From NCBI RefSeq assembly GCF_964355755.1, contig NC_092673.1:14139001-14203000 (forward strand): a stretch of DNA of 64,000 nt. Reading direction: 5' to 3'. A program made the translations under genes and the position numbers. Positions 1 to 64,000 of the stretch are shown one piece after another. Each line of letters begins with the position of its first letter. The stretch's first letter is position 1. The stretch is from Antedon mediterranea. Lineage: Eukaryota > Echinodermata > Crinoidea > Comatulida > Antedonidae. The notes beneath the pieces were generated by a model. It was not told where the DNA came from. It saw only the letters and a program-made list of their open reading frames with translations, and ran no database searches.

Positions 1-1
1 C

Positions 2-244
2 CCAGATCCGTATATTGTAAGTTGGAGAAAAGGAAATGCTATAATTGCAGATAGGAATGGTATAAAAATTAGAAGGAACATTTCTCATTTCAAGAAAATA
101 AACATTTTTAATGATTATGAGTCAGACGTCGATGATGATGTAGTAGAAAGACCCCAAGATGTAAATGATCAACAAGAACCAAGACGACCGCAAAGGAATC
201 GACGAATGCCCGCAAGATATAATGATTTTGTGTTGGACCAATAA
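2..244 (+). CDS. C-terminal end of Ty3/gypsy retrotransposon pol (cut by window edge)
   Basis: An 80-codon open frame enters from the left window edge and stops at TAA 242-244. It reads PYIVSWRKGN, then RRNISHFKKI, an acidic stretch (about residues 40-52), and a basic RRPQRNRRMPARYNDF tail. The basic stretch followed by RNISHFKK and a closing R-x-PARY-x-D motif is the usual end of Ty3/gypsy integrases, where the C-terminal region contacts DNA. The reading frame is undamaged as far as it can be seen. A polypurine tract and LTR follow about 290 bases downstream in the expected order. The 5' part of the element lies outside the window, so activity cannot be judged. Frame and motifs are seen directly; the family assignment rests on recognition. 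Confidence 0.85.
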   Translation, partial: PDPYIVSWRKGNAIIADRNGIKIRRNISHFKKINIFNDYESDVDDDVVERPQDVNDQQEPRRPQRNRRMPARYNDFVLDQ

Positions 245-530
245 GTTTGAAAATAATAGAAACAAAGGATATGAACATTGTTGAGTTGATTCACATTTTG
301 ATGAACATTTAAATTTGATTTTGAGCAAAGTTATTGATTTCGAATTATTGGATAAGAACATTGATTATATTTGTGACAAGAGACATTGATAAAAAAAATA
401 TATACACTAATATGAAGCATAACAATCAGAGTATTAATAATTAAATAAGCTAGTCAATATGATAAAAGTTAATAGTTAAAATGTTAGTTAATATTCAGTG
501 TTGTATTTGATAGTTGTAGAACTTATCTAA
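245..530. other. AT-rich 3' non-coding spacer of the gypsy element
   Basis: Between the pol stop and the polypurine tract. AT-rich, no open frame that looks coding, no repeat noticed. Confidence 0.6.
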
Positions 531-543
531 AGTAAGGAGGGAA
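531..543 (+). promoter_or_regulatory. Polypurine tract
   Basis: A run of 12 purines in 13 bases (agtaaggagggaa) directly abuts the TG of the LTR. This is the position of the plus-strand primer for reverse transcription in LTR retrotransposons. Confidence 0.8.
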
Positions 544-637
544 TGTAATGTAGTTGCCGCCCTCTAGGTAAGGGTAAGCGTGTGCAACATGGACGATGTG
601 AATAAAGTATAATATAGAAGAGTGATAAAACATTACA
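544..637 (+). repeat. 94-bp 3' LTR of a gypsy element
   Basis: It begins TGTAATGT and ends ACATTACA, a perfect 8-bp terminal inverted repeat with the canonical TG...CA ends. An AATAAA polyadenylation signal lies near 600. It starts immediately after the polypurine tract. At 94 bp it is short for an LTR. The 5' LTR is outside the window, so identity between LTRs and the target duplication cannot be tested. Confidence 0.8.
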
Positions 638-655
638 GTCATATGACCCATTTAT

Positions 656-965
656 TTTTAAATAGGTAGCCCGGTAGGCAAGGAGTAGGCAGGCATATTA
701 ATAATAGGTAGGCCTAGTAGGCTAGGCCTAAAATGAAGTACTAAAAATAAAGAGGGACTAGGACTAGTCTAGTAGTAGGCACAGGCCTAGCTAGGCTATT
801 ATTCAGAAAATAGGCTAGGCTAGTAGGCCTAGGGTAGTAGGCAGGGCTAGTTAGGCCTAGACTACTACTAGGCTAGACCTAGGCTACGTAGGCTAGCCTA
901 GCTAGTAGCTAGGCCTACCTAGCCTAGGCCAAGCCTAGATTTTCTGAACACTAGTTATAGCCTAG
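656..965. repeat. CTAG-rich low-complexity tract
   Basis: Dense overlapping TAGGCCTAG, CTAGGCTAG and TAGTAGGC words, with no fixed period and nearly strand-symmetric. Similar tracts recur at 4.9-5.5 kb, 15.5-16.0 kb and in shorter patches elsewhere. No coding potential. Confidence 0.85.
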
Positions 966-1019
966 TAGTCAGGTGGCTTAGCAATTTTAACGTTACCGGC
1001 CAGACAAAAGTACCAAAAT

Positions 1020-1480
1020 TGGCATGGAGTTTCCTTTCGACCTACCTATTGATTTTATCCGTGGAACCCACTTCATCGGTTCCGATTTTCCAATATGGCT
1101 GCCAAAATCCAAGATGGCCGGCAGAAAAAAGGAAATGCCATATATCTGGCTGTAAAACTCGTAAATCAACAAATGGGGTGTCAATTTAAGGGTTTCTGGG
1201 GTCAATGAAACAGATGCTGGCTATGCCATATTGCTCAGACCACCTATTTCCAAGATGGCGGCCAAATTTCAAAATGGCCCCCAAAAAAGGGAAATGTTGT
1301 GTATGGCACTGTAAAAATCGGAAATGAACAAATGAGATATTAATTCAGGGGTTTCTGGGGGTCACCGAAACAGATGCTGGTCAAGCCATTTTGCTCAGGT
1401 CACCCATTTCCAAAATGGCGGCCAAATTTCAAAATGGCTGCCAAAAAAACGCCAAAATTTTGTGTAGGCATATGTGGGTT
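1020..1480 (+). repeat. Tandem ~155-bp repeat, left arm of an inverted pair
   Basis: About three degenerate copies of a unit containing ccaagatggcggccaaattt, then caaaatggc, gggaaatgttgtgtat, ctgtaaaaatcgg and gaaacagatgctggtcaagc. The same unit occurs in the opposite orientation at about 3245-3560, so the two arrays bracket the pseudogene between them. Unit length is judged by eye. Confidence 0.75.
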
Positions 1481-1505
1481 AAGTTGATTTACCCTATTTG
1501 GATGA

Positions 1506-3102
1506 TCATGTGCACCGGAAAAGAGATATGCAAGGCAGATTTGCCTTGCTGCATTTGCAGACTGTACAGGCCCTTTTGCAGCCACATTTCACAAATTCTC
1601 TGCAAGCTTTAGATGCGTCTGGACCAGACAGGTTCACATGAGTTCCCAACTTTCACCCATGTTGTCCAGATGCCAGCTTGGTATACGGCCCTCCTAGTGC
1701 ATTCTGAGTAGGTGGTATCTTGTCAACAGCTTGCCGTTTCTGGCTGAACAGTTCCATCCGAGCACTGTTAACATTCATGGAGTCTCTCGATTCTTTGAAA
1801 TGATTCAGAATATAAGTGAAGATGCTCAAACGGATGTGCGGCAAGATGAAGAAAGGCATCCGTAACTTCGTCATAAGCAGTCCATGCCTGCCAAAACGAT
1901 TTCTTCCCTTTATCTCTAAACGCTGAGGTAGTATTACATCCTGACAGTGAGTGGAAAATTGGCAGGGAACGTGATTTACGTTCACCGAGATGTGCACAAA
2001 TGGCGTTGATACTGTAATGAGTGTAGTTCTTTCCAGTTCCAAATGCTATCCAGAGATCAAGATCAGCATTTATCTGAGAGAGGTCATGAAACACACCGAT
2101 AAGAACAACGACAACATCTGTATCCACAGTTCGCACCTGGATGGATTTTGCTCCATTTTCCAACCCGGTGCTTCACGTGAACCACAATCCTAGTGTCTGC
2201 TTCCTCTTGATGACAGCTGGACATTTTGAACTGCGTTCCAACATGTAACATGCTCTACAGCTGTGATATATACCGAACACTCAGGAGGGATGCTGCAATC
2301 CGCAACTTTTGATGAAAGGAATTCAAAAAGTTCTTCCTTGTTGATTGGATCACGGAGGAAGTCATTCCAGTTGCCCGGCAGTTTGGTATCACCTGATACT
2401 TTTCTACGCACACCTTTGCCTCGTTTCTCCCTGGTTCCCTCCTTAAGGCTATCTGGTCGGTATTCGTCCCACACAACACCCACTCGCTTTGTGTCACGTA
2501 GCTGACATTTCAGATGGGGTATAAACGCGTTGTCAGCATATTCTTGGAATGTTGAGACATCGCACCATCCAGAACTTTGCAGTCATATAATACAGTTGCC
2601 TCTGTGTGGTTTGATTCGATACATTGTAACAGATGACATTTGGTACCAGACAGATTAAGCTTTCCAAACTCAGACAGGAATGGAGGATACGACTGTACTT
2701 CGTGTGCAAAGAATTCACTGATATCACCATCTCTATTTTGTAAGGAAATGTATAACTGGCCGAAGAGTGCCACATTGTTTTCAAGCACCTTTACTTTCTT
2801 GCAATCCTTTGATTTGTCTTTGAGCTTTGTTGAGAGCAAGGGTAGTGAACACACGTGGACACGTGCCTCATTCGCGCAGTTACGACTATCAAGAGTTACC
2901 AACTCAGGGAAGTCTGGCAAGCTCGGGTCCAGCAGTCATCCAGCGTCTGAAGGCTAATGTGTACAGGCAGCCACCGAGAATAGTTCACATGATCTAACGC
3001 AAAGAACAATGGCACGAGTGCCTCTAATACAGAAACATAATAATAAAAATAATATTTTTGGTCAATAAATGTTTCTTGAATAACATTAACAATGGTTTGC
3101 AT
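1506..3102 (-). pseudogene. FEN1/XPG-like (PIN-type) nuclease-family gene, decayed copy 1
   Basis: Reading right to left, several frames give in order: FALDHVNYSRW (about 3000); PDFPELVTLDSRNCAN and a segment with FFAHE (2920-2690); LLQCIE; a run with KLPGNW and DFLRD (2460-2360); EEADTRIVVH (about 2190); VDTDVVVV (about 2120); FGTGKNY; a GCNTTSAF...KGKK motif (about 1935); and a Cys-rich tail with KCGCKRACTVCKC (1600-1510). This order matches a multi-copy metazoan family whose VDTD and TGCD...KGKK motifs I compare with the acidic and helix-hairpin-helix parts of FEN1/XPG nucleases; that comparison is inference. Several frameshifts break it, a block after the DHVNY motif is missing, and the expected second Asp is Asn. 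Inverted repeat arrays flank it, suggesting it was carried by a mobile element. Confidence 0.8.
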
Positions 3103-3244
3103 ATAATATATATAGTCGAGAGACTACAAAAGGCCCGATGGGCCTGTCGCTGTAGTCCCTCTTTACATTATACAAATAATAATAAACATACAATAGGAAG
3201 TCTGACAAATATGAGAATCGTAATCTCATAGTGTGCGATCATGT

Positions 3245-3560
3245 TCCAGAACTTGAACGTGGGCCATTTTAAAATTTGACCGCCATCTTGGAAATGAGTG
3301 ACCTGAGCAAAATGGATTGACCAGTAGCTGTTTCAGTAACCTCAGATACCTCTGAATTGACACCTTATTTGTTCATTTATGATTTTTACAGCCTTATATA
3401 CAATATTTCCTTTTTTTGGCACCCATTTTGAAATTTAGCCGCCATCTTGGAACTGGGTGACCTGAGCAAAATGGGTTGACCAGCATCTATTACAGTGACC
3501 TCAGAAACCCCTGAATTGACACCTCATTTGTTCATTTCTGATTTTTACAGTCTGATATAT
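3245..3560 (-). repeat. Tandem ~155-bp repeat, right arm of the inverted pair
   Basis: About two copies of the unit at 1020-1480 in reverse orientation (attttgaaatttagccgcca, gaacaaatgag read on minus, cagcatctattacagtgacc). Spacing and order agree with the left arm. No clear target duplication or matching outermost ends could be identified. Confidence 0.75.
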
Positions 3561-4446
3561 GACATTTTGACATAGCCTAATCTATGTTACAGTTAAATAA
3601 TAGGAGATCCTAGCTAGGCAATAATGACAAATATCCTTCAATTCGAACTACGACCAAAACATGATAAAACTATCAGTAGTTCAAAATACAGATAACAATT
3701 ACCTATACGATGAAAGAAGATTGATGTGATTAGTGATTGTGATCTTCTCCGATTATCTCGCTCGCCAATGGAAAACAATGGCGCCTGAATCTCAACCGGC
3801 CTCTCGCTCGCGCGCGCCGCGTGATCATGTGAAATTCATATTCATAGGTTTACCAATGTTTTTAAATCACGAAAATGAATAAGGCCTATCATAGCATAGG
3901 CCTATGTATTATTTCCCATGTAAAACTTTATTTTAAAATACAATGATCGTTATAAACACCATGGTGTTAAAATTTAACGGCACTGATAACACACCAAGTG
4001 TTAATAATATGCTATTTTAACACCTACCGTTGATAATTAAACATCACAACGTGTTAAAATACAACGCCAGTTTTTACAGTGTGCGTTTCCACCGTTCCCC
4101 TTCTTTGATTGAAAATACCTGTTGTAAGTACACGTACTTAAGAATGAAACGCTACCGACGAATTTACTGGCTCATTTATGCTGTATTACAGCCTTTATTT
4201 CTTCATTTATCTCTAACCTCTAATCTCTAGCCTCCTAGCCTCTAGCCGTAAATTACTGAAAACAAACAAGTAATAGCAATCAGCAAATACAACCTCAAAC
4301 TGAGGTAAATACAACATTAAATCTTAGGAAGAGAACAATGACGTATCTCAACCATACATGACGTAATCTATGCTTCGTCAAGCGGAACGACCGCTCAGAT
4401 GTGCACAACACACCATGACGTGCAGCTAACTGTGTGATACATGATG
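3561..4446. other. No gene seen; short AACACC/GGTGTT motif region
   Basis: AT-rich sequence. Around 3780-3830 there is a short GC-rich patch (ctcgctcgcgcgcgccgcg). From 3955 to 4085 there are repeated GTGTTAA and TTAACAC words in both orientations, a palindromic arrangement that may be a decayed MITE. No convincing coding region. Confidence 0.5.
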
Positions 4447-4452
4447 CAAATC

Positions 4453-4780
4453 TATGGGGCGCCATAAGCAGCAAAAGTGTGTAGCTGAAAAATGTATGTG
4501 TACATTTAAAATGTGTGTGTGTGTAATTGCAAAATGTATTTGTAAACCTAAAAATGTGTGTGTATTTGTAAAATGCATGTTTGTAATTGTAAAACGTAGT
4601 TGTACACTTTTAAAATGTAGTTGTACACTTTTAAAATGTAGTTGTACACTTTTAAAATGTAGTTGTAACAAGGAATGTATACTTGTAACGCTTGGTTAGA
4701 GATCTCTAATCAAGCGTGAAGACCATACCATTTCTCGAGAGGGGTATACCATGGAAAATGGCTATCTGACCGGCGGCCGG
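4453..4780 (+). repeat. Left terminal inverted repeat of the 12-kb transposon
   Basis: Starts TATGGGGCGCC. It contains GT-rich spacers and three tandem copies of a 22-bp unit (gtagttgtacacttttaaaat) at about 4609-4670, then GAGATCTC, and ends in a GC-rich patch (ccggcggccgg). It matches the right end in reverse complement with few differences. Confidence 0.9.
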
Positions 4781-4895
4781 CCGCCGATGGTATATTTATT
4801 TCCTTTTTATCGTTATAGCATTGGCGTTTTGGGAGTTTTGATTATATTGAAAAGCGACGGCGAAACACTGTTGTCGGTCGTCTACTAAATTATAT

Positions 4896-5465
4896 AATAA
4901 CTAGGCTAGGCTAGGCGTAGGCGCGGCCGGACTATACTAAATCACTAAGGGTGGTAGGTATGTATAACAATACAATATTTAGGCTAGACCTCGCGCCTAT
5001 AAATAAAGACCCAATTCCGTTATTAAAAGAAAAGAATGAAACAGCTAGCCTACTACTAGTAACGGGAGTAACTACTACCACTACTAGCCTAGCTAGGCTA
5101 TACTAGGCCTAGGCCTAGATAGAGGCCTAGCCTGTGTAGTATAGTAGAAGTAGGGCCCGGGCCTAGGCCTAGACCTAAACCTAGGCTAGGCTAGCTAGTT
5201 AGGCTAGGCCTACCTCTTGCCTACCTAGCAGGCCTATAGGCTAGGTCTTTACTAGCTAGGCATTGTTAGCTATAGTAGGCAGGCCTAGACTACTAGGCCC
5301 TAGTCCTTCTACTGCTAGCCTTCTAGGCCTATAGGCCCTAGTAGGCTAGTACTAGCCTATTATAATAAATATAGCCTCCCTGGAGACCATAGACTCGGGC
5401 CTAGTAGTAGTACTAGTAGACCTACTAAAGGCCCTAGCCTAGGCTAGCTAGCTAATAATAATTCT
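4896..5465. repeat. CTAG-rich tract inside the left end of the 12-kb transposon
   Basis: TAGGCCTAG-type low complexity similar to 656-965. A matching tract (15540-15985) sits just inside the right TIR, so the tracts are roughly symmetric in the element. Confidence 0.8.
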
Positions 5466-5528
5466 TATTTCAAATCAAATTTTAAGAATTAATTTGTACA
5501 TATTTTTATTTCAGAACAGGCATTTACC

Positions 5529-7259
5529 ATGGATTTGCTGCAAACTATCAGAGAATTACCAGGAACTTTATGCCAGGCGCAAAGAGGTCTTATATCTGAC
5601 AATATTAATGTGCTTGAAAACTGGCATCTTAGGATTGAGAAGTTAAACATTTTATTTAATATTGTTTTAAGAAGGTTACAATAGAGTGATGTTCCTCTAG
5701 ATACCATTGAACAATTTGTTATACTTTCTACTGAATTAAATTCTATTTTTGCCTCATATGATGAAAGAATAAACGGAAATCATGATCATCATAGGTGGTT
5801 TGCATCGCATCAAACTGAACAAACATCTAATGGGCGACCAAGGATTATAGTTAATAAAGAGAATATTAAAGAACTATTTGAAATATTTCATAGTTGGAAA
5901 ATTGTTGCACATCAATTAGCGATTTCTGTTGATACACTTCGAAGAAGAAGAAGATTATTATGGTTTGCCCGTTTCCCAGCCTAACTCTACTAGAAACTAC
6001 TATTCAAATATTTCAAGAGATCAGCTTTTAAATGAAGAATATTGATTTTATTGCCTGATGCTGGAGAAAAATTAATTATTGGTGGATTAAGAAGAAGGCG
6101 TATACAGTACATGTTCAGAGAAGTCTAATTCGGGATGCTATAATGGAGGTTGACCCAATCAATAGATCATTAAGGCGAACCAGATCTGTTATAAGAACAG
6201 TTTACAATGTTGCAAGTCCAAATAGTTTATGGTAAGGATTACAGTATACGGTAGATGTTTTTACTAACAATAATAAATACAGTATATTTAGCAGATTAAA
6301 AAAAAAGTATGAACTTTTTTAAGATGTGAATAATAAGTTGCCCATAATACTTATTTGCATGAATTATTGTTGAGGTACTGTACATATAATTGATAAGAAA
6401 ATATACATATGCAACATTAACAATGTACGTCAGTACAAAAATTTTATTATGCATGATTCAAGAGAGTAGCCAATTTGTTTTGTTTTACAGGCACATCGAT
6501 GGCCATCATAAGTTAATTTGCTGGAACTTTGTCATATTAGGAGGCATTGATGGATATTCACGCAAGATTGTTTATCTTAGATGTTGCACAAATAACAAAG
6601 CAGTGAGTGTTCTTCAGCTATTTCAAGAAGCTGTTGGACAGCATGGTTTACCATCACGAGTCAGATCTGATAAAGGAGGCGAGAATGTATTGGTGGCTCG
6701 CTTTATGTTAAGCAATAGAGGCTTAAATCGTGGCAGCCATATAACAGGTTCATCAGTTCACAATCAAAGAATTGAAAGGCTGTGGCTGGATGTCAAACAA
6801 ACTGTTGTTAAACAATTTCAAGGTATATTTAACTACATGGAAAATTTGGGAATTCTTGATCCCTTAAACCAGATTCATATTTATTGCCTTCATTCGGTAT
6901 TTTTAAGTCTCATTAATGATTCATTAAGAGAGATGGAAGGCAATTGGAATGACAATCCCATGAGTAGCGAACATAATCTTTCACCGAATCAACTTTGGCA
7001 TATGGGATTAAATGCTTATGCATTTACCAATCCTGAAGAATATCAAGATCTAATTCACAATGGAATTGATGAAGATGGGCCACAAGCTGTTGATGACAAC
7101 AATAATGAACAGATTGTTGTTCCATATATACAATTGCCATTAACCAACAACCAAGAACAATTTATTAAATCATATGCACTAGGTGCTAATAAAGCAGATG
7201 TTGACCAATGTATAGACATTTATGTCAATTTAGTTCATATAGTGGAAGGCATGATGTAA
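5529..7259 (+). pseudogene. DDE (rve-type) integrase/transposase of the 12-kb transposon, two exons, broken
   Basis: ATG 5529 lies just after a splice-acceptor-like ttatttcag, suggesting a 5' UTR intron. Exon 1 (to 6231) encodes a helical N-terminal region and an HTH-like basic segment (GRPRIIVNKEN then TLRRRRRLLW). It has an in-frame TAG at 5682 and frame breaks after about 5980. The intron 6232-6490 has clean GTAAGG and TTTTACAG borders and the split codon restores LW-HIDGHHK. Exon 2 (6491-7259) is open to TAA and carries the catalytic core: D of HIDG, D of RSDKGGEN and E of HNQRIERLW, with 34 residues between the second D and E, as in retroviral-type integrases. It should cut and join transposon ends in the nucleus. 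The family (integrase core-domain proteins with an [11 protein letters not shown] motif) is common in fish and invertebrates. Exon 2 looks better preserved than exon 1. Confidence 0.88.
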
Positions 7260-7506
7260 ACCCCTAAACAACCATTTAGTAACTATCTCCGATCAGTGAT
7301 AGTAAACAACCCTAGAAATTAACAAACATTGATTCTAATGAGACTTTTCACCGGTTTCCGTAGGACCACTAGAGTCTGGTTTTCTTTTTTGAAAAAATAT
7401 AATACTACTGTAGCACAAATACAACTTTGTGCAATGGGTAATTTAAATTTACTTTCTATGGACGAGAGAGTTAGTTTTTCTAATATTTATTATAATAATT
7501 GTCTCT

Positions 7507-8358
7507 GTGTATGGTAAGATATTCCAAAAGAACATTCTTTATTATTTTCAACATACTTGTAAGGCAAATTGCCTCTTACTAAACGAAAAGAAAACCAAAG
7601 AAGTAATAATTGATTTTCGAAAAAAATGTACTGCTCTGGCTCCCCTAAAAATTAATAATCAGGAAATTGAATCTGTTGAAAGCTACAAATACCTAGGTGT
7701 GACTGTTGATAACAAATTTAGCTGGGAGAAACACTGTAAAAATACTATAAAAAAAGGAAATACACGACTGTTCTTTCTCAGAAAACTGAGAAATTATGGG
7801 GTAGATAGAACTGTATTAAATTTATTTTACTCTTCGATTGTTGAGAGTGTGCTCACTTTCTGTTGTGTTGCCTGGTTCTGTGGATGTAGAACAGAAGAAA
7901 AAACCAGATTACAACGAATATTAAATAAAGTAGGTAGGATCACAGGATCTAGACATAATTTGGATGACCTTTGCAACAAAATCATAAGAAATAAGGCTAT
8001 GAAAATATGCGACGACTCAAACCACCCTTTAAAGATCAAAAAGACTAAATGTGCTGAGATCGTGCAATAGTAGGGTTATGCGATATTTTAATTCTTTTGT
8101 TCCGTATTCTATTAGACTGTTAAATGATTTTGCATAATTTTTGAAATTTTTGATGTATTGCAGCTTTTTATTTTTTATTTAGTTAATTGTAGTCTTATGT
8201 TCATACTTGTACATTGTTAAATAATATATAGTGTTTTTAAATATTGTAATTAATTTTTTTTATATGAAACGTTTTTATAAATTTTTGTACAATTTTGTGA
8301 AAAGCACTCAAAATATTTTCCTATGTGGACGAAATAAAGTTATCATCATTATCATCAT
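7507..8358 (+). pseudogene. 5'-truncated non-LTR retrotransposon fragment (RT C-terminal part)
   Basis: The open frame to 8070 contains FDFRKK-like text, SVESYKYLGVTVDNKFSW (the post-RT KYLG block), LFFLRKLR, and a VLTFCCVAWFCG block. The frame slips near 8060 and then reads RSCNSRVMRYFNSFVPYSIRLLN to a stop. A ttatcatcattatcatcata tail at about 8339-8358 looks like the simple-repeat 3' end of CR1/L2-type LINEs. The RT active site (YADD) is absent because of 5' truncation. It lies within the 12-kb transposon as a later insertion; target duplications were not identified. Confidence 0.8.
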
Positions 8359-11300
8359 ACTTGCGACAGCTCTCCAATGTTATATTAAGCAGCTTTTTTC
8401 TGTACACATGAAACATTTTAACTGTAAATAAATTTGTTGTTGTTGCTTTAATCTATTGTTTAGTTTTATTTTATATTATAATTTATATTGTTTGAGGTGT
8501 AGCATACAATTGGATAGTGCTTTGCACTCATAACAATTCTCAGGTGTTTATTTAAATAAATACAGTAACATGATTTTTAACAGTTTTTTGGTGTAAGAAC
8601 TCAAATTGTTATGATAGCTATATTAATAACGTACAGTAAACACAGAGCCTTCAAACAAAAGGTAGAGCTGAGCTCATCTAAACTCAATTGTACTGTGGCT
8701 AGAAACTTATACATAAATAAATTTATATTAACAAAATTTGAATGACATGATTTTTTTTTTAGTAAAAACTATATTTGTTGTGAATGTTACAGATTTCCCA
8801 ATGCAAAACAAATACAGAGCTGATCCAAGCTATTTAAAATCGATTGTATTTTGGCTAGATTTGCAACATGCAATTTTAACAGGCAGGGGTGGTCGTAGAG
8901 GTCTATTTTAAGGGTGTTGGCCAAGAAGAGTCCAGCCGCAAAACCACATATTTGGCCCATAGAGGAGCGATGCAAATTTTTTTTAAATTACACCACTAGA
9001 TGGCCGGAAATTAATTAATTAAATTTAATTAGCAATTATAATAAGTACAAATTATTTATTATCAAATCATAATTTTAAAAAGCTAAACAAAAAATAAGAG
9101 GCTGCTGCTATAAATATTTTGAGCAAAACGTTTAATTGTATTATTTTGAAATAAATGCTAAATAAGTCAGTAAAACCACTATAAACTGTATAAACAGTGT
9201 TGCCTAAACAACACTCCAGAAAAAAATATTGAAATTTGCAGAAAGAAGGAATTGCCCAGGCAACACCCCTGCGTCTACCCCTATTACCCACAAATTGATT
9301 TTTATTGCTTCTAAACAAATTTTCAATATATAGATGTAAAAAAAACTAGAAATTAATTTAACTTTGACGAATTATTGTTGATCATTTTTATAATTTTATG
9401 GACATTAATATTTTTAAACATGCACGTATGCGAACATACGATCGGAAAATGTTGATGTATGCCTTCGATCCTATTATACGCTTATTGTGCTGAGTTGTGT
9501 ATAATTATTATATGCCATATACATTAAGTACAGTATATACTGTATATCTATATACCGTGTAGCATTGGTGAAATTACGGACAAACATCATGTTCTAATTT
9601 TTTGGCGTTGATAACATTATCAAAATAAACTTAAATAAATAACAATATCGAAAGATAATGAATTGAGCAATAAAATATAACAATTGGAAGAAAATTTGGC
9701 ATGTAGAAGCGTGGTGCGCGCTCTTTAAAATGTGTATAACTTTGACGAAAGAGATGAAAAAAACTACTTTTTAACTTCAACTGGCCATATGATAACGTTA
9801 CAACATCCGATAGACCTATTTTTTAAATAAATTCATATCTACATTTTACAAGCTCTCATAATAAGTTATAAAAATCAAGGTCAACTTTATTTCAGAAGAG
9901 CTGCAAGGTATTCAAATATCCGTTGTAGGTGAAATTCCGTAATCAGCGTTATTTAAATTTTTAGACATGATGAAATCATCTAAATGGAAATGTTGGCAAC
10001 TCATGAGTAACATAATTGGTTGAGGTAGAATATATTAAAAATTAAAAGAAAATCGATCACAGATAAGCGAGATGCCCTCTGTTCAATATGATTGTCTAAG
10101 ATGAAACGAAAAAAATCCAATTTTTTTATTTATGTGGCCAAATGATGACATATAATTTTGTACGTCTAATATGTACATGATGCATTCATAACTCCAACTC
10201 ATTGGCTTCCACCATCAGTTTAAAAAAATTGGTAGTAAGCGTCCATTCTGAAGAGTTATATTTATATATTATAAGGCCTTATTTTTTACCGTTTTTGACA
10301 CTTTTGTGCAATTAATGTGCGCATTTTGTCATTTTTTAACCTGCTCGTATAGCGTTATTTAAAGTCGGAATAGACTCAAATTTGGTGAATGTAATTTTGA
10401 GCTTTTTAAATTTTTAACGCGCGATTTCACTATTAATTTTTATTTTATTTGCTATTCTTTTTACCCTTGACATGCAGTTTATGTATAGTGAATTTTATTG
10501 ACATGTGATTACAAGTAATATAGAGATATGATCGATAATGTGATTTCACAAAATTGCGTATAAATTACGTCACAGATGAGTGAACTTTTTGAGATAATTG
10601 TTACACAAAATAGTGTACAGAAACAATAAAAAGAAAAAAAATAACAATAAAGATTTCATACAATAATAATAGATAATCATTTTATTCTAAATGATCACCT
10701 AAAAATATAATTACACACGTACATGATTCGTATAGTATACTAATAATATTATTTGTCGCATCATCTTCCAAAATTGACCTTTGTGACATTGTTTTTGCAG
10801 CGGTATACTTTCAATAAGTTCAAACAAACAACAAAATAAGACAGACTCAAAAATACTTTTAATGCAGTGTTTAGTTGTTTCAAATACAATCACAAACTTT
10901 AAAAAGTATGCAAAACTCCATGAAGGTACCATACTATAAATACGTTATAAAATCAGTTTTTAATCTAATAACAACAAGAAGCGTGTTAAGTAAAATTTCT
11001 GTGGAATTATTTAACATACCCATAAGTGCAAAGAAATAGCTTATTATAGAGGCTGTTCTTTTATTCTAAACCAAATTTTTTTTTTAAATAGAAATGAATC
11101 CTTTGGTTTATAAGTAACCCAAACATTACCAAAGTATAGTTTATATGAATTTCAAGTATAAAAGTACAAGAAAAAAAAAATGTGGTACATGGTATTAAAT
11201 GAATGAAAGTAACAAGCATTGAAGATATTTAACATGAAATTATCTTTATACATTTAAGATGTAGTAGAAAATCAATTTCTATACATACAAATCAAGTATT

Positions 11301-11760
11301 GAAGTCTGACATAAATGAGCAATTCATAATATGATTTTTAGGGAAAAAAACTCTCAATATTATATAATTATTTAAATGTGATTTAAGAATAAAACCCTCC
11401 ATCATTAAAACATTCATGTAACTATGTTAAAACTGGTGTTCAAAATATAACTACCACTGTATGTGATAAAAATAACTTTATGATTGTGTTTCCCAACAAT
11501 AATATTAAACAAAAATTGTAAAAAAAAATGTAGCCACTAATTGCAAAATATTTTTTTTTAAATTGGAATTAAGACTTTGAATTAAGCTTGATTAAAACAA
11601 TAAAAACATATTAACAATAACAAAACTGAATGTCATTATTGTATTAAACATGTTAGCACTTAATTACTAACATTTTAAAGCTATCATTGCTACAATAAAA
11701 ACTAAATTGTCTAAAGTCTGAATGCTCAAGCATTCAAAGAAACATAACAATTGAATAAGA
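8359..11760. other. Long AT-rich stretch without recognisable genes
   Basis: Interior of the 12-kb transposon. AT-rich with many poly-A/T runs. Short open frames here resemble nothing I know and lack coding character. This may be the original spacer between the two convergent genes, or contain old insertions. Confidence 0.5.
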
Positions 11761-13740
11761 TCAGCTATCAACAAGATTTTTGGTTTGAGAAAAGAACTGT
11801 GTAAAGCTGGTACAAAATTTTAGCATACATATTAATTCTTGGCATGACATCTCATTAATTGCTTCCCGTAACCACTCTTTCTCTTTATGAACATTCTCCA
11901 GAGTATCCCACTCTACTATGTCTACCATCAACTCGGGTGTCATATCCACATGTTTCATTAGGAAAATAGAACACATTTCATTGCATCTTTCAATGAATGG
12001 CATAAGTTCTGTATACTGAAGGCCATCTCTTATGCTTCAGTATCACTTTCTTTTGCATCAGATGTAGGACTAAGAGGTAATAAATAGTCACTAATGTTAC
12101 TGTTAGTTGTACTAACAATATCTCGGGAAGGCAACAAGTACACCCTCTTGTTTCCATATAAACGATGCAAAAGCTGTGCATTCCTTTCTTGATCATCAGT
12201 TAAACGTAGTTTAGTTAATCGTGAACCCATTACAATCATAAACTCAAACCTAGAAGATATAATTTATAAAATGTAGATGACAAAATGTTATGTTATTTAC
12301 TGAAGGGAGGTGAAAGCTGTACACAAGGCATTCTTTGTTTTCTGACTTAAAACGCTCAGCACCTAAATATCAAGGTACAGTTCATTTATTATTATAGTTA
12401 TTTATTAAAAACATTCAGAATATGTACTGGTGTGTATATTGTAATGACCAATCAAAAATTATTCTGATCTTAACTGTACATCATATCATTGCACACAGGT
12501 TAACAAACTTCTTATGTTGGTACTATCACATTATATTGAAAGCTCAAAGTTAAGATTTTGCAAGGCATTTTGTTTAATCTTTTGAAGATGAAAAGGAAGC
12601 TGGAATATTGTTTCTATGAATCAGTCATGCTTGTAACCAATCAGAATCCCATTTTCGCTGAGCAAAAACTTATTCAAAATATTTTTTTGCAAATCAAACA
12701 TTGCTTGTAAACTAAATTTAACATTTTAGATTTCACTACAGTTACAGTACTTTATTTTAAATTTAAATAAATCAAAAGAACTTACTTATTTGGATCACTT
12801 TCAATTTCCAATATATCTGAAAACATATTTTCCATTTTTTTGTAAACTTCTTTTGCTGTCATGCATTGTTCTAGTTCAACATGATGATAAACATGACCTG
12901 TAGTGTTAAAAGTAAATTTCATGATACATAATCAGTAAATATGATTTCTCATGTAGACAAAAACAAAAATAGGCCATGTTGAACCTTGAAAATGTTTATC
13001 AACTTTCAAAAGATTGAAAAAAAAAATCAATTTATTTTTTAGTCAAGACACTGTTCTATACTTTTTATATATTTATTCATGAATTGAGGAATTTTGTTTA
13101 AAAAAGTTCATTACTTAAATGTTTAGACTATAAATACATTTTTTTAAGTGAATGTGCCAAAAAAGTTTCTGAAACAAAAATTGGTAAGAAACAATATTTT
13201 TAGTCGCGTGTACGCGACTCTATAGTTCACTATGTCGGTCGGTCGGTCTGTCTGTTGGTCCGGTATCACTATGCGTTTTAGCACGCGACTTATGGCTGTT
13301 GGCCTTGTTTTTGTTAGTATTGAATAAAAAAACTGAAATACATAGTAGATTAGGATAATAATCATAATAAATAACTAACCTTTTTTATCTAGTTTACCAT
13401 AGTAATTTGCCCTGGGTATTTGATCGCTTTGTGATGTATCCAATAAAATGACTTCTTTTAAGTAGAAGTAATTTTGGTTTTGCCTAGAATTAGAGCATGA
13501 ACAAGACCTTGAATTATCTTGTGTTCTTCTTCTGGTGGTATTTCTTGATCTTGTTGATGGTGTGGTAAATAAACTATTCATTTCACTATTTAGATCTTGG
13601 TGTGGTCTTCTTGTAGTATTTCTATGTGCTTGAGGTTGAGCATTATTTGGAGTTACATTCTGAATGATTGTTAAAAAATTGTCATTTGATAGTAGGGATT
13701 TGGTTAAATTATCTATATCAGTTGTTGAAAGCGATGCCAT
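11761..13740 (-). pseudogene. Three-exon gene with a downstream HECT-like (G2E3-type) segment, second gene of the 12-kb transposon
   Basis: The start ATG at 13740 has a good context (aaaaccATGG). Exon 1 (13740-13380) is Ser/Thr/Asn/Arg-rich; exon 2 is 12897-12786; exon 3 is 12249-12030. All junctions are GT-AG and the phases agree, giving 230 residues: exon 2 has ELEQCMTAKEVYKKME, exon 3 FEFMIVMGSRLTKLRL and LLHRLYGNKRVYLLPSR. In another frame, 12003-11761 reads MPFIERCNEMC, then TPELMVDIVEW and LREAINEMSCQELICMLKFCT, which I compare with HECT-like C-terminal regions of G2E3-type proteins. The frame change near 12030 and the absence of any catalytic Cys region suggest a truncated or broken gene. 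If functional it would be a ubiquitin-ligase-like accessory protein; that role is inference. It converges on the integrase gene within the same TIRs. Confidence 0.7.
13190..13305. repeat. Short dispersed-type repeat with palindromic start
   Basis: Begins with the near-palindrome agtcgcgtgtacgcgact, followed by a GGTC/GGTCTGTC run and a second gcacgcgact. It lies in the first intron of the minus-strand gene. The GTCGGTCGGTCGGTCTGTCTG-type run is typical of dispersed invertebrate repeats. Confidence 0.5.
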
Positions 13741-13870
13741 GGTTTTATTTTTACAGTTAGTTATCTGAAACAAAACAAATTATTATTAATAATGAAATTC
13801 ATCAATACAGATACAGTACTGAATTAGCTATCCTACTACACAGTACTAGTGGTGAAGCTCATATTTTGTT

Positions 13871-14262
13871 ACCTCCGCCAAGGAGGTTATGTTTTCACCC
13901 CTGTATGTTTGGGTGCGTGGGTGCGCGTGTGTGTGTGTGTGTGTGTTTGTGTGTGTGTCTGTGAACAGCCTGAAGGCCACAGTTTTTATCCGATTCCCAC
14001 CAAATTTGGACACAATGATCTATGCCCCAAAAGCTCGGACGAAAAAAAAAATATATAAAAATAAAAAAAACTCTCAGCGGGATTTGAACCAGGGACCTTA
14101 ACTGTGAGAGGCTGGATACATAACCATTACACCAAACTCTCATCCACAACTTTGTCGTGTGCAGTTAGCCTATTTACACTTTAGAACTAATAAAAAAATA
14201 GTTAAAAAAAAAACATTTTCGGAGGGAATTTTATGTAGGGGAATTTTACAGTAGGCGGAGGT
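13871..14262. mobile_element. Short inverted-repeat element (MITE/SINE-like) with tRNA-like core
   Basis: Ends acctccgcc and ggcggaggt form a 9-bp inverted repeat. The interior has a (GT)n run at about 13925-13960, a cacagtttttatccgattcc block, a tRNA-like segment and A-rich spacers. I recognise the start and end (gccaaggaggttatgttttc, aggtttgtactctcggag) as a widespread invertebrate/fish repeat pattern. No ORF. It sits upstream of the 13740 gene start, in the gap between it and the 14.3-15.5 kb LINE. Confidence 0.6.
14071..14141 (-). other. tRNA-like sequence (A and B box), degenerate
   Basis: On minus it contains TGGTGTAATGGTTA (A-box-like) and GGTTCAAATCC (B-box-like) about 40 bases apart, as in tRNA genes. 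The two ends do not pair to form an acceptor stem and the T stem is poor, so it is not a functional tRNA. It more likely reflects a tRNA-derived pol III promoter in a SINE-like repeat. Confidence 0.6.
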
Positions 14263-14344
14263 TTGTACTCTCGGAGTACCCTCTAGTTTAGATATATTTT
14301 AAAGGATTATTCTACATTCACATTCTCATTCTTTCTTGGAGATC

Positions 14345-15535
14345 CAAGAAACATTTATTATATATGGCCTTTGGCCCAAATAATATACAATGTAATACAA
14401 TATTAAATAAATATCAGTTGAGTGCGTTTAAAAATTCTGTTCTACGTTTAAATGAAAAAAATAAATATTTTCCAAGTTTAACAATAAGATCAGTATTTGT
14501 GGCAGACATAAGATAAATATATTTTAATTTAGTTGGGTTGTTTGTATAAAAGGAAAACATATATTTAGTTCTAATATCTGAATAAAATGGACAAACTAAA
14601 GTGAAATGATATTCATCTTCAATTGATTGTAAAGCACATAATTTGCATAATCTTTCATTTCTATTTATACAATTCCATCTTCCTTTTTCAATTTCTAATT
14701 CTAAAATTCCTAGTCGTATCTTAGTCATAATTTGTCTATGTTTGTAATTTGTTACTTTCGTTAGATATTCTTCAATTCCAAACTTATATTTAACGTGCTT
14801 GTAATATTGAAGCTTAGAGTGTATCCTAGTATCTTCGTAGAATTTCTGTCGTTCAATATCTGTAAGCCTTTGTTTAAAATTTGAAATAAAAGTATATATA
14901 TTATTAACCTGTTGTGAGTACCATATGTTACCAAATCCATTTATGCATAGTATTTGTTTTACGTCATTGGCCCAACATTGCTCATTTCTTTGAGCTTTTC
15001 TATATTGAAAATCATAACATTGTTTAATAAATTTGTCATTATCCATTTGGATTACTCTAAGCCAATAACGAATTATATTAATGATAATTTGAATTTGGAT
15101 AGTGAATCTTCCACATTCTCCTCTCACTGCAACACTTGGTGCAGAATTACCTATTCCTAGAATGTATTTACAGAATCTTAGATGAACTTTCTCTAATACT
15201 GATATATCATTTAAACCCCATATTTCGCTACCATAAAGTAAGATTGGCATAATCTTAACATCAAATATATGGTTCCATATATTAACTTGGAGGTTACCAA
15301 AACGTCTATGGGTCAATCCTTTTAATGTGAACAAAGCCTTATTAGCTTGTTGACAATTGTATTCTTTGGCTTTATTCCAATTACCATTTGAGTTGAAAAC
15401 AACTCCTAAATATTTAAAGGATTTGACAATGTCAACTGTATTTCCATTGTAATTCCATTTTTCAAATTTGAATTCTACATTACAAGAAGAAGAATAGAAT
15501 ATCGCATTTTGTTATTTCAGTAGTAAAATATTGAT
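14345..15535 (-). pseudogene. 5'-truncated non-LTR retrotransposon (post-RT region with zinc-ribbon-like motif)
   Basis: One undamaged frame of about 370 codons runs from about 15520 to TGA/TAA near 14414. It has FKYLGVVFNSNGNW, LLYGSEIWG, VHLRFCKYILGI and, near the end, CKLCALQSIEDEYHFTLVC, a C-x2-C...H-x4-C zinc-binding-like motif common at LINE ORF2 C-termini. The RT catalytic part is missing (5' truncation near 15535, where a TAA occurs in frame). The 3' flank has ttgggccaaaggccatatat followed by AATAAA-like text. The open frame suggests a relatively recent insertion into the 12-kb transposon. Confidence 0.82.
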
Positions 15536-15539
15536 TGTT

Positions 15540-15985
15540 TTACCCAGGTCTAGTAGGGCTAGCTTACAACTAGCTGGGCTACTACTACTAGGCTGGGCCA
15601 TACCCTGCAGGTTTGGCTAGCCTAACACCAGCCCTACTGCCGTTATCAACTCCAAATGTGTTATTACTAACTATATCATGAATAGCAAATCTTGGATTTA
15701 GGCTTTAAGTAGGCCTCATAAGTAGGCTCAGGTCTGACCCTTATAAAATGTATAAACAAATAAATCCTTTTTTAAATTGATGACAGGTACAGTAAACGCT
15801 GACACTTAAGCTGCGTGATGTAGGCATTTATTAGCTAGTTTATGCGGTTTGCCTAGTTAGGCCTAGGCGGCGCCTATATAATAGGCCTATGCCTTGGCCT
15901 ACTAGTTAGTAGACTAGCTAGGCTAGCTAGGCCCTGTACTGTTGTAGCTGTACTAGGCTAGGCCTAGTAGTAGTAGGCCCTATAC
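15540..15985. repeat. CTAG-rich tract inside the right end of the 12-kb transposon
   Basis: TAGGCCTAG/CTAGCTAGG low complexity, counterpart of the 4896-5465 tract. Confidence 0.8.
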
Positions 15986-16210
15986 TGGTTTACAGCTCTA
16001 AGGAATGGGCTACTTACATACTGTACTGTGTAGGCCTGCCTACCTCAACAATATGATGACACTGACAGTTGACTATAGTATAGATAGCCCTAATCAACGA
16101 TTAAAAGAAGTATGGGTATGCATTCCAGATTCCATCCAAACATGTGGTGCATGCTCGTCTCACTTGCTGAATACCATGAGGGTGCGTAGAGGTTATTCGC
16201 AGGCGGTGGC

Positions 16211-16536
16211 AGGCCGCCGGTCATCTAGCCATTCTAGACGATAAACCCCTTTCGAGAAATGGTATGGTCTTCACGCTTGATTAGAGATCTCTAACCAAGC
16301 GTTACAAGTGTACATTCCTTGTTACAACTACATTTTAAAAGTGTACAACTACATTTTAAAAGTGTACAACTACATTTTACAAATGTACAACTACGTTTTA
16401 CAATTACAAACATGCATTTTACAAATACACACACATTTTTAGGTTTACAAATACATTTTGCAATTACACACACACACATTTAAATGTACACATACATTTT
16501 TCAGCTACACACTTTTGCTGCTTATGGCGCCCCATA
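16211..16536 (-). repeat. Right terminal inverted repeat of the 12-kb transposon
   Basis: Reverse complement of 4453-4780. It ends GGCGCCCCATA at 16536, followed directly by the target duplication CAAATC (16537-16542). It has the same GAGATCTC site and two to three copies of the 22-bp unit. Confidence 0.9.
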
Positions 16537-16542
16537 CAAATC

Positions 16543-18766
16543 TGCATGTCTTAAATAGACTAAATAACTATAAAGTAATCTTAAAGTTCACGTCATAACT
16601 TCTACAATCATTCTGCTATCAGTAAACGTAATGATAATAATCAGTAAATAACAATTTAAATAAACAATGTAAACAAACAAACTGAGGGCAAAGGTGGGCT
16701 CCACAGAACAGCGACACCCATGACAACCTGCTCCGGCCATGCCACTCCAACCCTCCATGCTCTAGGCGGCGAGTCTAAACGACCTCGCCATCTAAATAAT
16801 GCCAATCTGCCTAAGCAAGAAGGAGTCACGAATATTAACTGTATAATAACTAAAGCTAAAAACATCTATAACAAAGCATTACCGGTTCCGGTATCGTAGC
16901 TATACAAATTAACCTACTGATTAGAAATCAGTACACCTGTATTTAATGCATAATAAGCCTATGGCCCAAGGAATTAAAAAAAAAAGTAAATGTTAATCTA
17001 TACAACTACAATTTATTATTGCACCTCTGAAATTGTTCCCTTTAATGTAATTCTTGTTTTTACTCGCAAATACGACGTCTCTGTTACCGAATATTCGGTC
17101 GTTTCAAAGACTTCGAACCTTTCGTCCATGGTGGTATAACAGTAGAAATATTGTTTATGCAGGCTCGGCGCGTTCAGTACATATAAACTTAATGAAGACA
17201 TCTTTTAATCCAACAGAAGAATGAGAGCATGCACGGTTTGACGCTTGCTTTTAAGTTGTATCAAGCACATGCGCATTATCGACACCTGTATCAAAAAATC
17301 TTGATGATTACTAACATATTTCCTATGTACGTTTAAAGCCGCTTTTGTTATTAAAATTGTTCATTGCCTGCACGTGTTGTGTTTTTTAGTAAAGGTAGCT
17401 GGTTTGGAGAGAAACGAGACGCGAGTTAAACAATTCGGGCCACAAGTTAACTATGTTTCAAAAGCTGCTATCTGGCGGCCGCCACTTAATTATCTGGCGG
17501 CCGCCACTTAATAATTAGTACATGTCCCGTCACGTGACATGTACGTGCATTGGATCAGAGGTGATGTTGCATGCAATAAAAGGCAGGCAATGCAATCATG
17601 ATTATGCGCATGCTAATGGCAGGTTGCCTAAACATTGGAAAAGGTAAGTTAAATACATTTTATAAAGCCCCATTCTTCATTTAATATTTAGTGTTTCGGG
17701 GTATTTTGCAATTCTCCCAATTCCTACACGAGAATTAATATGATGGGATGGGATATGGTATTGTATGTAGGCCTCTAGGCTTAGAGAGTTAATACTAGAC
17801 TAGGCTAGCCCAGGCCATGGAGGTATAAATACCTCCATGGCCAGGCCTACACCTCTACAGCCTAGACCTAGTAGTAGCATACAACTTTAGGCCCTAGCTT
17901 GCCCATTTTTAAATCAATTGGGTTCATTCTGACGGCGGAAACCTATATTTATTATACACAGCGTTAAATTAGATCTAGGCCCTCTAGTAGGCCCCAACTT
18001 AGTTTGACTGCACTGACGACAAGCGCTGGTATAAACACAGCCCGAGCCTGGACAGCCTGAGAGTAAGTAATAGTACGTACACTACTTCGAGACTCATTCA
18101 AATTGCGCATAGAATATATTATAAATGCATCCCTGTAAAACCCCTATTTTGCAATCACCGAAATTGTCTGTTAAAAGACTAACTAATCCGTCAACTCTGC
18201 CCCAATGGGATGCAAAAAGTGCAACCAAATGACATTCACAGTCACAGATTTTTCCCTACTATTGGGCTATTCCATGGTAACTCGCGTTACATTTAATGGG
18301 TAGTTGAATGAGTGTTTGTGTCATTATTTCCATACCAAATAACCTAGAGCATAATTGTTTACTGTAAGGGTAGAGTATAGTGTATGAACTAAACCAGACA
18401 AGAACAAATATACGACACCTTGGTAACTCGCGTTACATTATGTCCAGGATATAGTATAACTGTCAATGAGAATTGAAAATGTTTAAACATCAACATTACA
18501 GTGCCAACACAATTAAATTAAAGCTTGAGAAGAAATATGGGTTTTATAAAAAAAACCAACTGTATAGGAAAACAAACTTTAAATTTCATTTAACATTAAA
18601 ACTATCTAATGTCCCTCACTCAAAACCTGGTTTCGAACTTAAAGTGACATCGATTATTTACAACTTCAGGTTTGTCTAATTTATGAACCATGCTCTCACT
18701 CTTATAGTAAATCATATCTCTTGGTGTTGGCCATTTCCAATTTTGACCGTCACCGAGACTTGGAAG
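16543..18766. other. Intergenic region, no recognisable gene
   Basis: Mixed composition. A CpG-rich block at 17440-17600 contains a tandem 22-bp repeat and gtacatgtcccgtcacgtga, an imperfect palindrome around an E-box (CACGTG). A TATA-like caataaaagg and a splice-donor-like ggtaagtt follow at about 17575-17645, so a promoter with a short first exon is possible but unproven. A CTAG patch lies at 17770-17900. The 17-mer ggtaactcgcgttacat occurs at about 18277 and 18421. Confidence 0.45.
17469..17512. repeat. Perfect 22-bp tandem duplication with GCGGCCGC palindrome
   Basis: Two exact copies in tandem (17469-17490 and 17491-17512), each containing tctggcggccgccacttaat. Confidence 0.9.
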
Positions 18767-19360
18767 TCATTCTCTGCTCCCAATGCGACTACTTCGCCTG
18801 GAAAGATGATACCATCGTAGTACAAACAAATACAAATCTCCAATATTTATCAGTAAAGCACTGTTTACTGATGACATACTCTTGGAGCTGGAAGGTTGGT
18901 TGTCTTTGGACAGAGTATACGATACAACTTCATTGTTGACATTCTTAATGAAGTGCATTCGTTTGATGCCTTCAATATGTTTGGCGTTATTGAACACAGA
19001 GCTCAGGTTTAATAACTGGTTCCGCTTTTCTATGTCAGTTGGTAATATGTTTTTGACCACCACGTTGACCATATCTGGATGCTGCTTCAACAAAACTTTC
19101 CGAGTTTGTAACTATGGACTTGCGTGTGGATACCTTGTTCCATACGAAACGCTTAACAGTTAACCTCCAATACCATCCACTGGGCCTTTGCCATGTGATT
19201 TACAGAAAAAATTCCATTGAATCATCATTTCATGCTTTGTCTGTAAGCCTGCAATAGACGCTGCTATAAAACGGTTTTTGAATTGTGAAGCAGCTCCATC
19301 AGACCAAATTGACAACAATTTAACTCCTTGGGGAAGGTAACCTAATATCCATATATGCTA
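18767..19360 (-). pseudogene. Remnant of a multi-copy gene family with SDGAASQFKNRF / HGKGPVDGIGG motifs
   Basis: On minus, 19345-19155 reads LPSPRGVKLLSIW, SDGAASQFKNRFIAA and KSHGKGPVDGIGG before the frame is lost. 19093-18767 continues with PTDIEKRNQLLNLS and a Ser-rich linker. The two motifs are characteristic of a large, functionally uncharacterised family repeated in many invertebrate and fish genomes. The Asp in SDG and the HGKGPVDG motif look like active-site text of a transposase-like enzyme; this is inference only. Frameshifts and stops mark it as a pseudogene. Confidence 0.75.
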
Positions 19361-19678
19361 ACACAGTGTCATTTGAATGGACAAGATTATCAGAGGCCAG
19401 TACATATGAGTGGATTTTGCCAGAATGCCATAGAGCAGCGGTAAACAGACTGACCTGTTTTTGATTCCAATCTGCCGACTGTATTTCGTCTTAACTAACG
19501 CATTGGTAGTTTTCAGAAAAATCTACTTGTAAGAGAGCTACCTCCTTGTCAAATGTTTCTGATGCTTTGGTAATTTCCAGCAACCCTTTGTTACCCTATT
19601 CAGAACAATACAGGGATATGGAGCCAGAAAATAAAATGAATAGAAAGTCTTTCAAAATGTCTGCTAATAGGTCTGTTT

Positions 19679-20495
19679 TCAGCAGCTTGATAAACCAGTT
19701 TTTTTAAGCATTTGAGTACAACAACATGGATGAGTTGCAGGGCTGAAAATCAAATTACCTTGGTATCTCTCTTTCATTTTATTTGGGACGGCAAACCCAC
19801 TTCTTTCACCATATTTCTTTTCAAGTCGTTCTCTCACTAGTTTATGTTCATTATATTGGGATGATAATCTCTCACCAACTACCTCGTAATATACTTCAGA
19901 CACATAACTGAGTTTCAATACCTTAGTGTTTCGAATAACCTGAAATTGTAAAAGATCTTTCTTATAACAGTATGCTAAAGTTTTATTTAAGGGAATAATA
20001 ATAATAAGCTAACGCTAACTGTAATTAATTAACAATGCACAAGTTAGATAAACGGATACAATTTTTTGCAATTCATACAATTTGTGTATACGATCTACAA
20101 TTTCACAAACTGCAAGCAATTGCTTGTTGATGCTGATAATTTTTTGTTAGATGCGGTTTGCTTTTTAAGACATATCGACTACTACTGTTTTTATGGTATC
20201 TGGCTTCACACGCAAATACCCCTGAATTTTTTTAACAGAAGATCTTGGATAACGCCACTTCTTCTCATAACACTATTCCATACAAGAAATATGTTTTTAT
20301 CAAAGCCCTATTCTTAAAACAAGAAAAAAGAAAATTCTGTCTTATAAGTTCTTCTGGCGACATCCCAAACCAATGGTTATTGTTAGGTGTATGAAAATTA
20401 TATTCTGTTGAAACTCTCTCATAATCTACTTTTCTTTGATTTCGAACAACATAGTTTTTTTTTCTTCTTTGTTTTTCTCTCTTCTTCTCTATCAA
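19679..20495 (-). pseudogene. Probable upstream coding remnants of the same family
   Basis: Two short minus-strand frames: 20495-20265, very basic at the start (EKKREKQRRKKNY) with FHTPNNNHWFGMSPEE, and 19918-19679 with YSEVYYEVVGERLSSQYNEH-like text and ERLEKKYGERSGFAVPNK. They have codon-like composition and lie in line with the family remnant below and the OTU domain above. I do not recognise either on its own. Confidence 0.4.
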
Positions 20496-21062
20496 CTTCT
20501 ACATCTCTAACTTTTTCAGTTCTCCCACTAGTTTTACTCCATCTTTTTTGAGGGTTTTATTTGAATTGTTAATGTCAATTGTTGAATGTGATTGTAACTG
20601 TAGTCGTGTCAAGGGCCAAGACAATAATGATGGCACAAAATTATTCAATGTACAAAATACAATATTTATTCAATCAAAAGTAATATAATGTGAAAATGTA
20701 GTGATTCTGACTGATGTTATAATCTCAAGAATCAATACCATATATATATATACATATATTTATATTAAGGGGACAGGAAGGATGACTAATTAAATGCAAC
20801 CACATCCTGATTGACTTTCCTTGAAAGACCCACCTCAGGAATGTAGTGTTTCAAGTTAAGTAGGCATCGGGGAGAGTAAGGGGTGAAAAGCCTGTGTGAC
20901 TAGGGTTTGGTCCCACCATGTTACAGTGATGCTGTTCGTTGACTACTTTGTACATTAACTAAGCTTACATAATGATCCTAGCTGAAATGCCTTAGTGTTA
21001 TTGTTGCTGCAGATTTTTCAGTGTTTTGATGCTATGCTCCTCGCCTAAAGACGATGCAATAT

Positions 21063-21642
21063 TTAAGTCAATTTCAAATATGTTGGCCACAGCTGATCAC
21101 CATACGTGCCATCAGTTGTCATTCTGATTATATATTGTTCCCATTGCAAGCCCACAAACAATTCAAGTGGCATTCTGTCCACTGAACTATTAAACTCGCA
21201 TAGGTACAGTAACTTGTCACTTTCTCTCGTAAAGTCCTGTGTGAACAAAATATTCTAAGACTACAAAGATTGTAGGCAACTTTGTGGAACTGGCAATTTT
21301 CGTTGCCTGGTGGATTGTACATTATTTTGTAGCCTTGTTTTTCAAATGTGTCATTATTATTTAGAAAATCATTAATTGAGAACTGAGGCACAAATGTTTT
21401 GTTAAATTATTGTTTTTGTTGACGTTAGCCATTTTTCTTTTGATTTTTTCACTTTCTGCTGTGATACTCGTAATGTTCTCTACAGACACCCAAGATATAT
21501 GTTTTAGGGTTATCAAACCTGACTTTATATCATTAAAGTTTCCTTCGACAACATAACGTTGTTTGGGAGCATACTTTGATGTTCTGGAAACGGGATATCT
21601 TATCAAAATATTTTCTCCTAAATGCGTATGTGGAAGAAACAT
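21063..21642 (-). pseudogene. OTU-type cysteine protease domain, frameshifted
   Basis: Frame 21391-21225 gives a domain start with NPPGNENCQFHKVAYNL, matching the NPPGDGNCQF motif that holds the OTU catalytic Cys. A shift near 21225 moves into a second frame reading MPLELFVGLQWEQYI and MTTDGTYGDQ, the conserved W-x-x-YI...DGTYGD block. OTU domains remove ubiquitin. The frame at 21642-21361 (ENILIRYPVSRTSKYAP) may be an N-terminal extension. The His of the active site is not seen. The gap to the SDGAASQFKN remnant (about 1.7 kb) leaves open whether both came from one gene or element. Confidence 0.75.
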
Positions 21643-22039
21643 CGTTTTTCCATGCGTCTATTTATATAATGCTTGTCCCACACATCACTAGCTTGTTTAG
21701 CCTTGTTAATGTTTTTGTTTATCTTTGAAATAATTCTTCCGTTTAGGGGTTTAAGTTGCCACAATGTTCTTGGAGAAGGCCTTTCTGTTCTTTAGACTTC
21801 AAAACACATTTGGCAACAGCTATCAACATTTTTCTGTTCACAATCCTCCTCCCCTGCTTTCCGTGCTGTAGTGAAGTTTTATGAGGTAGCTTGTTTCACT
21901 TTTTGTATATTTTTTTATTTATTTATTTATTTCATACTCATCCAACAGCGAGTAACCCGCCAATTACAGGATGGATAAACTATTTAAAATTTCACAAGAC
22001 AAACATATACACAAGATGCTCTACATAAACAAAGACTTA

Positions 22040-22235
22040 TTATTATTGAGCCACAAATCCACAGATTATACTCTCATTCACTATTCTATTCATATACAAG
22101 AAAAATGCTTAGCTGCTCGTGTGTTTCCATTTTCCACAGCAAATTTAGCTATTTCGGCCATTTGGTCTTCTGTGTATTTGACGTATCCATCTGGATTGCA
22201 TTTAATACCAGCGGCAGATAGATCCTGAAGCCATT
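22040..22235 (-). pseudogene. N-terminal fragment of a transposon-borne protein
   Basis: On minus, 22235-22110 reads AAGIKCNPDGYVKYTEDQMA, then AKFAVENGNTRAAKHFS, followed after a frame slip by IVNESIICGFVAQ (about 22090-22045). The pattern (Y-t-x-E-x-A-x-I...A-x-ENGN-x-x-A-x-x-HFS...VNEST-V) is the usual helix-turn-helix-like start of several invertebrate transposon-linked proteins. It lies upstream of, and on the same strand as, the OTU remnant. Confidence 0.6.
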
Positions 22236-22239
22236 ACTG

Positions 22240-25200
22240 CCTTAACTTCACACATTTGCTGCAGCAGTAGCTTTTGCTTCACCACTAAGAGGATCAAATA
22301 GAATCCAGTGAACACTAGCATATTCATAGAATATGGAACCACAAGAGAATCCACAATCTCTAATTATTTATTAAAAGTTATGGTTAGGCCATAAGGCTCA
22401 TTTTATTCAAGATACAGTGTAATAGGCACAAAATGTGAATTTTTTATTTAACGTTTTAGATAATGTAAATATTGCTGAATATTGCTTTCCTATCATTGCA
22501 AGAAATTCACAGTTGTTTTTGTCTTGCTCTCATCATCTGACAGTTTCAAGAATGTAGTTAATTTGAATGTTTTCATACCATATACAAAAATGAAGTTTGG
22601 TTTGGTGCCGGATCTATAATAAATACCTACTATCAAATTGTTCTTATGGCCTGTGACTTATTTAAAATGAGAAAATAAATGGTCACGAGTTCCTATTTAT
22701 GTCGAACAGGTTGTCTAGAATTGTATATAGTGTTTTATGTTGAATAACAAATGTGCAATCTACAACTGTAACTATATTCAAAGAGCATCATCATAGCAAT
22801 TTGAAATCAACTGAAATTACCATCCAGCTGGAGAATGCAGAACACATATTAATGGTAACTTTGAAAAGGCTGAACTTTGTGAACAGCAAACTGTACAATT
22901 GATCCTGCATGACCAACTACAATACTACCTACAGAAAATTCAGCACAACAAGGCGTACTCTTGTGTTCAACTCAAGTTTTGGTATGGAAACATCTAAATA
23001 CATTGATTCTTGAAACTGTCTCTGATGAGGGTAGATAAAGTTACAGTTACATGGCCACAGGCATGGTATTTGGAGTCTACTGTTGAAACGGCTCCAATGA
23101 ATGATGAATAGAATTCTGATTAAAACACATTAGTGCCTATTTTACTGTATGTTGAATACATTGTTTATAAAAGCATAAATTCCTTTTTACCTCTTTTGGT
23201 ATTCAAAATTCCTCTTTTCTAAAACAAACGATCTCCCTTCAAGTTCCAAAATGCACAACCTCTTTCACATCTTTTGTGTATTCAATATTTTCTGAATGGG
23301 ATAATTGTTTAATATTTGAATTACAAAAAATGATCACTTGTGAACTTGTATATATGCCCACCGATGGACTTTTCCAGATTCACATGTTCACGCTTGTTTT
23401 GTTAACACTCTCAGATCTTGCACATGCATTTTCAAAGGAGGACAAGTGCATAAGTATGTCTAGCACTATAAAAGATTGATCAAACTCTTTGACATTGGCA
23501 AAACAAGTCAATGTTTTCAGTTAAATTTTATAGCTACTACAAACTACTGTTTTTGGTATACTTCCACTGATTTTGCTAAACAGCAAGGTCAAGGTAACAA
23601 TTTGTTATGGGATATATCCAGTCTTTGATATCATACAAATGCATGATGTTGCCCTGTATACATTTGTAATCATTTTTTTTAATGATCCAGAGTGCATAGT
23701 AGTGGACATTCAAATGTCAAAAAAGTTAGTCGATGCATGTGGCTAATTCCGTCTTTTACACTGTTGGCTAACTGTAAGTAATACTTACTTTTGTCCATAC
23801 CATCAATTATAACCAAAAGATATGTTCATGGGACGGTTTACTGTATAATTGATTATTGGAAAATGGTCTAAATAAGTCTTTGTCAACATTTAAAGATGTA
23901 ATGCGTTACAGTTACAGTTATAGTACTGGCCTTCTGTAAAAAGTCTCCACCAGATGGTTGTTGCTCCTACTCTTTTCTTGTATGGAATAGATCGGCAGTC
24001 GTGTTCTTGTCATCCAATATTGAAATCTAGAATGTTGTTTCCAAACATTCTAATATGCACGCAGAAACGTAATTATATGCTAGAACTTTTTCTTTGCAGT
24101 GCATGAAGTTATTAGTAGATTTAATAATCCACAGTGTCTACTGTATGACTTGTAGCCGTGAAAATAAACATTTATATAACAGAAATGACAATCAATACGG
24201 TTGATTTATCAACTTTTGCCTGACTATGAATAAAGAATAAATTAAATGAATGAATAACCAATTGCGAGCAGTTAGTCACTCTTTAGCCGATCGGGTCGCG
24301 AGCAAGATTAATTTTGTCAGATAATGAAGACATGAAAACATTTTAAAAATTAGACTTATGTCTCTATCTGTTTTCACTAATTAATTATGGTCTTTTTTTA
24401 GACTCACTGAACATTTAATCTATAGGTGAAATGTAGTAGAGGTTTTACTTCATTTTCTTTACCACTACTCACAATGCCATGCTTTTACTACCGAATTCAG
24501 GATTTTTCTTAGTTGCACCTAAGCTTTTTTTTCCCACCTGAGGTTGTTCTAAAATGTATTGGTTAACATTAGTTGCATTAAATTCAACTTCATTATGTTT
24601 GTATTGCGAGAAAACCACCATTTTTATTTATTTTATTGTCATTAATATTCCTATTTCGTTGTAATTATTTACTTCAAAACAGTTGCGACACAATCGTCAA
24701 AGACCATACACACAATAAAAAACGCAATTTTTCATCATATTGTTTTAGTCTCCTATCAAATCTTATGTAAATGTATATGGAAATTTATCAGATGTGTGTG
24801 CCCGGTACACTGATTGAAATGACACCTAAAGTACCCCAGCCCCAGCCTGGGTTTGTTTTCCCCCTAAACACCACACCCCACCCCTCCACTCAAAATTGTC
24901 CCAGGTCTGGCCTAGCCTTTTTAAACTTCTGAATCTGCTTCTTTTTAACGTACATAGATATTACCAATAAGCAACACAAAGTTTTATGGAATTTGAAGTG
25001 CCCGTACATGGTATTGAGAACTGCAATTCTTGAATGCCACCATGGGCCAGCACGTAAAAAAAAACACGTAATTAGAACGGTAAGAACAATTACAGTATTT
25101 CACACTTTAGAAACAGTAATGTACAATTACAGAATAGGAACTATACATGTTAACGAATATAAAAAATTTTACAATCTACAAGAGTAGAAACGAGGCAAGA

Positions 25201-25870
25201 GCATGAACTATCCTGGTTGTTTCAGACACCACTACCACACTATAATTAACCATTTGCACGCGTGGTACCATTTAAAATATAAATTATGCCGAAGTTTTTT
25301 TTCACAACAGAGAAAAGACCATGAATATGGTAAAAGGAGAATTTGATTACAACCTACGAAGAAGCTTAGCTGCCCAGCTGTTATTGTTGCGAGGGAATTG
25401 GTTGTCTTTATAGACTTCGAGGTTGGCAATTTATTATCTTCTTATTCTTATTCACTTTAAAAAAGTCGATAAACTCCGGAGTTGTTGTTGTTGGCGATGT
25501 TAAAATGGTACAATTAATGGATTCCGCAAATTAAAAAAAATTATATCAATATCAATATACCCTATATATACCCAGCCTCTTATGTACATATTCACGCCAT
25601 ATTCATCTACATTATTAATGGATTCTGATTGACGAAGAATTAAAACGTGCATTAACACAGTGTTAAACTACACCGTATTTAATTTAATGTTAAAGCTTTA
25701 AATGTTGGCCTAAAGAATGAAATTGTAACAAATAAGCAACGCAAAGAGACAATAAAGTAATGCTTTTACAAATTACATTTTTTTGCAGTCGTCTGCGTTA
25801 AGATTCATGTCAAATTTCCGCATTTATCGGAACATAAAAATCATTCGCATGGAATAGTAAGTTGTTTTCT
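22240..25870. other. No gene recognised
   Basis: AT-rich sequence with short frames of no coding character. Around 24830-24920 is a C-rich patch (accccagccccagcctgggt). Nothing resembling a known element was seen. Confidence 0.45.
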
Positions 25871-25877
25871 TACACAT

Positions 25878-25891
25878 ATTATTATTATTAT

Positions 25892-25922
<31 letters not shown>

Positions 25923-25923
25923 T
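25878..25923. repeat. ATT/AAT trinucleotide microsatellite, inverted halves
   Basis: An (ATT)n run turns into an (AAT)n run, forming a self-complementary array. Confidence 0.9.
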
Positions 25924-26094
25924 AATATGTCGATGCATTGCCACATACATGATGTTCGGTAGGCCTATTCCATCTTCTATATTGCTAACTTTTCAGGCAG
26001 AAGAAATGTCACTTCCAATAGATTGAATTGAAGAAAGAATTGTTTTCCGGCAAGACTTGTCCTCCTTGGTCAGATCGAAGATTCTTCCCAAGTC

Positions 26095-27564
26095 CTGGGG
26101 CGGATCCAGAGGGGGGGTCCACGGGGTCCGGACCCCCCCTAAATTTTAAGGGTGCCCTTTTTTTAGAGGTTCAATATTTTATTCGTGTGACATATTTGTG
26201 TGTATATTAGTATGCACAGAGTAGGCTATACTAACCCCAAAAATAAAAACAGAAATTTATCACAATGAGCGCGATGTTAAGTTACGGCGGCCGATCATAG
26301 AGCATCGTGAGAGGTGGTGACGCGTGATGATCTCTACTTAAACTTCCAAAAATAGATCGTTTCACATACTACAGAGGGCGCATGTAAACTTTTTACGATT
26401 CAACTCCGCGTACGTTACCATGCGCGCTATGTCATTGACGCGATTATTTGTCCATTGGTAAACACATTTTGATGTATAATTATTCTGAAAATAATTGAAC
26501 TGTAAACATAATTCTTTTGAGTATTTGTTTATTTACATATCATTCCATCAGATCAACTATTTTTTATTTCCATTACATCCAACCAAACATGTCAAAAATG
26601 TATTTAAAATATCGTACTATCTAGCGCGTACGACCATACGCGGTAGATTGTTTACTCAAAAATCATCGAACGGTCATCCTACACTATTCAACTTTGTTCT
26701 TGTAGTTGAGCCTCTCATGACCTGGGATTTGTTTTACTTCCTACGCCAAGATAATATAGTTCTACAAGCCATGTGCTTTTTTCTCTGAGAAATATTTATT
26801 ATAAGTGCAAAAAAAATGTTTTTTTCTCGATATCAAGCCTTTATTATTCAAATCTTTTAAAGAAAAATCACACATACCATAAAGAAGGTTCATTTATTTC
26901 ATTTTTGAAACAATATTTGTGAAAATTACGTGAGGCTCAACTACAAAACCACCATTTTGTGATATGATGTCATCGTAAGCCAATCAAAGCTGAGCTTTCC
27001 CGCGATCGGCAGAGCTCACGGTTGAATGATTTTGGATTCTGGCTATTTGATTGGTGGACGCGAATCACCCACAGCGGAATGTTTTCTCTCGTGTACGTGT
27101 ACCAAGAAGTCACGTGATCACTCTGTACTGAACGGTACTACACAAATTTAGAGCAATTAATTTGTACGAATTCCGTTAAATAAACAACAACATTTAATAA
27201 CATATTTTATTGATATTTCCAATGTTGATATATAAAAGAAATTACTATAAAACGTAATTATATGTAATTATTTTAGCGAAAAATGGCGCAATTTGTTTAC
27301 AACGTTCGTGGCTAAAAACGATCATTTTCGGCAATGTTTTAGACCCTATATTTCGAAAACTACAAACGGCGAACTAGAAAGGTGCCATTTATCATGGATT
27401 TTGCGTGCGAGAGTGCCATTTCCGGCCATCTAAGTGTGTCCTGTTACAAAATTCGCTTCGCCACAACCCCCACCATGGGGGGGCTGTGGCTCAAATACTC
27501 AATATCTGATGTGCCCTTTTTATCGGCGGACCCTCCCTCTCAAAAATGTCTGGATCCGCCCCAG
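26095..27564. mobile_element. 1.47-kb DNA element with 15-bp TIRs and 5-bp direct repeats
   Basis: Ends ctggggcggatccag (26095-26109) and ctggatccgccccag (27550-27564) are perfect inverted repeats, flanked by AAGTC on both sides (26090-26094 and 27565-27569). The left end continues into a G/C homopolymer-rich block (ggggtccacggggtccgg). A gtgccctttttt block occurs near both ends in the same orientation. An inner inverted pair (ttgagcctc near 26707, gaggctcaa near 26933) lies in the middle. GGCGGATCCAG ends are typical of abundant invertebrate non-autonomous transposons. No transposase inside. Confidence 0.8.
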
Positions 27565-27666
27565 AAGTCGACGTGACATAACCAACTTGGTGTATAGTAA
27601 ACGAAGAAAAACAATGGAAGATAAATGTGATTAAATGATAAGTCTGACTTTCTGTTCATCTACCAG

Positions 27667-29410
27667 TCAGAGTTTCAAAAGCAACTATTGAAACGATATG
27701 GGAACGAAGTTTGCTTGTTAGATGCCACATACCGAACAACGCGGTACGCTATTCCACTATTTTTCATCTGTGTGAAAACAAATGTAGGATATAGTGTTGT
27801 TGCCACATTTTCTACAATACTTGAAGATCACCTCACTATTTCAAAGGCACTTGCTATAATAAAAGAGTGGAATCCTCAGTGGAATCCTCAGTGGAATCCT
27901 CAGTGGAATCCTCCTTTTTTCATGGTAGACAACAGTGAAGCAGAAATAAAGGCAATTGAGAAGACATTTAAAGGTAAGTAATACGATATAAAGTTTGCGG
28001 TATAACATCAAGTGTAGTTCTGACAAGTTTATCCAATATCGAAATTGAGTTAACAACAACAATATAACGAATAGTTAAAGCACTCTTACTTAACTTACTA
28101 TTCATGATGTTTTGGTTTTTTTAGAATGCAGAATTTACTTATGCGACTTTCATAGGGAGCAAGCGTGGATTCGTTGGGTTAAAGGCAGGTAAAAATGGCC
28201 TCAATCACTCAAGTGATGCTGTTCTTAGCTTATTAAGAAACATTGCAAAATCTGAGTCTGTGGACGTCTTTGGTGAATCTGTAAAGAAGCTTCAATCAAG
28301 TACATATTGGAAATCCAACTTAGCCTTCAGATATTGGATTTCACGTGTGTGGTTAAAGAATGCAGATGTAAGTTAATAATTCTAATATAATAACAATTTT
28401 TGTTATCAAGTAAACAAGGTATAACCGGAACTCTGTATTGTGGTTAATAACCATGATTTACAAGAAAATACATCAGGAAGAGGTGTCCTTTGTCATGTTT
28501 TGGTTTTTGATTTGTTAATGTATTGATTTTGTATTCCAGTTTAAGTATACTCACTTGCGAGTCATAATATTATTGTGGAACAGTATACAATTGTTATAAA
28601 TACTTCTATATTCGCATTATAGAAATGGGTGTGGTGTTATCGTCTCAATCAATTTGGTCTTAAAGTCAATACTAATAATGGCATTGAAAGGCATTTCTTA
28701 TAACCCTGTAGATACATCAGAAGTAATATCACGGCATCATTGGAGTATCGACAATACAGCTCAGTCCTTCCAAACTTCTTAAAGAATCGACCAAAGCAAT
28801 TTCTTAATCACTGTCGAAAACGGTTGCCAGTTAAAGATGAGATGCAGGCTGCCATAAGTGAAACCGAAAATGGATCCTTCAAAGTACCCAGCTTCACTTC
28901 ATCTACTGCAGATTATATTGTAAGCCTTGGTAATGACGATACTATGCCGTCGTCATACACACTGACCATGCAAACACCTCCTAGCAGTTGTGATGTTCCA
29001 CCCGGAAAGTACATGGGAAAATCTACCAGAGTAGAACCGGAATCATCCACTGTTTACGCTGGATGAAGAGTGTGGCAGCATTCCAGAAATTGAAGACGAC
29101 ACGGATATAGGTGACTCAAATGTCAGCGAAATTATCTCTCCTCCTGAAGACATCTCTCCTCCTGAAGACAGTTTAAGTAATAATGACCTTAAACTGTCGG
29201 AAAATATCTGAAGAGAAACTGACAAAATTCGCTCCATGTCATATCTCAACATTCCGGTAGATGTCCTCACCACAGCGACGCAAACACTTGAAGAGATACG
29301 TAAGAGTATGTGGGCTGCATTACCTACAGAAAGTGGTCTTGCAAGAAAACCCAACCGTTAAAAATACAGAAAAGTTGCCATTCGGGATAAGCAGCGGCAC
29401 CAGGACCGGT
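27667..29410 (+). pseudogene. MULE-type transposase gene, multi-exon, broken
   Basis: Exon 27667-27973 follows an acceptor (catctaccag) and reads LLKRYGNEVCLLDATYRTTR, LFFICVKTNVGYSVVATF and PFFMVDNSEAEI, the MULE core with the D of LLDATY and the D of VDN. Exon 28125-28367 joins in phase (E-CRIYLCDFHREQAW) and then frameshifts near 28190. Exon 28623 onward has KWVWCYR and NTNNGIERHF (third acidic position), a stop, and the LPNFLKNRPKQFLNHCRKR block. Introns have GT-AG borders. Such proteins bind transposon ends and cut DNA in the nucleus. The SWIM-like C-terminal segment is poorly preserved. Further exons (29781-30142) and a PHD exon follow in line. One stop and at least one frameshift mark it as inactive. 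Confidence 0.87.
27868..27912 (+). repeat. In-frame 12-bp tandem expansion (tggaatcctcag) in the MULE exon
   Basis: Three exact copies plus a partial fourth encode WNPQ repeated, within the EWNP...FFM segment just before the catalytic VDN. The length change is a multiple of three and keeps the frame. Confidence 0.95.
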
Positions 29411-29412
29411 AA

Positions 29413-29447
29413 ATATTATTATTATTTATTTATTTATTTATTTATTT
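29413..29447 (+). repeat. ATTT microsatellite
   Basis: A TATT/ATTT run directly after a splice-donor-like ccggtaaata. Confidence 0.85.
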
Positions 29448-29780
29448 GGAATTACACCTTTAGGTCGGTGGAATTACATACATTGTTTATTATTAACAAT
29501 ATTCCAATTTGCAGTTCTATCGATCAAAGGTAATAATAAATGTGCTTAAATTAGTATTTCCGCACGTTCATCGTTATACGTAGAATAATTAATATATAGA
29601 AATACAACTTTTCATGAACAGAAAGCTGTCAGGTGAAACAGGATACACAAAAGAAACAAACAGCAAGAAACACAAATATTAAGCATGTTAAACTAAACAA
29701 CGGTGATTATGGCTTATTTCTTATGATCAAAATGATTAGGCCTACAGAGAGAAATTTATTTGTAAAGTGCCAAAATACCA

Positions 29781-30142
29781 ATCTTATCTCGTTGTTATTT
29801 TCATTCAGGACGACGTGTTTCCAATTATGGCAATCTAGATTTGTACAACTTTTTTCCTAAAGCAAGTAAGGTTGCAGATGGTAAGCGAAAACGTAAACAC
29901 AACTAATAGTAATGTAATGAGGCCATGTAGTTGGTTTCCGAATTGCAAAATCATTATCAAATGACGCATGTTCCTTATGCAATTCAACATGTTAAAAAAT
30001 TAATAATAAAGTAATAGCTGTCATGATGAGTAATCTTATTTCGTTATTATTTTTCATTCAGGACGACGTGTTTTTGATTATGAAAAACAGGATATTCCAA
30101 AAGCAAGTTATAAGGTTGCAGATGGTAAGCGAAAACGTAAAC
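29781..30142 (+). repeat. Duplicated intron-exon unit (period about 252 bp)
   Basis: Both 29781-29898 and 30033-30142 contain atcttat(c/t)tcgtt, a ttttcattcag acceptor, an exon starting GACGACGTGTTT, and the donor-like aaggttgcagatggtaagcg. Encoded text is RRVSNYGNLDLYNFFPKAS against RRVFDYEKQDIPKAS. Sequence between the copies has diverged or differs in length. Confidence 0.8.
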
Positions 30143-31204
30143 TAAAAACATATGCTGAGGCCGTTTACGTTGTTTTCCAAATTGCAGTTACATCAATTAT
30201 GTTTTTTTAAATTTGATTCCGTTTGTCTTAATGTTATTTTAATTGAGATAAAAACAACTATTACCAATATTACTACCCTAGTGTTAAATAATTGAATGTA
30301 TACACAGTACTTGAATGGTTCGGAATGGCCGAGCCCAATTTTTGCATGCTGTGCATGAATGCTGTTGCCTATACTAATAATGTATTTGATGCGATGTAAA
30401 ATGTAAACAAATGGTGAACGTTTTTGTACCAAACTATGAATACACTCAAACAGGGACATTGGCTGAATGATCGGGTAAAATAGTTCACAGAATAACTGCC
30501 TCTTACAAATTATTACTATTGTATAATGAACTCAAATACCCATATGCCACCAACATCACTGGCTGCTCCTGGTGGCAAACCTGACAACATGTACTATTGC
30601 TGTGGTTAATTCACATAGGGACGACAACACCCAAAAGAAGTTCATAAACCATTGATTGATTTAGTATACACAAGCTATATTTTTGTTATATTTTGTTGTA
30701 AACATATAATATAACATTTCCCATCAACTTCAACAGTTGATTTTGTATTGCATTGAAACAAGCTAATTTTCTTTACTTTTGTTTGTCATTTCATTTAAAA
30801 TTTAGTCTGACACCACAGATATATGGTCCTTTTTTCATCCAGTCAAATAAAATGAAAATGTATTTTTATCAACAGAAATTTCATAACAGCACGCTCAAAA
30901 GCCTTAGCGACAAGAAACACAATATTTACCCCAACTACAATTACTACAGGACGCCAACGAGATAAAGCATGGTGGGTTACTCCAAAAAAGAGACATAAGT
31001 GCACGTACTTCGATATACTGATCTTTTTTCATGACTTGAATTATCAATAGTAACTGTCTTTATCGTGGAGTTACCCTTTGTTTTAGTGCAATATTTTATA
31101 TATTTTACATACAAGGTTCCTTGTATCCTGTATCCTTATATGCATATATGAATAAAATAAAGTTAAATTGCATTATTATTTACTGCTCTTATTTTCCGTT
31201 GTAG

Positions 31205-31468
31205 AATGCCGAAGCTATTCTTGCAGGGAAAAATCCTGCAATAATGAGACAACATCACTGCCGGAAATACAGGTTGTACATTCAGAAACGAATACAAGAA
31301 AAATCAAGACCAACAAACGACAAAACTTACTGTGACCTCCCATTTTGCACAAAGCCATCTGGCAATGTTTCGTGGATTCAATGTGACCACTGTGATCGGT
31401 GGGTTCACATAGTTTGTGGAAAGGTGAAAAGTATAGATAAAAAGTATATATGCGTAATGTGTGCATGA
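31205..31468 (+). CDS. PHD-finger exon, probable 3' exon of the MULE gene
   Basis: After the acceptor ttttccgttgtag the frame is open from 31205 to TGA 31468. It reads NAEAILAGKNPAIMRQHHCR, a basic linker, and then a C4HC3-like finger: YCDLPFC, WIQCDHCDRWVH, VCG, KKYICVMC. PHD fingers read histone tails. MULE proteins of this family often end in such a finger, and the exon is on the same strand downstream of the other MULE exons, so I infer it is the same gene; the linking exons are not fully resolved. This exon is intact. Confidence 0.75.
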   Translation, partial: NAEAILAGKNPAIMRQHHCRKYRLYIQKRIQEKSRPTNDKTYCDLPFCTKPSGNVSWIQCDHCDRWVHIVCGKVKSIDKKYICVMCA

Positions 31469-31469
31469 T

Positions 31470-32695
31470 ATAGACAGTCGACAATAATTTGGTTTTGAAA
31501 ACAATGTAATATAACCGTTAAATGCACAGACTGTTTGTCTATATATATATTAATGCCAATCTTGTATTGACTATACTATGTAGGCACTATAGATTAGTAA
31601 AAAGTTTTACGATTTGATTCAAATATATTGGATCATTAAAAAGAAATTCTTATTTTTCAACATTTTAAAAATAAAATGTGTGTAATAATACATTCATTTA
31701 GAACATCACATTTTCTGTGTCTCGCAATAATACCAACGCTTATACAACATGGGAATTGAAGTATATACTCGTTGTGTGTAGGGCCTGTTGGATGAAAGGT
31801 ATAAATACTACATGGCCGGACCGCAATGTAATTTGGTATACAATGATTGCAGTAATCGCCGTGTCTATAACACAAATCAAAAAACGCCAAATACGCTACA
31901 TACTTTTTTCATGTTTATTTTATGCCTATAAAATAATAAAAGAACACCATGTTTCTCGTTTATTTTTATCGTTTATACTGCATACCATAATATTATACAA
32001 AAAAACTTTCATGCGCGAGAAAAAAGTTCCCGATATTACACTCCACTAAATATACCACGCTAACGCTTTCACACATGGACCAGGGCGGCGGAAATTAACT
32101 GCAATGGAAAATGGTGTATTTTGGAGAGTGATGAAGTCGGCATTCAAACGAGGAGTGAGCTAGCCAACGTGACGCTGGTAGTTTTAGGAGTGCGTGTCAC
32201 GGTGTGTTTTGAAAATGGGTATTTTCCGAAGATTGTAAATCATGTTTTCTTTTTAAACTCTTGAATTCATAATAGACTAGGCTATGAATGAGGTAGGTGC
32301 CACCCGGAGAGGTAGAAATTCTCATATAACTTTTCTAGACCAATTTTTTCAAATATATTGGGTAAACGGGCTGTAACCTGAGAACTTTCGCATGAGGGCG
32401 CTTTTTTCAAAATGGCTGCCAGTTACAGTAGACTATGATATCTTGGCAACCACTGGTCATAGAGAGTTGATTTTGGATTTTGTCGGAAAATGGCCGGAAA
32501 TACCTCTATTGACCTTTGACCCAATATCTAACAGATATCATATCTCCGTAACTACTGGACACAGAAAGTTGTAATTGGTGTCAAACTCTCCAGAATCCGA
32601 GTAATATGAGATAAATAAGCCATAACAAGGCCAACAATTTAATTCTTTTACTACATACATGCTTCCCTTTAGTGTTTCAGTCTGTATGTCGTGTA
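31470..32695. other. No gene; repeat-like segment at about 32380-32580
   Basis: AT-rich with no convincing ORF. At 32420-32575 two related blocks about 100 bp apart (accactggtcatagagagtt and actactggacacagaaagtt, each with a gatatc/gatatcat word before it) look like a dispersed tandem-type repeat. Confidence 0.45.
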
Positions 32696-33370
32696 TTAAT
32701 CTTCAAGATCGCTCACATCACTGCAATCTGAAAAGTCTTCGTATTCATTATGTGTAAACAGTTCCTGGAAATCAGTGGGCATCACTGTCTCAATCCATTT
32801 AGGCTCCATTTGTTCGTTCCATCCATCCATTGTGTGTACTGTTGTTGACAAAATCATTGACGTCTGCTGAGCAAACTTCATTACTAAAGAATGGCAAAGT
32901 ATATGAAACTCAAGGGTCATATCTTGCTTGATTTACACTTTTCCCCTTCACTCCATACATTGGTGAAACATTTTGCTTTTGATTCCAGAAGCTTCCAGCA
33001 GGTACGTTTTCCTTTCCGAACGAAAGCGGAGTTATACTTGTTACCTGTGAAAGCATGGAATCCAATAAGGGATGATTTCTGCGCTTTTGTTAAATCAATG
33101 TCACTCAATTTCAGTACATTTCGGTATTTCCCAGTGTTTGTATCAATAATTACCCTCTGCCCATCATCTATGAAATGAGATAGTGAAATGACTGGAATGT
33201 CAAAGTCTCCAGAATGGGAACGAATTATTGCTACGCCTTGATTGTTATTTGTTAAAGCATGCTTTGCATGCTGATGTTTAATGCACCAGACTACACCACT
33301 AATTTATCTAGAACACTTCCACTCATCAGCAAACAAATCACAGATTTGAATGGACAAGAGTGGAGGTAGG
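32696..33370 (-). pseudogene. FEN1/XPG-like (PIN-type) nuclease-family gene, decayed copy 2
   Basis: On minus, from 33345: CDLFADEW, a stop, then CIKHQHAKHAL, VAIIRSHSGDFDIPVISL, IDTNTGKYRN, and SSLIGFHAFTGNKYNSAFVR followed by KGKRTCWKLL. The end (32920-32696) has GWNEQMEPKWIE and an acidic C-terminus. It is homologous to copy 1 but belongs to a different subfamily, with SGD-x-DI and FHAFTG-N-D motifs. The usual TGND is TGNK here (about 33038), so a key acidic residue is lost, besides the stop and a frameshift near 32920. It is divergent to the 33469-34774 gene, about 100 bases apart. Family placement is confident; nuclease function is inference. Confidence 0.8.
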
Positions 33371-33468
33371 ATTAAATATATCTTAATATAATTTACAAAA
33401 CATCATAATTTCCTGAGTCCATACATGAAATCTGCAATTAACATGTGTTTGTTCTATTTGTTTTTTAG

Positions 33469-34774
33469 AGGTTATAAACTGCGGGTCTTCTTTTTTGGAG
33501 ATTATGATTTTCTAGTCCGAATATATGGGTTATATTCACCTAATGGTAAGAATAGAATTATAGATTAATTAGAAAATATGTTATGATTAATATATATTGT
33601 ATGTATTGATATCACTGGATGTATTCCTATTCCAGGAAGATGTCTACAGAATATGTCTGAAGATTATGCAAAATTTATTGGCTCTGGGTCGAAAGAGGAC
33701 AAAAGTAAGGATGTTTCTAGAAACATTGTCCGGGAGCCAATGGTTAATGTAGATATTGACCATGTAAGTTTTGATTTTACATTTTAAAACAACATTACAT
33801 AATAAAATAATAAATTACAAAATAAATTTAAATATAAACACTCATCGATACCATGTCTTCACATTTCACTAGGAGTTTTTAAAAACCTATATGATTTGCT
33901 GGAATGTGAAGCCCATGAGATGGACAGACAACTCTATAAGTTCAGGTATGGAAATAAAGTACATTTAAAAAAACAGTGTACCAATCAAAAAACGTAATCC
34001 ATCAGCAGAGAGCAGAAACAATTTTGAACTCGTAAGTAAAGTAAAATATCACGGACTTAGAGTGGCTAATGCAATTAAAAGATTATTAATTATAAATAAA
34101 AATAAATATAATTAAAAATATTGCATGTACTTTGAGAAAGAAACAATTGAGAAAGATCAACTAAAACATGGTATGGGGCCCATTGCATGTTCAATGGATT
34201 TGGTGCTGAAAGAAAATCGAGTAGACCGAAGAGCATACCACGGCAAGGCTTTCAATGGCAATCACGTCCATAAATGTTGTAAGGTAAATTGCACATTTAA
34301 TATCTAAACAATTTTATTGTGTAATAGTTTGCAACATCATTGCAAAACATACATTTCATTTAGATATTTAATTAAAATATGTAAATTATAAAAAACACTT
34401 TTTTTCTTTTTTTTTTGATAGACAACGACATCAAGGATTTTTTTATAGAGTACAGGAAATATGGTTATAACATCTCACCTAAACTGCACATGTTGGAGGT
34501 GCATGTTGTACCAACCCTTCGAAGATGGCATGTTGGACTAGGCTTGCTCAGTGAGCAAGGTGGCGAGCAAATTCATGCAGCATTCAATCGACAGAGCCGC
34601 AACGTCCATGGCGTCAATTCAGAAGGCAAGAAAATGAAATCCATAATGAAAAATCACATGGTGTACACAGTCCCCGAAATCCATCACAGAATAGTTCCAC
34701 CTAAAAAAAGAAAACATTTCTTTCAAACTCGGAGCGCTGATATTTCAAAATACTGTCGTTTAATCATCAACTAA
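33469..34774 (+). pseudogene. Multi-exon gene of a transposon-borne family (FGDY / SPKLHMLE / EQGGEQIH motifs)
   Basis: Exons with GT-AG borders: 33469-33545 (LRVFFFGDYDFLVRIYGL), 33636-33763, 33873-33945 (LYDLLECEAHEMDRQLYKF), about 34110-34283 (RRAYHGKAFNGNHVHKCCK), and 34422-34774 (SPKLHMLEVHVVP, RRWHVGLGLLSEQGGEQIHA, open to TAA). The order matches a widespread uncharacterised invertebrate family usually found as repeats. The CLWC zinc-type motif that normally follows the FGDY exon is missing, as is the segment between RAYHG and SPKLH exons, so this is a shortened copy. The conserved H-x-L-E-x-H and E-Q-G-x-E-x-I-H motifs could be catalytic, possibly KDZ-like transposase text; this is speculative. 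Confidence 0.75.
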
Positions 34775-35652
34775 TGAATATGCACGATATGCTAATGACC
34801 ACATACTTTTTGAGCGACGGCCGCCGGTAATCGAAAAAAAGTTTAGTGTCACGATTATTGGAAAACTTGTGCGCTTAGAGCGTGAAAGATTGTTTTTGCA
34901 TCCGATTGTCGAAAAGATAAAAAGCCCGTCCCGAGAGGAGAGCAAGGACGATAGGCTCTCATCTCAATTAGGCCTATCTACTCTTTCTACTAGGTAGAGG
35001 CCTACTCTTTCTACTAGGTAGAGGCCTACCAATAAGGAGGGAAATAATATACAGTATTTTGATATCAAACCATAATCAATAGAAATTGACTGTGATCAAA
35101 CCAAAAGTAATCGTGTCACACTGTATCCGTTTTTTTTATTCTCCATTCTGTTTCGCCAATCCATAATATCCTACTAGGCTACTCTAGAGTTGGCCCTAGT
35201 ACTAGGTTTATATGTCTATGCTAGAGTCTTGATAACTAGAAAACCTGCCTATGCTAAATAAGTACTAGACACTAGGCCTAAATGAAAGGTATACTTTGCT
35301 AGGATTAACTGTACAAATATTATGTTTGCAGCATATATAATTTTATAAATACAGTAATATTATTTTAATACATACTGTAAGTACTTGTGTTGTTTCCTAT
35401 ATAGGCCTAGTGCATATATTTATTTTTTGTGTGTTGTACCTAATATAGACCTAAGAAAGATGGAACCCATATTGTTCTACAACAGAGAGAAGAAAACATT
35501 TCTGTAAGAATTTTTTATTTTGTGGATATATGTCTAGAATGGAGATTTAAGAACGTGACAACAATGCATGAAAGTTTTATGATTATTTTTTAAAGTTATG
35601 TGTCATGGAAAACCAAAACTATATTTATATGCAGCCTGTATTTAATTTGCAG
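34775..35652. other. Intergenic, CTAG patches, no gene
   Basis: Contains a tandem duplication of ctactctttctactaggtagagg (34978-35026), shorter CTAG-type words up to 35420, and AT-rich sequence. Confidence 0.5.
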
Positions 35653-36164
35653 TCAAAAATAGATGCACTTAACGAGAATGAAGTCCGGAATCTTTTAAAA
35701 GAGGCAGCAAAAAAAAAATCCTGGCTTGATTCTAAGTGTTTTGGATAGGCAACAGCTGCCTGAAAGAGGACATCACCCAGATGCTGATGGAGCTGCACCA
35801 GACTGGTGTGTGTGCCACGCCTGCCGTGAGATGCCGACACAGGTAGAGCGAATGTGTTGTGGGTATAATCCCGATAATTGCACATCCCTACTTCCAGTAA
35901 GTACAATATTTTAATTTTTTTTAAAGAAAAATTGCTTTACATTTTTAACATTTAACAACATTTTTTTAGGACTTTGAACTGCTTGTTCTGAATGAGGCAG
36001 TGTTAGACATTGCGCGGGCATCCCGGCAAGATGTTTTAGTCGCCCCATTAGACAACAACTGGAGCAGAGGCCATAGGCATACTGCCTACAGACAGTATAT
36101 TTTGTGGCAGCATGGCAGACTTGGCATAGGAATTCGCAGGACTATTCCAAGTTGCTGCACTTAA
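35653..36164 (+). pseudogene. P2X7-type intracellular (ballast-like) domain gene, one frame slip
   Basis: Exon 35653-35896 follows tttaatttgcag: SKIDALNENEVRNLLKEAAK, then after an A10 run a second frame reads LPERGHHPD, DWCVCHACREMPTQVERMCC and SLLP. Exon 35970-36164 joins in phase: [33 protein letters not shown] and RRTIPSCCT-stop. The Cys pattern (CVC-x2-CREMPT...CC...PSCC) is the zinc-binding P2X7 intracellular domain, present as many stand-alone copies in invertebrates. The only visible lesion is one base in the A10 homopolymer at about 35708-35718, which could be a sequencing error. Family members continue slightly past PSCC, so the end is a little short. Function of stand-alone copies is unknown. 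Confidence 0.85.
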
Positions 36165-36304
36165 AGTTCATATATGATGTAATGGGAAAAAAAAAATATT
36201 ACAAGAAATATTTTGAAATTGTAATTCGAGTACATAATAAAAAATGAGGTAATTAATATATCTATTATACTACTGTATAATATATTATACTACTGTATAA
36301 TATA

Positions 36305-37135
36305 TTATACTACTGTATAATATATTATACTACTGTATAAAAAAAATCGTGATAATTTGTCATCAACTAATTGCTGTGTTGGTGGTGGCTGAACTTGAGC
36401 AATTGTTGGGAAAATTCTTCTAGGATCATTTACATCTAAATCCAATGCTGCCTTCAAACTGGTATCGTCCATTAATCGCAGCTCAACAACCATTTCAAAC
36501 AAGGTTTGGATGTACCCATACGTTTTCTCTTCTTTGACAGGTACCACTGTCCACCTTTTGCTTTTTTTGTTGAATAAACGTTGATACCTATAAAGAAAAG
36601 CAGAATATTGTGGGCCAAGTGAATTACAATTTCACATTGTTTAATTATCACTGTATATAACAATGTATCCTTTATTGTGAGAATGTTAAATTGATCATGT
36701 TTATATGGAATTTGGAAAGCCGATCACATCCACAAATTGCTGGCAGTTGAAACAAATATTAAATTAACTAATTATTACTAAATGCATAATTTATAGAACA
36801 ATTTAACATTTATTGTTTACTGTAAAAAGAATAAAAAATCATATTTCAACACAGTAGGTTCTCAATACAGTTTTTTTCTACATCCTACACAAAGTACTCA
36901 CCGGAAATTGAGCCAGTATGGAATCTTGTTGAGGAACCTTTTGCTCAAAACAATGTTCCTCAATGCATTATGTGCTGGATCGCCTTTTGCTAACCAGCCT
37001 TTATCTCTATCTGTTTCTAATGGGCCATGGCTGCAACAGACCGTTCCACTATCACTGTACGACAACATCCATTCATGTTCGTTGACGACATGGTGGATAA
37101 TTCCTCCTTTCCTTCATGACAGAATTAATTAAAGT
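36305..37135 (-). pseudogene. Partner gene convergent to the P2X7-type gene (HHVVNEHEW / AKGDPAHNALR family)
   Basis: Exon about 37128-36902: HHVVNEHEWML, CCSHGPLETDRDKGWLAKGD and LNKIPYWLNFR. A GTGAGT donor and acceptor ctttatag join it in phase to exon 36587-36305: YQRLFNKKSKRWTVVPVKEE, KTYGYIQTLFEMVVELR, a Pro-rich tail and KLSRFF. It matches the C-terminal half of an uncharacterised family of large transposon-like proteins (HxxxxHxW, LAKGDPAHxAL, IPYxLNFR motifs). A segment that usually follows NFR (HTGELE-type) is missing. Frame breaks upstream of 37128 mark it as a fragment. It faces the P2X7-type gene tail to tail with about 140 bases between stops. Confidence 0.7.
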
Positions 37136-37274
37136 GTGAAACAAATTATGAATAGATGTTATTGCCATAATGAAGATGAGAGTCAGGATAGCAAGGAACT
37201 GTAGCCATAAATTGCAAATAATAAATCACTGGAAGTGTTTCTGTTGCACTCAAATCAGAATGGGCAGAAAAATG

Positions 37275-37500
37275 CACTCTTCTATTCATTCTATTGGTAA
37301 GGTCGGCAATTACTTTTTCCGTGTTGATTATCAAGCCAGAGGATCACCACATATTCATGGTTGAAAATGCACCTCAATTAGGAATTGACGAAAATGTAAA
37401 AGTAACAGAATTCATGTCTATGTTGTGTCCGGGGTTGTTTCATACATGTCAAAAGCTGAAAGAGAAATGGGACTACTTTTATCACAAGCACAGACTGAAA
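37275..37500 (+). pseudogene. Helitron-like helicase/Rep N-terminal fragment
   Basis: One frame reads SIGKVGNYFFRVDYQARGSP-HIHG; the next reads ENAPQLGIDENVKVTEFM. Together they give the R-x-[EDY]-[FY]QARGSPH-x-H...xxAP pattern of the Helitron_like_N region, where the HxH contributes to the HUH-type Rep nuclease. A frame break sits right at the LLWI position after HIHG. Only this short block is left; no helicase motifs follow. Confidence 0.75.
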
Positions 37501-37643
37501 TTATGTTAATGACATTAACAGAATGTTGATTACAGGGAGAATATTTAATATTTTAATATTTGGTTTGATACTTTTTGAGATAATAATCCTGTTTTTGGAA
37601 TTGATTTAAAAAGGCAAATGAGATTAAATTTTTTTTTTCTCAG

Positions 37644-38043
37644 TTTTTCTTTAAAGCAGCGCCATTTAAATTTGATGAAAGTGTAGTTAAAGACTACAGA
37701 AATCCAGCAAAGGTTGCTTTAAATCAAATCCAAAGAAGACTGTCGGCTGAGGGAAACGTGTCTTATATTGGTGAAGTGAGAACAGTTGGAGAAAATAAAC
37801 GTTTACACACAATCCATATAAGCGATGGGCCGGATACCATTGAGGTGAACTTGTGGGGTGACAACGCAGACGTTGCCTTCACTAAATGAAAGGGTGGAAG
37901 CAACTGGCTTAATGGTCACTGAATACAAAGATGTAAAAAAACTGGAATCAACATCATCGTTGGTAACTAAAAATGGGGTACAAAAAAAAAACATGCTTGG
38001 AGACAAAATCAATCAATCAATCGTTTTTACGTTTGATGATTAA
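37644..38043 (+). pseudogene. RPA-like OB-fold protein fragment
   Basis: After an acceptor (tttctcag) the frame reads FKAAPFKFDESVVKDYRNPA, RLSAEGNVSYIGEVRTVGEN, LHTIHISDGPDTIEVNLWGD, then a TGA with a frame slip, and continues LNERVEATGLMVTEYKDVKK and ESTSS. GEV...L..I.I.D..D.I.V.LWGD...G..V is an RPA-type OB fold, which binds single-stranded DNA. A CGVCKKVCLV segment at about 38140-38185 may be the remains of the RPA zinc ribbon. Some animal Helitrons carry RPA-like genes, and the Rep-like fragment lies 150-370 bases upstream on the same strand, so both probably come from one decayed Helitron. Confidence 0.7.
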
Positions 38044-38289
38044 AACCAAACTTTGAATATGGTATCCATGATCGTGAAATACGCTCCAGTTGAAAATAAA
38101 GTTTCAACTGATAGAAAGTTTGATTACAACATCCAATCAGCGGCTAATATATTGTGGCGTGTGCAAAAAAGTTTGTCTTGTTCCCACGAGCCGGCCCAGT
38201 CTGCAGGCTCTTCTTCGATCGTATTTTAGATCCTTCTTTTGCCAACAATTTACGAGCAACCGTATTGGTAACATATAACAATTGAATCA

Positions 38290-39980
38290 ATATATATTTT
38301 AGAAGGTTGGTTATCATTTATTTTAAATTTAATCTAAGGCATGAGCTACATTTGACGCCTACATTCACACCACCCACCGCACACATTTTCTGGCCTCAAC
38401 AGTCTAGGCTAGCCTAGGCCTAGTCGATCACAGACAGATCTCGTTGACCGACTACTGCAGGCGCGCAATCGCGTGCGCCAGTGGTGAGTGTGGTGTATGG
38501 TTCGAGTTTATTTTGGCCGGTTACCGAATTTTAGGCCTAGCTAGTGAGTAGGTTATATTTACTAGGGCCTAGGCCTATCTGTATTTAAATCACTTTATTT
38601 AAACATGACATCTGTGTATCTTGGGTATTTTCATGTTGTAAAAAGTGATGCTTTTGTTAAACTTTAAAACAGTGAACAGGGACTGGATTAAAAAATATTT
38701 CCAACCAATAAGAAACTTTGTGACGTACTGACCTGATGCTAGAAAAAGATTGCTTAATTAAATTGGTGGCTTGATTGTATCTCAACTAGGCTAGCCTACT
38801 AATTTAACTATTTTTGTTACTAGGCCTATTATAATGTTTTATATTTTGTGCACTAGGCCTAGTCGTCTTGTTATGCTGATTTGAGGCCTACTATATGTCT
38901 TATACTTCCATGGAAACTCTTCACCGTTCAGCCATTGTCAATCATAACCCAACCAGTACTTTCATTCAGATACATTATAGAAGCCATGGTTATTTGTGAA
39001 CTTTGTAGATGCCCTCCCAAGAAAAAGGGTATGGCTCTATCACTAATCTTTGAATCGATTGAAACTTCCTCAATCGTCAATTCAATCGATCTGATTTGTC
39101 CCTAATCACAGTCGGCCAAAAGATTGAATATTCATTCAATCAATTTAAGAGAGTAGGTTTCAACGGCCTTATGAAATAATATTTACTTCAGGCAATGACG
39201 AATATGTCATTCTGATTACTGAAAACTCAGAGATGAATGGTGACCTCTCTGTTCTTCCAATTTCGGCACACGTCACAACAATTGACAGCGGTTCATGTAG
39301 GCCTATGGAATGTGTTTCGTTAAACGTCGTCGTCAATGATGATGGTGATGATGTCGACTTTGAACAAACTGATTGAACTATTACTATGGCACAATCTAAA
39401 ATCTTCAGTATATCTAGATCAGAGACATCAATACCTATTGCGTAATGATCTTCTATTATTTCCAACAATTCTGAATCTATGTTTATTGAAATTAAAGCCC
39501 AGCCAAAAAATATAATCCTTGCTGTAATATTCACTTTTACCTTAGTTTTGTTAAGACCTTTCTGAAATATACATCGCTCTTGGATATGTGACGAACCAAA
39601 CATATATTTCACTGATAAACTGCGGAGCTATTTTTGTTTAATTTTTTTTTTAAACGTTTCATACTGTATACAGTCACAGTAATGGGGTTTCACGAGAGGG
39701 TATTGAGTTCCTTTTGCTACTGTTTTAATAAGATGTAAAGTACACTCTTGAAAATAAGGTGGATCCAAATCTTAAATGGCTATGTGCAAGCTGCCACATT
39801 AGCGCACTTGGTGGACGCATAACACCATTTCAGTTTAAGGAGCATGGAGATAAATGCTTAGCGTGCTACTTGTTTAGTCAACAAGCAAGACTTGGTCGAA
39901 GGCTGACTGGTAGTTTTATTTCCACCCATGAGCACTTGCTCAATTTGAAATTTTTAAAATGATGATAATAAAGTGTATGA
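38290..39980. other. No clear gene; small CTAG patches and weak coding traces
   Basis: CTAG words at 38405-38425, 38530-38575 and 38780-38890. On plus, after a tttacttcag acceptor, 39190-39560 has traces such as FIEIKAQPKNIILAVIF that recall a LINE endonuclease (E..FIE...KNI..G..Y), with stops. 39759-39960 is open (LKWLCASCHISALGG, EHGDKCLACYLFS) and Cys-containing, but I do not recognise it. Confidence 0.4.
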
Positions 39981-40900
39981 ATGTCAGATCTGTCAGGGAG
40001 TCGGACGCTGAGTAGAGCAGAGAAGAATTATTGTGTTACTAGAAGAGAGTTGTTAGCGTTGGTGCACTTCCTGAAGTACTTCAGGCAGTACCTATATGGA
40101 CGAAAGATTACAAAGTGGTGCTGCCAAGTAACCTCCGGTCCCAGATGATGGACGAGGTGCACGGGGGTGTTACCAGTGGGCACTTGGGGGTAACTAAGAC
40201 ATTAGGAAAATTGAAACAAAAGTTCTACTGGCCCAGGATGCACCTAGACGTACGAGCATATGTCAGAAAGTGTGGGCCATGCGCCAAACAGAAAACCCCA
40301 CCCCAGCGCAGGAAGGCTCCCCTCTAGCAGTGGCCAGTGCATGAACCAATGGAACGAGTAGCAATGGACATCCTAGGGCCCCTGCTCCAGTCGACTAAAG
40401 GCAATAAGTACGTGCTTGTGGTGGGCGAGTACTTAACCAAATGGATGGAAGCTTATCCGATTCCGGATCAATGTGCAGAGACGGTGGCTAGAAAGTTGGT
40501 AGAGGAATTCGTGCTACGATACGGAGTACCTAAACAAATACACTCCGATCAGGGTAGGAACTTTGAGTCGGCTGTTATTGCAGAGATGTGTAAAATACTT
40601 GGCACCCACAGGAGTCTACGGGAGAAACCCTGTTCATGATGATGTTTGGTAGAGAGGCTGTTGTACCCGTAGATCTACTTGTTGAATCGGCAGAAGCCGT
40701 AGCAGTGGACGAGACGGACGATCTGGCAACAAGTACCCGAAAGCAACTGCAGCTGGCTGCTGTACGTGCGCGAGAAGCATTGAATAAGAGCGCCCGGAGG
40801 CAGAAGCGGTTATATGACCGATTGGTCCCAAAGGGAAGTACCGGGTAGTTCACTTCGACCTCCTCAAGGTCTATGAGGGAAACGTTACAGGAACGTGCTG
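39981..40900 (+). pseudogene. Ty3/gypsy pol, internally deleted (RNase H end, integrase)
   Basis: 39981-40110 has RTLSRAEKNYCVTRRELLAL and FLKYFRQYLYG (end of RNase H), then a jump to 40115. 40115-40640 has the H2C2 zinc finger (H-x3-H...C-x2-C: GHLGVTKTLGKLKQKFYWPR, KCGPCAKQK) and the integrase core MDILGP and HSDQGRNFES (two catalytic Asp). An in-frame TAG lies at 40325. The third catalytic residue (E) is lost because a deletion joins ILGT to the later LFMMMFGREA block. 40636-40848 covers KSARRQKRLYDRL, then a jump to VVHFDLLKVYEG. GC content is higher than in neighbours. At least three internal deletions make it non-functional. Confidence 0.88.
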
Positions 40901-41086
40901 ATGTACCAGACTTGTCAGGCTCGGCAGAACCCGAACCAGATAACTGATCCCGCTATCCGAAAAGGCGACAGAGGAACCGTCCTGCACGGTTTCTCCAAGA
41001 TTAGTACGGTGTATTGAAACTGCTGGACCGGATAGTTATTTTTGTTTTTTTTTTTATTTCCAGATTGGAACGAAAGAATGTAAAGA

Positions 41087-41479
41087 GTGCAAATCCGAGT
41101 TTCCTACTGTGACGAAACCAGGAACCACCTGTATTCTCATTCCGGTGGATTGCGGGGGCGACCAGGCCCGGCGGAAGAGGCCGAGTTACGTGCCACACTA
41201 CCGGAAATTGAACTGTCGCCATGTTCGCAGTCGTTGTTGGACGAGATGGTGAAGGGAGAAGACCCGGTGCCGAAGAAAGTCCGTCGAGTCTCAAAGGGAA
41301 AGCCCGCTTTTCTATCTGATGAGACCCCAGAGGCCCTGACATCGGATGGTACCGGTTTCTTGGAAAAGAGGGTTGCGGACCGGGTTACGAAAGTAATCAA
41401 AAAGAAGAAACTCACACATTACCGAGACGGAAGTGTCAGCCTAGTGGAGGAAGTGACAGAAGAATACTTGTTGGATTAG
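41087..41479 (+). CDS. 130-codon ORF between gypsy pol and its LTR, unknown product
   Basis: Open from 41087 to TAG 41479, preceded by tttttatttccag, a splice-acceptor-like site. It is hydrophilic, with RRVSKGKPAFLSDETPEALT and a basic RVADRVTKVIKKKKLTHYRD, ending VEEVTEEYLLD. No transmembrane segment or signal peptide is visible, so it is not envelope-like. I do not recognise it. Its place after integrase and before the polypurine tract, plus the acceptor-like site, suggests an accessory ORF expressed from a spliced transcript; this is inference. Confidence 0.5.
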   Translation: MQIRVSYCDETRNHLYSHSGGLRGRPGPAEEAELRATLPEIELSPCSQSLLDEMVKGEDPVPKKVRRVSKGKPAFLSDETPEALTSDGTGFLEKRVADRVTKVIKKKKLTHYRDGSVSLVEEVTEEYLLD

Positions 41480-41591
41480 CTACTTGTTTTTTTAATCCCT
41501 TAAGGAATGCGGCAGAGGCATAGTAAACCCTCTGTCTAAGTTTTGTTTGTTTGATTTTTTTTTATTGACGATTCAGGGGACGAATCGTTCT

Positions 41592-41605
41592 GGGAGGGGG
41601 GGCAG
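41592..41605 (+). promoter_or_regulatory. Polypurine tract of the second gypsy element
   Basis: gggagggggggcag directly before the TG of the LTR. Confidence 0.75.
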
Positions 41606-41956
41606 TGTAACGATTTTGATACCCCTCTTATTGTTGTGGAGTAGTCCTCTTAGGAGGCTTCTGATTGGTGGGTGGATTTGTAATCTAAGGAGGAAGAAAT
41701 CCACATGTGAGGCAGTGGAGCTCCAGGAAGAGTCATAGGCTTAAAAATTATCTGATCCAATCCATACTAGGAATTACTTTGTACCTTAAGTTACACGCAA
41801 TTACTAGGTAGGGCATACAAATATCATTTCTATTGTGTACTGTATCATCAGTTGTGAAAAGAATAAAACAGAAGCACAAACTACAATCTGTTACGAATTC
41901 AGGAGGTGTTTTATTCTTTTCACGTCATATAAAAAGGTCGGCTTGTAGGCCTGACA
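41606..41956 (+). repeat. 3' LTR of the second gypsy element (right end uncertain)
   Basis: Starts TGTAACGATT right after the polypurine tract, with AATAAA at about 41862. A CA end at 41956 (ggcctgaca) is possible, as is an earlier one near 41886 (aactaca). Without the 5' LTR for comparison the end is not fixed. Confidence 0.55.
41854..41923. terminator. 17-bp perfect hairpin around the LTR polyadenylation signal
   Basis: gtgaaaagaataaaaca (41854-41870) and its exact reverse complement (41907-41923) enclose a 36-base loop. The stem includes AATAAA. It may present or mask the polyadenylation signal in RNA; the function is inferred. Confidence 0.75.
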
Positions 41957-42239
41957 TTTTCAAAGTATAAGTGGTAATTCAGTGTGTGTTTAGTGGGGCA
42001 AGTTGTCACAAATATGTTATTTTATTGTTTTTGTGTTTTATCTATCTTACGGTCTAAGAAAGGTTCCCTAGTCATATTTACTCTCTTACAGACTACTACT
42101 TTATTATTTTAGTTTTAGCTAGGCCTCTATTGCTGTCATATAAATGACCTACTCTTGTTTTGTAGGCCTTAATCATTTTTTTTTTATATAGGAACCCCTA
42201 ACAATCGAAAAAACACAATATATTATTTTATCTATTTTA

Positions 42240-43149
42240 TTCAGATGGTATGCAATTATAGCGTGAAAAAGAATTTTAGATGAAACATCACAACCAAAGA
42301 TGAAGAATAAATTCTGCAGATTGATGAAAAGGTGATTTTAGAGCTCACAGACGAAGAACTGAAAAGGGGACAGGGTATCTCGCAAGCTGGTTGGAGAAAC
42401 TTCAGTACAACATAGAAAACTAGAATTACTAAAAGCCCTTCAGCCCAAAGTACGTCAGAAAGACACAGGCCATCACAGTAGCCTCATCATTAATAGACAC
42501 GGACTCCTCAGATGACCTACTAGATGTTACCTTCAATGTACCACTGGAAACACAGTTAATGTTCCAGCCCTCAGACATGACATAAACAGTACACAGTAGT
42601 GTGCGGTGACAGAGGTTTTGCACCTGGCATATAGGCAAGAACAGATGTTTCCTGTAAAGATTATCAGAGATAGCACACAAAGAAATCATTCAAGTGCCCA
42701 TGTTTGTAGCAGACTGTGGGAGTTCAATACTGAAAACCTTGAACATTTCTCCATGTAATATGGATAAGATCTACACCGACCTTAAGCCAAGTACAAAAAG
42801 AGTGTTGAAACTGTTTAATTTTTCTGACCTACTGTCTGCAGATGAAAATATCCTGGCTTCATCCCTGAAAAAACTGATCCGGGAGATGGATATGAGCCAT
42901 CTGTGTCTCTTCTTACGGTTTTGTACTGGTGCAGACATGGAGAGTCGGGGAAGGAAGCGCTCGCGCCGTGGTAGTACCCTGGTGACGATGTCTGAAAAGA
43001 AAAGACGAAAAAGCAGGCTAAATGTTGGAAGTAACAATCGTAGGATATTTTTAAGCCATGCACTTTTTGACAGATGGGTTTCAGTGAAAGAGATGAATGA
43101 TCTTGAGAGTAACTCTGATGTCGTATTGTTTATTTCTTATGGTACTTAA
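42240..43149 (+). pseudogene. SAM/HECT-like gene remnant (G2E3-like family)
   Basis: 42320-42440 has ELTDEELKRGQGIS and, in another frame, KLELLKALQPKV, resembling a SAM-type domain. 42470-42560 gives a Ser/Asp-rich DTDSSDDLLDVTFNV segment. The open frame 42694-43149 reads KPSTKRVLKLFNFSDLLSAD and LIREMDMSHLCLFLRFCTGAD, then a basic region and FLSHALFDRWVSVKEMND. The REM...L..FLRFCTG text parallels NEMSCQELICMLKFCT of the minus-strand gene in the 12-kb transposon, so both probably belong to one family. No catalytic Cys of a HECT ligase is seen. SAM and HECT assignments are by pattern only. Confidence 0.5.
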
Positions 43150-43178
43150 AAAACTACAATACTACTACTACTACTAGA

Positions 43179-44514
43179 TGAAAATCCTCCTGATGCAAAC
43201 AAGAATGCAAATGCTTTTGCGGAGCTTGTTCAATGTCTAGATGACAGGTCGCTATCACTGATTATTCGTGATGCTAAAGATGATGGGCGTAAAGCGCTAA
43301 CGATCCTTCACAATTATGTTCTTTGAAGATGAAAGCAATTGAGACTACCACTGATTATGTAATTCGAGCAGAAACAATTGGAGTGTCGTTAAAAACAGCA
43401 GGGGAAGTTGTCAGTGACTCACTGCTAATGTCAATGGTACTGAAAGGACTACCAGAAGAATATGATACGCTAAACACAGTGATAACACAAAAAGAAAATC
43501 AGCCAACATTATCAGAATTTAAGACCTCTCTCAAAAATTATGAAGAGAATTTAAAGGCCAGCAAAATGGTGAGTACCAACGTTAACGACTCCGTTATGAA
43601 AACTCATCCAATTAAACAACTAATGTGCTACGAATGTAAAAAGCCTGGACATAAAGCAAAAGACTGTTACAGAAACAAACAAAGTAACTCACAGCGATGG
43701 TGTAAGACATGTAAAACGTCAACACACAATACGCGTGAATGTAGAAGGAAGAACGCTAGTGTAGATTATTGTTATACAACAATACCCCAAAATTATCAAG
43801 ATGCAATGAAATCGCCTGATGCAAAAGAATGGGCAAAAGCAATGGAAGATGAAATTGGTTCTCTACAGGAGAACAACACTTTCACTTTAACAAAATTGAC
43901 CGACGGTAAGAAACCAGTGGGGGGCCGTTGGGTCTATGCTAAAAAGGAAGATGCCGAAGGGCAAACCAAATTTAAAGCGCGATATGTAGCAAAGGGCTAC
44001 ACACAAATCAAGGGTGTTGATTATACAGTAATGATACATTTTCCCCTACTGCTAGCATGACATCGGTTCGCGTTCTAATGCAAATTGCGGCGCAACATAA
44101 TTTGGTACTGCACCAAATGGATGTCAAAACAGCCTATTTAAATGCCCCTATTGATAAAGATATCTATATTGAGCAACCAGAAGGTTTTGAATCAAAATCT
44201 GATTCCGGGGAAAGGCTAGTTCTAAAGAACTAAGAAGACGAGTAAAAGTACCGTCATAGTTTTAATTTGGGTCGACGATTTAATAATAGCTGCAAGCGAT
44301 AACAATGTTTTAAACGAGTTTAAATGTATGATGGAAACAAAATCCGAGATCCACCCCTCGCGAAAAAAAATTTGAACTTCGTTCTACCGACAATGTAAAT
44401 GAGACAAATTATTGTGAAATGATCGGCAGCCTTATTTATGCCCAAACATGTACCAGACCCGATATAAGTTTTGTAGTAAATAGTAATTATCTCAACATTT
44501 AGCTAACCCTACTA
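43179..44514 (+). pseudogene. Ty1/copia polyprotein with gag fused to RT (protease and integrase deleted)
   Basis: 43179-43325 reads the gag start (FAELVQCLDDRSLSLIIRD). The frame 43323-44060 continues with LLMSMVLKGLPEEYDTL, a CCHC knuckle (CYECKKPGHKAKDC), a second Cys/His motif (WCKTCKTSTHNTREC), then runs straight into the start of RT (YQDAMKSPDAKEWAKAMEDE, KFKARYVAKGYTQ), so protease and integrase are missing while the frame is kept. Later frames give MDVKTAYLNAPI, VLIWVDDLIIAAS (the catalytic YVDD block, W for Y) and GSLIYAQTCTRPDI. It is cut at 44514 by the foldback-like element and resumes at 51822. Several frameshifts. Confidence 0.88.
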
Positions 44515-47500
44515 ATAGACCGGGCGCCCGGAAGATTTATTCATGTGAAAAGATACAAAAGGTTTGATGATGTAGTTAGGTGCGTATTAGGGCGAGATGC
44601 AATATTCGACATTGCTGCCGGGTCACAGCCTGTACATAAGGCCTGTGGGGATCATAACATAGGGGGGTAAAAATGCATTTATTTATGTGAAGCGATACAA
44701 GGATAAACTTTTTTGGATATCATTCGCAGTGGGCTACTAATGATTACATCACCAATGACAGCAACTTTATCCTGTACGGGGCGCCAAACAGCAACATTTT
44801 AGGGCCACGCCCAAATGGGTTTATTCATGTGAAGCGATACAAGGTTGAATCTTTTTTTAATGGCAGCAGTATATATTGGGGATGACAAAAACACCAATGA
44901 CAGCAACTTTATCCTGTACATAAGCTCAGACAGCAGCCCTAAAGGTCCGCAGTTTCCCCCTATTCGGCTATATACTCGGCGCGTATGTCGTCTATTGGCG
45001 TTCATCTGAGTTAGAAATACGTGATACGGACTCGGACTGACAATAAATACACAGTAGAATGCTAAAACAATAAATAAAGAGAGCAGTTGTTTCCTGTACC
45101 AAATCATCAAACATCAAACTCTTAGGAACTCGCCCAAAATGGGTTTATCCATGAAGTGTGTAATCATTTTTGAAAAAATTGTTTTTTTTTTCACTTTATC
45201 CGGTACACAGCAGCTCAAATACCCGAGGCTCCATTCGTGATCAACAATGTTGATAATACAAACGCATTCACGATAACGAGTGACATTTATTTTATAATTG
45301 AAATATATCTTTATTTTGGAATAATAAATAACACCAACAAAAACACTTAAAATAACCAACAGCAGATTTGTATTTTAGGGTATCATTTTGAACAATCAAT
45401 ATTATATCAAAATCATTATTTCACAACACAAAATAATATAATTTAAGAATATTTTTCACATAAACTAATTAATAATTACACTCATAATGATTATTGTGCT
45501 TTATTATTATAACAACTCGATTTAAATATTGTTTTAATTACACACTAGACACTAGTGATATGTCTATATGAAAAAAGGCAACGAAATCTAAATTTGCAAC
45601 ATTTTTTAACATAACATAACATAATAGTACAGTAAATAATAGTTCGAATTCAACATAATCACTTAGAGAATTGGTAAGGTATAGATTAGACTATCGATTG
45701 CACACTATTACTGTATTTTTAATTCAATTTAAATTTAAAAAAAAGTAACAGTTTTCATGTGAATTAGACTGATAAAAACCAACAAATAACTTAATCTGCC
45801 AACATTTTAAACATCATTACTTGTCCATAATGGATCGACTACTGTATCGATTACTGCACATTGTTTTACTTTAACTGAAACAAAGTCAAATTTTTAATTG
45901 TTACTGTACTAATATTAGACAGTGATATCTGATAAAAGGCAACATTAATTAATATTAATAATACTGAACCAAATTAAATATCGTTACTTATCCACAATGG
46001 ATCGACTACTGTATTGGTTATTGCACATTATTTACTAACTAACATAAGAAAGGGATATCTGATAAAACGCAACAAACTGAATCGAATTAAATATCGTTAC
46101 TTATCCATAATGGATCGACTACTGTATTGATTACTGCACATTATTTTACTATAACTGCCCAAGTCAAATTTAAAATTGTTACTGTACTAACATTAGACAG
46201 TGATATCTGATAAAATGCAACATACTCAGGACCAAATTAAATATCGTTAACTTATCCATAATGGATCGACTACTGTATCGATTATTGCACATTATTTAAC
46301 TATAACTTTTTAACTATTAATCTTTTCAATACACAATTTGTAAACAACTTTTGCATACTAGATAATGATCAGCATTGTGATTTGGATACAATAGATTGTC
46401 TTACCAACTTTGAATGTGAACCCTTTGTGATGCCTGAGGTATTTTATGCCCTCTCACAGTTAAATGTATCCAAATCACCAGGACCTGATTGTTTGCTTCC
46501 AATATTCTTAAAGTCATGTAAGGCACAATTGGCTAATGTTTTATGTACATTCTTTAATTTAAATGTACAAAAAGGTATTTTACCAAAACAATGGAAGGAT
46601 GCAAATGTTGTACCTATTTTCAAAAGAAATGGAAAACCCAAAGACGAAATGAAAAGCTATCGTCCAGTGTCTTTAACTCCCATAATTTGTAAGATTATTG
46701 AGAAATTGCTTTGTTATCGCTTAAGGGAATATCTAGAATATAATAATATCCTTTCAGAAAATCAGTTTGGGTTTAGACAAATGTATAGTACTGAACTTTT
46801 ACTTTCAAAGGTTTTTCATTCATGGGCACAGAGCTTAGAACTTAAAGGCTGTAAAAATATTGATATTATTTTTCTTGATTTTTCGTCTGCATTTGATAAG
46901 GTGTCTCATAAAAGATTAATTAAGAAACTTAATAACTGTGGCATTGGTGGGAACACTAATGCATGGATTACAGATTTTCTTTCAAATAGACGCCAAAGGG
47001 TTATTTACAGAGGAGAAAAGTCAGAGTGGGTAAATGTTACTTCAGGGGTACCACAAGGGTCAGTTTTGGACCCTCTTTTATTTTTGATTTACATAAGTGA
47101 TATTGTAAATAATATTTCTTCTTCACTTTTTCAATTTGCTGATGATCACACATTATCCCGTCCTATTTATAACATGATTGTAAATTACTTCAAAAGGATT
47201 TAGATTCAATTGCTAAATGGGCAAATGTAAACAAACTTCCCTTAAATCCTGTCAAATGCGCCGTAATGCATGTTACAAGATGTAAAGATATAGTTAACTG
47301 GGATTATACCATAGAATCAGACAATATTCCTAAAGTTACAGAATTCAAATTTCTAGGTGTTTATGTAAATAGTTCGTTGTCTTGTCATACACAAGTTAAT
47401 TATATATGTTGTAAAGCAAGCAGATTGCTTGGTTTAATTTCAAAATGTAGTAAAAATATGTCCTGGTTAGCTATGTTGAACTTATACAAAGCTCTATTAC

Positions 47501-48648
47501 TTCCAGTGGTTACCTACTGTTGTTCAATGTGGGCACCATTTGAGAAATGACATATTAATAGAATAGAAAGTATACAAAGGAAAGCAACAAGGATAATAAT
47601 GTTTAGAAAGGAAGGTTCCTAGGAAACATCTTATTTTCATAGGCTGAAAGTGCTTGAATTATTATCTATTGATGACTTGTTTAAATTACATAGACTTTCA
47701 TTAGGATTTAAGTTGTTGAAAGGTTACTGCCCCCATTCTTTCAATGAGTATATTAAAACTAGTGAAAGATGTCCGGGTAGACTTTTACGTTGGAATTCGA
47801 AAGGCAATACTTTTCATAATTCTGTATTTCCTAGACTATGGGAGCAAATACCAAATGACATAAAAGATTCACAAACAATTTCAATATTTAAGGCTGCTCT
47901 AACAAAACACTATATTTCATGTTATGTATAGTTTATTTGTATTTTTCTTGTATATGGTTTTATCTTAACTGTTTGTATTGTATGGAGTGAGTGCAGAATC
48001 TGTTTGGGCTTTAGCCTATTCTCATTCCTGGTTATTTTTACATTGATGACCGAATAAATATTATTATTATTATTATTATTATAACTGCCCAAGTCAATTT
48101 TAAAATTGTTACTGTACTAACATTATACAGTGATATCTGATAAAATGCAACATACTCAGGACCAAATTAAATATCGTTACTTATCCATAATGGATCGACT
48201 ACTGTATCGATTATTGCACATTATTTTACTATAACTGCCGAAGTAAAATTTAAAATTGTTACTGTACTAACATTATACAGTGATATCTGATAAAAGGCAA
48301 CATTAATAATACTGGACAAAATTAAATATCGTTACTTATCCACAATGGATCGACTACTGTATTGATTATTGCACATTATTTTTCTCTAACTGAACCCAGG
48401 TCGAATATTTTACATGCAGTGTAACTACCGACACACTGTAAAAGCACAATTGAGCAAAGACATCGAGGTTACTGGCTGTATGCATTAAATAACTGAATAT
48501 TGTACATTCAACATATTCCATTGTTACTAGCTAAAAAGAATACACGATATAATAAAACCAATAGGGGCTATTGTATTTCTTTTTACATGATTTGTGACAG
48601 CGTCATTTATAAATTTGATTATATCACACTGTAATGATACTGGATTCT
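44515..48648 (+). repeat. Left arm of the foldback-like element (contains a LINE)
   Basis: Outer part: a roughly 140-bp unit with attcatgtgaagcgatacaa (44535, 44675, 44820 and a weaker copy at 45143) and atgacagcaactttatcctg. Inner part (45820-46300 and 48085-48390): a roughly 160-bp unit with tccataatggatcgactact and gacagtgatatctgataaaa. Open frames here are non-coding and appear mirrored in the other arm. Confidence 0.85.
46308..48079 (+). mobile_element. 5'-truncated CR1/Jockey-type LINE with 7-bp target duplication
   Basis: Flanked by TATAACT (46301-46307 and 48080-48086), it ends in an (ATT)n tail. The RT frame from about 46320 to 47200 includes SKSPGPDCLLPIFLKS, VVPIFKRNGKPKDEMKSYRP, the motif A text IIFLDFSSAFDKVSHKRL, SGVPQGSVLDPLLFLIYISD and FADD (catalytic C motif). 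Then a frameshift near 47190 leads to FKFLGVYVNSSLSCH and VVTYCCSMWAPFEK, a stop at about 47550, and a last frame to 47931 with VFPRLWEQIPNDI. The endonuclease domain is missing. It interrupts one subrepeat of the foldback arm, so it inserted after that element formed. Confidence 0.92.
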
Positions 48649-48789
48649 ATGGATCAAATAGTTCAGTATTTACATTTGATATATTATACAATATTTACTT
48701 CAAAACTGTCAAATGTTTTATGTAAACGATTAAAAACTATTAAATCAGCCGTAATGCATAATATTTTTCGTTTATCTATTCGTCATCAT

Positions 48790-49240
48790 CACAGTCACTT
48801 TCACTATCATCACTCCAAGGTTGGTCATCATCGATTTCAGCTTCAAAATCTATTATTTCAAGTTCTTCATCATCAGTTTGTTCCAATATTCCTGCATCAG
48901 TATCGTCAAGAACTTTGTTCCGAGTGTGGATCACTAGTCAACGCATCTGGTAGAGCATTTCCATCAAACCATTTCGGTACATACCTTCCATCACCATTAT
49001 CAACCCATCCATAGTTTAATGGGCGTAGGTTTTGTGTTGGCTGAGGAGTATGAGCGTGTCTCCACATAAGATACATAATTTGCCCTCAACAGATGCTGAG
49101 TGATTGTGATTTCACATGGTGGCAATGACGAACAGTTGATCTTCTTGACTTTCTTCTTTCCAGTTGTCATTTTGCGAAACGATTGGTACCTGGCCTCATT
49201 AATACTGCTTTTAAACCCATATCTTGCATACATAGGCAGT
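48790..49240 (-). pseudogene. FEN1/XPG-like nuclease-family gene, copy 3 (C-terminal part only)
   Basis: On minus: SLPMYARYGFKSSINEARYQ, KKVKKINCSSLPPCEITITQ, HLLRANYVSY, then after a frame slip LWRHAHTPQPTQNLRP, GWVDNGDGRYVPKWFDG and an acidic tail (about 48900-48790). LPPC...L..H..R.NYV...W......GW....G...P.W is the C-terminal pattern of the same family as the copies at 1506-3102 and 32696-33370. The nuclease-like motifs themselves are absent. It occupies the unique centre of the foldback-like element, reading out through the left arm. Confidence 0.7.
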
Positions 49241-49301
49241 GACTGCGGGTTTGTTCATCCTGTCACCACAAAGCGATCGCAATGACTTGCCTTTGCGGTA
49301 A

Positions 49302-51821
49302 AATCCAGTATCATTACAGTGTGATTATAATCAAATTCATAAATGACGCTGTCACAAATCATGTAAAAAGAAATCCAATAGCCCCTATTGGTTTTATTAT
49401 ATCGTGTATTCTGTTCAGCTAGTAATGGAATATGAGGAATGTACAATATTTAGTTATTTAATGCATACAGCCAGTAAACTCGATGTCTTTGCTCATTGTG
49501 CTTTTACAGTATGTCGGTATGCAAAATATTCGACCTGGGTTCAGTTGGAGATAAGTAACGATATTTAATTTGGTCCAGTGTTATTAAAGTAACAATTTTA
49601 AATTTGACTTGGGCTGAGTTGGGCAGTAAAATAATGTGCAATAATCGATACAGTAGTCGATCCATTATGGATAAGTAACGATATTTAATTTGGTCCTGAG
49701 TATGTTGCAGATACCACTGTCTAATGTTTGTACAGTAACAATTTTAAATTTGACTTGGGCAATTATAGTAAAATAATGTGCAGTAATCAATACAGTAGTC
49801 GATCCATTATGGTTAAGTAACGATATTTAATTCGATTCAGTTTGTTGCGTTTTATCAGATATCACTTTCTTATGTTAGTTAGTAAAATAATGTGCAATAA
49901 TCAATACAGTAGTCGATCCATTGTGGATAAGTAACGATATTTAATTTGGTTCAGTATTATTAATATTAATTAATGTTGCCTTTTATCAGATATCACTGTC
50001 TAATATTAGTACAGTAGCAATTAAAAGTTTGACTTTGGTTCAGTTAAAGTAAAACAATGTACAGTAATCGATACAATAGTCGATCCATTATGGACAAGTA
50101 CGTAACGACGTTTAAAATGTTGGCAGATTAAGTTTTTTGTTGGTTTTTATCAGTCTAATTCACATGAAAACGGTTACTTTTTTTAGTAATAGTGTGCAAT
50201 CGATAGTCTAATCTATACCTTACCAATTCTCTAAGTGATTATGTTGAATTCGAACTATTATTTACTGTACTATTATGTTATGTTATGTTAAAAAATGTTG
50301 CAAATTTAGATTTCGTTGCCTTTTTTCATATAGACATATCACTAGTGTCTAGTGTGTAATTAAAACAATATTTAAATCGAGTTGTTATAATAATAAAGCA
50401 CAATAATCGGTACCGGTGTCGATCATTATGAGTGTAATTATTAATTAGTTTATCTGAAAAATATTCTTAAATTATATTATTTTGTGTTGTGAAATAATGA
50501 TTTTGATATGATATTGATTGTTCAAAATGATACCCTAAAATACAAATCTGCTGTTGGTTATTTTAAGTGTTTTTGTTGGTGTTATTTATTATTCCAAAAT
50601 AAAGATATATTTCAATTATAAAATAAAAGTCACTCGTTATCGTGAATGCGTTTGTATTATTTATGTTGAATTCGAACTATTATTTACTGTACTATTATGT
50701 TATGTTATGTTAAAAAATGTTGCAAATTTAGATTTCGTTGCCTTTTTTCATATAGACATATCACTAGTGTCTAGTGTGTAATTAAAACAATATTTAAATC
50801 GAGTTGTTATAATAATAAAGCACAATAATCGGTACCGGTGTCGATCATTATGAGTGTAATTATTAATTAGTTTATCTGAAAAATATTCTTAAATTATATT
50901 ATTTTGTGTTGTGAAATAATGATTTTGATATGATATTGATTGTTCAAAATGATACCCTAAAATACAAATCTGCTGTTGGTTATTTTAAGTGTTTTTGTTG
51001 GTGTTATTTATTATTCCAAAATAAAGATATATTTCAATTATAAAATAAAAGTCACTCGTTATCGTGAATGCGTTTGTATTATCAACATTGTTGATCACGA
51101 ATGGAGCCTCGGGTATTTGAGCTGCTGTGTACCGGATAAAGTGAAAAAAAAAAACAATTTTTTTCAAAAATGATTACACACTTCATGGATAAACCCATTT
51201 TGGGCGAGTTCCTAAGAGTTTGATGTTTGATGTTTGGTACAGGAAACAACTGCTCTCTTTATTTATTGTTTTAGCATTCTACTGTGTATTTATTGTCAGT
51301 CCGAGTCCGTATCACGTATTTCTAACTCAGATGAACGCCAATAGACGACATACGCGCCGAGTATATAGCCGAATAGGGGGAAACTGCGGACCTTTAGGGC
51401 TGCTGTCTGAGCTTATGTACAGGATAAAGTTGCTGTCATTGGTGTTTTTGTCATCCCCAATATATACTGCTGCCATTAAAAAAAGATTCAACCTTGTATC
51501 GCTTCACATGAATAAACCCATTTGGGCGTGGCCCTAAAATTTTGCTGTTTGGCGCCCCGTACAGGATAAAGTTGCTGTCATTGGTGATGTAATCATTAGT
51601 AGCCCACTGCGAATGATATCCAAAAAAGTTTATCCTTGTATCACTTCACATGAATAAATGCATTTTTACCCCCCTATGTTATGATCCCCACAGGCCCTAT
51701 GTACAGGCTGTGACCCGGCAGCAATATCGAATATTGCATCTCGCCCTAATACGCACCTAACTACATCATCAAACCTTTTGTATCTTTTCACATGAATAAA
51801 TCTTCCGGGCGCCCGGTCTAT
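49302..51821 (-). repeat. Right arm of the foldback-like element
   Basis: Reverse complement of the left arm, including the mirrored segment 51220-51537 (equal to 44799-45110) and inner subrepeats with agtagtcgatccattatgga at about 49657, 49797, 49912 and 50079. It contains a 422-bp tandem duplication not present in the left arm. Confidence 0.85.
50241..51084 (+). repeat. 422-bp tandem duplication in the right arm
   Basis: Two consecutive copies (50241-50662, 50663-about 51084) that appear identical by eye, each starting atgttgaattcgaactatta and ending gaatgcgtttgtatta. The left arm has a single copy, so the duplication arose after the arms formed. Confidence 0.92.
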
Positions 51822-51930
51822 AAGGAAGTTGCATATAGCGACGCAGATTGGGCATCCTCGCTTGATGACAGGCGAAGCACGACGGGTTACTGTTTCAGTA
51901 TGACCGAAGAAGATATACTGAAAATGTATT
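51822..51930 (+). pseudogene. Copia pol continued (start of RNase H)
   Basis: Immediately right of the foldback-like element the frame reads KEVAYSDADWASSLDDRRST, then TGYCFSMTEE, the copia RNase H start, and is lost at about 51915. It is the continuation of 43179-44514. Confidence 0.9.
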
Positions 51931-53110
51931 AATTTGGAACGATAATAACATTCATTTATTCATTCATTTTATTGTTCCACAAGATATCACAAGACAAGAC
52001 AAAGAAAAAAATAAAAAAACCTGGTTAATTATTTGTTTATGTGTGGAAACTTAAATAAGCCAAATACATCACATTGTACATGGTAACGTAAATTGCTTTC
52101 TAAAAAAAAAAAAAAAAAAACCCAAACAGATTTGATTGAATATAAATAGAAGGAAAAGTAAGAAATAAATTCCATAGTAACAAACTTTAATAAATTAAAA
52201 ATTAATTAAAATTAATGTTTGTGATAATTTAATGTTTAAAGTTAAATTATTCCATAAAAATGGTCCGTTAAAAATGAAAGAATTTTTCCTGAGGGCTATA
52301 GTGTACTTTTCATAAATAAAATGTTTCCGGGGGTAGATGACCTGGTCTTATAAGGATGAAGCTAAACTAAACACTGTAAACAACTAGTTGAAATGAGAAG
52401 GGAGTTGGTTATTAATCCTTTATCCTACGATTTTACAATGGAATAATGGAAGATTCCGAACCGAAACGCCGATTTATCCTTGAACATTTTAAATCACTCC
52501 GTTTCGATAATTTCTTTTCGATTTTACGGTAATATATAGTATATTTACTCTAAGCATAGTTTACATCAACCATTTGGACTTTTTCCAGGCTTCTTATGAC
52601 ATTTTTAAGGATAAATAAGCGATTTTAAAGGCCGGACCAGTTTTGGCCTAGCCGGACCTGTTTTAGAGGTTGTTTCAACGCCAAAATCAATCCAACTGGA
52701 TCAGTTTTGGCCCCGGACCAATTTTCGCGTTACAGATACAGCATATTCGAAAAACTTGAATATTAAACATATGATCAGACATGCTTGGTTTATTTAAGCT
52801 GTTTGCAAGCACTCCATGGCTTCAATTAAATAGCAGTTTAAAATGTAAACAAATTTACATAATTATAATTATTAATGAAACTAAAAAAGATAAAGATATT
52901 AAAAAGTATATATATTTATTTATTTATTTATTTATTTATTTTAATATATCCACAAATCACAGAAAAGAAACTGAATTGCTTGGGATTTAAGTTGTTAAAT
53001 CTTTATATATTATTATTATTTTTATTTAAAATTCTGGTAACGGTTGACTTTGGCTAATGGCTCAACATATTTTTCTGGATTTCGAAGAACCATATTGTGA
53101 GCTGTGTTAT
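51931..53110. other. Non-coding, possible LINE 3' tail, microsatellites
   Basis: 51950-51975 is (TTCA)n-like followed by tattgttccaca, which on minus resembles a LINE 3' end with an AATAAA signal. An A19 run lies near 52103-52121 and an ATTT microsatellite at about 52911-52941. No coding region recognised. Confidence 0.45.
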
Positions 53111-53121
53111 TTTTATTGAAC

Positions 53122-53340
53122 CACCATGAAAAACGATAGGAGGTTAAGGTTATGCAATGCGTGGGGATAATCTATATATTTATGGCCTAGAATGATTCGG
53201 AATGCCCTCTTCTGTATTTTCTCAATGGCATTGCTCTGTTCGTTAGTTATACCTGAATGCCACACTTGTGCCGCATATTCAAGGGTAGATCTAATGTAGC
53301 CAGTATAAACCGCTACTAGATCTTCTACAGGGACACTGAA
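53122..53340 (-). pseudogene. LINE fragment, post-RT region
   Basis: On minus: FSVPVEDLVAVYTGYIRSTL, EYAAQVWHSGITNEQSNAIE, KRAFRIILGHKYIDYPHAL. This IR..LEYAA.VWHSG......IE..QKRA.RII.G block is typical for the end of CR1/L2-type ORF2. It abuts a T27 run, so only a short piece remains. Confidence 0.8.

Positions 53341-53367
<27 letters not shown>
53341..53367 (+). repeat. T27 homopolymer
   Basis: An uninterrupted T run at the junction between the minus-strand LINE fragment and the plus-strand gag-like segment. Confidence 0.95.
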
Positions 53368-53369
<2 letters not shown>

Positions 53370-53371
<2 letters not shown>

Positions 53372-54019
53372 CAGAAATTGAACCAGAGACCAATCCCGCA
53401 TTTGAACCCGAGATGGATGTATTCCGCCGAAACCCCAGACGGGCCAGGCGGCCTAAACGATTTTGTACTACTGATAGCCATTTGTTTTTTTGTTCAACAG
53501 ATCCTGACCGTAGATCTGACGGTAAACCGGCTGCAGCACCGGAAGAAAAGAAAGGACATCAGTGCGAAGTCTGTAAGGGATATTCAAGACGGCTGAGAAG
53601 CTGCACAGTCACTTGAAAAGAACCCATAGGATTAAGAGATGGGAGCCTGAACCTCAGACCCTGCCGGGTGATTCCGAGCTACGACCAAGTTGGATCGGCA
53701 CGCAAGATGCATTAATTGCCGTTCTTGTAGTGAGGAGGCTCCGTGCGATATTTGTGTCCGGTGGACGCCTGCGAAGTTCGCGTCGCTACCTAAGCCTCGG
53801 GATCGTGTGGAGGTCACTGACCCCACACCGTGTGTAACTCAGGAAACAGTTGTTAGTCAGCCTACACCTGCACACGAGATTGCTCCTCCCGCGATGCCTG
53901 CCTCCGCTGTAGCTGCGGCCGATCCGGATGTTCTCTCCCCGGCGGTCATGCAAGCTATCTCGGCAGCGGTGAGAGCGTTGCCTAGGGAGATGCCCTCTGC
54001 AACCATTAATATCCATTAA
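53370..54019 (+). pseudogene. Retroelement gag-like remnant with Cys-rich motifs, GC-rich
   Basis: The first part reads MDVFRRNPRRARRPKRFCTT and GHQCEVCKGYSRRL; after a frame slip LHSHLKRTH completes what looks like a C2H2 finger. 53690-54019 is open: RHARCINCRSCSEEAPCDIC and VRW, followed by Pro/Ala-rich sequence and LSPAVMQAISAAVRAL. The C-x2-C...C-x2-C-x-x-W block resembles gag proteins of DIRS- or gypsy-type retroelements. Base composition is markedly more GC-rich than its surroundings. Assignment to a class is uncertain. Confidence 0.5.
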
Positions 54020-55595
54020 TAACGAAATATTAATTGTTTTCATGTTTTACGTTTGTTCTGAGACTTCGAAACACATCTCTATTCGGGGAAAATCGTAAAT
54101 TCGCTTTAATCGTCAATAAATAATTATCTAACTTAACTTAATTAGTAGGGCTAATGGTTTTGAATTGTTTCTTAGATTAGAACCAATTCATATTTAAGTT
54201 GGTTTCTAACCACCAAAGTTGTTTAGGGCATGTGATCCTTCATTCCGTACCGTAGGCCTATCCCCTAATGGCTTTACAATGCTACTCATGCCAGTGAGTG
54301 GGAGGGTGGTGGTGTGGGTGGTGGTTTAACTGCAATAATAAAGATGATTGGATAAAATGGATGGAATTTCTGTTATGACTGTACAGTACTTGTCTTTACG
54401 ACAAAACACTACTACTATTTAATACTATTTTGATATATTTAATATACATTTATACAAGAAAATCGGCCTGTCTTCAACATTATGATGCTGTACTCGAGCT
54501 GTTCAACCGGTTTTCAGCTATTAAAAACAATTATCGTAGGAGGAGATAGGAAAATGCGAATCATCCTCGTATTATTGTGTGCGGGTATTTTTTCATGGAC
54601 ATTCATTAGACAGTGTATACCACGATTTATATCGAGTAAAAATTCTAGAAATTAACCTCGATTTAAAGAAAGGATGGAGAAAATGGAGATATAAGATGTC
54701 ATAAAAATCAATGTATTAACAATTTGCAAATTGTTAATATATTGATGTAGCAGTCCAAATACATTGCAAATATCATTAATAATAATACAATCCCCTTAAT
54801 TATTAGTTGGTGAAAGTCAAAACATTATTAATTACTTGTTCCACAATATAAATTTTCATGTTTTTTTTTTCTCCGAAATGGTGCAAAGTGGACCTTTTTT
54901 CAGAGACGTTGTTCTGTTGTCTGGGCCTAACATATTGTCAGTTCCAAGACAGGGAGTAAAAGTATGGCTGACCAAAAAATGATCATGTGAAATCTGGGAT
55001 GAGGTTCCTCAGAGAATGGGACAATGAACAGGTGGTTGCATAATATTTTTTATTTATATTAATAAAATATGCAATTCTTATATTTGAATTATCATTATTT
55101 GCCTGCCATCTTCTGTCATTAAAAATTGCGTTAATCTATAGAATATTAAATTATGCATTTGACCATATATGTTGTTAGCGTGGCCGGTGTTCACCCATAC
55201 AACAATCGTGTTTTTAATATATGGCTAAGCAGTAGTTTCTTCATAAATTGTAGTGCCACATCACATCCAATCACCGGGTCTAATTGAATGAAAACAGCGA
55301 TCCCTGATCCGGGATTGGCTGGCTATGTATAGTTGCGATTCGTTACCTAGCGGTCGTTTTGAAAAGTACACGCAGGGCAAACTTAATCACGAACAAATGA
55401 AGTACCTATTATTATTCACACAAGAAGTAAGACAACGTTGAGTATATAGATCATGATTACACGTTGTATCTACTACACTTAAGATTAGCCTAGGCCTACC
55501 TAGGCAGTATCAACGTCGGCAAATCATATGGTTTACTAGTAAGCCTAGAAGGCCTAGTATTTCGACGCTTGAAATCTTGATAGACACTCAGGTAC
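54020..55595. other. No gene recognised
   Basis: AT-rich, with a GGT/GTGGTGG patch near 54300-54325 and a small CTAG patch at 55490-55560. Nothing coding seen. Confidence 0.5.
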
Positions 55596-55599
55596 GTTG

Positions 55600-55925
55600 A
55601 AGTCAGCACAAAAATTGATCGGTTCTTTTTAACTCGCTAGGTGCAAGACGGTCATTTCTAGCTTTTCTTTGGCTATTTTTTCCTTTGCTTACCCGATGGT
55701 ATACATTTTTGCTAATTCCCAACATCATTGCATGTCTGTACGTTAGTTTCCCTTTCTTGGCAGCGGAAGCAAGTTCATAGTAAGAACGCCTCTTCTTGTC
55801 ACCCCTTGATTTTTTTGCATCTTCAACAATGTCTTTAATTGCCTCATTGATTGGTGTGGATTTGGCCTCCTCGTAGAGCTTTCGTTTCAGTCCTCTGCGT
55901 TTAAGTTCAGCATGTTTATTATATT
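55600..55925 (-). pseudogene. N-terminal fragment of an invertebrate transposon-linked protein
   Basis: On minus: NKHAELKRRGLKRKLYEEAK, TPINEAIKDIVEDAKKSRGD, KKRRSYYELASAAKKGKLTY, RHAMMLGISK. Basic and helical, open over about 105 codons. The pattern (LYEEA...IN.AI.DIV..AK..RGDK...Y.LASA...G...Y..A..LGIS) is shared by many uncharacterised repeated proteins of cnidarians and lancelets; it looks like a DNA-binding start followed normally by a larger protein, which is not seen here. Confidence 0.6.
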
Positions 55926-56399
55926 AACCTTTCGATATACGGTTGATCGACTGGTGGTAAACTGCCTGCTTTAGGGAGCAGTTTGATTCAGAGGACATGC
56001 CTACTTTCATGGAATTGTCTGACCTTACTCCTGTTTTGTTTCTCTATATAACTTCCCATGAACTTAAATTATTTCCATATAACACAAGAAAAACAGGACA
56101 GGATGGAGTAAATGATATAAATGCTTTCTACGATATCATTGCAAAAATATTTTTATCAAAATACAAATTGAAGCCTTACCATGCACAATAATGGTTGAAA
56201 AGGCTGCTCGGCAGAGCATAAAGTCAGGTGGTTTATGGACCAGGGCTGTGATTAGTTAAAAGTTGAATGAATAGATATGCTTCAACAATATAATTATGTA
56301 AAATTTTATACTAAAAACAGATATAAATAAAATATATATTAACATAAAAATTAATAGTAGTTTATGAGGGGTCGGAGTGGACATTTTTTTGGACGGACA

Positions 56400-57030
56400 G
56401 ATTTCGATTCCCCGGCATTCAGCCAAATTGTCAACAGGCTAATTATAAGAGAAAGCTAACACGACCGAAGCATCCAAGAGATTTAAATTTTGTTATTGAC
56501 CAAGACTACATTCCTGCTGGTTTTATACTGACATCGTTCTTGGTAACCAACGGCACATACTGTGATGGAACTTCTGTCAAACGCAAGGGGTTACCGTTGC
56601 TTCCCGTAGAGCACATTTCACCTATATTTTACTTTCTTCAACACAATGCTGGGGATAACGGTGTAATACACCAACTTCTTGTGTATATGCAGTGAACATG
56701 GGTATATGGTAACGTTTTCACACCAAGAGACTGGTCTGTATATGGCTAAGAAAGGCGCACGAATAACGACCTAGAAGGCTGGCACAGCAGACTGAATCGT
56801 AAAGGACGACACTGTAAGTACTCTACAGTATCATTGTGATGATTTGATAATCAATGTATTCGTTATAATAGTTATTCTTTGGTTATGTAAATATAGCGAC
56901 AAGCTTATGATAATGCTTATAATTTAATGTGTTTTTTAGCGAAATTACCCTTTTACCTTGATCTCCTGTTCGACGAAATCAGAAATTTTTATATTGCCAT
57001 GGAGCTAGTAAATCGAGAAGATTAGTACAA
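56400..57030 (+). pseudogene. Second MULE-type transposase remnant, internally deleted
   Basis: 56460-56570 reads KHPRDLNFVIDQDYIPAGFI, the MULE N-terminal block, then jumps past the catalytic DGTF region to LLPVEHISPIFYFLQHNAG, then FTPRDWSVYG, a stop, and RRTNNDLEGWHSRLNRKGR (third acidic residue E in EGWH). A donor at about 56816 and acceptor at 56938 lead to KLPFYLDLLFDEI. The order of blocks fits a MULE family with RTNND-x-EGWH, different from the 27.7-kb copy. The first and second catalytic Asp regions are deleted. Confidence 0.78.
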
Positions 57031-59693
57031 AGACTGAGAATGATTGGGCAATGTTCGGCCTATTCTGGAGTACGCCGATGTAGAGTTCAGCATGGGATAC
57101 CCTCATCTCAGACTCAGAATTTGAGGTCTTAGGGGGTTAATATTGAAATTTAAATTTAAATTTTTACCGATCTGGGAGTATGATTCTTTATACGGAGCAT
57201 GTTTTTTGTTTCTCCGACATACTGTTACCACAAATATTACAGTATGAGAATTAATTGTCTAACCAAAAACTTATATATATATTTCAAAATTGCAAAAGCC
57301 TTTATTCTTTGACATACACATCGAGAACCTCTTGCTCATTATTCCAAATTCCAAACTTGATGACATCTTCCAATATTTTCTCCTTAAAATAAAGTTTGTT
57401 CCCTTCTCTTGTCTCCAAAAGCTTTCTGGATTCTTCTAATTCCTGTTTCAGGGCATTCAGAAGTTGTTTTTTCCCCTTCTTTAATTCTGGATTTGCCTCC
57501 TACTTTTCTCAAGGACAAGAAAGACAAATCCTAGAGAAGTTTCTAAGCACAGAGTAAGTCCATCCAGTCCTTATTCTATAAGAAAGCAAAATCTCGCAGA
57601 AGGTACAAGGAATGGTTTAATCTTCTCTTTGCCATATCCATGCAAGTTTATCGAACCGGTAGTAAGGATGTCACTCGTCATAAACACTTTTTCCGCCGGA
57701 AGTGTGAACAGGTTAAAAGGTGACGAGAAGAGACTTAGTTTAAGAAAACAAGGAGATGCTCTTCATGTTTTTTTTTAACTGAGAAAATTGGATACGCTAA
57801 AGAATAGCATTAATGAGGTGAATGTCCAAAGACAAGAAATCGCCCGTCTAGAAAATGAGAAATTTCAATTAAAAGAGAGATTAGGTGCTGGTCCAACCAT
57901 CAGTACTAAAGATGGGAGTAAAATAAGGAGTACGGTAAAAGAAACGGGGTGGTAGAAGCCAATATGGCCTGCAATTCGATTTGTAGTGAAAACCTAAATG
58001 CCATGTGCATTAAGTGGGCCTTTGCCATCGCTCCACACAACAGCAAATTGCATCCGAGATGAATGAAGTGGCTAAGCAATATATGAGGAGTGAATTAGTG
58101 CTGATAGAAGTACAATGAAAATACATACAAACTTGGAGTAGAAGAAACTGCAGGGGTGAGGTACAACAATACGATGATTGTATTCAAGGCATGTCATATG
58201 AAATCGACCATTGTACAACCAATAGCACTATTGATCGTGGACTAGAAAAAGCCACTGGCAACACACTCAATACATTCAGATGTGCAATGCATCCACTGGA
58301 TATGTCGTAGGCCACACACAAAGAACAAAAGAATGAACCTCGCACTCTGTTCTGTATTTACGTTGTAAGACATTTATTAAAACTGGACCGTAAATCGAAT
58401 CATTAAACAGACTAAACACACAAACACAAACCCCTGTAATACCAATCAGAGAAAAAATAACATTATTATTATTATAAGTTATCTATCTCCATCAGTTTAC
58501 ATCATTATAGCATTTAGCCAATAACACATCTTTAACTCAGGAAATTATATCAATACCTGCAATGCCCTCCTGTAACACTAACACAGCTTAGTATAGTTAC
58601 AATTAAAAACGAGTTGCTCTCAAATCAGCTCGATTTACTGCAGTCAGCAATTGTCAGTAACACCAACCATCTAAAATAATCAATTACAACTACTAATATA
58701 ACTACTGTACTTATATGCAACAACATAATCAGAAACTTAACGCTACCGATATCGTACATGGGCGCCGCCATCTTTGTTGTTTACATTATAGGAATACATG
58801 CTAGAGGGCGCTCGACGAACTCAAAAACTCAATGTAAACGATCGGTAACTGATCAACTCTCAACAGTTCTTAACTTATCAAAATGATTAAACAATCTACA
58901 AGGTGAAATATAATTTCAACTTCATAAAAGAGTATTGTATACAGTACATAACAACATGGCAAACAAGGCCATAGAAACCGTTACTGCTATTATTCTAGCT
59001 CATTTATATACAATACAAAGTCTTTGATTGTTACATATGATGATAATCAAATTCACACGACCATGCAGACAAATATTCAAAATCACTATAAACTACTTGA
59101 GGAAACATAGCATACTAGACTTACAATTAAAGTGGTTTTCTTCGCAAAAAATTAACAAACTAACAATCTTTAAACTCTTCTTAAACACGGCTTATCCTCC
59201 TCGAGCTTTTATCTCAACTCTCACGAGGTACAACCTTATAACAACGACGCTATCTAAATATTAATGCGCATACGTACAAAATCACCAAGGCAAACATTCT
59301 ATAATAATAAAGTAGTTCCAATCAAAATAATTATTTAAGTGTAAAATATGAATAAATTGAATAGAATCATTCTCAATAAAAGTAACAAATAATAGTAATA
59401 TAATTCCAGTCTCCGACAGATACAATTCGTCAGGCCCTGCTTCGTGCAGTTGATAAGCTGTTTCATTGTGATACAACAGGCCTTCCACATGATCTACCGC
59501 AATTTCTGAGGAAAAGGGGTTTTGGATGTGGAGAAAACTCTTTAATCCAAGGTGGGTTGGAAACATATTTTTTTGTAAATGCTGCCCTTATGTATTTATT
59601 CTGGGTCTAAGACTAATGTATTCATAACAATTATTGGCTTTCATTAATTTTATATTCTTAGCTTGATCACTAAACATTTACCAAAAATGGAAA

Positions 59694-59732
<39 letters not shown>

Positions 59733-60120
59733 CTACATGGTGGACCAGAACGATGTAATGTATGAAGATGTCCATCAGAAACTCAGTAAGGTAGAGTAAA
59801 AAACAATTTACTGTAATAATGAAATATTAAAGCATTCCAGGACAAGTTTGCTCGACTTTAATCCAACCATTAGACTAAAAACAATCAACGAAGCCAAAAT
59901 AATTTACAAATTATTTCGGAATATGAACTATATTTAATTAAATCCTATTGACTGCAAGCAACAAAGAGCCGTTGAATTTTTCAAAGGTCAGGAGTCTTTT
60001 TAAGGTCAATTGGACCGAGGAAAATGTTTCTCTAAAAGACAAGGAAGAAGAAACCATATTTTGTGTGGAGGTAAGTGCCTGTAATTTGATAATTATTACT
60101 GTGATATTGCGGTAGTATTT
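57031..60120. other. Mostly non-coding; weak coding traces near 57300-57950
   Basis: On minus, 57500-57300 is open with ELKKGKKQLLNALKQELEES and LETREGNKLYFKEKI, coiled-coil-like. On plus, 57785-57950 reads RKLDTLKNSINEVNVQRQEI, also coiled-coil-like. Neither could be assigned. 58330-59690 shows nothing. A small exon-like piece (59990-60072, donor gtggaggtaagtg) is unassigned. Confidence 0.4.
59694..59729. repeat. ATT trinucleotide microsatellite
   Basis: About twelve uninterrupted ATT units. Confidence 0.9.
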
Positions 60121-60158
60121 AATTATACGCCGTGGTTAGGATTCCGGCACCGGAACCC

Positions 60159-60807
60159 AACTGCCCAGCGTTAGGGAATCCGACACGCTATTGCGCATGC
60201 CCAATTCTTTGACTATACAGCGATGGATCATTTCATAGCTGCGCCACACGGCAAACTAGCCTAGATGCCTACTAATACGGGATCCACTAATCTAGGCTAG
60301 GGCTACCAGTTAGACGTGACCAGTGGGACTATTTATTTTGTAATTAAAAAGTGGTTGCTTCATTCATATATAAACTTCATATCATTATGAATTATATAAT
60401 TACATGACTAGTTTTATGATTTTTCATAACGCATTATACTGTACATAACAACATGCAATCACAAGTTGATTTGTTGACGGCAACCACCGCGTGGATGTGA
60501 AAAAACTGAGAAGTCAGGGTCGCAACGCTAAAAACAGCATTACGATTCTTAGATAGATACTTATACTTATTAATATCATTATAATTATTTTAACGCGTGG
60601 CGTAGTCGTATTTTATTTATTAATTCATGTATGGCATAGGCCAAGTTTCATCCATCGCTCTCTCGCTCGCGCAACGACTATAAATCCCTATAACACTCCG
60701 ACTCGGTGGTGTGGTGTGTGTGGCACTATTTAGTGCAAGCATACTTCACTTCCCAGAGCTCTGGGCATGCGCAATAGCGTGTCGGGATTCCCTAACGGTG
60801 GGCAGTT
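60159..60807. mobile_element. 649-bp MITE-like element with ~45-bp TIRs
   Basis: 60159-60203 and 60762-60807 are inverted copies (ttagggaatcc, gacacgctattgcgcatgcc). Outside both lies a perfect 27-bp direct repeat (60127-60153 and 60810-60836), far longer than a normal target duplication. The interior is AT-rich with CTAG words and no ORF. Confidence 0.75.
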
Positions 60808-61081
60808 TAACGCCGTGGTTAGGATTCCGGCACCGGTAATAAATGAAACCTACTGTGTTTAAAATTATGTATGGATAAACAAGTATTGTACAGTGTTGCA
60901 ATATTATTTACATAAGTTGAATTGATTGCATATTTTTTACGTGTAAGTGTGAAATAATGTTCTGAATTGAATTTTTGTTTATGTACAGAATGATTTTTTA
61001 ACAATGTGTTAAAGATATAATTGAACAGTTTTTTAAAAAAATGTTTTGTTGAATATGCCGTCACTATAGAGTTGTTCACTG

Positions 61082-61470
61082 TGGCCCTGTTTCTGCTGCC
61101 AATCCCAAATATACCGTATAAATATACCATATATGAAATTCGTGCACCGTTTCCGCTGCACATACTTTGTGGGTGGGCTGTAAAAAAGTTGGCTTTCATT
61201 ACCCAAAATGCATTTTGTGAGACGGACGTATGGATTGACCTAGAGTCTCGTGTAGTGAGGTTTATACCCGACAAAAACAAAACAATGATGGTTTCTCAAC
61301 GTTGTCGTAGCATTGCTTTCTATCTTAAATCTAATGAGCAGAAGTAGCAACGAATTTACACCGCGTCACGCTCTGTTATTTTTGACCTCGGGTCACATAC
61401 GGTATATTTTGAGTGCAGCAGAAACGGGGTACGAAATATACGGTATATTTTTGGCAGCAGAAACGGGGCC
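61082..61470. mobile_element. 389-bp MITE with double-box TIRs
   Basis: Ends ggccctgtttctgctgccaa and ttggcagcagaaacggggcc. Each end carries an AATATACCGTAT box and a second, inner GTTTC(C/T)GCTGCA box, so the TIR motif is repeated twice per end. No coding content and no clear target duplication. Confidence 0.78.
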
Positions 61471-62020
61471 TTTGACCAAAAATTAGATTGTAAAAAATGC
61501 ATTTGTACCTGAAAATTGTTTGTTTGCGGCAACTGAATATGATTGTATTAATCTTCATTGTTTATGTTTTTTGGGGACAATAAATCCTTCAATAAATTTT
61601 TTACTGTATTATTTTTGTTTAAAACTACAGTAACTTGATTGAATTTGTTTCAGGTTTGGAAAAATGATATTGCCAAACTTTTGGAAAGCATAGGACAATG
61701 TCAACACAGGAATCGAGGCAACTGTTTATTGACTAATCGGAACAATGTAATTACAGTATTGTGTTATTGCCATTTCATTTGGACTTCTGCAACATTAGCA
61801 CAAGGCACCTGTGACGTGTGTTGTATTTGTTGTGTTTTACTGTAATCAGCCAATATTTATAGTTATTCAATCATGTTAGTTGGCAAACATATTACAAACT
61901 GGTTATTAGTATATTTTTTATACTTAACTTCCTGATGATTTGATAACACCTGATTAAATGTTATTTTATGTTTTTATAGAAATTAAAGATTACTACCAAC
62001 TACTACCTTGAATTTGGTTG
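61471..62020. other. No clear gene
   Basis: An acceptor-like tttgtttcag at about 61652 is followed by a short open stretch (VWKNDIAKLLESIGQCQHRN). Unassigned. Confidence 0.35.
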
Positions 62021-62024
62021 ATTA

Positions 62025-62255
62025 ATATTTCAACGTTAAATCTATGTTGAAATTTACGTTGATGCAAATTTTCATTTCAACTTAATTATTACGTTGTTTC
62101 AACGTTAATAATTTCAACATTGAATCAACATTGATAATTTCAACGTAGACATTTTTACGTTGTTTCAACATTGATAATCTATGTTGAATCAACGTTGACA
62201 TTTTTGTTGAGGCAAACTTTCATTTTCAACCATTTTTTCAACGTTATTTCAACTT
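62025..62255. repeat. Degenerate repeat of CAACGTTGA-type palindromic words
   Basis: At least ten TTCAACGTT/AACGTTGAT/ATGTTGAA words at intervals of roughly 12-25 bases, both orientations mixed because the core is palindromic. The same type of sequence is dispersed in many fish and invertebrate genomes. Confidence 0.8.
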
Positions 62256-63610
62256 TACTAGGGGCCTAGCCTACTACTAAGCCTAGAAATAGGCCGGCCT
62301 AGGCTATACTAGTTTTTATTGATTGTGATCCTTTTTAGGCAAACGTACCTTTTCGCTCTCAAAATTGGCTACAACATCATTAAGTGCCATCGACTCTTAA
62401 GATTTCTTTTATGCTTGACATACTGACGTACTTATTTTAACCGCTACACATCTCTCTGTGAATGCTCTGTTTTTTTATATATACAATAATTTATTATGCG
62501 AGACACAGGCGCGGCTAGGAGGAGGCCATTGCAATTAGGTGACTACTTCTTCGCATGCAGCTAAAGTAAAACGACGTCACGTTAAAGCGGGTCATCCGTC
62601 AATGTGAGTTGTTGCTGCTAGAGTATAGAGTTTGACTGCATGACGATTGGTGTGTACTGCATGATAAATGTGAACTGAAGGCAGAGGAGGCTTTCCATAG
62701 CTACTGTAGCTTTTTAGGGTGCGTGGTGTATAAGACGCACACAAAATTTGCGTGTCTTGTACATATACAGTACAGTAAAATTATAGTAATCAAACATAGG
62801 CCTAGATAAGATAAAGGGGCTAGACCAGAACTACGCCTAGGCTAGCATAAACACAAACATAGCAAAACATGTAAACTCAATCAAAGGGGTACAGATATTT
62901 ACCGTACAGTTGAATGTCCCTGATATGGACAACTACATAGCGTATTCATATTATGTTTAATAGCTTCTATGTGAATGTTTTGTACTGCAAATTACTAGTT
63001 TAGCCAACATCAACATGCCTTCCTGGGCGCAGCCATATGAATTTTCCCTTGACAACTTTTTCCAAATAGAGGGCTACAAACACAAAATTTTAAAATTGTT
63101 TATGTTTCTTGTAATTATTATTGTATACAGTACCTTTTTCAGTTCCTAAAAAATAAAATTTTCATCCATTTCATTGCAAAAAAAATTTTTTTTTAAAGAA
63201 TTCGAAAAAAAAGCCCCGTTGTTTACTCTAATGCCAATTAACAAATGCATTAAAAAAGTTGCTATGCTCCAATCGATATGCACGCAGCCGCGTAAAAACG
63301 AAACATTGACGTTTGGATTTGCCGGTGACCGGAACAGGTGTGAAAGACCCTTTAATGTTGTTAATTAATAGTGATTTTATTTTTGGTATGCAGCTATTTA
63401 CAAAGATAAGTGACTTCGCGGTGAATATGGAAATCGTAAAGGCTTACATCAAACCAGACTCGGTGGGTGTAGCTGAAGTAACTGCGGTGGTGAAGGAGGC
63501 TGACAGGCTAACTAGTACTGAGTCAAGTACAATTTAAGTAAGTGTGAAATTACGTAATTTATTTTATATATGATACCTTGAACATTTGTTTTTGTTACTT
63601 TTGGTAAGTT
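62256..63610. other. Intergenic; no recognised gene
   Basis: CTAG patches at 62265-62310 and 62800-62850. A short exon-like frame at about 63391-63535, after an acceptor-like ggtatgcag, reads LFTKISDFAVNMEIVKAYIK to a stop; unassigned. Confidence 0.4.
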
Positions 63611-63614
63611 GTCT

Positions 63615-63720
63615 TGATGCATCTTTTAATGTTCCAAATTGTCGGGAATACGAAAAAGCTCGATTAGATCGAATACCCTTTCATTTCTTTCCAAATGATA
63701 AGGCGTTGGTCAGAAGTTGA
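63615..63720 (+). pseudogene. Possible THAP-type zinc finger fragment
   Basis: Reads FNVPNCREYEK and DRIPFHFFPNDKALVRS followed by a stop. VPNC...IPFH.FP.D..L resembles the start of a THAP domain (C2CH DNA-binding module frequent in P-element-type transposases). The first Cys and the following W are not in frame. Low confidence. Confidence 0.35.
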
Positions 63721-63779
63721 CCCAAAACACCACCAGTGAGAAAAAGTCCAATGTACGGATTTCTGGTCTTATTATATCC

Positions 63780-63950
63780 CATACGAGCTGGTTTACTCTA
63801 AGCTACAAACAGTACAAACTGGTTTGGTAAAAGGGGCAACTTGCGTGGCTTATTTGGTCAATGAAATCGCAAGACATAAAGATAGTACCAAGATCATTGA
63901 TACTCAGAAGCTCCTTTACATTGGCATGATGCTTTATCATCTCATGTGAT
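63780..63950 (+). pseudogene. Short helical coding remnant, gag-like
   Basis: Reads LVYSKLQTVQTGLVKGATCV, AYLVNEIARHKDSTKIIDTQ, KLLYIGMMLYHLM. The pattern L...Q..LVKG...V..L......K...L....D...L.G resembles gag-like proteins linked to retroelements in invertebrates. A guess from pattern only. Confidence 0.35.
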
Positions 63951-64000
63951 ACCTTTTGTGTAAGATCTATATATAATTATTTGTTTTCTAATTTTTACGT

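Follow-up and report, generated by a model that had tools for sequence, protein, structure and literature searches.

A recently amplified foldback transposon family in Antedon mediterranea and its probable origin from a transposase-nuclease fusion element

The window analysed here is a stretch of 64,000 nt from Antedon mediterranea (GCF_964355755.1, NC_092673.1, positions 14,139,001-14,203,000, forward strand) and contains a long foldback element inserted into a decayed copia element (Table 1). Pfam matches to copia lie on 43293-44060 of the left flank (RVT_2, E 4.6e-13; Retrotran_gag_2, E 1.4e-11), and the extent of copia beyond these positions was judged by eye. Each end of the foldback element consists of TAGA followed by the 12-bp palindrome CCGGGCGCCCGG. 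The initial annotation had let the arms end in this palindrome, which is indeed present at both ends, but the element extends 4 bp beyond it on each side, to a boundary set by the 3-bp target duplications of sister copies. The extent 44515..51821 proposed there was nearly exact and is refined to 44516-51820.

Table 1. Features of the foldback element and its insertion site (positions in the window)
Feature	Position	Strand	Remarks
Whole element	44516..51820	.	7,305 bp; non-autonomous foldback transposon copy; ends common to sister copies
Element termini			TAGACCGGGCGCCCGG / CCGGGCGCCCGGTCTA; common to the window copy and sister copies
Left target duplication	44513..44515	+	TAA, 3 bp
Right target duplication	51821..51823	+	TAA, 3 bp
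Decayed copia element (insertion target), left flank	43293..44512	+	resumes at 51824-51950
Left arm, outer portion (up to LINE)	44516..46308	+	
Outer subrepeats, 142-bp period	44671..44919	+	core TGACAGCAACTTTATCCTGTA at +241 and +383 from end
Inner tandem subrepeats, ~113-167 bp spacing	45784..46297	+	families D1 and D5; further units 48144-48381, mirror 49618-50117
LINE (RVT_1) in left arm	46309..48082	+	(ATT)n tail; TATAACT duplication at borders
Left arm, inner portion (past LINE)	48083..48649	+	
Central unique DNA	48650..49298	-	649 bp
Nuclease remnant, C-terminal part of FEN1/XPG-like family	48776..49250	-	frameshifted
Right arm	49299..51820	-	2,522 bp
422-bp tandem duplication in right arm	50239..51082	+	units 50239-50660 and 50661-51082, 100% identity

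The arms had been described as inverted repeats of about 2.4 kb built from two classes of tandem subrepeats, in agreement with our measurements of 2,360 bp for the left arm (LINE left out) and 2,522 bp for the right one. Their best minus-strand self-match reaches 1,975 bits; 20 locally shuffled versions gave no more than 41 bits, and the inverted arms are therefore far above chance. Units of the outer subrepeats start at 44671 and 44813, corresponding to a spacing of 142 bp, and we regard these units as candidate transposase-binding repeats; the inner subrepeats are spaced by ~113-167 bp. When the LINE and one of the two 422-bp units are removed, the two arms differ at 10 sites in the outer 1,200 aligned columns and at 36 sites in the inner 872 columns, indicating a younger age or stronger homogenisation of the outer arms. 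The window arms differ in the number of subrepeat units, and arm matches also vary among the sister copies. Long arms of tandem subrepeats, with length and unit number varying between arms and copies, are the features that define the foldback class.

The tandem pair of the 422-bp unit occurs in the window copy only and in none of the other 20 copies or stretches compared. These two identical units could be an assembly slip, an observation that would suit the view of the whole element as an assembly artefact or segmental inverted duplication. For the whole element this view is refuted and retains next to no probability, as 17 two-ended copies are found in different surroundings, 10 of them with target duplications.

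The LINE in the left arm, with an RVT_1 domain match of E 6.8e-29 in the Pfam scan, is present whole at the same arm position in the sister copies L009 and L022 (94.8% identity). Its first 822 bp are found at this position in L010 (98.4%), and it is absent from the remaining 17 copies or stretches compared. A late insertion private to the window copy was therefore dropped as an explanation; the common site in three sister copies points to an ancestral insertion that has since moved as cargo inside the element. Foldback arms of this family hence tolerate a cargo of 1.8 kb. The LINE, the 422-bp tandem duplication and the copia target had been overlooked in the initial annotation.

The search of the source genome (354,431,138 bases in 18 contigs) with the arm ends, as the initial annotation had suggested, identified at least 40 arm-end matches, each at least 98% identical, scored from 169 first-look candidates. 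Twenty stretches covering part of these 40 ends were fetched, 16 with two inverted ends and four (L019, L024, L025, L026) with a single complete end, the latter being left out of the duplication count. Including the window copy, this gave 17 two-ended copies of 990-7,836 bp; for L022 the left end, and for L015, L016 and L028 the outermost bases, had to be extrapolated. A perfect 3-bp duplication directly at the TAGACC boundary was found in 10 of the 17 copies, compared to 0 or 1 of 17 for 3-bp matches at each of eight other offsets. No copy showed a 4-bp duplication at this boundary, and a 2-bp match seen at one offset in 14 copies is the TA of the terminus itself. Of the seven copies that lack a perfect duplication, three (L011, L021 and L023) have ends that are intact or nearly so, and the ends of the other four (L015, L016, L022 and L028) are altered or extrapolated. 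Over 6,907 bp, L009 and L022 are 99.97% identical; they occupy separate contigs, and their flanking sequences differ. The number of copies and their target duplications support the earlier claim that the element is mobile. An exact copy of the terminus was not found in viral contigs.

Between the arms, the expected unique centre of about 650 bp (649 bp, 48650-49298) contains, on the minus strand and interrupted by frameshifts, the C-terminus of a FEN1/XPG-like family that had been postulated for it, and the corresponding fold is predicted for a relative (see below). The Pfam scan of the central remnant itself returned no family. A weak leading match of the remnant extends to 49312, into the inner end of the right arm, and the window remnant can be aligned from two residues past the last catalytic Asp of the protein encoded by the full-length relative L029. 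The remnant is present in 13 of the 17 two-ended copies and absent from L013, L014, L017, L021 and the four single-ended stretches. In the numbering of the 865-aa L029 protein piece, which has its last catalytic Asp at position 661, the alignable part starts at residue 663 in 11 of the 13 copies; it starts at residue 697 in L027, and in L023 the match begins at residue 654 with leading residues unlike the nuclease family. No part of the metal-binding core could be credibly aligned in any of the 13 copies, and the two upstream pieces of L029 have no match in any copy. The common start together with the lack of upstream matches indicates that a single deletion of the DDE-like region and the metal-binding residues preceded the spread of the family.

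The retention of the remnant in 13 of 17 copies, several of which have stop-free stretches of 110-152 codons overlapping it, might be taken as a sign of a retained function, such as that of a small protein binding or blocking its full-length counterpart. Since descent from one founder explains the retention, and frameshifts and stops break the remnant in the window and in many copies, we consider such a function very improbable.

Full-length relatives are present in the same genome. Among the 121 matches listed in a search with P0010, open frames of 1,555 (twice), 1,547, 1,524, 1,396, 1,372, 1,360, 1,248 and 1,247 (twice) residues were found, and two of these long frames contain stops in the matched part. 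Six full-length loci were read (L029, L030, L033, L034, L035 and L036). L029 forms, together with L031, an element of 8,148 bp with the same terminus as the window family, arms of 569 bp (97% identity) and a 3-bp target duplication, CAT. Its coding region consists of three open pieces with one in-frame TAA between the second and the third, so this copy may be inactive. L030 has an intact frame of 1,555 aa and arms of ~873 bp. The arms measure 530 bp in L033, 27 bp in L034 and ~101 bp in L035, and no arms were found in the stretch read for L036.

The window arm and the L029 arm share 72% identity over the outer 424 bp only, and therefore the driver of the family may be another, closer copy. Within this part, TTTATTCATGTGAA is located at +21 from the end in both arms, and TTTATCCTGTA is common to them at +251 and +393 in the window and at +250 and +392 in L029. 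The two arms have 31 11-mers in common, compared to a mean of 0.2 and a maximum of 4 after shuffling. The presence of the family's terminus and subterminal repeats, together with a 3-bp duplication, around the full-length gene of L029 speaks against the possibility that another transposase, for instance of the Mutator type, moves the arms and that the nuclease remnant is a captured passenger. Copies of the family do bear other cargo, namely the LINE, but besides the evidence from L029, duplications of 8, 9 or 10 bp were found in 0 of 17 copies at nine offsets. We consider a foreign transposase improbable.

In the alignment of the six full-length proteins, the region upstream of the nuclease shows DDE-like motifs (WDNxD...; TxDxAxxxK...RLGxFH; NYAR...DxTIEQTxN). 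L033 departs at the E of these D..D..E-like motifs, and the L029 row covers the E part only, likely counterparts of the first two motifs being located in the second L029 piece. The sole credible Pfam match upstream is DUF6589, with 19.2 bits below the cut-off of 27, and no mention of DUF6589 was found in the open-licence literature searched. Judging from these motifs, we infer a DDE-like transposase that would act as the catalyst. Pfam searches at E <= 10 yielded neither a THAP domain nor a P transposase for L030 or for the pieces of L029. The initial annotation had named an unrelated transposase in intact copies as an argument against its view; a transposase-like region is present in the full-length relatives, but it is fused to the nuclease.

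In the C-terminal nuclease, D1132, D1174, E1275/E1276, D1278, D1303, D1305 and D1363 (L030 numbering) are invariant in all six proteins, and, judged by the order of residues, they probably correspond to the metal-binding acids of FEN1. According to its predicted structure, the nuclease of a relative has a FEN1/XPG-type fold, although no match reached E <= 0.001 when Foldseek was used by itself (top hit plastid exonuclease 1, E 0.041). Sequence profiles did not reveal this relationship: none of 17 nuclease-family proteins matched an XPG or FEN family in Pfam, and a profile search of PDB sequences with the nuclease family returned no FEN1 chain. Four of the seven PDB profile matches (E 0.0015-0.01) are designed beta-trefoil-type proteins matched over ~40-47 residues and were judged to be chance. 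For P0062, in which the transposase end was sought, the predicted structure has a mean pLDDT of 64, with residues 1-91 below 50, and was uninformative. By tblastn, no relatives were found in viral and prokaryotic contig collections.

A structure-specific flap nuclease had been considered a plausible enzyme for an element that extrudes giant hairpins, implying that the nuclease itself is the mobility enzyme and cuts the extruded arm hairpins without any transposase. Foldback arms do occur together with the nuclease superfamily at two sites of the window (44516-51820 and 1088-3567), and the arms exceed 500 bp in three of the six full-length loci. In the loci L034-L036, however, the nuclease is present and the arms are short or were not found. 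The family spread without the nuclease active site, as no part of the metal-binding core is credibly alignable in the 13 remnant-bearing copies, and the hairpin-nuclease idea misfits this order of events. Moreover, the full-length proteins also bear DDE-like motifs, and duplications of 3 bp are typical of DDE-type staggered insertion. Hence, there is little reason to maintain the proposed role of the nuclease, and we regard it as most unlikely. Since a relative with the same ends has a DDE-like region fused to the nuclease, an ordinary DDE route in trans is the simpler reading.

We propose that the window element very probably belongs to a non-autonomous foldback family that was amplified recently, descends from a fusion transposon by deletion and is mobilised in trans. 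The ancestor would have been a complete DNA transposon whose protein combined a DDE-like transposase with a C-terminal FEN1/XPG-type nuclease. A deletion of everything preceding approximately residue 663 (of the L029-type piece) would have removed the DDE region and the metal-binding residues of the nuclease, the inverted arms would have grown, and the deleted founder would then have spread, with one sub-lineage gaining the LINE in its left arm and carrying it along. Most probably, a full-length relative such as L029 supplies the fusion protein, which would act in trans on the terminus and the subterminal 142-bp repeats as its binding sites and insert the element at 3-bp staggered targets that become duplicated. 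Arm length would shift by unequal exchange and slippage of tandem units, and flaps might be trimmed by the nuclease as the ends are processed. A more far-reaching version, in which the fusion is a distinct transposition machine whose nuclease trims or resolves flaps at the ends and thereby favours and feeds long arms, so that the superfamily repeatedly yields foldback families of its own, apart from Mutator and P origins, appears rather unlikely to us.

The nuclease is dispensable in cis for the spread of the foldback family. The ends, the subterminal repeats, the duplications and the founder breakpoint link a recent foldback family to a fusion of transposase and nuclease encoded in this genome, and the open-licence literature searched yielded no foldback family connected with a transposase-FEN1 fusion. 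The Antedon elements therefore offer a concrete system for studying the role of a FEN1-type nuclease in transposition and the reasons why giant arms grow.

Compared to FEN1, XPG, EXO1 and XRN nucleases, the fusion nuclease has the same predicted fold and presumably the same order of acids, but it shows no sequence-profile match, is fused behind a transposase-like region and has its own C-terminal tail. Among foldback elements, Galileo of Drosophila belongs to the P superfamily and reportedly has long, internally repetitive arms of variable length, with copies ranging from near-complete to arms-only (PMC3573991). Its arm subrepeats are described as holding additional transposase-binding sites (PMC3688188). 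Galileo thus resembles the Antedon family in its arms and provides a precedent for transposase sites in subrepeats and for arm dynamism; it differs by its THAP/P transposase, which Pfam did not find in L029 and L030. Tetris of Drosophila virilis is non-autonomous, has modular arms of tandem units and ends in common with other elements; foldbacks seem to be mostly Mutator-derived, with exceptions, and Tetris is without a known autonomous partner (PMC4079207). Duplications of 8-10 bp and a suggested Mutator origin are reported for Tetris and the Mutator-type foldbacks (PMC4079207), in contrast to the 3 bp of the Antedon family.

The closest correspondence is with the AcademX lineage of the Academ superfamily, to which the foldback family and its full-length relatives probably belong, a placement based on described features. 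The nuclease of AcademX is of the XPG type. The lineage is reported to encode a nuclease and to produce target duplications of 3 or 4 bp (PMC10045372). The view of the element as an undescribed mobile system was therefore too strong, since its features fit those given for AcademX (PMC10045372). The Antedon elements agree with AcademX in the 3-bp duplications of 10 of 17 copies and of L029 (CAT), and in the nuclease encoded by the full-length relative L029, of which the window copy keeps the tail only. They differ in the length of their foldback arms and in the non-autonomous family derived from a deleted founder, neither of which is mentioned in the passages of PMC10045372 consulted.

The coding remnant at the centre of the main foldback element, a scrap of a FEN1/XPG-like nuclease gene, has an edge reading N-D-T-G-F that is present in the inner ends of both arms (window positions 48630-48649 and 49299-49318), which suggests that inverted copying extended both arms as far as the deletion breakpoint. 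The right arm also contains two tandem copies of a 422-bp unit with 100% identity (50239-51082), while the rest of this arm is diverged by up to several per cent. This tandem arrangement was not seen among the other foldback copies compared, and it represents either a very recent duplication or an assembly slip. In the left arm a LINE occupies the identical position in four of the 17 two-ended copies (46309-48082 in the window, and the sister copies L009, L010 and L022 elsewhere in the genome), and is thus a retrotransposon carried as cargo of a DNA transposon.

The window holds two further members of the nuclease superfamily (table below). The gene enclosed by the second foldback-like structure belongs to a subgroup with a Cys-rich tail, other than that of the main element. 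No inverted arms were found near the third member, in which the SSDTDVL motif is replaced by SHSGDFD and TGCD by TGNK, so that, judged from these motifs, its catalytic acids look lost.

Further features of the window, with positions and strand
Feature	Position	Strand	Composition
Second foldback-like structure	1088-3567 (provisional limits)		arms with broken nuclease-superfamily gene between
Its inverted arms	1088-1466 and 3261-3567		~160-bp tandem subrepeats
Its broken gene	1512-2755	minus	same nuclease superfamily as the scrap in the main element
12-kb stretch	4453-16536		inverted-repeat borders
Third nuclease-superfamily member	32696-33303	minus	

The inverted repeats that border the 12-kb stretch (334 bp, 95.5% identity) start near GGGGCGCCATAAGCAGC and each contain 21-bp tandem units. 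Inside this stretch, the open frame 6390-7259 appears integrase-like by eye. Another open frame, at 27631-27981, presumably resembles a MULE-type transposase core.

Outside L029, a full-length relative of the main element, an exon recognised by eye from the sequence as arylsulfatase-like starts ~0.44 kb into the right flank (L031). The related transposase-nuclease elements of the same genome (L033, L034, L035 and L036) carry tandem units close to one side of the gene and form a graded series, from arms of 530 bp down to none detectable, which possibly represents stages of foldback formation.
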